Below are positions 1 through 64,000 of a DNA stretch of 64,000 bases, one piece after another; positions within the stretch are counted from its first letter, which is position 1, and every line of letters starts with the position of its first letter. The notes below the pieces were generated by a model that had not been told where the DNA came from, ran no database searches, and saw only the letters and a program-made list of their open reading frames with translations. The translations under genes were made by a program, and so were the position numbers. This stretch comes from Zygnema cylindricum (lineage: Eukaryota > Streptophyta > Zygnematophyceae > Zygnematales > Zygnemataceae), in assembly GCA_037447655.1 (NCBI GenBank), contig JBBHKE010003381.1, positions 1 to 64,000 on the forward strand, in the 5' to 3' direction.

Positions 1-44
<44 letters not shown>
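1..44. repeat. (GA)22 microsatellite
   Basis: Uninterrupted GA dinucleotide repeat at the window edge. It may continue to the left. The reverse-complement repeat (CT)n occurs at 13,889-14,008. Confidence 0.98.
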
Positions 45-47
<3 letters not shown>

Positions 48-879
48 TGAGATGTTGAAAGACACGCCATGGTTGCCGCGCTATTCTGAAAGGTGGCAAA
101 CTGAAGTAGAGGGCATTTTTACCAAAATGTCGCCATTGACCGAATTTGAACATGGGTCTTACCGACTACATACATCGGAACGCCATAACCATTAAGCCAT
201 CGACAAACTGATGAACTCATTAAGTTTGATACTTTAATTAAACTGTGACTCAACAGCTAATTCACACCAAACTAACTATGAGACGCATGTGAATCAATTC
301 ACGCACGAACGCGAATCTGAACTGTGTAAATTTAATTAATAGGGCGGCCTTCATTTGAAGCGCCACCCGGAATTAGCTTTTGGCGGCCTTTGGAGATAGC
401 GTCACGCAATACCACATGGCGCCACATTATAGGATACAAGAGAAGATGGGAGGAGGAACCATGGCTCCCAATTTGACAAGCATCACCTTGAAGGCCATGT
501 CGTTCAATCGTTGTACAATATGTAAATTAGCCACTATACCTTTTTCAACTATACACTGTTTTTATTGAACTAGGGTTTTGTAATAGGTAGCAGAGAGTAG
601 GCACACTAGGACTTAGTAATATTTGAGGCGCCTCTCTCCAGGTGACCTATTGTATAAATTGGCTGTCTTTGGCTAGCCATAACTAATTGCTCAAAGGAGC
701 AAATTCAGTGATTCTTTTTGCGTTGGACTGAAAGGATTCTTGTTCTCACAGAGGTGAAGCTAGTTTGAGTCATTGCCTGCTAGGGTGGAAGTAATTATTG
801 GGGAAATCAAAGTGGTTGATGCTATCAAAGTTGTTACTTGTTAACATTCTGTAAGGCAATGGAGCCCCATAGAATTTCA
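45..879 (+). repeat. 5' LTR of Cop-1 (left edge unresolved)
   Basis: The right edge is fixed by the terminal CA at 879 directly before the primer binding site. The region from about 340 onwards resembles the U3 of the other Copia LTRs, and 640-879 resembles their R-U5, including the conserved stretch near 700-720. The left edge is not visible: no TGTTGAAAT-type start is seen before the GA microsatellite, so 45 is only an outer limit. Confidence 0.65.
653..660 (+). promoter_or_regulatory. TATA box of the Cop-1 LTR
   Basis: TATAAATT lies about 225 bp before the end of the LTR, the same relative place as TATAAATA in the LTRs of Cop-3 and Cop-7. It is likely the core promoter for the element RNA. 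Confidence 0.6.
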
Positions 880-894
880 GGTTACGGGCCCACC
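880..894 (+). promoter_or_regulatory. Primer binding site of Cop-1 (half-tRNA iMet type)
   Basis: GGTTACGGGCCCACC directly follows the LTR. It differs by one base from the GGTTATGGGCCCACC seen in Cop-3 and Cop-5, which complements the anticodon arm of initiator tRNA-Met. The T-to-C change also destroys the ATG that serves as the gag start in sister copies. Confidence 0.85.
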
Positions 895-1132
895 ATCTAC
901 GGTGGCCATAAAAGATATTTCAAGCGTTATCTATAAGGGGAAAAAAGGAGGACAACCCAATGAACAAGAAATGGGAGCTCCAAAGACAGGCGTTTGTCAC
1001 TTTTGTAAAACACCGAGACATTTCATGGCTGATTGCACCAGATTGGAAGAGTTAAGTATCAAATACAGACAGGTGAACAGCAACAAAGAGGAGATGGAGA
1101 ATCTTCCCTGCAATAAGAAAAAAAATAATTAA
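884..1132 (+). pseudogene. Cop-1 gag remnant with CCHC zinc knuckle
   Basis: The frame runs from the primer site (ACG replacing ATG) through Gly-Pro-Pro-Ser-Thr-Val and then jumps into the basic linker before the zinc knuckle. The knuckle CHFCKTPRHFMADC is intact (C-x2-C-x4-H-x4-C). Comparison with Cop-2 and Cop-5 shows that almost the whole capsid-like N-terminal domain was removed by a deletion that kept the frame. A lysine-rich tail follows, and the frame ends in TAA at 1,130. The product would be an RNA-binding fragment, probably not expressed. Confidence 0.8.
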
Positions 1133-2112
1133 GTGGAAATACCAAGAAAGCAAAAATATGCATTTGGAGGTAAGATGGAACCCTCGGAGGAAGGATAGAT
1201 CATCGATTCGGGAGCATTTTTGCATATGTGCAAAGACAAAAGGTGGTTTACGAAGTTGAGGAAGACCCGTACTATTGAGATAGAATATCGGGATGGTAGA
1301 GTTATGACTACAAACCTTGTTGGATCAATGGATCTACAGGTCCTAGTTGAAGGGAAAGTCTCCATTGTCACTCTTTCAGATGTGCTATATATACCACAGC
1401 TTAGCAAAAATCTAATCTCTATAGCTGTCTTAGATGAGAAAGATTTTGTCACAAGAAATATAAAAAGAAGGTTCACTGTTAGTTTTGATGGTGAGATCTA
1501 TTTCATAGCTAAAAAGGGTAGCCATGAAATGTTCATAATTTAACTTTGCAATGAAAAGAAAGGTGTCCTCTACTCTTGTGTAAGTGATATTATGTTGTGG
1601 CATAAGAAACTCAGACATTTACATCTAGACAGATTAAAAGAAATGAAGACTAAGGGAATAGTAGATGGGATAAAGTTTGAGGAATGTGAAATGGTAGATG
1701 GTTGTAGTGGTTGTGCACAAGGGAAGATCCATAGACTTTCTTTCCCAAAGGTTGCCTCTTATAGGAGAGAGAAGATCTTTGAGCTTGTATACACAAATGT
1801 GTGGGGACCGGCGAGATATCTCTCACACGGAGGGAAAAGGTATATGATGACAATCACCGGTGACTAGTCTTGATATATTAAGGTATACTTCATTAATCAT
1901 AAGTCACAATTGTTGCGGTACATTAAGGAATATAAAATTTGTAGTGAGAAACTTCATGAGACCTCCATAAAAGAAGTAAGAAGTGATAATGGGGGGGAGT
2001 ACACCTCAAATGAGTTCAAAGAGTTTTTAATAAACGAAGAAATTCATCATCAAAAAAATTGTTCCCCATAATCCGGAGAAAAATAGAGTAGTCGAAAGAC
2101 TAAATAGGATTC
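1133..2112 (+). pseudogene. Cop-1 protease, GAG-pre-integrase and partial integrase
   Basis: A retropepsin active site (IIDSGA, about 1,200-1,217) follows a stop that replaces the Trp found in Cop-7. The GAG-pre-integrase domain leads into the HHCC zinc finger of integrase (about 1,595-1,720). The first catalytic Asp of the integrase core is Asn here (YTNVWGP). The second Asp region (SDNGG, about 1,982-1,999) is followed by a frameshift in a run of seven G. Stops also occur near 1,541 and 1,864. Function is lost. Confidence 0.88.
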
Positions 2113-4285
2113 ACGGTGTACTTAGTGTTGCGTATCGGAAATCGAAGACTCAATATCCACAAAGGTCTCAATCTATGCCGATATGGCAGTTCAATTGCAT
2201 TGGTAACCCTGATTTCTGTACAGGTTTCAAACGACAATAAAATTTATACGATTTGAATTGTTGGAAGCATCGTAAAAGTTAGGCAACAAAAGTAGAATAA
2301 TCAAATTTTTAGCCTTAAATTTAAAGTATAAAATACCATAAAGAACTTAAAACCCTTCAAAACTAAAAAATCGCCTCAAAAAAACTATTAATGTCGATAC
2401 AAATCTTGAAATACAATGAAAAACCGTTAAAATATTGATTCAAGTGATTTAGAAGACGAGCTTTATACAGAAAAAACACGACATTTTTACATTTTTTTTG
2501 TTATAAGTGTCAAAAATTATATGCGAAATTTTACAGTTTGTTATCCAAAAACACAGTAAAATTAGTAAATGCCAATTTTGTAACATTCTATATATATCAC
2601 TACTTATAAAATCGACAAAGCAACACTGGTTTTTAGACTTATCAACTCTAAAATTGGTTAGGAGTCGTGGACTGCTTCTTCCAAATCGAATACGCATTAG
2701 ATCGATTTCGTCGATATCCCATCGATACTATTGTATTATCAAAAGATGTCAATTCACACAAGGTCTTACTTTGTGCATTTTATACTTAAATCTTTATTGT
2801 TGATGACAGTTAATAATTGTACGATATAAAACAATAAACATTTGGAGATAAAAATCACAAAGACGTATAAACTTTTACAAATTTAAGTTCGACCATTTGT
2901 AGTATATGCCCAAGTGAACCTTGGTGTGTTGAACAATTTTCTCTGTTTCAAAAAATTAGTGTCATCAATGACTTACAAACGGTGGGTAGAGATTAAGTGT
3001 TTTGTATATGCTTTGGCTGACATATGTTACCCCAAAACACTTCAGCAATGTTAGTTTTTAATGGTCAAATAGTTTGGTTGCTTAGCCAAATAAAACTTAC
3101 CAGAGTCCAAAGTAAACTTGGATCTTGACGCGCTTATCAAATAACATTGGAAAGTATACGTTGCAACGCGACTATTATTTTTTTATCACTTGCGGCCACA
3201 ATGGGTGTTTAAAATTCAACATTTAACAACGAGCAATAAAGTTTAACAGGGTCATATTTAGCGGTTGGCAGGGCTCCACGTCTTCAGGCATATCTATAAA
3301 ATACTTATAAAGAAAGGCATTGTGCCAGTTAAATTTACGGGGAGGAATTAATAACGTGGCAGTAAAATGTGGGTAAATGTAAACAAGTTGGTGAAAAAGC
3401 GAGCTTAAGGCTAAAAAACGGTTATAGCAATCAAAAAATAATGTTTGAAAACTTATAAGGGCTAAGATTTGAAAAGAGAAAAAACATGTGTCTGGAGCTG
3501 TCACACAACTTTATTAACCTATAAAAGGGCCATTTAGTTAAAGAGGAAGCGTGAATGATTAATGAAAAAAACAATTATCCACTCTTAACGAATAAATTAA
3601 CCTATTGACAACTTTGAAAGTATTGTAACAACATGAGCCACCCTTAATACTATAATGTCCCTATCCATATATGCCCAAAAAAATCCACGGAGGTGTGGGG
3701 TAGCACGAATATAGGTCGTGACCAAATATGGTTGTAGCACCCAAATAAACTAATGGTTTGTTTATCATGGCCAAACTTCCAAAAGTCGTATAAAATAATG
3801 AAATAAGTTGGTGTAACATCGTGTGTTTTTTATGTGTCATTGGGCCTTTAGATATGCTTCTAGAAAGTTAGGTGAATTACCAAGTAAAATACAATAACCC
3901 ACAACATTCAGATATGAAAAAGAAGATAATGCATTTGATGTGTAGGGGTGTCTAACTTTACAATTTTTTTATTTTTTTTACGAGTAAAAATGTATGAGCA
4001 CATTATATGCTCACATAAGTATTTTAATTTTGTTTTTTTTTTTGTTTTGCCTGTTTACATGGTATTTTTTTTGCGTTTTAAGGTTTTTAAGCTATTTGAC
4101 AAGAAATTTCAGTCCCCTTAGCAAACGAGCCAAAGTGTGGCCACCGAAGTTTGCCTAATTAACGGAGCCCGCGGACGCGCCATGGTGAGGCCACCGAAAT
4201 TTGTCGAAATTTGCCCTCGGACGTTCCACAAAGGGCTTCCAAAATATGGTTAAGTATTGGAGCTAACAGAGGGGCCATAGGAGGC
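2113..4285. other. Unassigned AT-rich sequence
   Basis: I see no recognisable coding region, RNA gene or repeat with a second copy in this window. The open frames here are short and have no family signature. It could be host intergenic DNA or strongly decayed transposon sequence. Confidence 0.6.
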
Positions 4286-5097
4286 TGTTGAAATTTATGT
4301 ATTTTCTAGGTCTGAATAGGAAAAACAAAAGGAGAAAGTCAGCAAAGGCAGCCTGCTTCTCGCTCCACTCTCTTGTCCCCATTCTTGTTGCAGTACAAAC
4401 ATGGCTGCCTAAGCTGTTTAAAGAAAAAGAGAATAGGCTAGATACTCAGTGCAGTGTATACTAGTAGAAAAGTAGTTGTCGACACCAAGATTTGATCATG
4501 GAACCTACCACTTGTTAGTTTAGCCGGTAGTTTTTAGCTTTATCCTATAGTATAGGAACAATGCTAGGATATATAGGCTACGATAAATATTTAAATAAAT
4601 ACACGTTGAAGATTCCATTTAACTAATAGAACGGAATCTTCAACATAGAATTTACTGTAGCTTATATATGTTGTGATTTGAAAACTTTAGTACTCAGTAA
4701 ATAAATCAAAGAGAGAGGGATTTGTACTTAGAATAATTTTTTGGTATACACACTTAAGTACTAACCCCTAATAGTGTTACAGTAGTAAAAGGACAAAAGA
4801 GTGTACCGTACTTCTACAAGGACACGCATCAGCAGATAAGGATTTTGCAGATTTTTCGAAATGGCGCCAACACTCACATACACGTGTCTAACATCGAACG
4901 AGCGGATTCGCAGAATCGAACGGGTGAAGTTTAGACCAGACATCCGGTAAATTGACTGTACGGATTCAATATGGAACGTTGATTCGAATCGTGTCGACGG
5001 ACGCGATTTGTGCGGGACCATTAGTGACAAAGCTTGCCGTACGCACACAGGTACTTTGTACCGCACAACAACAGTCGCTTGGACTTATGTGAACCAT

Positions 5098-5964
5098 GTT
5101 GACTATGCATCAATTTGAAATAGGACCACAACTAATGATTTGGACGCATGTCGTCCATCACGAAGATTTACTTTTCATCTTACAACAAACCGTGAATTTG
5201 GAATTGACTAGTACGTACGCTTACTTTAATTTGGATAGATTCGCCAATTGCTGACCAAGCAAGTGGCGCAATGTATGTACGGCCACTATTTGTAAATATT
5301 TGATACAACATTAATTTGTATTTAGTGATCTAGTTTTTAGTGTTACATTCTTGAAATAGGATAAAAGTTACGATTAGGGTTTTGGACGTACTTTCGGTAC
5401 AGTAGACGTACCATTGACGTACAATGACTTTATTAGGGTACAGTACTTAGTTACACGTGTAGTACCTTGATTAGTACAAGGCTCATTAGATAGCTATGTG
5501 AGTATAAAATGTAGGACTTAGTTTATTTTCCAGTATCAGCTGAGTTTATCAAAGTAATGGCAAACTGTTTTCCTGCATCTTTGACCTGTCACTGTGATCA
5601 CTCAGATTGATATCTTGATATGAAACTTTGTGTGGATGTTTTATGATATAGAAACTATATGGCGGTGTAGTTTCATTCTGTTTTGCTAATTCTGTAGAAG
5701 TTTGTGAGAGATTTACTTGGTTAGTTTGATAAGCTGTCAGCTGTTTTTGGGAAACGCTGGAGATCATATCTTTTAGATTCATTTGTGGATCAGGCTGTCA
5801 CTTTGGTAGGTTATAGTGTTGAGTACATACTACATACAGGTGCAGTTTGAGGTGCTTTTGTATATTGTGGAGTAACCTGTGTTATTTTAAACACAAATGT
5901 TTTGGGGTAGTATATGGGTGTTTTCCGTGAGTAATAGATGGTTGAAATAGGCTATGGACAACAA
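5098..5964 (+). repeat. Diverged family-B solo LTR nested in the Cop-2 LTR
   Basis: The segment from about 5,490 to 5,964 aligns collinearly with the 3' half of the TRG-B LTRs (28,535-29,003 and 32,138-32,606). Shared stretches include ATGGCAAACTGTTTTC, CATCTTTGACCTGT and the terminal CTATGGACAACA. The 5' half is much more diverged, so the left edge at TGTTGACTATG is tentative. No clear target duplication is visible. Confidence 0.65.
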
Positions 5965-6343
5965 TATACCATACGAAACAAATGTTACAAACATTTTTTT
6001 CGACGGTCCGTATCAAAAGCCGAATTTTATCGATAGCCGTGGTGCGAGTCGGGATTCCGGAATGGCCGCCTTGGCGTTTTCGGGAGCAGCCACTCCGGAT
6101 GACACGTGGCAATTTTGTGGAGGATTGCGGGATCTCCGGAATGCGAATTGACAAAGTCCCGATGTGACAAATGTCACATTATGGCGATGGAGTACAAATA
6201 TCGTACAGAAAGTACTCTGGCACCTGCACTTTCTTGTACGGTACAATCTTATGATTGGTCCGTACTTCAGTAGAAGGGATTTTAGAGAGGGAATAGGACT
6301 TAGTATTCTTCTGGTAGGTAGCCGCCTTTGTGAGAGAGCACCT

Positions 6344-6350
6344 TATATAA
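6344..6350 (+). promoter_or_regulatory. TATA box of the Cop-2 LTR
   Basis: TATATAA about 370 bp before the LTR end, in the position of the TATA boxes of the sister LTRs. Confidence 0.55.
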
Positions 6351-6720
6351 AGGGCTAACTTTGAGCAGCCATATCTATCAATTTACTTGACCAATTTCAG
6401 TGATTGTTTTTGCTGCCGACTAAGGTGAGTCCAAGCTACACAAGGATGTAGTAGGTCAGATTTTTTTTTTGCCAGGGTGGCTGAATTTCTAAGGGAAAGT
6501 CAAAGTGGGGAATATTATCCAAAACTCATTTTCTTACTTTTCATTCTATGGTAGAACTGAGCACACAGAAAGTCTTATTTCACAGGGGTGAGATTGTAAT
6601 GGGGTTTTGATTGTCAAAGGGTCAATCATTTGGGTTTATATAAAGTTGGAGTCACCACTATCTAGATAAGCTTCTTGTGAGCTGCCTACTCTGAGGACCA
6701 ATAGAGGTCTCAAAGTTACA

Positions 6721-6735
6721 TGTTATGGGCCCACC
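6721..6735 (+). promoter_or_regulatory. Primer binding site of Cop-2
   Basis: TGTTATGGGCCCACC follows the LTR and differs only at the first base from the consensus site. It contains the ATG used as the gag start in sister copies. Confidence 0.85.
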
Positions 6736-7494
6736 ATCCAGATGCCTATGTTTGATGGAACAGACTTCACTTATTGGGAGTTTACGATGCAGGGATTGCT
6801 TTTCGAAAAGCACTTATGGGGAATTGTTTTGGGACAAGTGAGGTGTCCGCCACTAGGCCTTGGTGGAACTCACAACCGAGATTTATCTGGGGCTTCCCAG
6901 AAAACCAACCAGATTTTAGATGCAACGGTAGGTGAAGGGAAAATCATTGCCATGGAAGGGGGAAAAGGGGAGAAAGGAAAAGAGAAACCTATGGTGAGGG
7001 GACTCAGGCTCTCGGCTACGGTCCCACTTGTAGGGATTAAAACTAAAACTGAAAAAACTGACAGTAGAATTTGGGAGTATAAAAACACTATAGCAAAACA
7101 TCTTATACTTAGAAATGTGTCTAAGTCCATAGCTATCACTCTTTTAAATCTAACAAAGTCTTCAGAAATTTGGGAAACACTAAGACAGATTTATAAAAGT
7201 GAGACTATACAGAGGTAGCAGTTAGTAAAACAAGAAATAGAGGCCTATGTTTATAAAAGCTCTAACATGATAGAGTTTTGCAATGATATTAATGCTGTCG
7301 TGCATGAGAGACAAGCAAGGGAACATGCATCAAAACTAACAAAGTCATGTTCACAAACATATATAACAACGAAAATAAATATGAAATGCCAAAAAGTATA
7401 TACACCATGTGAAGGAATAAAGATAAAAATGACCCACAGAGAGATGGGGAAGAATACTCCCCTGGAGTCAAGTGGACCCAATAATTTATACTAA
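6725..7494 (+). pseudogene. Cop-2 gag, N-terminal half
   Basis: Copia-type Gag (DUF4219/UBN2-like). The hallmark FDGTDFTYWE lies at the N terminus, and the WEYKN and IWETLRQIY stretches match the Gag of Cop-3, Cop-5 and Cop-7. The ATG in the primer site is out of frame with the main frame starting at 6,742, because one base is missing near 6,737. A TAG at 7,216 replaces a coding codon before QLVKQEIEAYVY. Homology ends before the zinc knuckle, so this copy cannot make a complete nucleocapsid. Confidence 0.85.
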
Positions 7495-7509
7495 GCCACG
7501 AGGGAGCCA

Positions 7510-7514
7510 CTAGG
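7510..7514. repeat. Left target-site duplication of Cop-3 (CTAGG)
   Basis: CTAGG directly before the LTR start and repeated at 13,864-13,868. Five bases is normal for Copia integration. Confidence 0.92.
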
Positions 7515-8512
7515 TGCAATTCTGTGTCTCGATTGGATCACTGAATTCAGGAAGCCTGTAGATAACTTTTGGCTAGCCCTCTTTCAATTTGGATCATTGC
7601 TACCCAAGCAAGCAAATAGACAATCTGACATCACCCCTATGCATTGTGGACTCCCATGAGTCCAGAGAAAAAAGAATCACTGAAAATGCCCAACCAGGCA
7701 ATTATTTATCAAGTGGCAAGGATACCGCTATTTATACAAGCTTGTTGGGAGAGAGGCGGCTACCTCATCAATCCTCTAAGTCCTAAATTCTTCTCAAAAC
7801 CCCTATCTACTGATGTACGAACAAATCAAAAGACTTTACAGTACAGAAAGGTACTAAGGCCGATGTACTTTCTGTACGGCCTGTGTACGACAAGGCCATG
7901 GAGTGGACGTCTATCTCCTCCAGACTTGTCCTTTCGCTCCTTAGGATTCCTACTTCCCAATAATATCTTGCCACGTGTTGACAGGTCATGTCACGTCTGA
8001 AAACCGCCAAAGTGTCTATTCCGGGATCCCGGCAATGATGCGGACCGTCGGATCCATACCGACTTTTAATGTTTGCTGTCAAAAATAACAAATGTCCGTA
8101 CATTTGTTTTGTACGCACTAAACCTCAACTAGTTTCTATGTCCTTATTATTATTATTCCGTTGAACGAATTAATGAGCTTCCTAATTTTTAAATAGTTAT
8201 CAAACACTATGTATCCTAACGGACTACTACGACAGACCGGTAAGAGCTGACGGCTACGCCATGCTCTGTCGATCGGAGGTTCAAGTCTTGCTAGACTCAA
8301 CCTTTTTGTTCAGAGTGACTTAGGTCACTCTTTAGTCCTGTCTATGGAGCTGAGGCAGCCATGGCTCTACCGCCTTTTTTTTCCTTCAGTGAGTACAACA
8401 AGTATGGTGGCTAGAGAGAGAAGGTGGAGGCAGGCTGTCTGTACTTTTTTTTTTAGTTATTTTACCTAATTAAGACCTAGAAAATACCTTCCCAAAATCA
8501 GTGATTTCAACA
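7515..8512 (-). repeat. 3' LTR of Cop-3
   Basis: Runs on the plus strand from TGCAATTC to TTTCAACA (TG...CA ends on either strand). It pairs with 12,863-13,863. It contains the GTAC-rich U3 block near 7,840-7,900, the T-arm-like motif at 8,278-8,288, a GAGTGAC/GTCACTC hairpin near 8,313-8,330 and the arm-conserving hairpin at 8,355-8,436. Confidence 0.94.
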
Positions 8513-8524
8513 CTCCCCTTATTT
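8513..8524 (-). promoter_or_regulatory. Polypurine tract of Cop-3
   Basis: On the minus strand AAATAAGGGGAG abuts the 3' LTR. This is the expected plus-strand DNA primer site. Confidence 0.85.
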
Positions 8525-10094
8525 TGTAGTCTAATTTTAGTTTCTCTTTTAAATCACACTTTGCTCTACAATATTTTAACTTGGGAGATAGCACAGGTTT
8601 TGTCATCATATCAGCTACCATTTCCCCATCACCCCTGTACACCAGATTCACAATTTTGTTTTCAACTTTTTCCCTCACAAAATTCAATCTTATATCGATA
8701 TGCTTAGCCTTGAAATGATGTTTTGGATTGGCTGCAATTTTAATTGCAGCCTGATTATCACAAAACACTTCATGCACTCATTTTTTCATATACCCCAGTT
8801 CTTGCAATAAAAACTTGACCCACATCAGCTCTTTCACAGCAGAACAAGAGGCCATATACTCAGCCTCCATAGTGGATTGAGCAACCACATTTTGTTCTTT
8901 GCTACTCTAGCAGCAAGCACCTTCCCCCACATAGAACACATAACCAGAAGCGTATCTTTTTATAGGTGCATCCCCATAACTGGCATCACTCCAAGTAGTG
9001 ACGTCAGTGTGCTCCCCTCCCGAATGCAACCATAGATCCCTAGTTCCCACTAGATATCTTATTACTCTCTTGGCTGCCTCCCAGTCTCTCTTCCTACGAT
9101 CATTAAGACTCCTACTTAGGACTCCAACTGCTGCTGCTATGTACGGTCTAGTACAATTCATAAAGTAAATCAATTTTTCTACAACCTGTCTGTACGGAAT
9201 AGACTTCATAAACAATCTCTCTTCTGGACTCATCTGATCATCTGGTATCATCACTCCTCCTTCTACACTCCCATCACTTATTTTCTTCAAGTCCATGGGA
9301 GTGGTACAACTGTTTGCCTTTTCCATGTGAAATTTGTCAAACATATTTTCGATAGCTTCTTTCTGAGTAAGTTTGATTATCCTTTTCCCCCTATCTCTTT
9401 CCATTTGAATTCCCAAAATATTTTTAGCCTCCCTTAAATCCTTCATGTCAAATCTGCCCCTAAGATCCTTTTTTAGCTTATTGATCTTTTCAATAGACTT
9501 ACTTAGCACCAGCAAATCATCCATATAAATTGCAATAAAAATCACACCATTCTCATCCTCAAATTTATAAATAGAATGGTTAGAACTGATCCGAATGTAT
9601 CCCTGACCAGTGAGAAACTCATCTAGTTTCTTGTTCCATTGTCTGGGAGCTTGCTTCAGTCCATATAAAGACTTTATGAGCCTGTAGACTTTGCTCTCCT
9701 CTCCTTCCTCTAAAAAACCCTTTGGCTGCTGCATGAAGATTTCTTCCTCTAGTTCACCATTGTGGAAGGCGGTCTTGATATCCATCTGGTGAATTTCCTT
9801 GTCTTCCGTTGCTGCTAGACTAAGGAGAATCCTAACAAATGGGAACCAAACCATAGGAGCAAAAGTCTCCTCATAATCTATCATTTCTTTTTGGGTGAAC
9901 CCATTTGCTACCCACCGAGACTTATATCTCTCAATGGTATTATCTGGTTTCAGCTTTAGTTTAAATACCCATTTGCACCCGATAGGTTTTCTGTCTGGAG
10001 GGTAGTCCACTAGCTCCCAAGTATTCGCTTCCATGATGGAACCCATCTCATCATTTATAGCTCTGACCCAGCGGTCTTTCTCGGGACTGTCCAT
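8525..10094 (-). pseudogene. Cop-3 reverse transcriptase and RNase H
   Basis: A 395-codon open stretch (8,907-10,094) starts with the conserved SPEKDRWVRAINDEM entry to RT and contains KSLYGLKQAPRQW and the catalytic IYMDDLLVLS, where sister copies have YVDD. The SDASYGD motif of RNase H follows. A TAG replaces Trp in the CCWSSK stretch at about 8,909. The C-terminal RNase H part (VFCDNQAAIK, KHIDIRLNFV, MMTKP) continues at 8,525-8,777. Almost all of RT is open, so it decayed recently. Confidence 0.92.
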
Positions 10095-11128
10095 TGCCTT
10101 CGAGTATGACTAAGGCTCATCTGGGTGAGATAGCTTTGTTACCTTGTGAGAAGCATGTTTATATTGTAGTCTTTTGTTGCTCCTCCGTCCTCCCTCGAAG
10201 TCCGAAGCTGGAATGGAGGGAAGTCTTGGATTCCTCTGCACTGTCTCATCAGCTCCCCTATCCATGAAAACCGGTTCTGGCTCCTCTTCCTCTCTCTCCT
10301 CAGAGTGTGTGAAAATATGAGGAGATTTTGGTAAACCCACCCCATCTTGTATCTCCCCTGAATATGCAATCACGTTTTTAGTTGTGTCCTTTCTGGGAAG
10401 ATCTAAGTCATCCTCACTCTCGGACTCAAAACTGATTTTGATTTTCTTGGTGTATTTAAAGGGATCAAATGACTTTCTTTCATCCATGACAACTAGGTGC
10501 TTTACCAGAATGATATCTTGTTTGGCTAAGTCATAGACTCTATATCCCTTGACATCCTCATCGTATCCCACAAAATATCCCGGTTCCTTTAGCATCTTGT
10601 TTCTAGTATTTCTTATCTGTGTGAAGACTGTAAACTTGACTACCGAATACTTTCAAGTGAGAAATATCCGATTTCCTTCCAGCCCATCTCTCATAAGGTG
10701 TCATTCCTTTGACGGCTGTAGTGAGGACTCAATTCTTAATGTAGTTAGCACAGTTCATGGCTTCTGCCCAAAATCTTCTTCGTATTTTCTTATCTGCCAA
10801 CATACTACACACACTATCGCCCAAAGTCCGGTTCGACCTCTCAGCTACCCCATTTTGTTTTGGATTATTTGGTACAGTTTTTCTGATGTTGAACTCCCTC
10901 ATCTCTCAAGTATTCTTCAAACTGGTCAAAGGTGTACTCTCCCCCATTATCACTTGTTATTCTCTTAATGGGGGTTCCGTGCAACTTTACACTCCAGGCT
11001 TGGTATTCTTTGAAGTACTTTGGTGCTTCAGACTTTGTTTTCAGGAAGTAGACTCTAAAATATCTGGACCAATCATTAGTAATTGTCAGCATATACCTCT
11101 TCCCCCCAACCAAAGGTACTCTTGCTGG
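10095..11128 (-). pseudogene. Cop-3 integrase core and C-terminal linker
   Basis: The core fragment 10,865-11,113 carries the second catalytic Asp in SDNGGEYT. The third catalytic residue lies in NGVAERSNRT near 10,830-10,855, after a frameshift. The segment 10,110-10,595 is the C-terminal part, including GYDEDVKGYRVYDL and an acidic linker before RT. Several frame breaks separate the blocks. Confidence 0.87.
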
Positions 11129-11740
11129 TCACCAGATGTTTGTGTGGACCGGATCTAATACTTTATCACTTGTATACGTGGCAGTTTTGGGTAAAGGGAG
11201 TCTGTGAGCCTTACCTTGGGCACAACCACTACAATCTTCCATCATTTTATTGTCCCCAAACTGAATTCCTTCTACTACTCCCAGTCTTTTCATTTCCCTC
11301 AGCCTATCAAAATGCACATGCCCCAACCGCTTATGCCACATCATCAAGCTGGGGACACCACCATTGTAAGCACTCTTCTTTTCATTACTCAGGTTAAGCC
11401 TAAACATTCCTTGGCTACCGTGATTTGCTGTGAAGTAGACTTCATCTCTGTACTTAGCTGTAAAGACTCCTTTTCTAGTGAAGGTATCATAATCGTTTTC
11501 ATCTAATACAGAGGTAGACATAAGATTTTTATTCAGCTGAGGAATGTAAAGCACATCTGAGAAGGTGAGTATAGAAGTCTTACCCTCCACTAAAACTATC
11601 AGATCTACCGAGCCCACTAGATCTATGGTAACTACTCTCCCATCCTCGTACTCTATTTCTACAGTAGGGATCTTTCTTAGCCTAGTGAATAGGTGCTTGT
11701 CACAGCACATATGCTTGGATGCACCTGAATTGATGATCCA
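11129..11740 (-). pseudogene. Cop-3 protease, GAG-pre-integrase and integrase zinc finger
   Basis: The protease active site reads INSGAS instead of IDSGAS, a single G-to-A change that removes the catalytic Asp. A TGA stands just before it. The GAG-pre-integrase domain runs into an intact HHCC finger (WHKRLGH and CSGCAQGK). The next catalytic Asp of integrase is Asn (VHTNIW). The copy has therefore lost both protease and integrase catalytic residues. Confidence 0.9.
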
Positions 11741-12858
11741 TCATTCCTTTTGAGCTTCCCGAATGGCTTGAAGAGCACACTTTTGTTTCCGAGGAATCTC
11801 CTTCTCCTCCAAATTCTCGTCAAGATGAAGCTCCCCATCCTCCTCCTCAAAAGACTCATCCTCCTTGGTCTCACCTTTCACTCGTGTGACCACAAGTGCC
11901 TTCTTCTTCCCTCCGGAAGAACCCCCTCCACGGTTTTCTTGAAGCCTCAGCTCCAACAGCTTGATGCAATCAGATATGAAGTGTCCCGACTTTTTGCAGA
12001 AATGGCAAAGGCCCTTTAGAGGCTCGAGTTCTCTTGTTTGATCCCTTTTGAAGCTTTTGTACAGCTTTTCGGATCCTTCCTCCACCGGTCTGTTCCGGCA
12101 GCTAAAGCTTGAACGCTCTTTCCTCCTCTGCAGATCTCGATGGTGTTCTCCTGCACGAGTATCATTCGGACCACGGTGTTCCACTTCCAAGAACTATCAT
12201 ACATTTCTTGCACTCGGTACACTATGTTTTGATACTGCTCAGGCAACTTCATGATGAGAGTGTTTACTTTCATCTTCATTGTGCTTATCCATCCGACACT
12301 CTCCATCTCCATATAAAGGCAAAAGAGATTATTAAACTAATCTAACATCTTCCCTCCTTTGTAAGTATAACTCCCCAACCTTTGCTCCACCAGGTGGAGC
12401 TCCTGAATGGTACCGGCTCTATAAATCTCCACTAAAGTCATCCACAACTCCTCGGCCTTGAAGATGTGAAGATGAGAGGTCCCCAAAGCTTGAGTAAGGT
12501 GCCTTAGAATGAAATGCCTGGCATTCATGTTGGTGTACTCCCACATTTGAATATCGTTTTCCTCGGTCTTCACGACCACCGCTCTTGGTGCCGTGGCAAT
12601 AGGAGTAAGAGGTGTCTTTTTTCCTTTCTCTTTTTGGGACACACTGCTATCCCCATCGTCTCTCTCCTCCGTTGGAGCAAATGCTACCGCAGAAAACCTC
12701 ACTCCATCAAACCCTGGTGGGTTTTTCTGAGATGGACTTTTCGATCGTCCACTGACAATACCCCAGTATCGTTTTTCACACAATGCCCCTGTCATCATGG
12801 CTTCCCAGTAAATGATCCCATATCCGTTGAAGATGGGCACCTTAGAGGGTGGGCCCAT
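11741..12858 (-). pseudogene. Cop-3 gag
   Basis: The start ATG (12,858-12,856) lies inside the primer binding site and gives MGPPSKVPIF. The DUF4219/UBN2-like capsid region runs to about 12,016, with one stop near 12,335 in the same frame. A frameshift near 12,045 moves the reading to 11,741-12,190, which carries an intact zinc knuckle CHFCKKSGHFISDC and an acidic E/D-rich linker before protease. It would package element RNA if intact. Confidence 0.92.
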
Positions 12859-12862
12859 AACC
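12848..12862 (-). promoter_or_regulatory. Primer binding site of Cop-3 containing the gag start codon
   Basis: The minus strand reads GGTTATGGGCCCACC directly after the 5' LTR. It is an exact complement of the 15-nt anticodon-arm segment GGTGGGCCCATAACC of plant-type initiator tRNA-Met (recalled sequence). The internal ATG is the gag start. Confidence 0.93.
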
Positions 12863-13863
12863 TGCTATTCTGTGTCCCCAATTGCATCACTGAATTCAGA
12901 AAGCCTCTAGATAGCTTTTGGCTAGCCCTCTTTCAATTTGGATCACTCCTACCCAAAAAGGCAAATAGACATTCTGAGTGCACCCTTGTAGAGTCTGGAC
13001 TCCCCTGGGTCCAGAGAAAAAAAAATCACTAAAAATGCCCAAACAGGCAATTGTTTATCAAGTGGCAAAGATACCAATATTTATACAAGCTTGTTGGGAG
13101 AGAGTCGGCTACCTCCTCAATCGTCTAAGTCCTAAAACCCTCTCACAACCCCTATTTACTGATGTACAAACTAATCAGAAGACTGTACAGTACAGAAAGG
13201 TACTATGGCTGATGTACTTTCTGTACGGCCTGTTTACGACAAGGCCATGGAGTGGACATCTGTCTCCTCCAAAATTTGTCCTCGCGCTCCCCGGAATTCC
13301 TGGTTCCCAATAATATCTTGCCACGTGTTGACATGTCATGTCACGTTCAAAAACCGCCAAAGCGTCTATTCCGGGATCCCGGCAATGATGCGGACCGTCG
13401 GATCCATACCAACTTTTAATATTTGCCGTCAAAAATAACAAATGTCCGGTACATTTGTTTTGTACGCACTAAACCTCAACTAGTTTCTATGTTATTATTA
13501 TTATTATTTCGTTGAACGAATTAATGAACTTGCTAATGACTAAATAGTTATCAAACACTATGTATCCTAACGGACTACTAGGACAGACCGGTAAGAGCTG
13601 ACAGCTACGCCATGCTCTATTGGTTGGAGGTTCGAGTCTTGCTGGACTCAACCTTTTTGTTGAGAGTGACTTAGGTCACTCTTTAGTCCTGCCTATGGAG
13701 CTTAGGCAGCCATGTCTCCACCGCCCTCTCTTTCTTTCAGTGACTACAACAAGTATGGTGGCTAAAGAGAGAAGGTGGAGGCAGGCTGTCTGTACTTTTT
13801 CTTTTAGTTATTTTACCTTATTAAGACCTAGAAAATACCTTCCCTAAATCACTGATTTCAACA
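12863..13863 (-). repeat. 5' LTR of Cop-3
   Basis: Partner of 7,515-8,512, bounded by the primer site and the CTAGG duplication. GTAC-rich block near 13,180-13,245, T-arm-like motif at 13,629-13,639, arm-conserving hairpin at 13,706-13,787. Confidence 0.94.
13078..13085 (-). promoter_or_regulatory. TATA box of the Cop-3 5' LTR
   Basis: TATAAATA on the minus strand, about 215 bp before the LTR end and downstream of the GTAC-rich U3 block. Confidence 0.65.
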
Positions 13864-13868
13864 CTAGG
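13864..13868. repeat. Right target-site duplication of Cop-3 (CTAGG)
   Basis: Identical to 7,510-7,514. Confidence 0.92.
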
Positions 13869-13885
13869 CTCTCGGGTCTTCCACG

Positions 13886-14011
<126 letters not shown>

Positions 14012-14068
14012 TAGAGACTAAACTAAAATAGAGTCAAGATATAAAGTACCCTTTTCAACACTCCCCTT

Positions 14069-15774
14069 AATTTTTAGCTCTCTTTTTCTCTCAACCCACA
14101 ACCATTTTTTGCAATAAACTAATTTTGGTGAAAGAAATGCTTTGGTCATCATTTCTGCTTGCATTTCTCCATCCGCTTTGTACACAAGTTTGATGATTTT
14201 GTTTTGAACTTTTTCTCTCACAAAGCTAAGCGTTATATCCATATGTTTGGCCTTCAAATGATGCTTGGGATTCGCAACAATTGGAATTGCTGCCTGGTTA
14301 TCAAAGAAAATGTTTTCCACTCTATTCTTTATAAATCCCGATTCTTCAAGCAAAGATTTCACCCATATTAATTCTTTCACAACCGCGCATGATGCCATAT
14401 ACTCAGCTTCTATTCTAGATTGAGCAAAAACGTTTTGTTGTTTGTTGCTCTAGCAGCAGGCACCCGACCCAATTTGCAAAACATATCCAGAGGTTGACCT
14501 TCTGAGTGGCACATCTCCATAACTAGCATCTCTCTAAGTGGTGATGTTCGTATTCTCCCCTCCCATATTCAACCATAATTCCGTTGTTCCCACAAGATAT
14601 CTCATTACCCTCTTGGTTTCTCCCAGTCTTTCTTTCTCGGATTATTCAGACTTCTATTAAGAACTCTTACAGCTGCCGTTATGTCCAGACGTGTACGTTC
14701 ATAAAGTAGATCAAACTTCATACAATTTGTCGATAGGGAATATTTTGCATAAATATATGTTATTCTAGAGTAATCTGATCATCTAGGGCTATTACTCCCC
14801 TTGAGAATTACCCTCACTGACCCTTTTAAGTTCCATAGGAGTAGAGCAACCATTGGCTTAGTCTATTTGAAATTTCTAAAGCATATTACCAATTGCTTCT
14901 TTTTGAGTTAGTTTGATTATTTTCCTTTCTCTATCCCTTTCCATTTGTATTCCCAAATTATACTTAACTTCTCCTAAGTCTTTCATATCAAATCGACTAC
15001 TCAAACTTCTTTTTAGTTGATTTATTTTTTCAATAGATTCACTCAAAACAAGCAAATCATCCACATTCAATGCAATGAAAATTACACCATTTTCATCTTC
15101 AAAGAGATAAATTGAGTGATCTGAGCTGATCTGTATGTTACCCAGACCGATAACGAACTCATCCAATTTTATGTTCCATTGTCAGGGCGCATGTTTCAGC
15201 CCGTATAGTGATTTAATCAACCTGCACACCTTGCTTTCTTCTCCCTCCTCTACAAATCCCTCCGGTTGTTTCTTGAAAATTTATTTTTCTAGTTCCCTAT
15301 TTAGAAAAGTAGTTTTTATGTCCATTTGATGTATTTCCATACTTTTCGCTGCAGCTAGATTAAAACGATTCTAACTGAGGGAAACCGGACTATCGGTACA
15401 AAGGTCTCCTCATAATCAATTCATTTCTTTTGAGTGTATCCCTTTGCTAGAACCTAGCCTTATACATTTTTATAAAATTATCTGGATTTAATTTTAGTTT
15501 CAAAACCCATTTATAACCGATAAGTTTTCTATCCGGAGGACAATCTACTAACTCCTATGTGTTTGCCTCCATTATGGAACTCATTTCCTCATTTATAGTT
15601 GTTTTCTATCTATCCGCTTCCAAGATATTTAGGGCTTCTAAATATGTTTTAGGTTCTTCAGGATGGGACAACTTGGTTAACTTACTGTTGGCCATTCTCT
15701 CTTCAATCCGTTTGTTGCTTTTCCGTCCTCCCTCAAATTATGTCGCCGATATTGAGGGCATCCTCAGATTCTAT
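14069..15774 (-). pseudogene. Cop-4 reverse transcriptase and RNase H
   Basis: RNase H C-terminal part at 14,069-14,398 (FFDNQAAIPI, KHMDITLSFV). RT palm at 14,876-15,166 contains LNVDDLLVLS, where the Tyr of the YVDD box is Asn. Between and beyond these the frame is broken by many indels, but the order of blocks follows Cop-3. Stops replace Trp codons in the entry region (for example EANTWELVDC becomes a TAG). It is an older copy than Cop-3. Confidence 0.87.
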
Positions 15775-16953
15775 TGAAACTCTGTGTGCTCCCTTACCCA
15801 CAGAAATCGCGGATCCAAAAGAAGCAAATCTAGATAGTGCCGACTCCAAGTTGATATAAACCTAAACGACTGACCCCTTGACAATCAAAAACCCATTATA
15901 GCTTCACCCTTGTGAAATAAGACTTTCTGTGTGCTTAGTTCCACAACAGAATGTAAAGTTAGAATATGAGTTTTAGACACATTCACCCAATTTGACTTTC
16001 CCTTAGAAATGAAGCCACTGTGTCAGACAAAAACTCCGACCAACTACACCATTGTGTAGCATGGACTCCCGTGAGTCTGTAGCAAAAAGAATCACTGAAA
16101 ATGGTCAAGTAAATTCATAGTTATGAATGGTCAAAGATGACCTTTTGTATAGGAGCTCTCTCGGAGAGAGGCTGCTACCTACTAAATTTTCTAAGTCGTA
16201 TTCCCTCTCTAAAACTCTATCTATTGACGTACGGCACCAATCAGATTACTGTGTCGTAAAAAAAAGTAGAGGTGCCGATGTACTTTGTGAACGGCCATTG
16301 TACAATATGGCCAAAATGTCAACACGTGTCAAATCGAGATTTGTTCGTGCAACTCCGGAGTTGTTGAAATCCAATGTCATCAAGCCATGTGTCAGTGTCG
16401 TGGCGATGACTGTAAAACGCCAAAAATATCTCTTCCGTGATCGCGGCGCTTATCGTGGTCGTCCGATCAAAACCGACTATCAATCTAGCCGTTGAAATTA
16501 GACGCGCGGTATTTGTTTCGCGGTCCAAACAAATGCGCGATATCCTTTTCATAAAATACATTGAAACCGTACTCCGTACTATCTAAAACTGTATCCATGC
16601 ACCACGTAATTATTCCTCGTTAAACGAATTAGTCTACGTGTAACTATATATATATTTATCAAACCTCATATATCCTAGCACTGGTCTTAGACCTAACGGA
16701 CAAAGCTAAATGCTACTGTGATGGACCAAAGGTACCAGGATCAATTCCTGGGTCCGTCAGTAATTTTAGTAAACCTATCTATTTTTTGCTACTTGTCTCT
16801 CTATAAAGCTTTAAGCAACCATGGCTCTATCTCCCTACCCAGCCTTCAGTGACTACAACAAGTGTGGGGGCTTGGAGAAGGGAGTTAGAGGCAGACTGCC
16901 CTCTACCTTTTTCCTATCATAATACAAACCTAAATAATACTCAAATATAAACA
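15775..16953 (-). repeat. 3' LTR of Cop-5
   Basis: Runs from TGAAACTCTG to TATAAACA on the plus strand and pairs with 18,827-20,001. T-arm-like motif GGATCAATTCC at 16,738-16,748 within a perfect CCAGG/CCTGG stem. Hairpin block at 16,814-16,900. Confidence 0.92.
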
Positions 16954-16966
16954 CTCCCCTTATTTT
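16954..16966 (-). promoter_or_regulatory. Polypurine tract of Cop-5
   Basis: AAATAAGGGGAG on the minus strand directly before the 3' LTR, as in Cop-3. Confidence 0.82.
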
Positions 16967-16977
16967 CTAGTCTGTTT

Positions 16978-17669
16978 TCATTTCGACTCCCTTACACAAA
17001 TAAACAAACACAGTCTCTCCCTCTTTTTCGTTTTATTTATTTTCTTTTTCTTTTCAAAAAACTTTAAGAAAATACTCTCGCATTTGAAACAATGCTTTAG
17101 ATGAACCGCAATAATAATTGAATCACACATTTTATTTAGCATCCGACTTTTCATAAATTCGAGCAAAGATTTTATCCACCTCATCTCATTTCCATCCACA
17201 CTAAACCCAATTTCCCTCTTGCAATTCAAACTGCTTACCCTATCTCCAATCTGCAACACACACCGAGGTGCTAACCCTTTTACAAGCACACCTTCATAAA
17301 TACCATCACTCCCTTCAGAGATGTCATACCTATTACCCCCAAAAATTAAACTTTCCTCACTCTCTCCTTTTAAATTTATTCCCAATAAATATTTCTCCTC
17401 CCCTAAACCTTTCATTTTTTTTTTTCATTCTCCCCTATCGTTTTAAGCCCTTTCTAGTTTCACTTCTCCCTTTTCCTCTGAATCTGTTGAAGTCTCCCTT
17501 TCCCACCAGTTTTCGGTTTCCAAAATTTCTATAAAATTATCCTCATTATTTTTATTTATCCCTTTTTCAATTATAGATCTTAGATCTGACTTTCTCATTT
17601 CTAAGTCATATTTTCTACACTCCTTGACATCCTTGTCATGTTTGACTCCTTCATGCACCTCTCTTCCCT
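16978..17669 (-). pseudogene. Cop-5 collapsed pol remnant
   Basis: Fragments read in Copia order. A piece of the integrase C-terminus (KDVKECRKYDLEMRKSDL, compare GYDEDVKGYRVYDL in Cop-3) is joined directly to the end of gag. An RT fragment (KGLGEEKYLLGI) and then RNase H pieces (MRWIKSLLEF, compare LMWVKSLLQE) follow. No catalytic motif of protease, integrase or RT remains. The pieces stay largely open in frame, which suggests loss by deletion rather than slow decay. Confidence 0.75.
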
Positions 17670-18822
17670 TTACTTCCTTATACCTCCAAAAGCACATTGT
17701 TGCTTACGTGAATTTCCTTTGTGCTTTTCTCTCTTCCCCATACTAGTGATGCGAAGAAGCTCCAACATATCTTCATCCTTTTTCTCCACTTCCCCTTCTT
17801 CCTTCTCATCCACATTCCAACTTCTAAGTTCTTCCAAACAAGGGCATTCCTCTATATAATGACCCGGTTCCCTACAAAAGAAGCAAACCCCATTTTTCAA
17901 AGCTCTCATTTCTTTTCCTCTCCCTCTCTTTCTACCAATGTTCCGATAAGGTTTACCTTCGTCTTTCTTCCTCTCATCACGCTTCCGCTCGTCACCGCCG
18001 TTCCTCTCATCATGCTTCCGCCCATCACCACCAGCTCTAAATGCATTCACTCTGTCACTTCCCCTACGAAGCTCCAAAAGTGCTTTCCCTCTCAAGAATT
18101 ATCCCCATGGTAAAGCTCCAAGTCAATGAGGAGCCATCCATTGCCTGCATACGACAAATGATGTTTTCGTACTCATCTGGGAGTTTCATGAGTAGTGTAT
18201 TAATCTTCCTCTCCTCACATTCCACATATCGCGTACTAGCAAGCTCAACATATAGCGCAGCAATATAATTGCAAAACTCTATCATGCTACCGCCTTTATA
18301 AACATAGGCATCTATTTCTTGTTTTACTAATTGCTGGCTCTGAATAGTCACACTCTCTTAAATCCGACTTAGTGCTTCCCATATCTTTGAAGACTTCATT
18401 AAGTTTATAAGAGTGATAGATATGGACTTAGACACGTTTCTAAGTATGAGATGCTTTGCTATAGTGTTTTTGTATTCCCATATTTTTCTGTCATTTTTTT
18501 CATTGTTAATCCCTTCAAGTGGTACCATAGCTAAGAGCTAAGCTCCCCTCACCATAAGTGTCCCTTTTTCCTTCTCCCCTTTTTCCCCATCCACGGAAAG
18601 GTTTTTCCCTTCACCTTCCATTGCATCTGAACTTCGGTTGATATTCTGGGCACCCTCAGATGATTCACCATAGTAAGCTCCTCCTAAGTCAGGTGGCGGA
18701 CATCTAACTTGTCCCGAAAGAATTCCCCATAAGTGCTTCTCGAAAAGTAATCCCTCCATCATAAATCCTCAATAAGAGAAGTCTGTTCCATCAAACATAG
18801 GCACTGTAGATGGTGGGCCCAT
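17670..18822 (-). pseudogene. Cop-5 gag
   Basis: Starts MGPPSTVPMF with the ATG (18,822-18,820) inside the primer site. A TGA replaces the Trp of the FSYW motif. The capsid-like part continues through 18,538-18,762 and 18,064-18,351. The stretch 17,670-18,095 has a repetitive basic region (RKHDERNGGDERKRDERKK) and an intact zinc knuckle CFFCREPGHYIEEC. At its 3' end gag runs straight into integrase C-terminal sequence. Confidence 0.88.
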
Positions 18823-18826
18823 AACC
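18812..18826 (-). promoter_or_regulatory. Primer binding site of Cop-5
   Basis: Minus strand GGTTATGGGCCCACC, identical to the Cop-3 site and including the gag ATG. Confidence 0.93.
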
Positions 18827-20001
18827 TGAAACTATGTGTGCTCCATTGCCCACAGAAATCGCAGATCTAAAAGAAGCTAATCTAGATAGTGCCGACTCCA
18901 AGTTGATATAAACCCAAATTACTGATTCCTTGACAATCAGAAACCCATTATAGCTTCACCCCTGTGAAATAAGACTTTTTTGTGTGCTTAGTTCCACCAC
19001 AGAATGCAAAGTTAGAATATGAGATTTGGACACATTCACCCACTTTGAATTTCCTTTAGAAATGTAGCCACCCTGGTAGGCAAAAACTCTGACCAACTAC
19101 ACCCCTCTGTAGCATGGACTCCCTTGAGTCCTCAGCAAAAAGAATCACTGAAAATGGTCGAGTAAATTAATAGTTATTAATGGTCAAAGATGACCTTTTG
19201 TACAGGAGCTCTCTCGGAGAGAGGCTACTACCTACTAAATTTTCTAAGTCGTATTCCCTCTCTAAAACTCTATCTATTGACGTACGGAACCAATCAAATT
19301 ACTGTGTCATACAAAAAAGTATAGGTGTCGATGAACTTTCTGTACGACCATCGTACAACACGGCCAAAATGTCAACACGTGTCAAATCGGGATTTGTTCC
19401 TGTAATCTCCGAAGAAACCGAATTCCAATGTCATCACGCCACGTGTCACCTGTGGTGGCGATGACCGTAAAACGCCAAAAATACCTCATTCGTGATCGCG
19501 GCGCCTATCGTGGCGGTTAGATCAAAATTGGCTATGAATCTAGCTATTGAAATAAGACGCACGGTATTTGTTTCGCGGCCGAAACAAATGCGCGATATCC
19601 GTTTCATAAAATACATTGAAACCGTACTCCGTACTATCTAAAACTGTATCCATGCACTACGTTATTATTCCTCGTTAAACGAATTAGTCTACGTGTAACT
19701 ATATATATATTTATCAAACCTCATATATTCTACCACTGGTCTTAAACCTAACGGACAAAGCTAAAGGCTACTGTGATGGACCAAAGGTACCAGGATCAAT
19801 TCCTGGGTCCGTCAGTAATTTTAGTAAACCTATCTATTTTTTGCTACTTGTCTCTCTATAAACCTTTAAGCAACCATGGCTCTATCTCCCTACCCAGCCT
19901 TCAGTGACTACAATAAGTGTGGGGGCTTGGAGAAGGGAGTTAGAGGCAGACTGCCCTATACCTTTTTCATATCATAATATAGACCTAGAAAATACTCAAC
20001 A
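18827..20001 (-). repeat. 5' LTR of Cop-5
   Basis: Partner of 15,775-16,953. It ends CTCAACA, lacking a short segment found at the end of the 3' copy. T-arm-like motif at 19,793-19,803, hairpin block at 19,870-19,956. Confidence 0.92.
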
Positions 20002-21487
20002 ATCAAAATCTGTTTGGGTACAACGTCATCTCTTCTATCAACCGACTGTGGTTCTTCTTCAGTTTCAGTTTGAAGTGGAGCCTCAATCGTCTCCTCCACT
20101 TTGTTATCATCTGAATTTCTAGCAAATTCAAATTCTTCCTTGTGTGCTTCCTGAATTAGTTCAAGGTCAATATTAAAATCCAGATTCGGGACTATCACTA
20201 TTTTAACTTCTTTTGTGTATTTTAACGGAGCTATGGATTTTACTTCATCCATAACTACAATGTCATTGGCTAAGATTATATCCTTTTTCTTTAGATCATA
20301 CACTCGGTATCCTTTGCTATCTTCATCATATGTGACCAAGTATTCAGGCTTTCCTCTTCCTTCTAACTTCCACTTTGTTTTGTCACTATCGAAGCTAAAC
20401 ACTTGACTTCCAAACATTCTAAAACTAGACAAATCTGGTTTTTCTGCTGTTCCACCTCTCATATAAAGTTTCATTTTTATTAGCTGGAGTTAGAATCTTA
20501 TTTTTGATGAAGTTTGCATAACTCATAGCTTCCGCCAAAAATCGCAAGCCTATCCTCTTATCAGTTAGCATACTCCTTCACATATCACAAAGTGTTTTGT
20601 TTAGTCTTTCAGCTACTTCATTTTGCTCCAGATTATCGGGAACAGTTTTTCTGATGATGAATTCGTTCGTTCATTAAAAACTCTTTAAACTCATTTGAGG
20701 TGTACCCCCCCCATTATCACTTCTTACTTCTTTTATGGAGGTCTCATAAATTTTCTCACTCCAAACTTTATATTCGTTTAAGTACTGCAACACTTCTAAC
20801 TTATGATGAATGAAGTATACCTTAGTATATCTAGACAAGTCATCGATGATGGTCAGCATATACCTTTTCCCTCCGTGTGTGAGATATCTCGCCGGTCCCC
20901 ACACATCTGTGTATACAAGCCCCAAGACCTTCTCTCTCCTATAAGTGGCAACCTTTGGGAAAGGAAGTCTATGGGTCTTCCCTTGTGCACAACCACTACA
21001 ATCATCTACCATTTCAGATTCCTCAAACTTTATCCCATCCACTATTCCCTTGGTCTTCATTTGTCTTAATCTATCTAGATGCACATGTCCAAGTCTCTTA
21101 TGCCACAACATAACATCACTCACACAAGAGTAGAGGGCACCTTTCTTTTCATTGTAAAGTACAATTCTGAACATTCCCTGGCTACCCTTTTCAGGTATGA
21201 AATAGACCTCACCATCAAAACTAATAGTGAACCTTCCTTTCACAGTTCTTGTGACAAAATCTTTCTCATCTAAGACAGCTGTAGAGATTAGATTTTTGCT
21301 AAGTTGTGGTATATATCATACATCTGAAAGAGTGACAATGGAGACTTTCCCTTCAACTATGACCTTTAGATCAATTGATCCTACAAGGTTTGTAGTCAGA
21401 ACTCTACCATCCCCATATTCTATCTCAACAGTGGGGATTTTCCTCAAATTTGTAAATCACCTTTTGTCTTTCCACATATGCATAGAT
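20002..21487 (-). pseudogene. Cop-4 integrase and GAG-pre-integrase
   Basis: 20,674-21,243 holds the pre-integrase domain, a complete HHCC finger (WHKRLGH, CSGCAQGK), the first catalytic Asp in YTDVWGP and the second in SDNGG. A frameshift in the run of C near 20,707-20,713 follows. 20,002-20,474 is the integrase C-terminus (YDEDSKGYRVYDLKKKDI). The protease is cut off just downstream of its active site, where the Gyp-6 LTR begins. The integrase catalytic Asp is intact here, unlike in Cop-1, Cop-3 and Cop-9. Confidence 0.9.
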
Positions 21488-21493
21488 TTTCCC

Positions 21494-21945
21494 TGTTACA
21501 GGGTTACAGAATGGAAGCAGAATTGAGAAGTTGTTGTAGTTGCGATGTCACAGTAGCGCAGCTGCGATGTTACACTAGCGTAGCGTAGCAACGGAACTTA
21601 GCAGTATAGCAACGTAGCAAAATATAGATTGTTCTGTGAAGTTCTAAAACCTAGGGTGGATAAGATGCAATTAATGAAAAATATCCAGGTGTACATAGTT
21701 GACCAGCTGTAGTACCGGATTGACTAGCAAGTAGCTAGTCTAAATAGTGAGTAGATCTAGTGAGGAGACACTTTTCCGCAAGCAAACTTCTGACAGCGAG
21801 CATTTAATCTTGTAATCTCTTCGTGATTAATAAAGCTATTGCTTTTCTTTGTGTACACCGTGTGACCTTGCTGTTGCTACGAGTGAATCTCAGGAAACAT
21901 TCCGCAGTGCGTCTTGGACTTGATGTCTAGGTTACTCTTTTTACA
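21494..21945 (+). repeat. 5' LTR of Gyp-6
   Basis: Starts TGTTACAGGG and ends TTTTTACA one base before the primer site. An AATAAA signal near 21,828-21,834 sits where the R region would end. Near 21,545-21,610 it has GCGATGT...TAGCGTAGCGTAGC motifs that resemble the internal repeats of TRG-B at 31,465-31,640. Confidence 0.8.
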
Positions 21946-21946
21946 T

Positions 21947-21958
21947 TGGTATCGGAGC
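21947..21958 (+). promoter_or_regulatory. Primer binding site of Gyp-6
   Basis: TGGTATCGGAGC, one mismatch to TGGTATCAGAGC, the complement of the 3' end of initiator tRNA-Met. This element therefore primes from the tRNA 3' end, unlike the Copia copies around it. Confidence 0.85.
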
Positions 21959-21979
21959 CTTTCCTAGTGACTCGACAGT

Positions 21980-22890
21980 ATGGAAGGTCACGGTGTCTCC
22001 ATAGTTGATATGTTGGAGCATGTCCTTTAAGAATTGGAGAACGTCAAATTGCAGAACGCTCACTTGAGTGACACCGTCGTAACTTTGGAAACTCGTCTTG
22101 GTGAGCGAGCCCATTGAAGTATGGAGAGACATTTGAGGAGACCAAAGTTCAGATTGCCCGATGAGTTCGACCATGCCAAGCATAAGAATCTCGATGCCTA
22201 GTTGTTTTTGATGGCGGATTATTCACAGAATTTTCCTAGCTTGTCTGATCGCGATAAAATTCACTATGCGGGAGGTTTAATGAAAGGGGCAGTAGAAGCG
22301 TGGTGGAGAGCAATGGTGGAAGATGGCGCGGTATCCGCTGATTGGACTCTATTTGTTCGCTCTTTTCATGACTGCTGGCAACCGATGAACATCGTTATGG
22401 TTGCAAGGGACAAGATTTTGGTGTTGAAATAACGCACTTCCATTTTGGAGTACACGCAACGATTCTTGGAATGCAAAGTTCAAATCCCAACGATGACGAA
22501 GGATGAGGCGGTTGATCGATATGTTAAGGGACTCAAGGCGTCTATTCCGAGGGATGTGGAACAGTGGCTCGCACGGGAAATAAAGACTCCTAGTCTCTCA
22601 ACAATTGTTCAGTTCGCGGAACGGATTGACTCCGTAGACTTCACTCTCGTAGGTCTTATCATTTTGGATCGAGTATTAGTGGAGGAGGCCGAAGGGACGA
22701 TGGTCAGACCCGTATGGAGCTGGGAGCAATCAAGGAGGACGCGGACTCGGTCAACGCAATTAAAAGAAATAAGAAGATAACTAAGAAGAAGACTAATGAC
22801 CTGTCCTCCGAGGAGCTTGAAAGGAAGAGGCAAAATAGATTATGCTTCTAGTGTGGTTCCCCGGACCATATTGCTAGAGAATGCCTAAGG
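21980..22890 (+). pseudogene. Gyp-6 gag (retrotransposon gag family)
   Basis: The ATG at 21,980 opens a frame with early stops. The core retrotransposon-gag domain is at 22,202-22,780. It shows the typical WWR aromatic pattern (GAVEAWWRAMVEDG), a FVRSFHDCWQP segment and then YTQRFLECKVQIPTM. A zinc knuckle CF-x-CGSPDHIAREC lies near 22,848-22,890 with a TAG inside it. The frame is broken at about 22,432. Homology ends immediately after the knuckle. Confidence 0.85.
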
Positions 22891-22904
22891 AGAAAATATG
22901 TCAT

Positions 22905-23110
22905 GCCGCGTCGTGTCGGCTGCTCGGCGCACGTTATCATGCACGCACAAGCGATATTTCTCACGCACGCGCAATATTTTTCACGCACGCGCAGTATTTT
23001 GTATGCACGCGCAGTTTAAGGCACGCTCGCACGGTTTTATGCATGCACGCACAATTTTGGCACGCGTGCATAATTTTCGTTCGCACGTGCGATTTCACGT
23101 CGATTCATTT
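22905..23110. repeat. Imperfect CACGCACGCG tandem repeat
   Basis: About eight irregular copies of a 20-30 bp unit built from alternating purine-pyrimidine CACGCACGCG followed by CAATATTTTT-like spacers. It is CpG rich and directly follows the end of Gyp-6 gag. Such alternation favours Z-DNA. Confidence 0.8.
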
Positions 23111-23169
23111 ATTTATGATGTGTACGTGATTCGCGTGCACGTTTCATTGAATAGTACTAATTCCATGCG

Positions 23170-23355
23170 ATATGTTTCATTTCGTGCGCATGCATTTGAT
23201 TTTGGAAATATGGACGCGAAGTATCGTTTTGGCGACGCATCGCGATTTCCAGAAGTATTTCGTGCGGTATGTTTCGTTTCGTGCGTACGCACGTGATTTT
23301 GGAGTATAGACGCCAAGTATCGTTTCGCGACGAAGCGTGATTTCCAGGAGCGTTG
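23170..23355. repeat. Tandem duplication of a ~97-bp unit
   Basis: Two adjacent copies share TATGTTTC-TTTCGTGCG, TGATTTTGGA, AAGTATCGTTT and GATTTCCAG-AG blocks in the same order with scattered substitutions. The first runs about 23,170-23,265 and the second about 23,268-23,355. Confidence 0.8.
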
Positions 23356-24145
23356 GTGGCGCTTCGATGTACTTTTATTCTTTAAAGTTATGAACCCACG
23401 TAGGTTCACGCATGCATGTAGATAATGAGGGTTTTTACCCTTGTATTGTGGATTTTGTTAGGCGTACGGCAGACGATGTTGGCCGCCTATTGGCCAACAT
23501 CTTAAGTTGTTCCATTCATGTAAACTAGGCTAGACTTTGGCTAGTTTTGCTCTAGGCGTAGCTTAGCCCCTACTTAGGCATTCTCAGACTTAGAGAATTT
23601 AGCTTTTGGACAAGAATTTTCTCTTGGCGGCGGAGCTTTTCTCTTGCTCTCTCTCTCACCGATTGCTCAAGTTTCTTCTTTCCTTTTGCTAGCTAGGTGT
23701 AGAGGCTAGATAGTTTACGTATATTCTCCCTTGTAATTCTGCCCACGCTTTTAATCCACGCGGCTCAAAGCCAAGTCCGGAAGGTTTCCCTCCAACTTGT
23801 GTCATTTTTGGGAAGTGGTGGATTGGAGTTCGTGTGGAGAAGCATCCGGATCCGGCTGCCCTTCCCACGGACAACTGAACGGTTTGGGTGTTTTTATTTG
23901 TGTTGTTTGTATATTCGGTTGGGAATGGAAGGGTGAATTTTGACCGAATTTGGAGTTTTCCTTGTTTTTGGTTGGAATTATTTATTTTGCTTCGTTGCTT
24001 TCCTATGAGATAACTCTTGTAAAGAATACGTTGAAGACCCAAGAGCCTAGTGGCTACCTTGTGGCTGATTATTCTTGTCCAAAAGATAAAAAAAAAAATC
24101 TATTAAAACTATAAATTTTTATTTTATATATAAATATATATATAA
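23356..24145. other. Unassigned sequence left of the assembly gap
   Basis: No coding signature. A TGTTAGGCG at 23,457 followed by promoter-like and CT-rich sequence could be an unrecognised LTR, but no partner or primer site is visible. The last 60 bp before the gap are AT rich. Confidence 0.5.
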
Positions 24146-24236
24146 NNNNNNNNNNNNNNNNNNNNNNNNNNNNNNNNNNNNNNNNNNNNNNNNNNNNNNN
24201 NNNNNNNNNNNNNNNNNNNNNNNNNNNNNNNNNNNN
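24146..24236. other. Assembly gap (91 N)
   Basis: Run of undetermined bases. Any target duplication or flank comparison across it is unreliable. Confidence 0.99.
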
Positions 24237-24353
24237 ATCAGTAGATAGGAGCTGTGCAAAACCCGACTTGCTTCGAACAAGTTCGATTCACTCTTAGTGC
24301 TCACCAGAGTACTAAATGTGTCTGTAAGTAGCCGATGCCTTGCGGGTGTAGGA
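24237..24353. other. Short unassigned segment between the gap and Cop-7
   Basis: 117 bp with no recognised feature. It is the left flank of Cop-7. Its last five bases (TAGGA) do not match the right flank (CACGA at 35,225-35,229). Confidence 0.6.
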
Positions 24354-25350
24354 TGCAATTTTGTGTCATCCATTTGGACCAAAATTGAGGAAGCCTCTAG
24401 GTAGTTTTTGACTAACCCACTTTCAACGAGAGCAATTGCTACCCTAGAAGATAAATAGATAATCTGATTGCACCCTTGTGCAGTTTGGACTGCCCTGTGT
24501 CCACAGAAAAAGGAATCACTGAAAACGCTTAACCAAGCGATTAATTATCGAGTGGCAAAAGGTGCCAATATTTATACAAGATTGTTGAGAGAGAGGTGGC
24601 TACCTCCTCAATTCACTAAGTCCTAAACCCTCTCACAACCCCTATCTACTGATGTACGGAACCAATCAGAAGACTGTATAGTACAGAAGGTACTATGGCC
24701 GATGTACTTTCTGTACGGCCTGTGTACAACAAGGCCATGGAGTGGACGTCTGTCTCCTCCGGACTTGTCCTCACGCTCCCCCCGGGATTCCAATTTCCCG
24801 ATGACAAATTGCCACGTGTTGCCAGGTCATGTTACATCCCAAAACCGCCAAAGCGGCCATTCCAGGATCTCGGCAATGATGTGAGCCGTTGGATCCAACT
24901 TGGCTTTAATTCCCAACAGTTCAAAACAAATTTTCGGTACATTTGTTTCGTGAGCACTAAATTCCCCAACTAGTTTCTATGTATCCTATTTGTAATTCCG
25001 TTTATCGGATTTAGTCGTCTATCTATTGTATAAATAGCTATCGAACCCCATGTATCCTAACGGACTACCACGACAGACTGGTAAGGATTGACGGCTATGC
25101 CTCGCCCTACCAGTCGGAGGTTCGAGTCCTGCTGGACTCAACCTTTTTGGTTGAGAGTGACTTAGGTCACTCTTGAGCCCTGCCTATGGAGCTAAGGCAG
25201 CCATGGCTCCACCGCCCTCTCTCTCCTTAAGTGACTACAACAAGTGTGGGGGCCAGAGAGAGAAGGTGGAGGCAGGCTACCTCTGCTTTTCTTTTCTTTG
25301 TTTTAATTAAGACCTAGAAAATATCTCACTTAAATCTAGTGATTTCAACA
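24354..25350 (-). repeat. 3' LTR of Cop-7
   Basis: From TGCAATTTTG to TTTCAACA on the plus strand, pairing with 34,230-35,224. It holds a perfect pol III B-box match GGTTCGAGTCC at 25,119-25,129, a GAGTGAC/GTCACTC hairpin at about 25,155-25,172 and the arm-conserving hairpin at 25,197-25,279. Confidence 0.94.
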
Positions 25351-25362
25351 CTCCCTTTATTT
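25351..25362 (-). promoter_or_regulatory. Polypurine tract of Cop-7
   Basis: AAATAAAGGGAG on the minus strand, next to the 3' LTR. One purine differs from Cop-3. Confidence 0.8.
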
Positions 25363-25363
25363 T

Positions 25364-27409
25364 CTAGTCTAATTTTAATTTCTCTTTTAATCCACATTTC
25401 TCTCTACAATACTTCAGCTTGGGAGATGGTACAGGCTTTGTCATCATATCAGCCACCATTTCCCCATCACATCTATACACCAAATTCACAATTTTATTTT
25501 CCACTTTTTCCCTCACAAAGCTCAATCTTATATCCATATGCTTAGCTTTGAAATGATGTTTTGGATTGGCTGCAATTGCAATTCCAGCCTGATTATCACA
25601 AAACACTTCATGTACTCCCTTCTTCATGTACCCCAATTCTTGCAACAACGACTTCACCCACATCAACTCTTTCACAGCAGAACAAAAGGCTATGTACTCA
25701 GCCTCCATAGTGGACTAAGCAACAACCATTTGTTGCTTGCTGCTCCAACAACAAGCACCTTCCCCCACAAAAAATACATACACAGAAGTGCATCTTCTCA
25801 TAGGTGCATCCCCATAACTGGCATCACTCCTAGTAGTGACGTCAGTGTGCTTTCCTCCCGAATGCAACCATAGATCATTAGTTCCCGCCAGGTATCTCAT
25901 TACTCTCTTGGCTGCCTGCCAGTCTCTCTTTTTAGGATTATTCAGACTCCTATTGAGGACTCCAACTGCTGCAGCTATGTCAGGCCTAGTACAATTGATA
26001 AAGTAAATCAAACTTCCTACAACCTGTCTGTAAAGAATAGACTTCATAAACTGTCTCTCTTTTGGACTCATCTAATCATCTAACATTATCACTCTTCCTT
26101 CTACACTTCGATCACTTACTTTCTTCAAGTCCATGTGAGTGGTACAACTATTTGCATTCTCCATCTGAAATTTCTCTAGCATATTTCCTATAGCCTCTTT
26201 CTGAGTAAGTCTGATGATCCTCTTCCCCCTATCTCTTTCCATTTGAATTCCCAAAATATATTTAGCCTCCCCTAAATCCTTCATGTCAAATCTGCTTCCC
26301 AGATCTTTCTTTAGCCTATTTATCTTCTCCATAGACTTACTCAATACCAGCAAATCATCCACATAAATTGCAATAAAAATCACACCATTCTCATCCTCAA
26401 ACATATAAATAGAATGGTCAGAACTGATCCGAATATACCCCAGACTGGTAAGAAACTCATCTAGTTTCTTATTCCATTGTCTGGGGGCCTGCTTCAGTCC
26501 ATATAAGGACTTTATAAGTCTGCAGACTTTGCTTTCCTCTCCTTTCTCTACAAAACCTTCTGGTTGCCGCATGAAGATTTCTTCCTCTAGTTCACCGTTG
26601 AGGAAGGCGGTTTTGATATCCATCTGGTGAATTTCCATGTCTTCCGCTGCTGCTAGACTAAGGAGAATCCTTACAGATGGGAATCGAACTACCGGAGCAA
26701 AGGTCTCCTCATAATCTATTCCCTCTTTTTGAGTGAACCCTTTTGCCACCAGCCGAGCCTTAAATCTCTCAATGGTGTTATCAGGATTCAATTTTAGTTT
26801 AAATACCCATTTACACCCTATGGGTTTTCTATCTGGTGGACAGTCCACCAGCTTCCAAGTATTTGCCTCCATGATTGAAGCCATTTCATCATTTATGGCT
26901 CTGACCCACCTTTCTTTCTCCGGACTGTCCATTGCCTCTGAGTATGACTGAGGCTCATCTGGATGAGAAATCTTTGTTACCTTCCAAGCAGCATGTTTTC
27001 CTTGAAGCCTTTTGCTTCTCCTCCGTCCTCCCTCAAAGTGCGAAGCTGCAATAGAGGGAAGTCTTGGATTCCTCCGAACTGTCTCATCAGCTCCCCTATC
27101 CATGGGAATCTGTTCTGGCTCCTCTTCCTCTCTCTCCTCAAGGGGTGTAGGAATATGAGGGGATTCTAATATATATCCCCTATCTTTTATCTCCCCTGAA
27201 TCTGCAATCATGTTTTCACTAGTGTCCCTTCTGGGAAGATCTAAATCCTCCTCACTCTCGGACTCAAAACTGATTCTGATTTTCTTAGTGTACATGAAGG
27301 GATCAAAAGACTTCCATTCATCCATGACAACTAGATGCTTTACCAGAATGATATCTTGTTTAGGGAAGTCATAGACTCTATATCCCTTGACATCCTCATC
27401 GTATCCCAC
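25364..27409 (-). pseudogene. Cop-7 integrase tail, reverse transcriptase and RNase H
   Basis: A single reading frame of about 680 codons with only two stops. The N-terminal part is the integrase tail and acidic linker (VKGYRVYDFPKQDI to RRNPRLPSI). RT follows with RFKARLVAKGFTQKEGIDY, KSLYGLKQAPRQW and catalytic YVDDLLVLS. RNase H carries SDASYGD, the KHMDIRLSFV segment and the terminal MMTKPVPSPK. Both stops (about 26,069-26,071 and 25,709-25,714) are TAG where Cop-3 has Gln, that is CAG to TAG. It is the best preserved polymerase in the window. Confidence 0.94.
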
Positions 27410-28074
27410 AAAATATCCTGGTTTCCCTTTAGCATCTAATTTCCAGTTTTTCTTATCTGTGTCAAGACTGTAAACTTGACTACCGAATACTTTCAGGTGA
27501 GAAACACTCGGTTTATTTCCAACCCATCTCTCTTAAGGAGTCATTCCTTTTACAGCTATGGTGAGGACTCTATTCTTAATGTAGTTAGCACCGTTCATGG
27601 CCTCTGCCTAAAATCTTCTTCCTATTTTCTTATCTGCCAACATGTTGCACACACTATCTCCTAAAGTCCGGTTTAACCTTTCAGCTACCCCATTCTGTTC
27701 TGGATTATTCGGTACAGTTTTCTGATGCTGAACTCCCTCATCTCTCAAATAAACCTCAAACTAGTTAGAGTGTACTCTCCCCCATTATCACTCCTTATTC
27801 TCTTAATGGGGGTTCCGTAAAACTTCTCACTCCAGGCTTTGTATTCTTTAAAGTATTTTGGTGTTTCAGACTTTGTTTTCAAGAAGTAGACTCTGGAATA
27901 TCTGGACCAATCATTAGTAATTGTCAGCATATACCTCTTCCCCCTAACTGAAAGAACTCTTGCTGGTCCCCAAATATCTGTGTGGACCAGATCTAGTACT
28001 TTCATACCTCTATATGTGGCAGTTTTGGGAAAGGGAAGTATGTGAGCCTTACCTTGGGCACAGCCACTACAGTC
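27410..28074 (-). pseudogene. Cop-7 integrase core, distal part
   Basis: 27,745-28,005 contains the first catalytic Asp (VHTDIWGP) and the second (SDNGGEYT). The region with the catalytic Glu (about 27,690-27,720) is frame-shifted. The zinc-finger Cys residues lie at the TRG-B insertion, which falls within the codons for DDCSG. The other half of the finger is at 32,612 onwards. Confidence 0.9.
28070..28074. repeat. Left target-site duplication of TRG-B (CAGTC)
   Basis: CAGTC, repeated at 32,607-32,611. The uninterrupted site is readable in Cop-9 near 42,675 as a close variant. Confidence 0.93.
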
Positions 28075-29003
28075 GTTGTTTTGAAAAGTCAGTTTCGTGC
28101 TTAAGTGCTAATTGGATTTAATATGGAGGTTTGAATAGATTCACAGATTGGGGGAGCGAAGGGTTTGATAATTAAAGTTACGTAAAAGATTCATTGAGTG
28201 GTGTGAACAAGCAATGACGAATGGACGGCGGATCGCGAAGCGATCCGATGTAAAATAAACGGAATGTTGAAATAGGCGCCGCCGGTACGGAGCAGCTGCG
28301 ACGCAGTTAAGTCAACGCAGTTGCGGCTATCTTCATGATCCGTACGGAAAGCGCAGCCAGCGCAACTACGGATAATATGAATAGGATAGATTTCAAGTAG
28401 TGATGATTAAGCATAGTGGTAGCTTAGTTTCTGACATACGAAGAGTACGGTGTAAATATTCTGTACAACAGAGGTTTGTCTTTTTGACTAGTTAGGTTAA
28501 TAGAGTAGATACACTACGGCTGGTATGCCTCCGTACTCTGAGTATAACTTGCAGGACTTAGATTATTTTATGGATCGCAGTCAAGTTAATCAAAGCTATG
28601 GCAAACTGTTTTCTGCATCTTTGACCTGTTGGTGTGATCACTCTGATTGGTGTTTTTATGTGAAACTATGTGGAGTTATTCTATGATATAGAATCTATAT
28701 GTGTATGAAGTTTCATTGTATTCCAGTATCTCTGTAAGATTCTGTGATCAGTCTAAGTGGCAAGTTTGTGAAGCTGTCAGCTACATATGGGAAACTCTAG
28801 AGCTTATATCTTCTAGATGCCTTGGTGGATTTGGCTGTAACTTTGAGAGTTTACAGTGTATATGATATAGTGCATATTGGTGCTGTTTGAGATCATTTTG
28901 TTTATTGTGGAGTAATATGTGTCGTCTGAAACATAGCTGCTTTTGAGGTAGTCTGTGGGTGTTTCCGTGAGTAATCCATGGCTGCAATAAGCTATGGACA
29001 ACA
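28075..29003 (+). repeat. 5' LTR of TRG-B (family B)
   Basis: Aligns along its whole length with 31,677-32,606 with few differences. It lacks the first T of the 3' copy. It ends CTATGGACAACA before the primer site. Palindromic CGGATCGCGAAGCGATCCG near 28,230-28,248. A diverged relative sits at 5,098-5,964. Confidence 0.95.
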
Positions 29004-30726
29004 GGTTATGGGCCCACACCCATGGCTACCTGTATTTGATGGATCAAAATATCACTACTGGAAGTGTGCTCTCGAGAGCTACTTCGAGATGATGGAACTA
29101 ATGGATGTGGTGGACGGTACATTGGCCGAAACTTCAAATGGATGGAAAAGTAAAAATCATGAGTGTCTGAGGGTTATTAAGAACTCCTTGACTCTGGATT
29201 TAGTAATGTCATACATAAGTGTTAAAAAGGCAGCTGAATTATGGAAGTGCTTAGAAAGTATGTATGCAAAGACTTCTTTATATCATTGGCTTAGTAGTGT
29301 TACCAAAATAGTTGAACACAAGTATGTAGGAGGTAGTATGGAGAAACACTGTATTGACTTACAAGTATTATTTGCAGAAAATGATTTGGCAGGAGGAAAC
29401 TTTACAGATGCTCAACAAGCTATCTTGTTAATGAGAAGTCTACCTAAAGAATATAAGAATGCACTAGATCGATTGACTTTAATTGATAAAAATGATTGGA
29501 GCGTAACTGTAGCTAGACGAGTTATTTTAGATGAAGAGGCTAATAGAAGGGTCTTATCAAGTGAAAGGAATATAAAGGAATCTAAGTCACAATTTCAGAA
29601 ATTTAAAAGTAATAGTGAGTTCGGAGATCGACCAAAGAATTGTTTTTACTTTAATGATTTAGGACATACCTTCAGGGTATGTCCATCGTATAAAAGTGCA
29701 TGTGTTACAGGAAATTTCAGAGATGGATGGGACAACAACCTAGTTCGAACCCCAAGAAGAAAGGAATCAAGTGATTTCGTGAGTGAGAGACAAGACTCGA
29801 CAAATGACAAAAGGCATACACCGTGTGTTGACGAATTTATCTACTTACCGACCGTGTGTGTTGTTTGGAATGGAGTAAAGGAGGAGGTGACAGAAAAGGA
29901 TTTGGTGTCTGTCCCTGTTCACGACGTCAGATTTGTGAGTAACAAAGAGTTAAAGGAGGAAGAGTTATTCGAAGTAAGAGAAATTAGAGGAAGTGAAGGT
30001 TCCTTGGAAGTGGAAGTCGAAAAATACTTAAACATAAAAACTAATACATTAAACCCAGTATTTCCAGAAGGACCGGGTGAAGATATGAAGAAAATTGGAA
30101 TTAGGAATGAGGTGTATAATGTGGAAACAGGTGAAAGGAGTTTTGCCACCGAAGATAGTGTGGTGAAGGAGAAAAGAGAGAAGGACAGGATTTTTGTGAC
30201 TGTATCAGATGACAAATCTGTGAGTGAAAGTTTCTTACAAGAAAGGTTGTTAACAAAAGTAAGAGGAGTTGAAGGAAGAGATGGCCACTTTGAAGCAGAA
30301 ACTAGAAATAAGGTGGACGTGAAAATTGGGGAACTAGGAGAAGAACAAAGAAAAACTGTTCAGAAAATTGGAGTGAGAAAAGAAGTTTGTGGGAGTGAAA
30401 AATGTAATAGAAATGCAAAAGTTAAAATTATAGGAAAGAAAAATTGCAAGAAAAGAGTGCAGCTGAAAAGAAGAAGAATCAAAACTATAATTTCTCAAAT
30501 GAATGAAGTTGCTGGAAGTAGCAAATGTATGGCGAAAAACATAAAGGTGAAACATAAAACTAGTATTTTTGACATTAAACGAGGAGAAAATTGTGACAGA
30601 AGTGTAAACTTTAAAACAAGACAAAAGATCATGAGGAAAACAAAAAGAAGATGTAAAATTCAAAGGATCAGTGGTAGAAGAAAACATGCTCAGAAAGTGA
30701 TCAAGAGAAGAGAGCGGGAGAAATGA
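28978..30726 (+). CDS. TRG-B Gag-like protein, 582 aa
   Basis: The frame opens at an ATG inside the LTR and passes in frame through the ATG of the primer site (29,008), so the protein begins at either. Residues about 15-210 are a Copia-type Gag (DUF4219/UBN2-like): FDGSKYHYWKCALESYF, then KSLPKEY-like RSLPKEYKNALDRL. A zinc knuckle follows at about residues 221-234, but its second Cys is Phe (CFYFNDLGHTFRVC), so zinc binding should be weakened. The remaining 345 residues are highly charged and end in a basic K/R-rich tail. That tail has no protease or polymerase motif and I do not recognise it. The uninterrupted 1.7-kb frame is the longest in the window. Confidence 0.85.
   Translation: MAAISYGQQVMGPHPWLPVFDGSKYHYWKCALESYFEMMELMDVVDGTLAETSNGWKSKNHECLRVIKNSLTLDLVMSYISVKKAAELWKCLESMYAKTSLYHWLSSVTKIVEHKYVGGSMEKHCIDLQVLFAENDLAGGNFTDAQQAILLMRSLPKEYKNALDRLTLIDKNDWSVTVARRVILDEEANRRVLSSERNIKESKSQFQKFKSNSEFGDRPKNCFYFNDLGHTFRVCPSYKSACVTGNFRDGWDNNLVRTPRRKESSDFVSERQDSTNDKRHTPCVDEFIYLPTVCVVWNGVKEEVTEKDLVSVPVHDVRFVSNKELKEEELFEVREIRGSEGSLEVEVEKYLNIKTNTLNPVFPEGPGEDMKKIGIRNEVYNVETGERSFATEDSVVKEKREKDRIFVTVSDDKSVSESFLQERLLTKVRGVEGRDGHFEAETRNKVDVKIGELGEEQRKTVQKIGVRKEVCGSEKCNRNAKVKIIGKKNCKKRVQLKRRRIKTIISQMNEVAGSSKCMAKNIKVKHKTSIFDIKRGENCDRSVNFKTRQKIMRKTKRRCKIQRISGRRKHAQKVIKRREREK
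29004..29018 (+). promoter_or_regulatory. Primer binding site of TRG-B
   Basis: GGTTATGGGCCCACA directly after the LTR, 14 of 15 bases identical to the Cop-3 and Cop-5 sites. The ATG is in frame with the gag-like ORF. Confidence 0.92.
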
Positions 30727-31464
30727 TTTTCTGGAGAACGTGAAGCTAGAGAAATCTTAATTTTGGAAAAACTTATATTATAAGCACATCTTATACAGTC
30801 AACTTCGTTTGACATTCTATTTTTGGTAGGATCTTCGATTTGGTGTTCTTTCTTGTTGAGTTAGTTAATAAGAAACGAAAAGATTTTATTATGAAGACGA
30901 AGGAGGTGGCGGAAGCAATGGCTTGTTCAGGAAGGAAAAATTCGGGAGACATGGCAGACCGCAATAAAAAACAAATAGAGAATCATCAGAAGAAGTTTGC
31001 GTCGCGAACAGCGACGCAGCATAGCGGCGCAGCGAAATGAGTGGTGACGTATGACACTTACACGCTGATTATTTTATTTCAAGTGAAGGCAACTAAATCT
31101 TCAGGCAACTAAATATTCAGGGGTTATACATTTATGGCGTAAGAGGAGCTATTATAGGACACTTTTTGCAAGAAGGCAGCAAACGACTGGGAATTGGCAG
31201 AGAGCAGCAAACGCAATGGCGACGTCGGCAAAGCACTGGTGATGTGTTTTTTTTTTTTTTTTTTTGCTAAATTTATTGTATGATTAACAGTGAAGGTTGA
31301 TAAAGAACTTTGAATATCTAACTAATTTTTATTTGGAAACATTTGCGTGCAGCATGGCCTAATGAGTCTAAAGCTTTAGGGGAGTGTAGAATTTGAAAGC
31401 TTTAGTCTCAGTAGATGAGGCTATGAGGAGGAAGTTAAAGGCGAAAAAGAGCAGCAGTTAGGAA
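30727..31464 (+). other. Non-coding internal region of TRG-B
   Basis: No supported ORF. It contains a GTCGCGAACAGCGAC inverted repeat near 31,001-31,015 and a poly-T run at about 31,245-31,265. Confidence 0.7.
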
Positions 31465-31640
31465 TGCGATGTCAAACTAGCGCAGCATAGCAGTACACGC
31501 TACATTTTGTATTCATACTGCGCTGCGATGTCAAACTAGCGTAGCGTAGCAGCATAGCACTACACGCTGCATTTTGTATTCATACTGCGCTGCGATGTCA
31601 AACTAGCGCAGCGTAGCAGCATAGCAGTACACGCTGCATA
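31465..31640 (+). repeat. Triple tandem repeat in the TRG-B 3' region
   Basis: Three copies starting TGCGATGTCAAACTAGCG at 31,465, 31,524 and 31,591. The first spacing is 59 bp and the second 67 bp, owing to an extra GCGTAGCA-like block. It lies just upstream of the polypurine tract. Related motifs occur in the Gyp-6 LTR. Confidence 0.9.
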
Positions 31641-31668
31641 TTTTTCTGGGTGCACGAAACTAAATTTT

Positions 31669-31676
31669 CGGGGGAG
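31669..31676 (+). promoter_or_regulatory. Polypurine tract of TRG-B
   Basis: CGGGGGAG directly before the 3' LTR. Confidence 0.8.
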
Positions 31677-32606
31677 TGTTGTTTTGAAAAGTCAGTTTTG
31701 TGCTTAACTGCTAATTGGATTTAATATGGAGGTTTGAATAGATTCACGAAGTGGGGGAGCGAAGGGTTTGATAATTAAAGTTACGTAAAAGATTCATTGA
31801 GTGGTGTGAACAAGCAATGACGAATGGACGGCGGATCGCGAAGCGATCCGACGTAAAATAAACGGAATGTTGAAATAGGCGCCGCCGGTACGGAGCAGCT
31901 GCGACGCAGTTAAGTCAACGCAGTTGCGGCTATCTTCATGATCCGTACGGAAAGCGCAGCCAGCGCAACTACGGATAATATGAATAGGATAGATTTCAAG
32001 TAGTGATGATTAAGCTTAGTGGTAGCTTAGTTTTTGACATACGAAGAGTACGGTGTAAATATTCTGTACAACAGAGGTTTGTCTTTTTGACTAGTTAGGT
32101 TAATAGAGTAGATACAGTACGGCTGGTATGCCTCCGTACTCTGAGTATAACTTGCAGGACTTAGATTATTTTATGGATCGCAGTCAAGTTAATCAAAGCT
32201 ATGGCAAACTGTTTTCTGCATCTTTGACCTGTTGGTGTGATCACTCTGATTGGTGCTTTCATGTGAAACTTTGTGGAGTTATTCTATGATATAGAATCTA
32301 TATGTGTATGAAGTTTCATTGTATTCCAGTATCTCTGTAAGATTCTGTGATCAGTCTAAGTGGCTAGTTTGTGAAGCTGTCACCTACATTTGGGAAACTC
32401 TAGAGCTTATATCTTCTAGATGCCTTGGTGGATTTGTCTGTAACTTTGAGAGTTTACAGTGTATATGATATATTGCATATTGGTGCAGTTTGAGATCATT
32501 TTGTTTATTGTGGAGTAATCTGTGTCGTCTGAAACATAGCTGTTTTTGAGGTAGTCTGTGGGTGTTTCCGTGAGTAATCCATGGCTGCAATAAGCTATGG
32601 ACAACA
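31677..32606 (+). repeat. 3' LTR of TRG-B
   Basis: Starts TGTTGTTTTGAAAAG and ends GACAACA, followed by the CAGTC duplication. Near-identical to 28,075-29,003. Confidence 0.95.
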
Positions 32607-32611
32607 CAGTC
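32607..32611. repeat. Right target-site duplication of TRG-B (CAGTC)
   Basis: Identical to 28,070-28,074. Confidence 0.93.
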
Positions 32612-33340
32612 ATCCATCATCTCATTATCTCCAAACTGAATGCCCTCTACTACACCCAACTTTTTCATTTCCTTTAGTCTATCAAAATGCAAATGTCCCA
32701 AACGCTTATGCCCGATCATCAAGCTCGGAACACCACCATAGTAAACACTCTTCTTTTCATTACTCAGGTTAAGCCTAAACATTCCTTGGCTACCCTTATC
32801 TGCTGTGAAGTAGACTTAATCTCCATACTTAGGTGTAAAGACTCCCTTTCTAGTGAAGGTATCAAAATCCTTGTCATCTATTACAGAGGTAGACACAAGA
32901 TTCTTACTCAACTGAGGAATGTAGAGCACATCTGAGAAGGTGAGAATAGAAGTCTTTCCCTCCACTAATACTTTCAGATCTACCGATCCCACTAGATCTG
33001 TGGTAACTACTCTCCCATCCCCATACTCAATTTCCACAGTAGGGATCTTTCTTAGCTTAGTGAAGAGGTGTTTGTCATGACACATATGCATGGATGCACC
33101 TGAGTCGATGATCCATCCCTCTTCTGGTGCTTCCCGAATGGCTCGAAGGGCACACTTCTGTTTCCGAGGGATCTCCTTCTCCTCTAGATTCTCGTCAAGA
33201 AGAAGCTCCCCATCCTCCTCCTCGGAGGACTCGTCCTCCTCGGTCTCTCTTTTCACTCGTGTGACCACAAGTGCTTTCTTCTCCCCTCCGGAAGAACCAC
33301 CTCCACGATTTTCTTGAAGCCTCAGCTCCGATAGCTTGAT
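32612..33340 (-). pseudogene. Cop-7 protease, pre-integrase and proximal zinc finger
   Basis: Protease active site IIDSGASMHMC is intact (about 33,085-33,120), followed by LSKNLVSTS of the pre-integrase domain and the two His of the integrase finger (HKRLGHLH). A TAA replaces a Glu codon near 32,818. The reading frame stops in TRG-B sequence, because the insertion falls between the His and Cys pairs of the finger. Confidence 0.9.
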
Positions 33341-34258
33341 TCAATCAGAGATGAAGTGCCCCAGCTTTTTGCAGAAATGACAAAGGCCCTTTGGAGTCCT
33401 CGGTTCTCCCGATTGATTCTTTTCCCCTTTGAAGATGTTGTACGACTTCTTCGGATCCTTTTTCCACCGCTCCGTTCCGGTAGCTAGAGCTTGAACACTC
33501 TTTCCTCCTCTTCGGATCTCAATGGTGTTTTCTTGTACAAGTATCATTCAAACCACGGTGCTCCACTTCCAAGCACTATCATCCATTTGTTGCACTCGGT
33601 ACACTATATTTTCATACTCCTCCGGCAACTTCATGATGAGAGTGTTAACTTTCATCTTCATAGTGCCTGTCCATCCGGCAATTTCCATCTCCATGTATAG
33701 ACAAGAGAGATCGGTACAATAGTCCAACATCTTTCCTCCTTTGAAAGTATAACTAATCAGCCTTTGCTCAACCAGCTGAAGCTCCTGAATAGTGGTAGCT
33801 CTATAGATCTCCACTAAGGTCATCCACAACTCCTCGGCCTTGAAGATTTGAATGTGAGAAGTTGCTAACGCTTGGGTGAGGTGCCTGGCATTCATGTTGG
33901 TGTACTCCCACATCTGAATGTCGTTTTCCTCGGTCTTCACGGCCACCGATCCGGGTGCCATGGCAAGAGGAGTGAGAGGTGTCTGATTTCCTTTCACTTT
34001 TTCGGACACACTGCAGTCCCCATCATCTGTCTCCTCTGTTGGAGCAGATCTTACAGCAAAAAACCTCACTCCTCCAAACCCTGGTGGAGTTCCTTGAGAT
34101 GGACGTTTCACTTGTCCACTAACAATACCCCAATATCGTTTCTCACATAATGCCCCTGTCATCATAGCTTCCCAGTAAATGAATCCAGATTCGTTGAATA
34201 TGGGCACCCTAGAGGGTGAGCCCATAACCTGCAATTCTGTATCATCCATTTGGACCAA
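33341..34258 (-). pseudogene. Cop-7 gag
   Basis: An open frame of 236 codons begins in the LTR (34,258) and passes through the primer-site ATG at 34,225, giving MGSPSRVPIF. It is Copia-type Gag with WEAMMTGALCEKRYWG, WEYTNMNARH and LIMKLPEEYENIVYR. A TGA then replaces the Arg of VVRMILVQENT (CGA to TGA). The zinc knuckle CHFCKKLGHFISD has lost its last Cys to a TGA. An acidic linker leads to protease. Confidence 0.92.
34215..34229 (-). promoter_or_regulatory. Primer binding site of Cop-7
   Basis: Minus strand GGTTATGGGCTCACC, one mismatch from the Cop-3 site. The gag ATG is retained. Confidence 0.9.
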
Positions 34259-35224
34259 AATTGAGGAAGCCTCTAGGTAGTTTTTGACTAACTCACTTTC
34301 AACGAGAGCAATTGCTACCCTAGCAGATAAATAGATAATCTGACTGCACCCTTGTGCACTCTGGACTCCCCTAAGTCCACAAAAAAAAGAATCACTGAAA
34401 ACGCCTAACCAAGCGATTAATTATCGAGTGGCAAAAGTTGCCAATATTTATACAAGCTTGTTGAGAGAGAGGTGGCTACATCCTAAATTCACTAAGTCCT
34501 ACACCCTCTCAAAACCCCTATCTACTGATGTACGGAACCAATCAGAAGACTGTATAGTACGGAAGGTACTATGGCCGATGTACTTTTTGTATGGCCTGTG
34601 TACAACAAGGCCATGGAGTGGACGTCTGTCTCCTCCGGACTTGTCCTCATGCTCCCCGGGATTCTAGTTTCCCGATGACATATTGCCACGTGTCGCCAGG
34701 TCATGTTACATCCAAAAACCGCCAAAGCGGCCATTCCAGGATCTCGGCAATGATGTGAGCCGTTGGATCCAACTCGGCTTTAATTCCCAACCGTTCAAAA
34801 CAAATGTTCGTTACATTTGTTTCGTGAGCACTAAATTCCCCAACTAGTTTCTATGTATCCTAGTTATAATTCTGTCAATCGGATTTAGTCGTCTATCTAT
34901 TGTATAAATAGTTATCGAACCCCATGTATCCTAACGGACTACTACGATAGACTGATAAGGATTGACAGCTATGCCTTGCCCTAATGGTCGGAGGTTCAAG
35001 TCCTGCTGGACTCAACCTTTTTGGTTGAGAGTGACTTAGGTCACTCTTGAGCCCTGCCTATGGAGCTAAGGCAGCCATGGCTCCACCGCCCTCTCTCTCC
35101 TTCAGTGACTACAACAAGTGTGGGGGCCAAAGCGAGAAGGTGGAGGCAGGCTACCTCTGCTTTTCTTTTCTTTGTTTTAATTAAGACCTAGAAAATATCT
35201 TACCTAAATCTAGTGATTTCAACA
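34230..35224 (-). repeat. 5' LTR of Cop-7
   Basis: Partner of 24,354-25,350. GTAC-rich block near 34,555-34,605, T-arm-like motif at 34,993-35,003, hairpin at 35,071-35,153. Confidence 0.94.
34445..34452 (-). promoter_or_regulatory. TATA box of the Cop-7 5' LTR
   Basis: TATAAATA on the minus strand, in the same position relative to the LTR end as in Cop-3. Confidence 0.65.
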
Positions 35225-35348
35225 CACGAGCGTTCCGATTTAGTGTGGACACTCGTGTAGGGGATCGGTGTGGAGTGGTTCCATCGTGAACCTTTCTTAT
35301 TGAGCATTTGCATTTTCTTGTTTTCCCTACATGCTAACTGGCCCTAAG

Positions 35349-35360
35349 TGGTATTGGATT
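35349..35360 (+). promoter_or_regulatory. Possible primer binding site of Ret-8
   Basis: TGGTATTGGATT matches 9 of 12 bases of TGGTATCGGAGC, the site seen in Gyp-6 and LARD-11. If correct, 35,225-35,347 is the end of its 5' LTR. Weak evidence. Confidence 0.35.
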
Positions 35361-36000
35361 TTTGTCTGACTATCTGGAGTGGGATTTCTTGCTAGACCTT
35401 GCCGTGGGTGGCACCGTGTAGTCCTTTTCGCGGCTGTGTTGCTGTAGATTTGCACCCAAGGATGCGTGGTTAGACATTTTCTTGTCTTTATAGATCTGGC
35501 CCTTTGGCCTTGTCAACTGTTTGCAGGGTAGAGGTTTTGGTAAACCGACTTCTTGCTAGATATGACCAGCGGGTATTGATAGTGACTGAGTGTGTTGACT
35601 AGACGAGTGGATTGGTCTGACACGTGTTGCACATCGGTTAGGACGTGCGAAACATTTCAGTATTGTAGTAAGGGTTTTCCCCTTTGTTTATGCCCACAGA
35701 TTGAGATAACCTTCCTTACCAATCCGGGTCCACCCGAGGCGGTACATTTACCGTTCTCAGCAGTTAGATCATTCGGATTTTCCCGAATCGTTGACCACGT
35801 CCGATCCGATTGCGGATCGCAGATCGCCGTTAGTACGGTCTGGTCTGACATCCAGGTCCTCATTATCTTCAGTTTCATCTAGGTCATACCTAGAGGGGAC
35901 CGAAGAAGACTTCTCGGAGGAAACCTTTCCAACTGCTCACACTCGTAGGTTCCCTGCCAGCCCAGCTTTGGCACAACCGACACATCCGCCTCCTTACAAC

Positions 36001-37287
36001 ATGGCTTCCTCTTCAGAGGGATCCATGGGTAAGACGCCTTTCTGCTTTTCCGGATTAAAAGACACTATGTCCTTGTCGCATTTACAGATGTTATACGACA
36101 CGGAAATGAGGGATCTAGCCTTTAGATATCAAGATAGGTTTGACCTGCGTGTCGCCTTTTCCCTTCTCGGTCGATACCTCTGTGGTACGGCCCTCACCCT
36201 GTACACTCGCAAGTACGAGGATGTTCTTACGATGACAGAGTACGTGGCTCCCTTTGCGGGGTTACCAAAAGTCCTAGGTCAGGTGGATATCCCATACCAG
36301 GCCGCTAGACCATCGGTATTAGATGCCAATGGGGACGAGTTGTATCCAGCTATCCCCGAGGTTCCTTGTCAGTACGCAGTGGCTGCCCGGGTGGCGGTCC
36401 CAACAAGAGCGGGGGACACCATTCCTTTACGTGACCCTGTCTCAGTCATGTTTGACATCCTCCAAAAGGAGTACCGGATGCAAAATCCGGATCAGATGAA
36501 AGAGTTGATGAACTTCGAGCGTAGGCCGGGTGAAATTGCCTTGGCCTTGCGGGCTCGGATGGAAACTGTGTGGGAGGCATTACCGGATCTCATGTCCGAT
36601 GCAAAAGCTGTTCAAAAATTTGTGGGACAGTTTCCAGGTCCATCAAAAAGGTTTATCCAAAACCACCTTAGTCAAATATATGGACTAAAATTCACCTTTG
36701 AGCAAGCGGGTCAATACGCGGTAGAGTATGAGATGCAGACATCGTGGTGGGATGCCCATGAGCGGTCCAAACCTCCTCACAGGGAACTGGCTAATCCATC
36801 CCCTCCTCCACCTAAAAACCCATGCCCTCCTAATAGGCCCCAGAAGACACCAGCCATGGGAATTCCACCCGTTAGTCCCGAAAACCGAATGTGTTTCCGA
36901 TGTGGAAAAACCGGACACGATGCCCGCATGTGTCAGGAAAAGGCGGCCACTTGCACTCATTCCCACCAAAAGGGACATTATGTTCATCTGTGCCACATCA
37001 AGGACCCTAATTTCACTTATCAAAATCAGATGAAGAACGGCGGAATTCCGACGTGTTCCGCGAAACCAATCACTCCGCCTAAGGAAACCGAGAAAGAGGA
37101 AGTTCCTCCTAAGATCTCTCGTAGAGAGAGAGAGAAGGCCGAGCTTCAAGCCACGATGGCGGCCATGATGAAAGAGCAATTTGCAGCTTTCATGGCCGAA
37201 ATGAAACCCCAGTTTACTGGGTTTGCTAAGATCGTTGTTCACATGCCGTCGTTGGCCGGGCGAACCCTTCGAGATTCCACCGTCTAA
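36001..37287 (+). CDS. Ret-8 Gag, 428 aa
   Basis: The first ATG in a frame open from 35,710 is at 36,001; the upstream residues are Ser/Thr/Pro-rich. A retrotransposon-gag-like helical region spans about residues 20-250 (DILQKEYRMQNPDQMKELM, FVGQFPGPSKRFIQNHL). A zinc knuckle CFRCGKTGHDARMC is intact. A second, CTHSHQKGHYVHLC, has Ser at the second Cys. The tail is charged. The frame ends in TAA at 37,285, which may be a decayed Gln codon, because protease continues in the same frame. Confidence 0.85.
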   Translation: MASSSEGSMGKTPFCFSGLKDTMSLSHLQMLYDTEMRDLAFRYQDRFDLRVAFSLLGRYLCGTALTLYTRKYEDVLTMTEYVAPFAGLPKVLGQVDIPYQAARPSVLDANGDELYPAIPEVPCQYAVAARVAVPTRAGDTIPLRDPVSVMFDILQKEYRMQNPDQMKELMNFERRPGEIALALRARMETVWEALPDLMSDAKAVQKFVGQFPGPSKRFIQNHLSQIYGLKFTFEQAGQYAVEYEMQTSWWDAHERSKPPHRELANPSPPPPKNPCPPNRPQKTPAMGIPPVSPENRMCFRCGKTGHDARMCQEKAATCTHSHQKGHYVHLCHIKDPNFTYQNQMKNGGIPTCSAKPITPPKETEKEEVPPKISRREREKAELQATMAAMMKEQFAAFMAEMKPQFTGFAKIVVHMPSLAGRTLRDSTV

Positions 37288-38115
37288 CAACGGGTAGCCA
37301 CATTTTAAAATGGCTCATCGAACCATAACCAAGTGCGCAAATTACAAAATTCTCGTGTCCCACTTTCATTTGCAAAAGAGCCTCTGGCTTCCCTACTAGA
37401 AACCGCTCCTACCATCGCGGTAGAGGAACTAACTACATTAGATAGCACTATTCATGAGGCTCATCGGGTGAAGGAGCGACTAATTATTCTTTCAGCAATG
37501 TTGGAGGATGTACCGAAAGCCCTTCCCTTCGTTGATAAGGTCGCAGCGGCAGCCGCTTTGAGGGCTCTATAGTTAAACGGCAGTCTCTCAGCAGTTCAAC
37601 CGGTTACTACGGAAGAGCGTCGTAATCTCGATCCTCATATCAGTTTCCTTGATAACTATCGGGGATCATTCTCAGTAAACGGTGTTCACCCCACTCTTCC
37701 TCTCATGGACACCGATGCCAAACCCATGATCCGCGGATCCGGATTTGTGCTCAAGCTTGGTCTTACAGCAGGCAAGCTTCAAGCGATCGCTACCCGCCGT
37801 CTTACTTCGGCTGGGACCACGGAGCTGGTCTTCGGAATCACAAAGGACCCGCTCATCTTTCGGTTTCAGACAGGAACCGAAAATGAGTCCATTGAAATTG
37901 CTGTCAGAGCGTTGGTCATTAAATGTGACGACTATGAGTGTTTGGTGGGTCAAGACGTTATATTCCGAATTGGCGGTGGCGTGGACATGCACGACCAAAT
38001 ATTTTCTTACCGACCAACACACTTTCCGGAGCGCAAAATCTGCTTCCATCTCATTTCTGCCCGCCGACCTTTACCCACTGTGGCTCACTCGGCTACGGCT
38101 CTTCCCGCATTTTAG
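37288..38115 (+). pseudogene. Ret-8 linker and retropepsin-like protease
   Basis: Same frame as Gag. Stops at 37,306-37,308 (TAA), 37,570-37,572 (TAG) and 38,113-38,115 (TAG) are each one C-to-T step from a Gln codon. The protease signature is PLMDTDA at 37,699-37,719, where the usual Asp-Thr/Ser-Gly has Asp in place of Gly. A YECLVGQDVIF stretch matches the conserved second hydrophobic-Gly motif of retropepsins. Assignment as protease is by motif and position. Confidence 0.75.
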
Positions 38116-38917
38116 GGGAACTCTGTTGGGGAGGAAATTTTCCACTCCCTTTCGGCCAAAGAAATTATACCGGATTGTACTCCTTTACCCGAGCTCTTTG
38201 CGGAACCGGGTTTTCTTATCAACTCTCACACATTTGACAATATTTATTAGTCCACATTATTTGTTCCATTAACGCCTATCCCTCCTTTACCTACAGTTGC
38301 AACCAATCCTTCGGGTTTCCTTCCAATCAATTGGAAGCCAGTACAGTTGAGTCCTCATACGGACAAGGTCGTTATTTTAGATCTATTTGCTGGGATCAAA
38401 ACTTCGCTATTGTCATGTTTACGGAATGGTCTCCTTATCCGTCACTACTATGCAGTAGAAATTGATGCATTAGCTAGAAAAGCACAATTGCACCACCGCA
38501 ATCTCTTGCATTTACAGTATCCACAGTTTTTTCCAAAGTCAGCCTTTCTACATATGCACACTGCTCTTCCACAAGACATACGCATCCTTAGTAATCATCA
38601 TCTACGGGATGTCGAACCGATAGACCCTATTTTCGGAGGGTGGGAGTGTCAAGGCATGTCTCGGGTCGGCAAAGGTCTTGGTTTGGCGGATCCCCGTACC
38701 AAATTGTATTTTGACCTTTTGAGGGTCTTTCATTTTTTTCAAACCATGGTCAAGCCTGTCGGATACATTTTAGAGAACGTCGCCACTTATAATGATCCTC
38801 GGCCAACAGTACTAGGTGAATATAAGCGCATAGAACACCTTATCGGACCCCCGCTAATTATTGATGCCGCTCAACATAGGTCCTTCGCACATCAAGTTCG
38901 CTCTAAATGGACGAACA
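38116..38917 (+). pseudogene. Ret-8 C5-cytosine DNA methyltransferase domain (truncated)
   Basis: Continues in the protease frame after TAG at 38,113 and TAG at 38,248. Motif I (S-adenosylmethionine site) is VVILDLFAGI at 38,368-38,397. Motif II is YYAVEID. Motif IV is GGWECQGMS, with the catalytic Cys at 38,647-38,649 and Glu in place of the usual Pro. A DPRTKLYFDLLRV stretch follows, then motif VI ENV at 38,773-38,781. A region near 38,857-38,917 (DAAQHRSFAHQVRSKW) resembles DNMT3/DRM motif VIII. The target-recognition part and motifs IX-X are missing, because the Cop-9 LTR begins at 38,918. The last ~20 codons of the open frame are LTR sequence. Confidence 0.88.
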
Positions 38918-39953
38918 TGCAATTTTGTGTCCTCCATTGGACTACACAAAACATGAAGCCTCTAGATAATATTTAACTAAACCACTTAAAGCCACAACCA
39001 CTGCTGCCCAAAAAGGCAAACTGACAATTTGACTGCACCCTTGTGCAGCCTGGACTCCTTTGAGTCCGTAGCAAAAATAATCACTGAAAACGGCCAACCA
39101 GCCGATAAGTTATGAGGCAGTAAAAATGCCAATTTGTACAAACTCTCAAAGGGAGAGGTGACTACCTACCAAAATTTTCTAAGTCTTGATTCTCTCTAAT
39201 AACTTATATCTATTGAAGTACGGACCAATCGGATTACTGTACCGTACAAAAAAGTACTACTGCCGGTGTACCTTTTGTACGACCTATGTACGACAAGCTA
39301 TTAAGCGGACGCGTGTCCGCTTTTGACTCGTCCGTACGTTTCTCGAAATTCTTATGATCGAATGTCATCTCTCCACGTGGCTCCAGGTCATGCCACATCA
39401 CAAAATGTCAAAGTGACCACTCCGTGATTTTGACGATGATGTGCGCCGTTGGATTTTACGCGAAATGCAATCTTAACCGTTATAAATACTTGCGCGTCAT
39501 TTGTTTCGCTGTCGAAACAAAATACGTGGTATCTGTTTCGGATTAGTATTGACTATGTACTTTCTAAAACTGCACCTATGTATGCCGAATGCAGTTGCAG
39601 TTAAATGGATTTATTCCTCCCTAAATAAATATATATCTATCACATACTATAGCATTTAGCATTAGTCCTAGTCTATTAGGATAAAGCTGACTGCTACCGG
39701 CAACCTTGACGAACCGCAGGTACCGGGATCAAATCCCAGTTCCATCAGGGATATTTTTAGTTAACCTACTAAAAATAACTACCAGTTGACCTAAGGCAAC
39801 CATGGATCAACCACCCTCTCTATCCTTCAGTGACTACAACAACTATGGGGGCTAGACAAAGGAGGTGGAGGCAGGCTGTCCGTCCTTTTCTTTTCCTTTT
39901 ATACAAACATATTTAAACCTTGAAAATACTCTAGAAATCTATTAATTTCAACA
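38918..39953 (-). repeat. 3' LTR of Cop-9
   Basis: From TGCAATTTTG to TTTCAACA, 1,036 bp. T-arm-like GGATCAAATCC at 39,726-39,736, hairpin block at 39,795-39,880, GTAC-rich block near 39,240-39,295. Confidence 0.92.
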
Positions 39954-39965
39954 CTCTCCTTATTT
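39954..39965 (-). promoter_or_regulatory. Polypurine tract of Cop-9
   Basis: AAATAAGGAGAG on the minus strand adjoining the 3' LTR. Confidence 0.78.
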
Positions 39966-39966
39966 T

Positions 39967-41810
39967 CTAGTTTAATTTTAATTTTTCTTTCAACCCGCAT
40001 TTTTCCCGACAATATTTTAATTTAAGAGAGGGCATAGGTTTGGTCATCATGTCAGCCACCATTTCTTTATTAGGTCTATAAACAAGATTTAAAATTTCAT
40101 TTTCAACTTTTTCTCTTACGAAGCTTAACCTTATGTCCATATGTTTTGCTTTGAAATGGTGTTTTGGATTGGCTACAGTTACAATTGCAGCTTGATTATC
40201 GCAAAAGACTTCATGCACTCCCTCCTTTATATATCCCAGTTCTTGCAACAATGACTTCACCCACATTAGTTATTTTACCGTTGAAGAAGACGCCATATAC
40301 TCAGCCTCCATAGTAGACTGAGGAACCACCTATTGTTGCTTACTGCTCCAACAGCAAGCACCTTCCCTCACATACAAAACATATCCAGAAGTGCATCTTC
40401 TCATACGTGCATCCCCCTAACTGGCATCACTCCAAGTGGTGATATCAGTGTGCTCCCTTCCCAAATGCAACCATCATTCTGTGGTTCGAACTAGATATCT
40501 CATGACTCTCTTGGCTTCCTCCCAGTCTCACTTCCTAAGATCATTAAGACTCCTACTAAGTACAACAACTGGTGCCGCTATGTCCGGCCTGGTACAATTC
40601 ATAAAATAGATTAAACTTCCTACCACCTGTCTATAAGGGATAGATTTCATAAACTCTCTCTCCTCTGGACTCATTTGATCATTTAAGATCATCACTCCTC
40701 CTTCTACACTCCATCAGTTATTTTTTTCAAGTCCATGGGAGTGGTACAACTGTTAGCATTTTCTATCTGGAATTTCTCAAGCATATTACCTATTGCTTCT
40801 TTTTGAGTAAGTCTGATAATCTTCTTCCCCCTATCTCTCTCCGTTTGAATCCCTAAAATATATCTTGCCTCCCCTAAATCCTTCATATCAAATCTGCTTC
40901 TAAGATCCTTCTTTAACTTATTGATCTTTTCCAAAGATTTACTCAACACAAGCAGATCATCCACATAAATTGCTATAAAAATGACACCATTCTCATCTTC
41001 AAACTTATAGATAGAATGGTCAGAGCTGATACGGATATATCCCAGACCGATAAGAAACTCATCTAGTTTCTTATTCCACTGTCGGGGAGCCTGCTTCAGT
41101 CCATATAAGGACTTTATGAGCGTGCAGACTTTGCTCTTTTCTCCTTCTTCCACGAACCCCTCGGGTTGTCTCATGAAAATTTCTTCCTCTAACTCATTAT
41201 TAAGAATAACAGTCTTAATGTCCATTTGGTGTATTTCTATGTCTTCCGCTGCTACCAGACTGAGGAGAATCCCTACTGATGGGAACTGAACAACTGCAGC
41301 AAAGGTCTCCTCATAGTCAATCCCCTCCTTTTGAGTGAAACCCTTCGCTACCAATCGAGCCTTATATCTCTTAATGGTATTATCTGGGTTCATTTTTAGT
41401 TTAAATACCCATTTACACCCAATAGGTTTTCTGTCTAGAGGACAATCCGCTAGTTCCCAAGTATTTGCTTCCATGATAGAAGTCATCTCATCATTTATGG
41501 CTCTAATCCATCTTTCTTTCTCTGGACTATTCACTGCCTCCGAGTAAGACTGAGGCTCATCTTGGTGAGATAGCTTAGTTACCTTATGAGCGGCTTGTTT
41601 TTCCTGTATCATTTTGCTACTCCTCCTTCCTCCCTCAAACTCCGAAGTTGGAATTGATGGAAGTCTTGGATTTCTTCTCACTGTCTCATCGGTTCCCCCG
41701 TCCATGGAAGCCGGTTCTTGTCCCGCTTCTTCTATCTCCTCGAAGTCCATGGGATTATGTGAGGTTTTTGGTGAGTCTCTTGTATCTTGAATCTCCTTTG
41801 AATCTGTCAA
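39967..41810 (-). pseudogene. Cop-9 reverse transcriptase and RNase H
   Basis: A 368-codon open RT frame (40,704-41,810) includes the acidic linker, YKARLVAKGFTQKEGIDY, KSLYGLKQAPRQW and catalytic YVDDLLVLS. RNase H pieces (40,267-40,703) carry several stops, some at Trp codons. The C-terminal RNase H (39,967-40,266: VFCDNQAAIV, KHMDIRLSFV, MMTKP) is open. RT is intact up to the thumb. Confidence 0.92.
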
Positions 41811-42778
41811 TCACGGTTTCACTCATGTCCCTTTTGGGAACGACCGAGTTCTCCTCACTTTCGGACTCAAATCTGATTCTTATCTTCTTTCTATATTTGA
41901 AGGGGTCAAATGACTTCCCTTCATCCATGACAACTAAGTGTTTGACCAGAATGATATCTTTCTTTGCTAAGTCATAGACTCTATATCCCTTAACATCCAC
42001 ATCATATTCCACAAAGTATCCAAGTTTTCCCTTAGCATCTAGTTTCCAGTTTTTCCTATCCGTGTCAAGACTGTAAACTTGGCTACCGAACACTTTAAGG
42101 TGTGAGATATCTGGTTTCCTTCCAACCCATCTCTCATAAGGTGTCACTCCCTTTAAAGCTCAGGTAAGGACTCTATTCTTAATGTAGTTGGCACGGTTCA
42201 TTGCTTCTACCCAAAATCTCTTTCCTATTTTCTTCTTGGCCAACATACTGCATGAACTATCTCCTAGTGTTTGATTCAACCTCTCAGCTACCCCATTTTG
42301 TTCCGGGTTATATGGTACAGTTTCTTGGTGCTGTACTCCCTCATCTTTTAGATATTCCTTAAACTGGTTAGAGGTATATTCCCCCCCATTATCACTCCTT
42401 ATCTTCTTAATGGGGGTTTCATGCAACTCCTCACTCTAGGCTTTATATTCTTTGAAGTAAGTTGATGCTTCAGACTTTGTTTTTAGAAAGTATACTCTAG
42501 AGTATCTAGACAAGTCATTGGTTATTGTCATCATAAACCTCTTTCCTCCAACCGAAAGTACTTTTGCAGGTCCCCAAATATTTGTGTGGACAAAATCTAA
42601 AACTTTCTCACCTCTATATGTGGCGGCTTTGGGAAAGGGAAGTCTGTGAGCCTTACCTTCAGCACAGCCACTACAATCATCCATCATTTCATTATCCCCA
42701 AACTGAATGCCTTCTACTACCCCAAGCTTTTTCATTTCCCTCAACCTATCAAAATGCACATGTCCCAACCGCTTCTGC
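41811..42778 (-). pseudogene. Cop-9 integrase
   Basis: 42,160-42,426 holds the second catalytic Asp (SDNGGEYT) and Glu (NGVAERLNQT), both intact. 41,811-42,147 is the C-terminus (SLDTDRKNWKLDAKGKLGYF). 42,436-42,778 has half of the finger His pair, the Cys pair (CSGCAEGK) and the first catalytic position as Asn (VHTNIWGP). The domain is cut at the second zinc-finger His region by LTR-10. Confidence 0.9.
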
Positions 42779-43239
42779 TGAAACTTTGAGACCTCCATAA
42801 GTCCTCAGAGTCGACAGCTTCCAAGAAGCCTCTAGGATTACCCTGACACCTTTGTGTTTCAGCAAAAATAACTGCCACCCTGGCAGAAAAAAACCCTAAC
42901 CAACTTCACCCCTGTAAAGGCAAGACTCCCCTGAGTTGTTAGCAAAAAGAATCTCTGAATTTGCTCCCGTGAGCAGTAAGTTATGGAGGGTCAAAGTTGA
43001 CCGTTTGTACAGAAGCTCTCTAGGAGAGAGGGTCTTATCTTCTAATTTTTCTAAGTCCTATCTCTCTCATAATCTCTATCTACTGATGTACGGAGCCAAT
43101 CAGATTGCAGTTCCGTACACAAAAGTACAGCTGCCGGTGTACTTTCTGTACGAACATTGTACGACATGGCCTAAATGTCGACACATGGTATATCTGAATT
43201 CGCTCCCTTAATCCTCGGAGATGCCGCGATCCAATGTCA
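42779..43239 (-). repeat. LTR-10: half of a Copia LTR
   Basis: Starts TGAAACTTTG and follows the U5-R-U3 order of the reverse complement of LTR-12 (54,970-55,996) with high similarity. It is cut in U3 at 43,239 where LARD-11 begins. The remaining U3 is not found on the far side of LARD-11. Confidence 0.88.
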
Positions 43240-43967
43240 TGTTAGGATTTAGTACTGAGAACTCATTTAGCGACGAGACATTCTCGTAGCTAAAGTAGCG
43301 ACGACTAGCGACGAAGTATTTTCGTCGCTGAATATTTGAAGTGCCAGCGACGAAGTAGTTTCGTCGCTAGATATTTGAAGTGACGTAGAAATTGAATGTT
43401 TGTTTCGTTTCACGTAAGTTTGATTCGTACTATAGAAGTGACGTGGAAATTGTTTGGTCGTTTCGGTTCACGTAAGTTCTAGTCGTACCGTGTGGTTCAA
43501 GTTGTTTCGTGGTTGACTTGTCTAGTCGTACCGTGTAGTTCAAGTCGGTTCTCAGTTGTTGGCCGGATGTTTTCACCACGTTGACTCTTACGCGTTTCTA
43601 ATCGTGTACCGTGGTATTGTTACGTGACGTTTGAAGAAGGATATTGAGGCGTAGTGAGAGGGAGGTTTTTTATCAATTTGGCGAGGGTTGATCCTCCTTG
43701 TAGACTATGAAGGAGTTCAAGGAGTTAAGGGAGTTTGATAGCTTTGTGGTGATTCTTGAGGAGTTAGAAGAGGTTAGTGAAGATTAACTTTTATATGATT
43801 AAGAGGAGTTAGAAGTGAGTGCGTTTTGAAGGTGTGAGGAAATTATGTAAGAAATGTTTCCCTTTGGAATATATTGACTTCCGGTTACATTTCTCTTGTG
43901 TGCGTTTTGTCATTTATGCTTCCGCTGGCATTTGCGCTAAGTTTATGTTTTGTATATGATCCTTTCA
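43240..43967 (+). repeat. LARD-11 LTR copy 1 (728 bp)
   Basis: Starts TGTTAGGATT and ends CCTTTCA. Three adjacent GCGACGA-type hairpins lie in the first 130 bp; the other copies have two. It is the most diverged copy. Confidence 0.92.
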
Positions 43968-43969
43968 AT

Positions 43970-43981
43970 TGGTATCGGAGC
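43970..43981 (+). promoter_or_regulatory. LARD-11 primer binding site 1
   Basis: TGGTATCGGAGC two bases after LTR copy 1, identical to the Gyp-6 site. Confidence 0.88.
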
Positions 43982-43989
43982 AGGTTGTA

Positions 43990-44430
43990 GTGCTCCATGA
44001 GTGTTTTGATGATGGAGATGGAGACGATTGAAGGCGAAAAGGATTGACGACGAAGACGACAGATTGAAGACGAAGAGAGAAGACGAAGACGAAGTTTGAA
44101 GACGACTATGAAGACAGAAGACGAAGATGAAGACGAAGATGAAAACGGAAGTCGAAGATGAAGACGAAGAAGAAGAGAAAGACTGAAGACGAAGAAGAAG
44201 ATGAAAACGAAGATTGAAGACGAAATGGAAGACGAAGACGAAGATTGAAGACGTAGAGTGAAGACGAAGACGAAGTTTGAAGACGAATATGAAGACAGAA
44301 GATGAAGATGAAGACGGAAGTTGAAGATGAAGACGAAGTAGAAGACGAAGACTGAAGACGAAGACGAAAACGAAGACGGAGATTGAGGACGAAAACTAAA
44401 ACGAAGACTGAAGATGAGGTGAAGATTGTT
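43990..44430 (+). repeat. GAAGAC/GAAGAT purine-rich repeat, internal region 1
   Basis: Degenerate hexanucleotide array of almost pure purines with regularly spaced T and C. The plus strand has frequent stops, and the long minus-strand frames across it are low-complexity Ser/Phe artefacts. Confidence 0.9.
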
Positions 44431-45622
44431 TTTTTTTGACAGCAATTATTGTGGATATTATGATGATGGAGGTGATACTTATTATGAAGTCAAAGAAGAA
44501 GAGTTCGAAAAAGTTGAAGGAGGCGAAGAAGGCAAAGAAGAGAAGAGTGAATTAAAATCAATCCGATGTGGAAATTCAGATTGAGATGGGAGGAAGAAAA
44601 GGCATCTATCCTTTGATGAATGAATCGGATTCCAATCTGGATGGAGGTGATATTTATTTTGAAGTTGAGGAAGAAGAGTCCTAAGATGTTGAAGAAGTTG
44701 AAGAAGGCGAAAAAGGCGAAGAAGAGAAGAGTGAATTAAAATTTGAAGAGAGGAGTGAAGAAAATTGTGATGAGAAGTGTACTAAGAAGAGTGATTTGAT
44801 GAGAGAGAAAAGAGTGAGGATTAAAAGGAAGAAAGGGGAAGAGTCATCTGCCGGATGATGTGGATCTCTATTAGGATAGAGATGAAGATGAGAGTCGAGG
44901 AGATAATTGTTTGAAGAAAGAGGAGAAAGAGAAGAGGTAAACTGACACGTAAAATTTCGAGGAGTACTGATGACATTTATGGAGTTTGGGGATATATTAT
45001 TTCTCAATGTTACTTAAATTATTTTGGTGGAGGAAGAGGTCGTGCATAAGGCAACCGAGGCGATCACGGTATAGGCCACCGCCTTGATTGGTGGTTATGA
45101 ATTTGGAATTTATTTCGGTTATGTAAATGATTGATTCGATGAGTGGAGAAGAGAAATTGAAAGAAAACATTGAGTTTTTATGAGTGGAAAATTTATATTT
45201 TCTTGGACATTTCTAATTCAGAATTGGAAGAGAAATAACATTTCCACATTTGAAAGAGAAATTAGAGAACAAGTTGTGACATTAAGAGTGACATTGAAAT
45301 TGAAATCGAGAGAAATGAAGTTGCCGATGTGGTATATTGATTGAGGTGTAAAGGAGTGGTTTATGAAGAAGAAAGAGGAAGAAGAGGAGTTTCGTGTTAG
45401 TGAAAGACCGGTTGCTTTACCGGCTGTTTTGGCCATTTATTGACAAAGAGGAGGATTAAGAAAAAAATTGACGAAGATGAAGAAAAAGAAAAAGAGGAGA
45501 AATCAGATTCTTGTTCCGGGTTTGAAAGAAGAAAAGAGTAGAGACGAAGTGGAGGTAGTGAGAGATTATTCTCTCGGAAGGAAGAAGAGTACTCCTTCCC
45601 TCTTGGCGGCTTCGACGTTTGT

Positions 45623-45862
45623 TTGGAGAAACCATTTTTTTTTGTTTTATTTGAGGAAGAATCTCGGATGTATGGAGCGACTAATTTGGAAGATCAATTT
45701 CCGAAAGTTTTCAACAAATTGATGTGGTATATTGATGCCCTATTACAATCTGAATCAAGAGGAGAAAAGGAAAAGAATCATTTGCCGGATAATTCAAATT
45801 CCTATTTTGATGATGGAGATGAGAGTGGAGGAGACGAGTATGTGAAGGAAGAGAAGAGGTAA
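45623..45862 (+). other. LARD-11 relic ORF, internal region 1
   Basis: 79 codons including FEEESRMYG, NLEDQFPKVF and KLMWYIDALLQSE. The same peptide occurs in internal region 2 at about 49,548-49,718. It may be the last trace of an ancestral gag. I do not recognise the family, and no start-to-stop protein is preserved. Confidence 0.45.
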
Positions 45863-47375
45863 ACTGTCACTTAGAATTCCGAGGAGGAGAGGTGGTATTT
45901 AAAGAGCTTTAGAACATTTTTTTTTTTTTAATACTTTGTGAAACTATGTCGGTAGTGGAAGAGATCGCAAAAACGGCTATTGAGGTGAACGCGGTGTAAG
46001 TTGCGGCCGTGTTGAATTTAAAAATTATTTTGAGTTTGGAAATTATACCGACGACGGACTATAATTTTCCGATTCGCATTTTAATGATTAATTCGGTGAG
46101 AGGAGATGAAGAATGAAAGAAAATTTTGATTTTGTTTTTTTGAGGAGAGCCAAATTCATGATTTCTTGTCCATTGCGCATTTTGCATTGGAGGAGAAAGC
46201 GCATGTCCATTTCGGTTTGAATAGTTGAAGGAAAATGTTGGCATTAAAAGTGACATTGAATTTTACATTGATGATTGGAGTGATGAAATTTTTATTTCTC
46301 GAGTGTCTTTGAATTCTCGAAAATTTAAAGATTTTAAATCGAGTTCTAATTTAGATTTAACAAATCCAAATCGGAGGAAGATAAAAGGAGAGAACAAATT
46401 TGTTCAAATGAGATTCAAGTTATGAGGGGGAAGAGGCCGAATAAGCTTTCTTATTTTTGGCAAGAAGAAAAGATTTCAAACTCGCTTTATTTTATTTTTT
46501 GATGTGAGGAAAATTCAACTTTATTTGTTGAGAATTTTATTTGCGAGAATGTTGTTGGAAGCCCACAGTCGTTTTCTACATTAAGAGAGGTTGAAGAGTG
46601 GGAAACGATATTGGAGGCGGTAGAAGAGAAGAGTGTTGAGAAAGAGAAAAAAAAGGTGAAGTTTTTTTTGGGTTATATATGAGAGGAGGACAAGTCGTTT
46701 CGTACGAAAAGCCGGTTGGACGCTTGACGTACATTGGGGAATGAACGATGATGTCGGATATTCAGGCGGCCGTGTTGGTTGTTGTCAGATTTTGTCGGTC
46801 ATAAAGTTATTAAAATTTGTTTACGCGGATCTTTCGGTACCTTATGGTACCATGTGGATGTGACTATGGTTTTAGTTGACGAAAAAAATATTTGGAAGTG
46901 CTAATTCTGATGGAGGTTGTGACGTTTGACGTGGATTTGCGGCGTGGACTTTTCATTTATTTTGATTTCGAAATTTCACCCCCCTGTTACGTTTTTTTGT
47001 TTGGAGCGGCATTTTGTTTTCTTTTGAGATTCTAAGAACAAATGGAGAAGCGCCATGTGACGTATGCGTGAATTTTGATGCGCGAAGATACAGATGAATT
47101 GTGAGGGGTGATGGAAGAAAAATTGAAATATTTGTTATGTTGGAGAGGGGGCTACGACATTTGGAGTTGATTGACGTTTGCGAGGATTATTTGATTTGAC
47201 ATTTGTGGAAAAATCGCGTGGAGATATTATCGTTTCGTGCACTTGACTTTGTTGTTTTGTTTAGTACGTTAATTTGTCGTTAATGTTTGGCTCATGATGT
47301 TTTAAAGAATAGAAGTTTTAAGTTGTGATTGGTGTAATGATTACAAGTTTAAGAGGGGGCTTTGAGTGTCTCAGT

Positions 47376-47386
47376 AAGAGGGGGAA
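47376..47386 (+). promoter_or_regulatory. LARD-11 polypurine tract 1
   Basis: AAGAGGGGGAA directly before LTR copy 2; the same sequence stands before copy 3. Confidence 0.85.
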
Positions 47387-48076
47387 TGTTAGGATTTAGT
47401 ACTGAGAACTCATTTAGCGACGAGACATTCTCGTAGCTAAAGTAGCGACGACCAGCGACGAAGTATTTTCGTCGCTAGATATTTGAAGTGACGTAGAAAT
47501 TGAATGTTTGTTTCGTTTCACGTAAGTTTGAATAGTACTATTGAAGTGACATGGAAATTGTTTGGTCGTTTCGGTTCACGTAAGTTCTAGTCGTACCGTG
47601 TGGTTCAAGTTGGTTGTTGGTAGACTTGTCTAGCCGTACTGTGTAGTTCAAGTCGGTTCGCAGTTGTTGGTCGGATGTTTTCACCACGTTGACTCTTACG
47701 CGTTTCTAATCGTGTACCGTGGTATTGTTACGTGACGTTTGAAAGAGTATATTGAGGCGTAGTGAGAGAGAGGTTTTTATCAATTAGGCGAGAGTTGATC
47801 CTCCTTGTAGACTATGAAGGAGTTCAAAGAGTTAAGGGGGTTTGATAGCTTTGTGGTGATTTTTGAGGAGTTAGAGGAGGTTAGTGAAGACTATCTTTTA
47901 TATGATTAAGAGGAGTAAGAAGTGAGTGCGTTTTGAGGGTGTGAGGAATTATGTAAGAAAAGTTCTCCGTGGAATATATTGGCTTCCTTGGGGTAATCTT
48001 TCTCTTGTGTGTGTTTTATTCATTTATGCTTCCGCTGGCATTTGCGCTAAGTTTATTTTTGTATATGATCCTATCA
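47387..48076 (+). repeat. LARD-11 LTR copy 2 (690 bp)
   Basis: Same length as copy 3 and nearly identical to it; I noticed only a handful of substitutions, mostly at the 3' end. Confidence 0.94.
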
Positions 48077-48078
48077 AT

Positions 48079-48090
48079 TGGTATCGGAGC
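48079..48090 (+). promoter_or_regulatory. LARD-11 primer binding site 2
   Basis: TGGTATCGGAGC after LTR copy 2. Confidence 0.88.
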
Positions 48091-48093
48091 AAG

Positions 48094-48760
48094 TTGTAGT
48101 GCTCCATGAGTGTTTTGATGATGGAGATGGAGATGATTGAAGGCGAAAAGGATTGACGACGAAGACGACAGTTTGAAGACGAAGTAGAAGACGAAGACTG
48201 AAGACGAAGATGAAAACTGGATAGGAAGTGGAAGACGAAGACGAAGACGGAGATTGAAGACGAAGACTAAAACGAAAACTGAAGATGAGGTTGTAGTGCT
48301 CCATGAGTGTTTTGATGATGGAGATGGAGACGATTGAAGGCAAAAAGGATTGACGACGAAGACGACAGATTGAAAACGAAGAGAGAAGACAAAGACGAAG
48401 TTTGAAGACGAATATGAAGACAGAAGACGAAGATGAAAACGAAGATGAAGACGGAAGTCGAAGATGAAGACGAAGAAGAAGACGAAGACTGAAGACAAAA
48501 AAGAAGATGAAGATGAAGATTGAAGACGAAGTGGAAGACGAAGACGAAGACTGAAGACACAGAGTGAAGACGAAGACGAAGTTTGAAGACGAATACAAAG
48601 ACAAAAGACAAAGATGAAGACGGAAGTCGAAGATGAAGACGAAGTAGAAGACGAAGACTGAAGACGAAGATGAAAACTGGAGACGAAGTGGAAGACGAAG
48701 ACGAAGACGGAGATTGAAGACGAAGACTAAAACGAAGACTGAAGATGAGGTGAAGGTTGT
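48094..48760 (+). repeat. Duplicated leader and GAAGAC repeat, internal region 2
   Basis: The leader block beginning GTTGTAGTGCTCCATGAG occurs at about 48,094 and again at about 48,292, a tandem duplication of roughly 200 bp not present in internal region 1. It is followed by the purine-rich hexanucleotide array. Confidence 0.87.
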
Positions 48761-48974
48761 TTTTCTTTTGACAACAATTATTGTGGATATTATGATGATG
48801 GAGGTGATACTTAATATGAAGTCAAAAAAGAAGAGTTCGAAAAAGTTGAAGGAGGAGAAGAAGGCAAAGAAGAGAAGAGTGAATTAAAATCAATCCGATG
48901 TGGAAATTTAGATTGAGATGGGAGGAAGAAAATGCAACTATCCTTTGATGAATGAACCTGATTCCAATCTGGAG

Positions 48975-49330
48975 TAAAAGGAGGATAAATAAAAGAAGGA
49001 ATTGACAAAGTTGAAGAAGAAGAAAAATTGAAGAGAGGAGTGAAGAAAATTGTGATGAGAAGTGTATTAAGAAGAGTGATTTGATGAGAGAGAAAAGAGT
49101 GAGGAGTAAAAGGAGGATAAATAAAAGAAGGAATTGACAAAGTTGAAGAAGAAGAAAAATTGAAGAGAGGAGTGAAGAAATTGTGATGAGAAGTGTATTA
49201 AGAAGAGTGATTTGATAAATAAAAGAAGGAATTGACAAAGTTGAAGATGAAGAAAAATTGAAGAGAGGAGTGAAGAAAATTGTGATGAGAAGTATATTAA
49301 GAAGAGTGATTTGATGAGAGAGAAAAGAGT
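48975..49330 (+). repeat. ~125-bp tandem repeat, three copies
   Basis: Copies beginning near 48,975, 49,104 and 49,218 share GGAGGATAAATAAAAG (or its 3' part), GAATTGACAAAGTTGAAG and AGAAGTGTATTAAGAAG. The third copy is shortened. Confidence 0.87.
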
Positions 49331-49547
49331 GAGGATTAAAAGGAGGATTGAAAAAAAAGGGGTTGACGAAGATGAAGAAGAAGGAAAAGAGGAGAAATCA
49401 GATTCTTGTTCCGGTTTGAAAAAAGAAGGAAAGTGTAGAGATGAAGTGGAGATTGAGAGGGGTTAGTGAATGAAAAAAAAAAGAGGAATAATCTTTCCCC
49501 CATGGTGGCTTCGACGTCCCGTTCGGAGAAGCCAATTAGTTTTTCCC

Positions 49548-49718
49548 GGAGTTTTATTCGAGGAAGAATCTCGGATGTATGGAGTCCCGAGTAATTTGGA
49601 AGATCAATTTCCGAAAGTGTTCGACAAATTGATGTGGTATATTGATGTCCTATTGCAATCTGAAGCAAGAGGAAGAAAGGGGAAGAGTCATCTGCCGGAT
49701 GATGTGGATCTCTATTAG
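49548..49718 (+). other. LARD-11 relic ORF, internal region 2
   Basis: Second copy of the FEEESRMYG...KLMWYIDVLLQSE peptide, with mainly synonymous or conservative differences and a small insertion (VPS). See 45,623-45,862. Confidence 0.45.
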
Positions 49719-51584
49719 GATAGAGATGAAGATGAGAGTCGAGGAGATAATTGTTTGAAGAAAGAGGAGAAAGAGAAGAGGTAAACTGACACGTAAAATT
49801 TTGAGGAGTACTGGTGACATTTTTGGAGTTTGAGGATATATTATTCCTCAATGTTACTTAAATTATTTTGGTGGAGGAAGAGGTCGTGCATAAGGCGACC
49901 GAGGCGATCGCGGTGTAGGCCACCGCCTTGATTGGTGGTTATGAATTTGGAATTTATTACGGTTATGTAAATGATTGATTCGATGAGTGGAGAAGAGAAA
50001 TTGAAAGAAAACATTGAGTTTTTATGAGTGGAAAAGTTATATTTTCTTAGACATCTCTAATTCAGAATTGGAGGAGAAATAACATTTCCACATTTGAAGG
50101 AGAAATTAGAGAACAAGTTGTGACATTAAGAGTAACATTGAATCTGAAATCGATGATTAGTGTGATGGGAAATTTGGTTCCAATGCTCCGAAATTTCAAG
50201 GTTTTACATCGAGTTCACAATTAAGCTTCAACGTTGTAGAAGTTGAAGGAAGAGTGAAGAGAAGAAGATTAAAGTTTTTTGAAGGAGGAATGGAGTGTGT
50301 GAATGTGATTTATTGATTGAGGCGTAAAGGAGTGTTTTATAAAGAAGAAAGTAAATGCGTCATCGTGAGTTGAAAATGAAGCTCGACGTTTTGAAGATCT
50401 ATTTTTTCAGGAAGTTCTATTTCGTACATTTTTACGTTTATTTATTGAAGAAGTGAATGAGGTGACCGGCGTGACGATTACCTAAACCACCGATCGGTTT
50501 GGAAGAAGCTTCATTCAAGTTCAGCATTTTCAATCTCTGTTTACATTTCGAATGTGTACAAATTTATTTGATTTTTTTTTGTTCTGGATGATAGAAGTTG
50601 TGAATCTTGTTGAAGTGAAGTTATAATGTGTCCATGATTAGGAGGAGGAAGAGGAAGAGTTCCGTGTTGGAACGAGACCGGCATTTCACCGGCTTTTTCG
50701 ATCGTTTTTGTGACTTTGTCAAACGCCGAACTTTTGTGCGGCCGTTACGTTGGAATGTGGTGTAATATTGAAGTAAAGTTTTGTACTACAGACTGTTCAA
50801 TTGTTACACTGAAGCATGAAATGGTGCGACGGTTACCTAAATCGATATGTGATTTATTATCAATCGTTAAGATTTGGAGTTAAATGTACAGAATTTGATT
50901 CTGACGTTTCTCTGGAGAGTGATCCTTTAGTACTTGGCTTTAATGCCGCATGTACCTTGGAGTTTTCCGGATATTGATTTACCTAGCATTTGGCGGCTAT
51001 TTTTTGGTCGTGAAAAATTGTCAGTTGAGGAGTGATTCGAAATCCGTTTACGCTAATCTTCTCGTACCTTATGGTACCATGTGGATGTGACTCTAGTTTT
51101 GGTCAACGAATAAATTATTTGAAACAATTTTATATGATGTAGGTGACGTGGATTTGCGGCTTGAACTTTCGTTTTTTTTATTTCAAGATTTCACCGTCAA
51201 CTTTCGTTTTCGTTTGGAGCACCAATATATTTTGACGTTGTTTGTACAAATGGGGAAGCGCCATGTGGCGTATGCGTGGAATTTGAGGCGTGAAGATACA
51301 GATGAATTATGAGTGGTGATGGAAAAAAATTGAAATATTTGTTATGTTGGAAAGGGGGCTACGACATTTGGAGTTGATTCATGTTTGCGAGGATTATTTG
51401 ATTTGACATTTGTGGAAAAATCGCGTGGAGATATTATCGTTTCGTACACCTGACATTTGTTGTTTTGTTTAGTACATTAATTTTGTCGTTAATGTTTGGC
51501 TCATGATGTTTTAAAGAAGAGAAGTTTTAGGTTGTGATTGGTGTAATGATTACAAGTTTAAGAGGGGGCTTTGAGTGTCTCAGT

Positions 51585-51595
51585 AAGAGGGGGAA
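51585..51595 (+). promoter_or_regulatory. LARD-11 polypurine tract 2
   Basis: AAGAGGGGGAA before LTR copy 3. Confidence 0.85.
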
Positions 51596-52285
51596 TGTTA
51601 GGATTTAGTACTGAGAACTCATTTAGCGACGAGACATTCTCGTAGCTAAAGTAGCGACGACCAGCGACGAAGTATTTTCGTCGCTAGATATTTGAAGTGA
51701 CGTAGAAATTGAATGTTTGTTTCGTTTCACGTAAGTTTGAATAGTACTATTGAAGTGACATGGAAATTGTTTGGTCGTTTCGGTTCACGTAAGTTCTAGT
51801 CGTACCGTGTGGTTCAAGTTGGTTGTTGGTAGACTTGTCTAGCCGTACTGTGTAGTTCAAGTCGGTTCGCAGTTGTTGGTCGGATGTTTTCACCACGTTG
51901 ACTCTTACGCGTTTCTAATCGTGTACCGTGGTATTGTTACGTGACGTTTGAAAGAGTATATTGAGGCGTAGTGAGAGAGAGGTTTTTATCAATTAGGCGA
52001 GAGTTGATCCTCCTTGTAGACTATGAAGGAGTTCAAGGAGTTAAGGGGGTTTGATAGCTTTGTGGTGATTTTTGAGGAGTTAGAGGAGGTTAGTGAAGAC
52101 TATCTTTTATATGATTAAGAGGAGTAAGAAGTGAGTGCGTTTTGAGGGTGTGAGGAATTATGTAAGAAAAGTTCTCCGTGGAATATATTGGCTTCCTTGG
52201 GGTAATCTTTCTCTTGTGTGTGTTTTATTCATTTATGCTTCCGCTGGCATTTGCGCTATGTTTATTTTTGAATATGATCCTATCA
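51596..52285 (+). repeat. LARD-11 LTR copy 3 (690 bp)
   Basis: Near-identical to copy 2. It ends CCTATCA and is followed by unrelated sequence with no primer site, as expected for a 3' LTR. Confidence 0.94.
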
Positions 52286-52298
52286 AGAAGTCTTGGAG

Positions 52299-52540
52299 AC
52301 AATAGGGGAGGAGGGAGCATGGGTCGAGGTAGAAGGTCGTGAAAGAGAAGGTGTCGAGACAATAGGGGGGGAGGGAGCATGGTTAGAGGTAGAAGGTTGT
52401 GAAAGAGAAGGTGTGGAGAAAATAGGGGGGGAGGGAGCATGGGTAGAGGTAGGAGGTTGGGAAAGAGAAGGTGTGGAGACAGTAGGGGAAGAGGGAGCAT
52501 GGGTAGATGTAGAAGATTGGGAAAGAGAAGGTGTTTGTTG
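52299..52540. repeat. 60-bp minisatellite, about four copies
   Basis: Unit includes GAGGGAGCATGGGT and GAAAGAGAAGGTGT. The 60-bp period keeps all frames open. On the minus strand one frame gives a 20-residue Pro/Ser/Thr repeat. Confidence 0.9.
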
Positions 52541-53237
52541 GGTAGAATACATGCGTACAAAAATTGGAAATGAAAAAGTGGTTGAACTTGTATATGACGA
52601 GGGAGGAGGGCGAGGAGTAGGATGAGAGGGAGGGGAAAACAAAGGTTGCGAAGAAAAAGTGCGTAAAAGGTGGTGTTGAGCTTAATAGTTTTGAATCGAT
52701 CCTCAAAAATCTGCAATCAACTTTGGAATCCACTCCGTGAATTTGGCGTTGCGCTATCACGAGCCTCGTGTCAATCATCGTCAAACACGTTTCTAACTTT
52801 TTGCCCAAATTCTCCATAGTATTTTGGAGTTCCTGTATTATTCCTATGAGGGGTGGAATAGCGTCGACACCGACTCGTAAAGCTTGGAGTCCAGCTTTTA
52901 CCTCGGTCGGAATTGGAATGTCTACAAGAAGGGATCTTGCGTCTTCCTTATCGTCCATTCTCTGTACTGATGCGACGAAAGTTCCCCACTCCGTACCACA
53001 TTCTTCTAATATGGTAAAAAAAAAGAACTCTTGAAGAAAGCGTGCTTGGGGAAATACTTGTGAAGAAGTGCTAGGTCTTGCCATATAGTGTGTCTTATGG
53101 TGCCTGTTAATAACTCGAAAAATTTTTGGGCCGATATATCTCGAAATTTTTGTCACTTCCACGTAAATTCCTCTACATGTCAAAACAAGAAACCAAAAAT
53201 TGAGAATATAGACTAAAACATGATGCTTTTTGAACAC
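52383..53237 (-). CDS. Hypothetical protein, possible coiled-coil fragment
   Basis: I do not recognise this protein. The most protein-like part starts at an internal Met (MARPSTSSQ, about 53,085) and runs through a charged amphipathic stretch (LQALRVGVDAIPPLIGIIQE, then NTMENLGKKLETCLTMIDTR) resembling a short coiled coil. The C-terminal part in this frame is Phe/Ser-rich minisatellite translation and is unlikely to be real. A different frame over the minisatellite gives a more natural Pro/Ser/Thr linker, so a frameshift or splice near 52,650 is possible. The LARD-11 3' LTR cuts the downstream end. Confidence 0.3.
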   Translation of the reverse strand: MFKKHHVLVYILNFWFLVLTCRGIYVEVTKISRYIGPKIFRVINRHHKTHYMARPSTSSQVFPQARFLQEFFFFTILEECGTEWGTFVASVQRMDDKEDARSLLVDIPIPTEVKAGLQALRVGVDAIPPLIGIIQELQNTMENLGKKLETCLTMIDTRLVIAQRQIHGVDSKVDCRFLRIDSKLLSSTPPFTHFFFATFVFPSLSSYSSPSSLVIYKFNHFFISNFCTHVFYPTNTFSFPIFYIYPCSLFPYCLHTFSFPTSYLYPCSLPPYFLHTFSFTTFYL

Positions 53238-53240
53238 AAA

Positions 53241-53610
53241 TTTTTTGAAGAGTGGAAATAAACATTATCTGTAAATAAAGAGGAAATTAAAAACAATTTT
53301 ATTGAAATTAGAGTGTAATTACATTTCTAAAAGCTCACACTTACTCTATTTACAAAGTCATTTGCAAAGGTCACCCAAGTCAATCTACACGGCACAAAAC
53401 GGAATGCAACAATGATTTTTATTTATAATATCGCAACCACTAAGGTGGTACAAAGGTGGTACAAGTCACAATAAAGCTTCTAGACATAGTGTAATGAATC
53501 CATAATACTCTATCTTATACCAGCTAACTAAGGGGTCTCCCCAATTTTCCCCTCTTTCCCGAATATTTACTAATTTATAACGACTAATATAATATTTCCC
53601 ACTTCAGTGC
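53241..53610. other. Unassigned sequence
   Basis: AT-rich, with nothing recognisable except a short direct repeat AAGGTGGTACAA near 53,442-53,463. Confidence 0.55.
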
Positions 53611-54400
53611 CCCTATGGCGCATGGCCAGCGTCGGCATCGACTCGGCGCCGATACTTGCCTAGGGACAAAATTCCCCCTTCCCAACTCCTAAATTTTTAA
53701 ATTTTAAATTTTTCTAAATTTTAGTGTTTTTTTTTGTTTTTTTTTTTAATTTTTTCCTCACTCCCTCTCTTCCTCTTGGCAACCTCGGTGCCTCTATGGC
53801 GCCGAGCCAGCGCCGGCGTGGACTTGGCGCCGGCACTTGCCAGGAGGAAAATTCCCCCCTCCCCCACTCCTACATACCTCCTCCTCACTTCACCTCTACT
53901 TAGCCACTTCAATGCCCTTATGGCGCCGAAATATACAGATCGCTCATACCAACATTCTCGCTTAAGGCCAAAATTCCCTTCCTAACCTCTAATTCCCGAA
54001 TTTTAACTTTATAAATTTTAGTTATTTTTTTTTTTTTTTTCCTCACTCCCTCTCCTCCACTTGGCAACCTCGGTGCCTCTATGTCGCCGAGCCAGCGCCG
54101 GCGTGGACTCGGCGCCGACACTTGCCAGGAGGAAAATTTCCCACTTCCGTACTCCTACATACCTCCTCCTCACTTCACCTCTACAGAGCCACTTCAATGC
54201 CCCTATGGCGCAGAGCCAGCGCCGGCATCGACTCGGCGCCAACACTTGCCAGGAGCCAAATTTAAACCTTCTCGACTCCTTTTTTTTTTAACTTTTATAG
54301 GGTTTTTTTTTGTTTATAATTATTCCTCCCCCATCTCTCTCTCCTTCTCTCAGCGCATGCATCCACTCGGCACCAACACTTGCCGGGAGCCAAATTTAAA
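53611..54400. repeat. GGCGCC-palindrome satellite-like array
   Basis: Five copies of a core containing GAGCCAGCGCCGGC, CTCGGCGCC and ACTTGCCAGGAG at about 53,617, 53,796, 54,079, 54,204 and 54,354. Spacing is irregular and filled by T-rich and CTCCTCACTTCACCTCTA blocks. The cores are GC rich with internal palindromes. Open frames across it come from the repetition. Confidence 0.85.
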
Positions 54401-54469
54401 CCTTATCGACTCTTACTTTTTTTATTTATTTTTTTACTTTTTATAGGGTTTTTTTTTTGTTTATAGTTA

Positions 54470-54790
54470 TTCCTCCCCCATCTCTCTCTCTTTCTCTCTC
54501 TCCATCTACCCCACTTCCGCCTTCTCCATCTCTATTTTTTCCCCTCTCCCCCTTTGAACCTCTTCCTCCCTCTCTTTGCCCTTCCCCCTCTTTCACCCTC
54601 TTCCTCACTCTCATTTCCCTTTTCCCCTTCGGCATCCGTCTCCCCCATTTTCCCCCTCACACCCCGCTTCCCTATTCCCCCTCTTCCCCTCTTATTTTCT
54701 CTCTCTCCATCCAGCTCAATTTGCCCATCTTCCCCTCTCTATCTCCACCTCTCCCTCCCCCTCCCCCACTTTAGCCTTCTCCCTCTCTAT
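54470..54790. repeat. Polypyrimidine tract (~320 bp)
   Basis: Almost entirely C and T on the plus strand, then a switch to GAGAGA at 54,791-54,826. The pyrimidine-to-purine switch forms a (CT)n/(GA)n inverted pair. Confidence 0.92.
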
Positions 54791-54969
54791 CTGAGAGAGA
54801 GAGAGAAAAAAAGAGAAAGAGAGAAGATTTTTTAAGAGTTTTTTAGGGGTTTTTTAAGGGGCTGCACGTGTGAAAGAAAGAGTAGAATGAATGCACGGTT
54901 TTTAAGTTGATATACGACAGTGAAATACGGCAAATGGAAGGATGTAATGGAAAAAGGTGTAGAAACTAA

Positions 54970-55996
54970 TGGTTTTAAAGTATTTTCTAGTTCTGAATAG
55001 AAGCCGAGGCAGTCTACCTCTAACTTCTCTCTCCAACTCTCAAACTTGTCGCAGTCACTGAGAAATTGGAGAGGAAGCTAGAGCCATGGCTACCTAGGCT
55101 ATCCTGAGGTTTACGGGAAATTTATACTAGTTAAAGAATTATTTACTAAGAGGTATATGCCGGCCACAGGATTTGATCCTGGTACTTGCCGGCCGACAAA
55201 CAGAAATAGCCGATAGCCTTAGCCGTTAAGTCTAGCAGTAGTGTTACGTTTTATATAGTACGATATTTACTTAAACATTAATTCGTAGGTTAAATCATTT
55301 AACTGTAACTGTTTACGGTATTCATAGATCCGGTAATGTATAAGTACGGAATACGGTACATGCACGAAATCAATACCGCGCATTTATTTCGTAAGTGAAA
55401 CGAATACCGCGCATGTATTTATTACGGCTACAATTAAATTAGATTCTAATCGGACGACCGGAATTAGCGCCGAGATCGCGGAAGAAGATTTCGGTGGTTT
55501 GTGGCCATCACCACATCGGATGACGCGTGGCAAAATTACATTGGATCGTGGAATCTCTGGAGATTATGGCACCGAATCTGGATATGACATGTGTCGACAT
55601 TTAGGCCATGTCGTACAATGTTCGTACATAAAGTACACCGGCAGCTGTACTTTTGCGTACGGAATTGTATTCTGATTGGTTACGTACATCAGTAGATAGA
55701 GTCTGTGAGAGAGATAGGACTTAGAAAAATTAGGAGATAGGACCCTCTCTCCCAGAGAGCTTCTGTACAAAAGGTCAACTTTGACCCTCGATAACTTACT
55801 GCTCAAGGGAGCAAATTCAGAGATTCTTTTTGCTATCGACTCAGGGGAGTCTTGCCTTTACAAGAGTGCAGGTGGTCAGAGTTTTTGTGTACCAGGGTGG
55901 CAGTTATATTTGCTGAAACACAAAGGGGTCAGGATTATCCTAGAGGCTTCTTGGAAGCTGTCCACTCTGAGGACTTATGGAGGTCTCATAGTTTCA
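54970..55996 (+). repeat. LTR-12: Copia solo LTR
   Basis: Starts TGGTTTTAAAG with TATTTTCTAG just inside and ends GTTTCA. It matches LTR-10 in reverse complement. Hairpin block at 55,005-55,098. T-arm-like motif on the minus strand at 55,169-55,179. No primer site or gag follows and no target duplication is visible. Confidence 0.87.
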
Positions 55997-56383
55997 AAAG
56001 GTTCATGTTTCGTTAGAGCCGTTTGAAGTACGGTCGTAAAATAAAGTACTGTAATGTTCCACGAATTAGGAAAAAAAGTACAGGGGAGGGGCAAGTAAAA
56101 TGTTTCATGTTTTGTCGGCCGTCACTTTTACAGACTGACAGTTGGGAAAATGGTCGCGCGGCGCGGCGCGTCGCAGGCGATGTGGATGCATGCGGTGCCT
56201 CCTCTGACCGCACCCACTAGGCCAACGGGGCCAAAAATTGCAAGGTTCATGGTTGTTCGTTTTTGTCCACATGCACCTTGTACGCTTTTAATTTTCCAGG
56301 GGTCTGGAGGCTACAGTGTCATTTCACGCAAAGTTGAAAATCTGCGAACGTGAAAAATCTGCGAAGTCATGGCGGCCGGACAC
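55997..56383. other. Spacer between two opposed LTRs
   Basis: 387 bp without a recognisable gene. It contains a CpG-rich GCGCGGCGCGGCGCGTCGC stretch near 56,154. Confidence 0.6.
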
Positions 56384-57566
56384 TGTGAGACCTCCATTGG
56401 CCCTCAGAGTATGCAGATCTAAAAGAAGTTAATCTAGATAATGTCGACTCCAAGTTGATATAAACCCAAATGACTGACCATTTGATAGTCAGAACCCCAA
56501 TATAGATTCACCCTTGTGAAATAACACTTTCTGTGTGCTCAGTTCCACCACAGAATGCAAAGTTAGAATATTAGATTTGGACACATTCACCCACTTTGAC
56601 TTTCCCTTAGAAATACCGCGACCCTGGCAAATAAAATCTTTGACCGACTACCACCCTGTATAGCCTGGACTCTGTTGAGTCCGCAGCAAAAAGAATCACT
56701 GAAAATGGTCAAGTAAATTGATAGTTATGGCTGCCCAAAGTTAGCCATTTATACAAGGTGCTCTCTCGGAAAGAGGGTTCTATCTGCCAAATTTTTCGAA
56801 GTCCTATCTCCCTCTAAAACTCTATCTACTGAAGTACGGCACCAATTAAAAGAATGTGTCGTACAGAAAAGTACAGGTGCCGGTGTACTTTCTGTACGGC
56901 CATAGTACGACATGGCCAAAATGTTGACACATGTCATATCCGGATTCGTTCCCGTAATCTTCGGAGTCGTCGCAATCCAATGTAGTTTTGCCATGTGTCA
57001 CTCGATGTGGAAGTGATCCCAAACCGCCAACATCCTACTCCGCGATCTCGGCATCCTTCGCGGCCGTCCGATCAAATCTGGATTTCAATCGTGGCCGTCA
57101 TAAATACTTGCGCGGTATTCTTTCCGACGTCAAACAAAATGCGCGGTATTTATTTCGTAGCCGTACCGTACGTCGTACTTTACACAACTGTTTCTATGCA
57201 TTATGTATATAGTTCCCGTTAAATGAATTAGTCTAATTGTAACTATTTATTTAACTATCATACACCATATACTCTATCCCATAACCTAGACTATTAGGAT
57301 AAGGTTACCCGCTATTGCGGGTTTGACGGATGTAGGTACCAGGATCAAATCTTGGCTCCGTGAAACTCCCTTTTAGAAAACCCAATGAAACAACTGCCTG
57401 TCTCTCTCTAGACAACACAGGGAGCCATGGCTAACTCTTCCTTCAGTCTTTAGTGACTGCGACAAGTGTGGGGACTTGAGTGAGGAGTTAGAGGCAGGCT
57501 GTCAATATCTACTATTTGCTTTTTATTTTGCAATCTCTAGACCTAGAAAATACTTGAATTCCAACA
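56384..57566 (-). repeat. LTR-13: Copia solo LTR
   Basis: Runs from TGTGAGACC to TTCCAACA, 1,183 bp, most similar to the Cop-5 LTRs in its middle (CAGAATGCAAAGTTAGAATA). GTAC-rich block near 56,870-56,910, T-arm-like motif at 57,342-57,352, hairpin block at 57,421-57,503. An ACCCGC/GCGGGT hairpin lies at 57,306-57,321. Confidence 0.87.
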
Positions 57567-58263
57567 ATGTTTATGCAAAGGCATGTCGTACAGCCACGGT
57601 TGCAAGGTTGTACGTCTACGATGTCACGCAATGATATGCGACAAACCAAATCGTTTCAAAAATTACGATGTGTCTTGCGAGTTGCGACGCTTCAATTTTT
57701 TTTGTAAAAATACGGTGCGGCAAAGACAAATTGTACACGTTGACAATCGTCCCGGGTATCGTCGACGTATACAATCGCCACAAACTTAAGTAACAAATTC
57801 GAGTAAACACATAGAGACACTTGAAATCCGGGTCCGCCGGATCCGCGCTAAAATACAAAGTAAGTTTGCTAAGTTACAAATACATGGGGCCGTACCAAAA
57901 GGGTACTTTCGAATGTAACCAAAACTTCAGTCGTGTAACTTTGTTTTTAGAGAAAATTATCTGTACTAATTTCATAGCATTTGTATGTAAAGAAATGAAG
58001 CATAGTTCAAAAGTAGGTGAAAATATGCCCTTACAATATGCCTATTGTATATATAACATACAATATGACTTTAAGACCCACATTGTGTTCGTCGCAAAAT
58101 GAAAAAAATAGTAACAGGGTTGAGTTGCACATCGATCGATAGAGAATTAGACGTAATGTCTAAATTTTGAAAAACATTCGGACAAAAAAAAGTTATGTGA
58201 GTTTTGAGGTTTTTTTTTTATTTAACCCGTCAGATTTAGACGATCGGACGGTCGTTGATCAAA

Positions 58264-58340
58264 TTAGCGATCTAAGACGATCACATGAAAAACCCATAAC
58301 ACAACTCATCCTACGTCGTGTCAGTTCGCAAAAAAAAATC
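58264..58340 (+). repeat. Direct repeat copy 1 (~77 bp)
   Basis: TTAGCGATCTAAGACGATCA and the next ~55 bp recur at 59,302-59,380 with a few changes. Confidence 0.9.
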
Positions 58341-59301
58341 GTTGTTTGATTATGGTAATTTGGATCTTTGAAAAAAAAATGTCGGTCGCAAACATGCTTA
58401 CACTATATAAGTCTCCATACAAAATCTGACAAATCGTACACAAATTGTACATTCACACGGTCGAAACGCGGTTGTCGGACGAATATGTGGGAACGGGATT
58501 TTTTACGACCTGGTTTTTTTTCCTTTTTAGAACGCACATTCTCATGCGTCTGCGGTTACTAAAACTAATTTATTGTAATTGTTAACTTAAAAAGGTACAT
58601 TTATGTACGGTCTGACATTGACCGTACACAACTCTATTATAGAGACAACGTACTGAAAACAACCCTAAATACAATAAAGAAAAAAATAGAATGAACCACA
58701 CTAATGGAGAATAATAAAAGAAAAAAACGGGACGGAATTAGTGTACACAACGCTAATAACGATTGGCGGTGTACAGTACGATATACTGCTTCGCGCGGAG
58801 AGCAAACCGCCGGTACAGGCCGAAACGAGGAGACTTGCGAAGGGTCGAGGAGAGAAACGTCGGCCGCAGGATAACCTCGTGGAGACTCCAGCGATTGCCG
58901 GTTCGACACATTTCGAATTGGCCCGTGAAGACGTCACCGGGCAGGTATACCTGTCGCCGGGCCAGGTATACCCTTTATTAGCTGGCGGCATACGACGTCT
59001 CGCGGGAGGACGCAAACGGATAAATAGGTGCTTTCGCGGCGGGCGATGTCAAAGTGTCAAGTAAAACAAAAAACAATAAAAAGTTAAAAACCAACGCACG
59101 AAGGAAGGCGTCCCAAATAAATAAAAAACAAAAAAAACAGACGTTGTTGCCCATTGCCGCTACATTACCATTACGCGTATATCGTCGATCTCCTCGATAT
59201 GCTGCTACTCAAAATAGAGTAGTTAATCACTCAATTTGCTGCTGGTCGGTTGGTCCTTAGCGGCCATAAGGCTTAATTGTTTTTTTGGTCCCCATCGTTA
59301 C

Positions 59302-59380
59302 TTAGCGATCTAAGACGATCACATGAAAAACCCATAACACAACTCATCCTACGCCATGCTAGTTCGCAAAAAAATTTCGT
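59302..59380 (+). repeat. Direct repeat copy 2 (~77 bp)
   Basis: Second copy of 58,264-58,340, 1,038 bp downstream in the same orientation. Confidence 0.9.
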
Positions 59381-60461
59381 CTGGCGGCGTGTGCTGTACT
59401 ATTATCATACGTCATATTCGTACGTTCGTACAAGAGTATGCACAAACGCACACATATACAGTATGCCCACTCTACGCGAGTTTTGTGCCAAGTTTTGTGC
59501 GCCTACCAAAGGCCTACCATAAAAGGCATACTTTTGAACTATGAAATGAAGTTGTTACTTTAGATAGTGACGGATGTAGACACGAGTGTAATTTGTGACG
59601 GTTGTATACGACTACAAAACTCGTGACAATTGATGACGTTTATAAAATAGCGCGTCTAGCTACTTTTGACATTGTAGATGTTTAGGGTTTTTGACATTTT
59701 GACATCACGCTCAAATTATGACAACGTCGACGTCACAAAATCTTAAAATTTCCGCCATGGTTTCCAAAAATTGTTTTAAGTATTTTCTCACTCTACTTGC
59801 CATCAAAATACACCCAACAATAGTAAGAAAAAAATCGTTTTTAGAGATCTTTCATTTGATACCATTATTGATTTTTTCCATTGCAAGAATTATAAGATAG
59901 ACGCTATAGTGGGAGCGGGAGAGAGGGAGAGGCGCTTTCATGGACTTCGTTTTTGCGAAATGGCGTGCGTTGATGGAGACCCCCTCCACAACCCTTGTAC
60001 GGAAAAAAAACGCACGGAAAAAAGTCACGCCTGGTTGGAAACGTGCAGTGGGTTTTTTTTGGTACTGGGCACAAAAATTGTCAAAAACTTCCGATACGTG
60101 CGATAGTATCTACCTATCCTGTAACAAGAACAGCAGATCGAACTTGTTTGTAAATGGGTATTTAGGTGTTATGAATATAGAGTACTAAATTTGGTGGACG
60201 TCCGAGAAAGAATCGCGCGATTTAGAGTCCTATTTCAAAAGACATAGCGATGGGTGTATTTAGGTGGCAGCTAGGGGTCAAAATATTAGGTGGGTAACAT
60301 TGAAACGGGTTAAAGGTCAAAGTAGTCGCGGAATCTAACACGTACGTCTATATAAAGTACTAATAGTGGTTTGGTACCATAGTTGTTCAAATCGCGCGAT
60401 TTTTTTCTTTTTTCCGATTAAAACGTATAATTCGTGACTTTTGAATAAATCGAAAAAAAAC

Positions 60462-60720
60462 GCGATGTACTTTCTGTCTGGAAAACTGAACGTCTAATTT
60501 ACGTAAACTGTACGAAATTTTACGATTGTTGTACGGTTTTGTACGGTAAATGTACGGAATTTGGCGAAAAAGTACGTTGCACTTCCTCGTACTTTCTGTC
60601 CGGTAAACTGAACATAAATTCTACAGAAATGTACGATTTTCTTCCAAAAGTGTACGGACAAAATCGAAAAGATGCGTGAAATGTACAAACTGCAGTATAT
60701 GTGAAGTTTATTTTTGTTTA
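60462..60720. repeat. GTAC-rich imperfect tandem repeat
   Basis: Two diverged copies of about 120 bp share GTACTTTCTGTC, GG-AAACTGAAC and TGTACGA. The TGTACGG word recurs many times. GTACTTTCTGT also occurs in the Copia U3 regions. Confidence 0.65.
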
Positions 60721-61571
60721 CATGTACGAAATAGTACGGATGAAAATTCATTAATGATTTTTACGATTTTTTCAAAAGGTTCAATGCGTTTGTTACGTAT
60801 AATTCGTCGCGATTAAATTGTTCGCACTAAACGCCGTGAACAACTATATTTGGTACCTATTATGGTTCGTTTCTTACAATTTTTAGTACGAAACGTCATA
60901 ATTCAAATTTGTAAGTTTCGAAGGTAATTTCGCAAGTTAAATTCGCGACGCACGATCGTGCGAAGTCGCGTTTCGATTTGCGTGCACTTTTGCACGTAAA
61001 TGCTACGTAGTAAAATGTAGTGTTTGATTGGTTAGTAAATGCTACGTAGTTAGTGGGAGATTTCGCACGCTTTTGCATTGGTCAGTCCGAGTCCTTGCTG
61101 ATCAATGATTGGCCCAGGTAAAAGCCTGTTCAAACGGAGCTTTGACTTTGGCCTGGCTAGTCCAGGGCGATGATGGATAAATAGTGAAGTGTAAGAGGAG
61201 AGTAGACATCTTTTTCCTTTGGGAAAAGTTTGTGGAAATTCCGGCTGATCTTGGTCCTGAGCGATTAATACCAAATTGGAGAAAAGGCATTTTTGCATTG
61301 AAATCTCTTACTAACTAAATAGTGTTTTAGTAGTTAAGAGATAGAATTATTAAGAGTGGAGAGTAGTGGAAAACACTTTAATAAGAAGGGTTGAGCCACG
61401 AGGGCAAGAGACCAAGCTAATGTTATGTGGACAAAAGTTTCTTCTAATTTAAAGTTTATCCTTATGTGAGTGTTGTCCAATGTGGATGTGTATTTTCCAA
61501 TGTGTGGAATGTGTGGTTGGGATTGTTTGTAGTAATGGGATTTTCTGAGAGGTAGGAGATCCTGTTACATA

Positions 61572-61583
61572 TAGTATCAAAGC
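61572..61583 (+). promoter_or_regulatory. Primer binding site of Gyp-14
   Basis: TAGTATCAAAGC, two mismatches to TGGTATCAGAGC. It follows TTACA, the same LTR ending as Gyp-6. Confidence 0.6.
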
Positions 61584-62121
61584 TTTGGTTAGAAACCGGG
61601 GAGAATTTTGCTCACCCGAAAATCGATTGCCGTGACCGGTGAGGGTGCTCTAACCTGTGTCGGTAGAACCACAATGTGAAGTGGTAGGGGATTGGAGGGA
61701 AACTGAGTGATCCAGCTAGCGGCCGCTGGCTAGATGTGGGGCGTGCTCGGGTCCTAAGGACTAAGGCGGGGTGGGCAGTGTAGCCACCGCTGAAGCTCAC
61801 TCCAATTACCTAGAGGCCAAACAAACTTGCCTTCTTCTAGTAATGATTCATATGTAGAGGGAGGGCTTGAAGCCATGAAGGGTGAGGATGTGAGGATTAG
61901 AGAGTAAAAGATCCTGATGTAGTGGGAAGTGGGAAATTTGCTAATGGAGGAAAAGAAAAGTGGAGAACTTTACTTTTTCAAGAGCAAAGGAGTCCATAAA
62001 TGACTCAAAACTTTTCAAACCCAAAATCTTACCTTTGAGAGCTTTTAATTTTGATGTTGCAAAATTTGTGGGGAAATTCTTACCTTTTGTTTCAATATTG
62101 GGAAATTAAAATTTGAATTTG

Positions 62122-62168
62122 TACTAACTTACTATCAATGTTTTTTTTTTTTTTTTTTTTTTTCTCAG
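62122..62168 (+). promoter_or_regulatory. Possible intron branch point and 3' splice site in the Gyp-14 leader
   Basis: TACTAAC at 62,122-62,128, a run of about 23 T, then CTCAG at 62,164-62,168. This is the arrangement of a strong 3' splice site, 135 bp upstream of the gag ATG. The 5' splice site is not determined; GTGAGG at about 61,881 is one candidate. Confidence 0.45.
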
Positions 62169-62303
62169 ATTTTGACATTTTCAAAGGATTCGTTAAGGAG
62201 AAGAAGTATTGGATTGAAACAATCTTAGGACTTCAAATCTGCTGCAAATTTCCTTGGGAAATTATATTCTTTCTTTCCTTTTGCTTGATTTCATTGTGTG
62301 ATA

Positions 62304-63661
62304 ATGGCAAATTCTGCATGGAAACGTGAAATGGAGAATGCTTTGAATGTGTTGAAGAAGCGTACTGTGAAATTGGTCAAAAGATTTAATAATCATGCTG
62401 CCGCTGTAGATGAAACCATTTCCAAATTGAAAAGTGAATTGAAAGTTGTTAAAGAAAATGAAAATGTTTCAAATGAGAAATTAGATGAACTTATTAACTT
62501 AATTCAGACCTATAATGATACGAATGACCAAAAAGGTGAGAGTAGTAAAAGAAATACCAGTTTTAGGGAGGATGATCATGATAGACCTAAGAAGATAAGG
62601 GATCTGAAATTGGCTATTAGTGAGGCACCATCGTTAGATGGTAAGAGGATCGATGAGTTGGATGCTTGGATTTTTCATATGGAGTATTATTTGGAGGCTA
62701 GAAATTGTGATCGTGATGATTACACTTCTTTTGCTGTTAGCTGTCTAAAACGCGATGCTCAAATTTAATATTATACTAAGAGAAGGTCTAAATTGATTCC
62801 TGATAATGCTGATCGGGAAACTTTTAAAACCGCAATCAAATCACGTTTCTTGTCTGTCACTTTTTAATCCAGAATGGAATAAAAGTGGTTTACTATAAGC
62901 AGACTGGATCTGTAAAGGATTATATTGTGGAATTTGACTCATCTAGCATTCATGTAAAGGATTATATTGTGGAATTTGACTCATCTAGCATTCATGTCAT
63001 AGGTTTGACTGATGAAATGGCTAGATTACATTTCTTGAACTATTTGAGTCTTATACTAAAATCAGAACTAAAACATCAAAAATTTAATAATTTGAAGGAA
63101 TTACAAGATAAGGCATTGGATTTAGAGGATCAGTTGGGGTATAATCGGGAAACTATATCACTTAGGGGTAATTTGAATGAAGTATCAAAGTGGGATGAGG
63201 GGGAATTTGTGGATGAGGGTTTGAATGCTGGTCTGGTGAATAGGCAAAATATTTTCAGGGGAAATCAGAAGGGGGGACAGAGTGTTAATGCAAGAAACAA
63301 ATTTAACAATAGAGGGGGATACATTAAGAGTCCTAAACGAAGCATTAATGCTCAGAAGCCTAACCTTACCATCCCCACATACACTGTTTGTCGGAAAAAA
63401 GGTCATAGAGCATTTGAGTGTGCACAACTGAAAAATATTAACTGTTATAACTGTGGAGAGGAGGGACATTTTAGTAGAGAGCGCACAAAACCCAAAAAGA
63501 AAGTCACTTGTTTCAAATGCGGAGGTCCAAATCATTATGCTAAAGTCTATATAGATAAAGGTTCTCTCAAAACAATCGATGTAAATGAAGGTGTCCAAGA
63601 GGATATTGTATTATACCTAGCTGAGAAGGAAGCCCATGAGGTGGGAAACGGAAAGGACTAA
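62304..63661 (+). pseudogene. Gyp-14 gag
   Basis: The ATG at 62,304 gives MANSAWKREMENALNVLKKR, then a coiled-coil-like stretch and the retrotransposon-gag domain (WIFHMEYYLEARNCDRDDY). TAA at 62,766 and a frameshift near 62,870 interrupt it. It resumes at 62,885 with a 42-bp tandem duplication (62,912-62,995, VKDYIVEFDSSSIH twice). Three knuckle-like motifs follow: VCRKKGHRAFEC lacks its first Cys, CYNCGEEGHFSRER has Arg for the last Cys, and CFKCGGPNHYAKVY has Tyr for the last Cys. Confidence 0.87.
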
Positions 63662-64000
63662 CTGAAAGTCCTCAATTGAGTCAACTGGATCCAAAAGTTA
63701 AAGAGTTAACTCTAGAGGGCAAGTTAATGAATGGAAAAGTTAGTATAGCTGAATTTATTATGATTCTCACTACACTACATAGTTTAAAAAACCCTTCTGA
63801 TGAAATTCTCAACAACAGACCTATGATAAATTCTCAACAACAGACCTATGATAGGACAGTTAAGTAATGATGAAACCAAACACAGTTTCATTAGATTCGA
63901 GTCATTAGTGGAAGGAAAACCGTTGAGAGTAATGGTTGATTCAAGTGCCACACATAATTTTATTTCACATAGATTTGTTAAAGAAAATAAAATTCCTACT
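63662..64000 (+). pseudogene. Gyp-14 retropepsin, N-terminal part
   Basis: VMVDSSATHNFISHRFV at 63,929-63,979 matches the Gypsy protease signature, with Ser replacing Gly in Asp-Ser-Gly. Frame breaks occur between gag and this site (stops near 63,868). The domain continues beyond the window. Confidence 0.8.

What the first reader, a model, noticed from the sequence alone, without database searches (positions are those of the whole stretch)
35710..38917. Retroelement carrying a C5-cytosine DNA methyltransferase in frame with Gag and protease
Seen: one frame from 35,710 to 38,917 encodes a two-knuckle Gag, a retropepsin-like segment and a domain with motif I (LDLFAGI), II (AVEID), IV (GGWECQ), VI (ENV) and a motif-VIII-like stretch in canonical order. 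Known: capture of cytosine methyltransferases by retrotransposons has been reported for charophyte algae and dinoflagellates (de Mendoza and colleagues). Inferred: here the enzyme sits directly after protease, where RT normally begins, and would be released from the Gag-Pol precursor. It could methylate new element DNA and so hide it from, or expose it to, host silencing. The Pro-to-Glu change next to the catalytic Cys is unusual and may be a decay mutation or a lineage trait.
Basis: partly seen in the sequence, partly recalled or inferred. Interest (0 to 1): 0.88.

Follow-up and report, generated by a model that had tools for sequence, protein, structure and literature searches.

The report
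Dead jumping-gene copy with DNA methyltransferase
This stretch is a broken copy of an abundant virus-like jumping gene that carries its own DNA-methylating enzyme, a kind first described in a freshwater alga in 2018, and its better-kept relatives show that the enzyme is a long-standing part of the element.

Summary
Window 35,225-38,916 is the gag-protease-methyltransferase part of a Ty3/Gypsy element. Its methyltransferase (38,317-38,916) hits PF00145 at 4.7e-9 and folds like DNMT3. This copy is dead: five in-frame stops, the last 147 residues of the enzyme missing, two Copia insertions. The host genome gave 150 scored matches (its own included; a lower bound). One uninterrupted 2,395-codon frame reads Gag-PR-DNMT3-RT-RNaseH-IN-PHD, so the enzyme belongs to Pol and is not a neighbouring host gene. 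Glu instead of Pro before the catalytic Cys is a lineage trait (37 of 38 close copies). Two copies read in full have DIRS-like split repeats (A-coding-B-A-B), as reported for KnitGypsy-Dnmt3 of Klebsormidium nitens (de Mendoza 2018), so the kind is known. Additions here: 60 public relatives, five traceable to Closterium, Haematococcus and Mesostigma; two placements of the enzyme in Pol that split both the RT and the enzyme tree; TGTC...GACA ends with 4-bp target duplications in 4 of 10 units; a GACA-GC-TGTC junction suggesting a circular intermediate opened by the integrase. The elements are not CpG-depleted, which speaks against lasting CG self-methylation. What the enzyme does remains inferred.

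The parts
22899..24071 (+). 5' terminal repeat (A1) of the same Gypsy copy, starting TGTCATGCCG; its end is placed by alignment
   Evidence: 81% to the A1 region of the C449 copy over 22940-24085; start motif at 22899
24248..24353 (+). leader of the Gypsy copy, left of the first Copia insertion
   Evidence: 93.4% to L033 8091-7986
24354..35224 (-). Copia material nested in the Gypsy leader; LTRs 24354-25350 and 34230-35224; 5-bp site duplication TAGGA/CACGA (CAGGA in the relative without the insertion)
   Evidence: LTR pair 94.6% identical over 997 nt, duplication against the C449 copy
35225..38916 (+). Gypsy leader end, gag, protease and truncated methyltransferase
   Evidence: 90.0% nucleotide identity to L033 7990-4299 over 3693 columns
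36040..37044 (+). Gag with one CCHC knuckle and a second, mutated one
   Evidence: 68% to the 334-residue Gag segment of L031
37654..38076 (+). retropepsin-like protease
   Evidence: 67% to the protease segment of L031, 141 of 141 residues; relatives match PF13650 weakly, below its cut-off (0.0027 and 7.9e-5)
38317..38916 (+). DNMT3-type C5-cytosine methyltransferase, residues 1-201 of 348; recognition domain and motifs IX-X absent
   Evidence: PF00145 4.7e-9; best solved-structure matches DNMT3A; extent
38918..39954 (-). LTR of a second Copia element that cuts the methyltransferase
   Evidence: aligned pieces 71-77% to the LTRs of the first nest; starts TGCAATTTT

Best explanation
The stretch is a decayed, nested copy of a high-copy Ty3/Gypsy element of the KnitGypsy-Dnmt3 kind. 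Shown in relatives: Pol reads Gag-PR-DNMT3-RT-RNaseH-IN-PHD; the ends are split direct repeats (A-coding-B-A-B) bounded by TGTC...GACA, with 4-bp target duplications in part of the units; catalytic Cys and motif VI Glu are each kept in 37 of 38 close copies. Inferred: the protease frees the methyltransferase, which acts as a de novo cytosine methyltransferase on the element's own new DNA (most likely), probably transiently or outside CG, since no CpG loss is seen. Inferred: the integrase inserts the element by opening a circular intermediate at the GACA-GC-TGTC palindrome formed where B meets A.
For: PF00145 hit and DNMT3-like fold. Architecture in relatives. 150 scored matches in the genome, the window's own included. 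Catalytic Cys and motif VI Glu each in 37 of 38 distinct close copies. Methyltransferase dN 0.12-0.17 among four copies of three subfamilies with synonymous sites saturated. Relatives in 60 public proteins, with RT and enzyme trees splitting by placement at 100/99. Split repeats and junction. Exact 4-bp duplications in 4 of 10 units with both ends. Precedent in K. nitens.
Against: CpG observed/expected is 0.78-0.97 in ten Gypsy loci against 0.43 in pooled Copia coding of the window, and decay of the window copy shows C>T hardly more often at CG (0.092) than elsewhere (0.077): no footprint of lasting CG self-methylation. The close family has Glu instead of the usual Pro before the catalytic Cys. 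The enzyme evolves faster than RT (dN 0.12-0.17 against 0.04-0.05; shallow pairs median dN/dS 0.247 against 0.137). Four of ten units show no target duplication. No tRNA-like primer site was recognised after A1, by eye.
Confidence: 0.8

Rival explanations
1. The methyltransferase acts in trans: it methylates host chromatin or competing elements and so shifts the balance between element families.
For: Copia coding in the same window is CpG-poor (0.43) while the carrier is not (0.78-0.97).
Against: Host methyltransferases explain Copia CpG loss equally well; only Copia of one window was measured, and age and composition were not matched.
Confidence: 0.2
2. The domain is kept for binding DNA, SAM or a partner (a DNMT3L-like role) rather than for catalysis.
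For: Glu replaces Pro before the catalytic Cys in 45 of 61 tree rows, with 7 to 9 changes needed on the tree.
Against: The catalytic Cys is kept in 30 of 30 public proteins examined and 37 of 38 close copies; a non-catalytic domain would be expected to lose it.
Confidence: 0.15
3. The methyltransferase is a host gene or retrocopy lying next to a Gag fragment by chance.
For: In the window alone a Copia LTR follows directly, so continuity with Pol cannot be seen.
Against: One uninterrupted 2,395-codon frame, further loci and public proteins carry it inside Pol.
Confidence: 0.02
4. The A-coding-B-A-B ends come from recombination between neighbouring copies after insertion, not from the replication cycle.
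For: A-coding-B forms (L035, L038) and solo A-B forms also occur; C2577, C783, C1643 and C1571 show no target duplication.
Against: Exact 4-bp duplications bracket A1 start and B2 end in C1344 and C829, and the solo A-B units C215 and C2130. At blastn E <= 1e-5 the 35 nt around the B-GC-A junction are the only stretch outside gag-to-B1 that aligns between the C449 and C1344 copies.
Confidence: 0.12

Closest known systems
KnitGypsy-Dnmt3 of Klebsormidium nitens (de Mendoza et al. 2018, PMC5890265; parts 1-3 of 7 read, passages)
   Same: DNMT3-type methyltransferase inside Pol of an LTR Gypsy element, DIRS-like repeat structure, purifying selection, several copies
   Different: Order within Pol, a PHD finger, target duplications and the residue before the catalytic Cys are not stated in the text seen (figures are not held); no K. 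nitens sequence was in hand to compare
SymbioDIRS-Dnmt3 of Symbiodinium (same paper)
   Same: DNMT3 in Pol, split direct repeats
   Different: Tyrosine recombinase instead of a DDE integrase
Animal DNMT3A/3B catalytic domain
   Same: Motif order and fold
   Different: No ADD or PWWP domain was hit in the relatives; Glu instead of Pro before the catalytic Cys; 19-23% identity in the listed structural matches
Ty3/Gypsy chromoviruses (recalled)
   Same: Chromatin-reading module at the end of integrase
   Different: PHD finger instead of a chromodomain; methyltransferase in Pol; split repeats

Membership tests
KnitGypsy-Dnmt3 kind | DNMT3-type domain in the Pol frame of a Gypsy element | tested here: met
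   in relatives; in the window copy only as far as the truncated domain
KnitGypsy-Dnmt3 kind | DIRS-like split repeats A-coding-B-A-B with Gypsy-type domains | tested here: met
   C1344 and C449 copies; B-A-B in further contigs. L035 and L038 end at B. The window copy lacks its 3' end
KnitGypsy-Dnmt3 kind | purifying selection on the methyltransferase | tested here: met
   dN 0.12-0.17 with dS saturated; shallow pairs median dN/dS 0.247, 15 usable of 66 after removing copies fetched twice
KnitGypsy-Dnmt3 kind | sequence relationship to the K. nitens element | not testable with these tools
   no hit bears a Klebsormidium name; most hits name no organism
DNMT3 | unrearranged motif order and closest structural match | tested here: met
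DNMT3 | Pro before the catalytic Cys (PCN/PCQ, recalled) | tested here: not met
   Glu in 37 and Asp in 1 of 38 close copies; Pro in 15 of 15 loci of the second family
DRM | rearranged motif order (recalled) | tested here: not met
   motifs I to VIII run in canonical order
Ty3/Gypsy | RT-RNaseH-integrase order | tested here: met
   in relatives; in the window copy none of the three follows
DIRS | tyrosine recombinase, no target duplication (recalled) | tested here: not met
   rve integrase; exact 4-bp duplications in 4 of 10 units

The most novel reading that the evidence does not exclude
A Gypsy lineage with a DDE integrase replicates through a circle: its LTR is [B-GC-A], reverse transcription yields B-A-coding-B-A, the ends are joined (A directly to B), and the integrase opens the circle at the palindrome GACA^GC^TGTC inside the repeat, one cut per strand giving two processed ends. 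This permutes the element to A-coding-B-A-B and would unite DIRS-like topology with DDE integration, in a lineage that also carries a DNMT3 in two alternative places of Pol.
Probability: 0.4. Interest if true: 0.8.

Novelty: new member of a known kind. Interest (0 to 1): 0.52.

Why it matters
A DNMT3-carrying Gypsy lineage, known to me in print from one charophyte, has 60 public protein relatives (three named Closterium, one Haematococcus, one with a Mesostigma identifier) and has kept the enzyme through a change of its place in Pol. That makes the question why a transposon keeps a silencing enzyme testable by comparison. The repeat structure, with a shared palindrome and 4-bp target duplications, gives a concrete, testable route by which a DDE-integrase element could integrate from a circle.

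Tried and rejected
Plain LTR element bounded by the 34.2-35.2 and 39.0-39.9 kb repeats (first reading): rejected, these are Copia LTRs. A non-autonomous element made of gag, protease and methyltransferase only: rejected, RT and IN follow the methyltransferase in relatives. The window fragment found nothing at E <= 0.001 among 185 candidates of the protein collection, probably because candidates are limited by length; pieces of a relative then gave 30 and 53 proteins. Viral contigs: 7 stretches matched a pattern, none was confirmed. Phages: 116 records match, all under 60% identity, the 25 listed at 24.9-29.6%. The end structure of the second methyltransferase family (C1374) could not be resolved. 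A tRNA primer site after A1 was looked for by eye only and not recognised. The host was not identified. Genome size and Copia richness resemble the Zygnema cf. cylindricum SAG 698-1a assembly (359.8 Mb, 3,587 scaffolds; passages of PMC9915684), but this was not tested. On checking, four loci in the counts proved to be copies fetched twice; one search recounts without them, and its numbers are used.
Full report
What is in the window. The last part hits Pfam PF00145 at 4.7e-9 and the NCBIfam dcm model at 6.9e-7, below that model's cut-off. The frame is interrupted by stops at 37285, 37306, 37570, 38113 and 38248. A structure model of the 241-residue fragment, made with 14 public homologues, has mean pLDDT 82.8; its 50 listed matches among solved structures are all DNMT3 entries (best E 4.1e-12, TM by query 0.60). 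By sequence the best solved relatives are DNMT3A (for a complete relative). A complete public relative, Closterium P0020 (mean pLDDT 71.5), also matches DNMT3A/3B first (TM by target about 0.80).

Why the copy looks cut. Window 35,225-38,916 aligns at 90.0% to a relative on contig C449 (L033), and 24,248-24,353 aligns to the sequence just upstream in the same relative. Between them lies Copia material (24,354-35,224) with LTRs 94.6% identical over 997 nt and a 5-bp site duplication, TAGGA and CACGA, against CAGGA in the relative. A second Copia LTR begins at 38,918. So this is one Gypsy copy broken by two Copia insertions. The methyltransferase is cut after 201 of 348 residues, and no continuation of the Gypsy after the cut was found in the window; the contig runs on beyond the window and was not searched for it.

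Relatives in the same genome. The genome (352.8 Mb, 2,689 contigs) gave 150 scored matches out of 3,963 candidates, the window's own included; this is a lower bound. The L031 copy has one frame of 2,395 codons. Searched in pieces it shows a CCHC knuckle (8e-4, just below the cut-off), protease (weak, 0.0027), PF00145 (3e-12), RVT_1 (2e-30), RNase H, H2C2 and rve integrase, and a PHD finger (1.8e-10). L033 shows the same order over several frames. A second methyltransferase family in the same genome, about 41% identical, came up in the Pfam search.

Relatives elsewhere. Two searches of the protein collection with the methyltransferase part of L031 gave 30 and 53 proteins, 60 distinct in all. 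Organisms seen are Closterium sp. NIES-54 (three), Haematococcus lacustris (one) and a Mesostigma identifier (one); the others name no organism. In 16 of 60 the enzyme follows the protease or precedes RT, in 40 of 60 it follows RT/RNase H or directly precedes integrase, and 4 hold the enzyme alone. The RT tree (39 rows: 10 and 29) and the methyltransferase tree (61 rows: 19 and 38, 4 unplaced) each split by placement on one branch with support 100/99. Dropped beforehand: rows with methyltransferase under 270 or RT under 200 residues (P0025 and P0027 among them), P0031, own loci without one long open match, and four near-duplicates; L002 and L033, the same copy, both stayed in the methyltransferase tree. 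The truncated window copy is in neither tree. The simplest reading is one old association followed by one relocation; there is no host-gene outgroup, so the number of captures is not tested.

Catalytic residues. Before the catalytic Cys stands Glu in 37 and Asp in 1 of 38 distinct close copies (41 and 1 of 42 rows, four of which were second fetches), Pro in 15 of 15 loci of the second family, and Glu 17, Pro 11, Asp 2 among the 30 public proteins (57 of the 58 loci given had a match; the 30 proteins new were not in that count). On the tree Glu and Pro need 7 to 9 changes. The change is therefore a trait, not decay. The catalytic Cys is kept in 37 of 38, 15 of 15 and 30 of 30; the motif VI Glu in 37 of 38, 15 of 15 and 29 of 30. 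Decay in the window copy is seen elsewhere, for example DLFAGIKTS against DLFAGIGTS in motif I. Among four copies open in protease, methyltransferase and RT the methyltransferase has dN 0.12-0.17 and RT 0.04-0.05 between subfamilies, with synonymous sites saturated. For shallow pairs the median dN/dS is 0.247 (15 usable of 66 pairs) for the methyltransferase, 0.137 (4 of 21) for RT and 0.436 (57 of 171) for protease. So the enzyme is constrained, but less than RT.

Ends. The C1344 and C449 copies have repeat A at the 5' side and B-A-B at the 3' side: A 931 nt (100% identical) and B 243 nt (99.6%) in C1344; about 80% and 96% in C449. A G-run precedes B1, where a polypurine tract is expected. 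Of the ten 10-kb loci, six show B1 joined to A2 through GACA-GC-TGTC (L031-L034, L036, L037), two end at B (L035, L038), and two show no B end (L039, L040). Between C449 and C1344, at blastn E <= 1e-5, only 35 nt around this junction align besides gag-to-B1; shorter shared motifs are the A start and AGCCTAGTGGCTAC near the A end. Of 14 units looked at for target duplications (8, 2, 4), 10 had both ends: 4 exact 4-bp duplications (C1344 TTGG, C829 AAGG, C215 GTCA, C2130 ACCG), 2 with 3 of 4 bases (C449, C2573), 4 with none (C2577, C783, C1643, C1571). Genome searches with B (40 scored of 219 candidates) and A (40 scored of 357; two further partial matches left out) gave, for the 40 A: 5 flanked by B on both sides, 8 followed by B only, 2 preceded by B only (one of them, C1653, has B2 on reading) and 25 with no scored B adjoining. 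The paper on K. nitens states that its Gypsy has DIRS-like repeats (legend of Fig. 4).

Model of the ends (inference). If the LTR is B-GC-A, ordinary reverse transcription gives B-A-coding-B-A. The A2-B2 fusion is then the join of the two ends, and the inserted unit begins and ends at the palindrome inside the repeat. A cut 3' of CA on each strand of GACAGCTGTC leaves a 2-nt 5' overhang at both ends, as after integrase processing (recalled). Cleavage of palindromic circle junctions by retroviral integrases is in print (titles and starts of abstracts in the listing, e.g. PMC1180852, PMC1905944). Solo A-B units would follow from recombination between A1 and A2. Alternatives with linear DNA are not excluded.

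What the enzyme does (inference). The precedent found de novo CG methylation by SymbioDIRS enzymes in yeast and an inconclusive result for KnitGypsy. Here CpG observed/expected is 0.78-0.97 in ten loci and 0.87 in the window copy, against 0.43 in pooled Copia coding of the window (one window, age not matched). C>T is 0.092 at CG and 0.077 elsewhere from L033 to the window copy (reverse 0.056 and 0.046), and 0.121 and 0.079 from L033 to L040 (reverse 0.035 and 0.048). So there is at most a weak sign of CG methylation of the carriers. I think transient or non-CG methylation of new copies is the likeliest role (about 0.45), ahead of action in trans (0.2) and a non-catalytic role (0.15).

Literature. 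Searches of the held library for retrotransposon methyltransferases in green algae, Gypsy with PHD fingers, split repeats in Gypsy, and the element names listed no paper other than de Mendoza 2018 whose title or abstract start describes such Gypsy elements. PMC12344493 was seen in passages only; it mentions DNMT3 members inside LTR (there called Copia) and DIRS retrotransposons of streptophytes and dinoflagellates, citing de Mendoza. Most subscription papers are not held, so absence here is weak evidence.

Noticed in passing
28075-31977: Direct repeats of 300 nt at 98% identity flank a 583-codon frame with a Copia-type gag domain (PF14223, 2.5e-17) and no other Pfam domain: looks like a young gag-only non-autonomous element.
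   Followed up: partly
43239-48557: A pair of about 1.2-kb direct repeats (84% overall, 94-97% in parts) about 4.1 kb apart, with repetitive, strand-biased sequence and strong GC skew around them.
   Followed up: no
62828-63658: 277-codon frame with two zinc knuckles (PF00098, 1.9e-12) near the window end.
   Followed up: no
7292-7514: Minus-strand fragment of the B end of another Gypsy copy, with CTCATGCACGACAGC.
   Followed up: no
24146-24236: Run of N inside the Gypsy leader.
   Followed up: no
1-64000: CpG observed/expected varies from 0.27 to 1.50 between 2-kb bins, with values above 1.3 at 44-52 kb.
   Followed up: no
L046, L042, L058 and related loci: A second methyltransferase-bearing family in the same genome, about 41% identical, with Pro before the catalytic Cys; the C1374 copy has a PHD finger match; its ends were not resolved.
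   Followed up: partly
L047: A PF00145 match with no tblastn similarity to the element enzymes, possibly an exon of a host methyltransferase.
   Followed up: no
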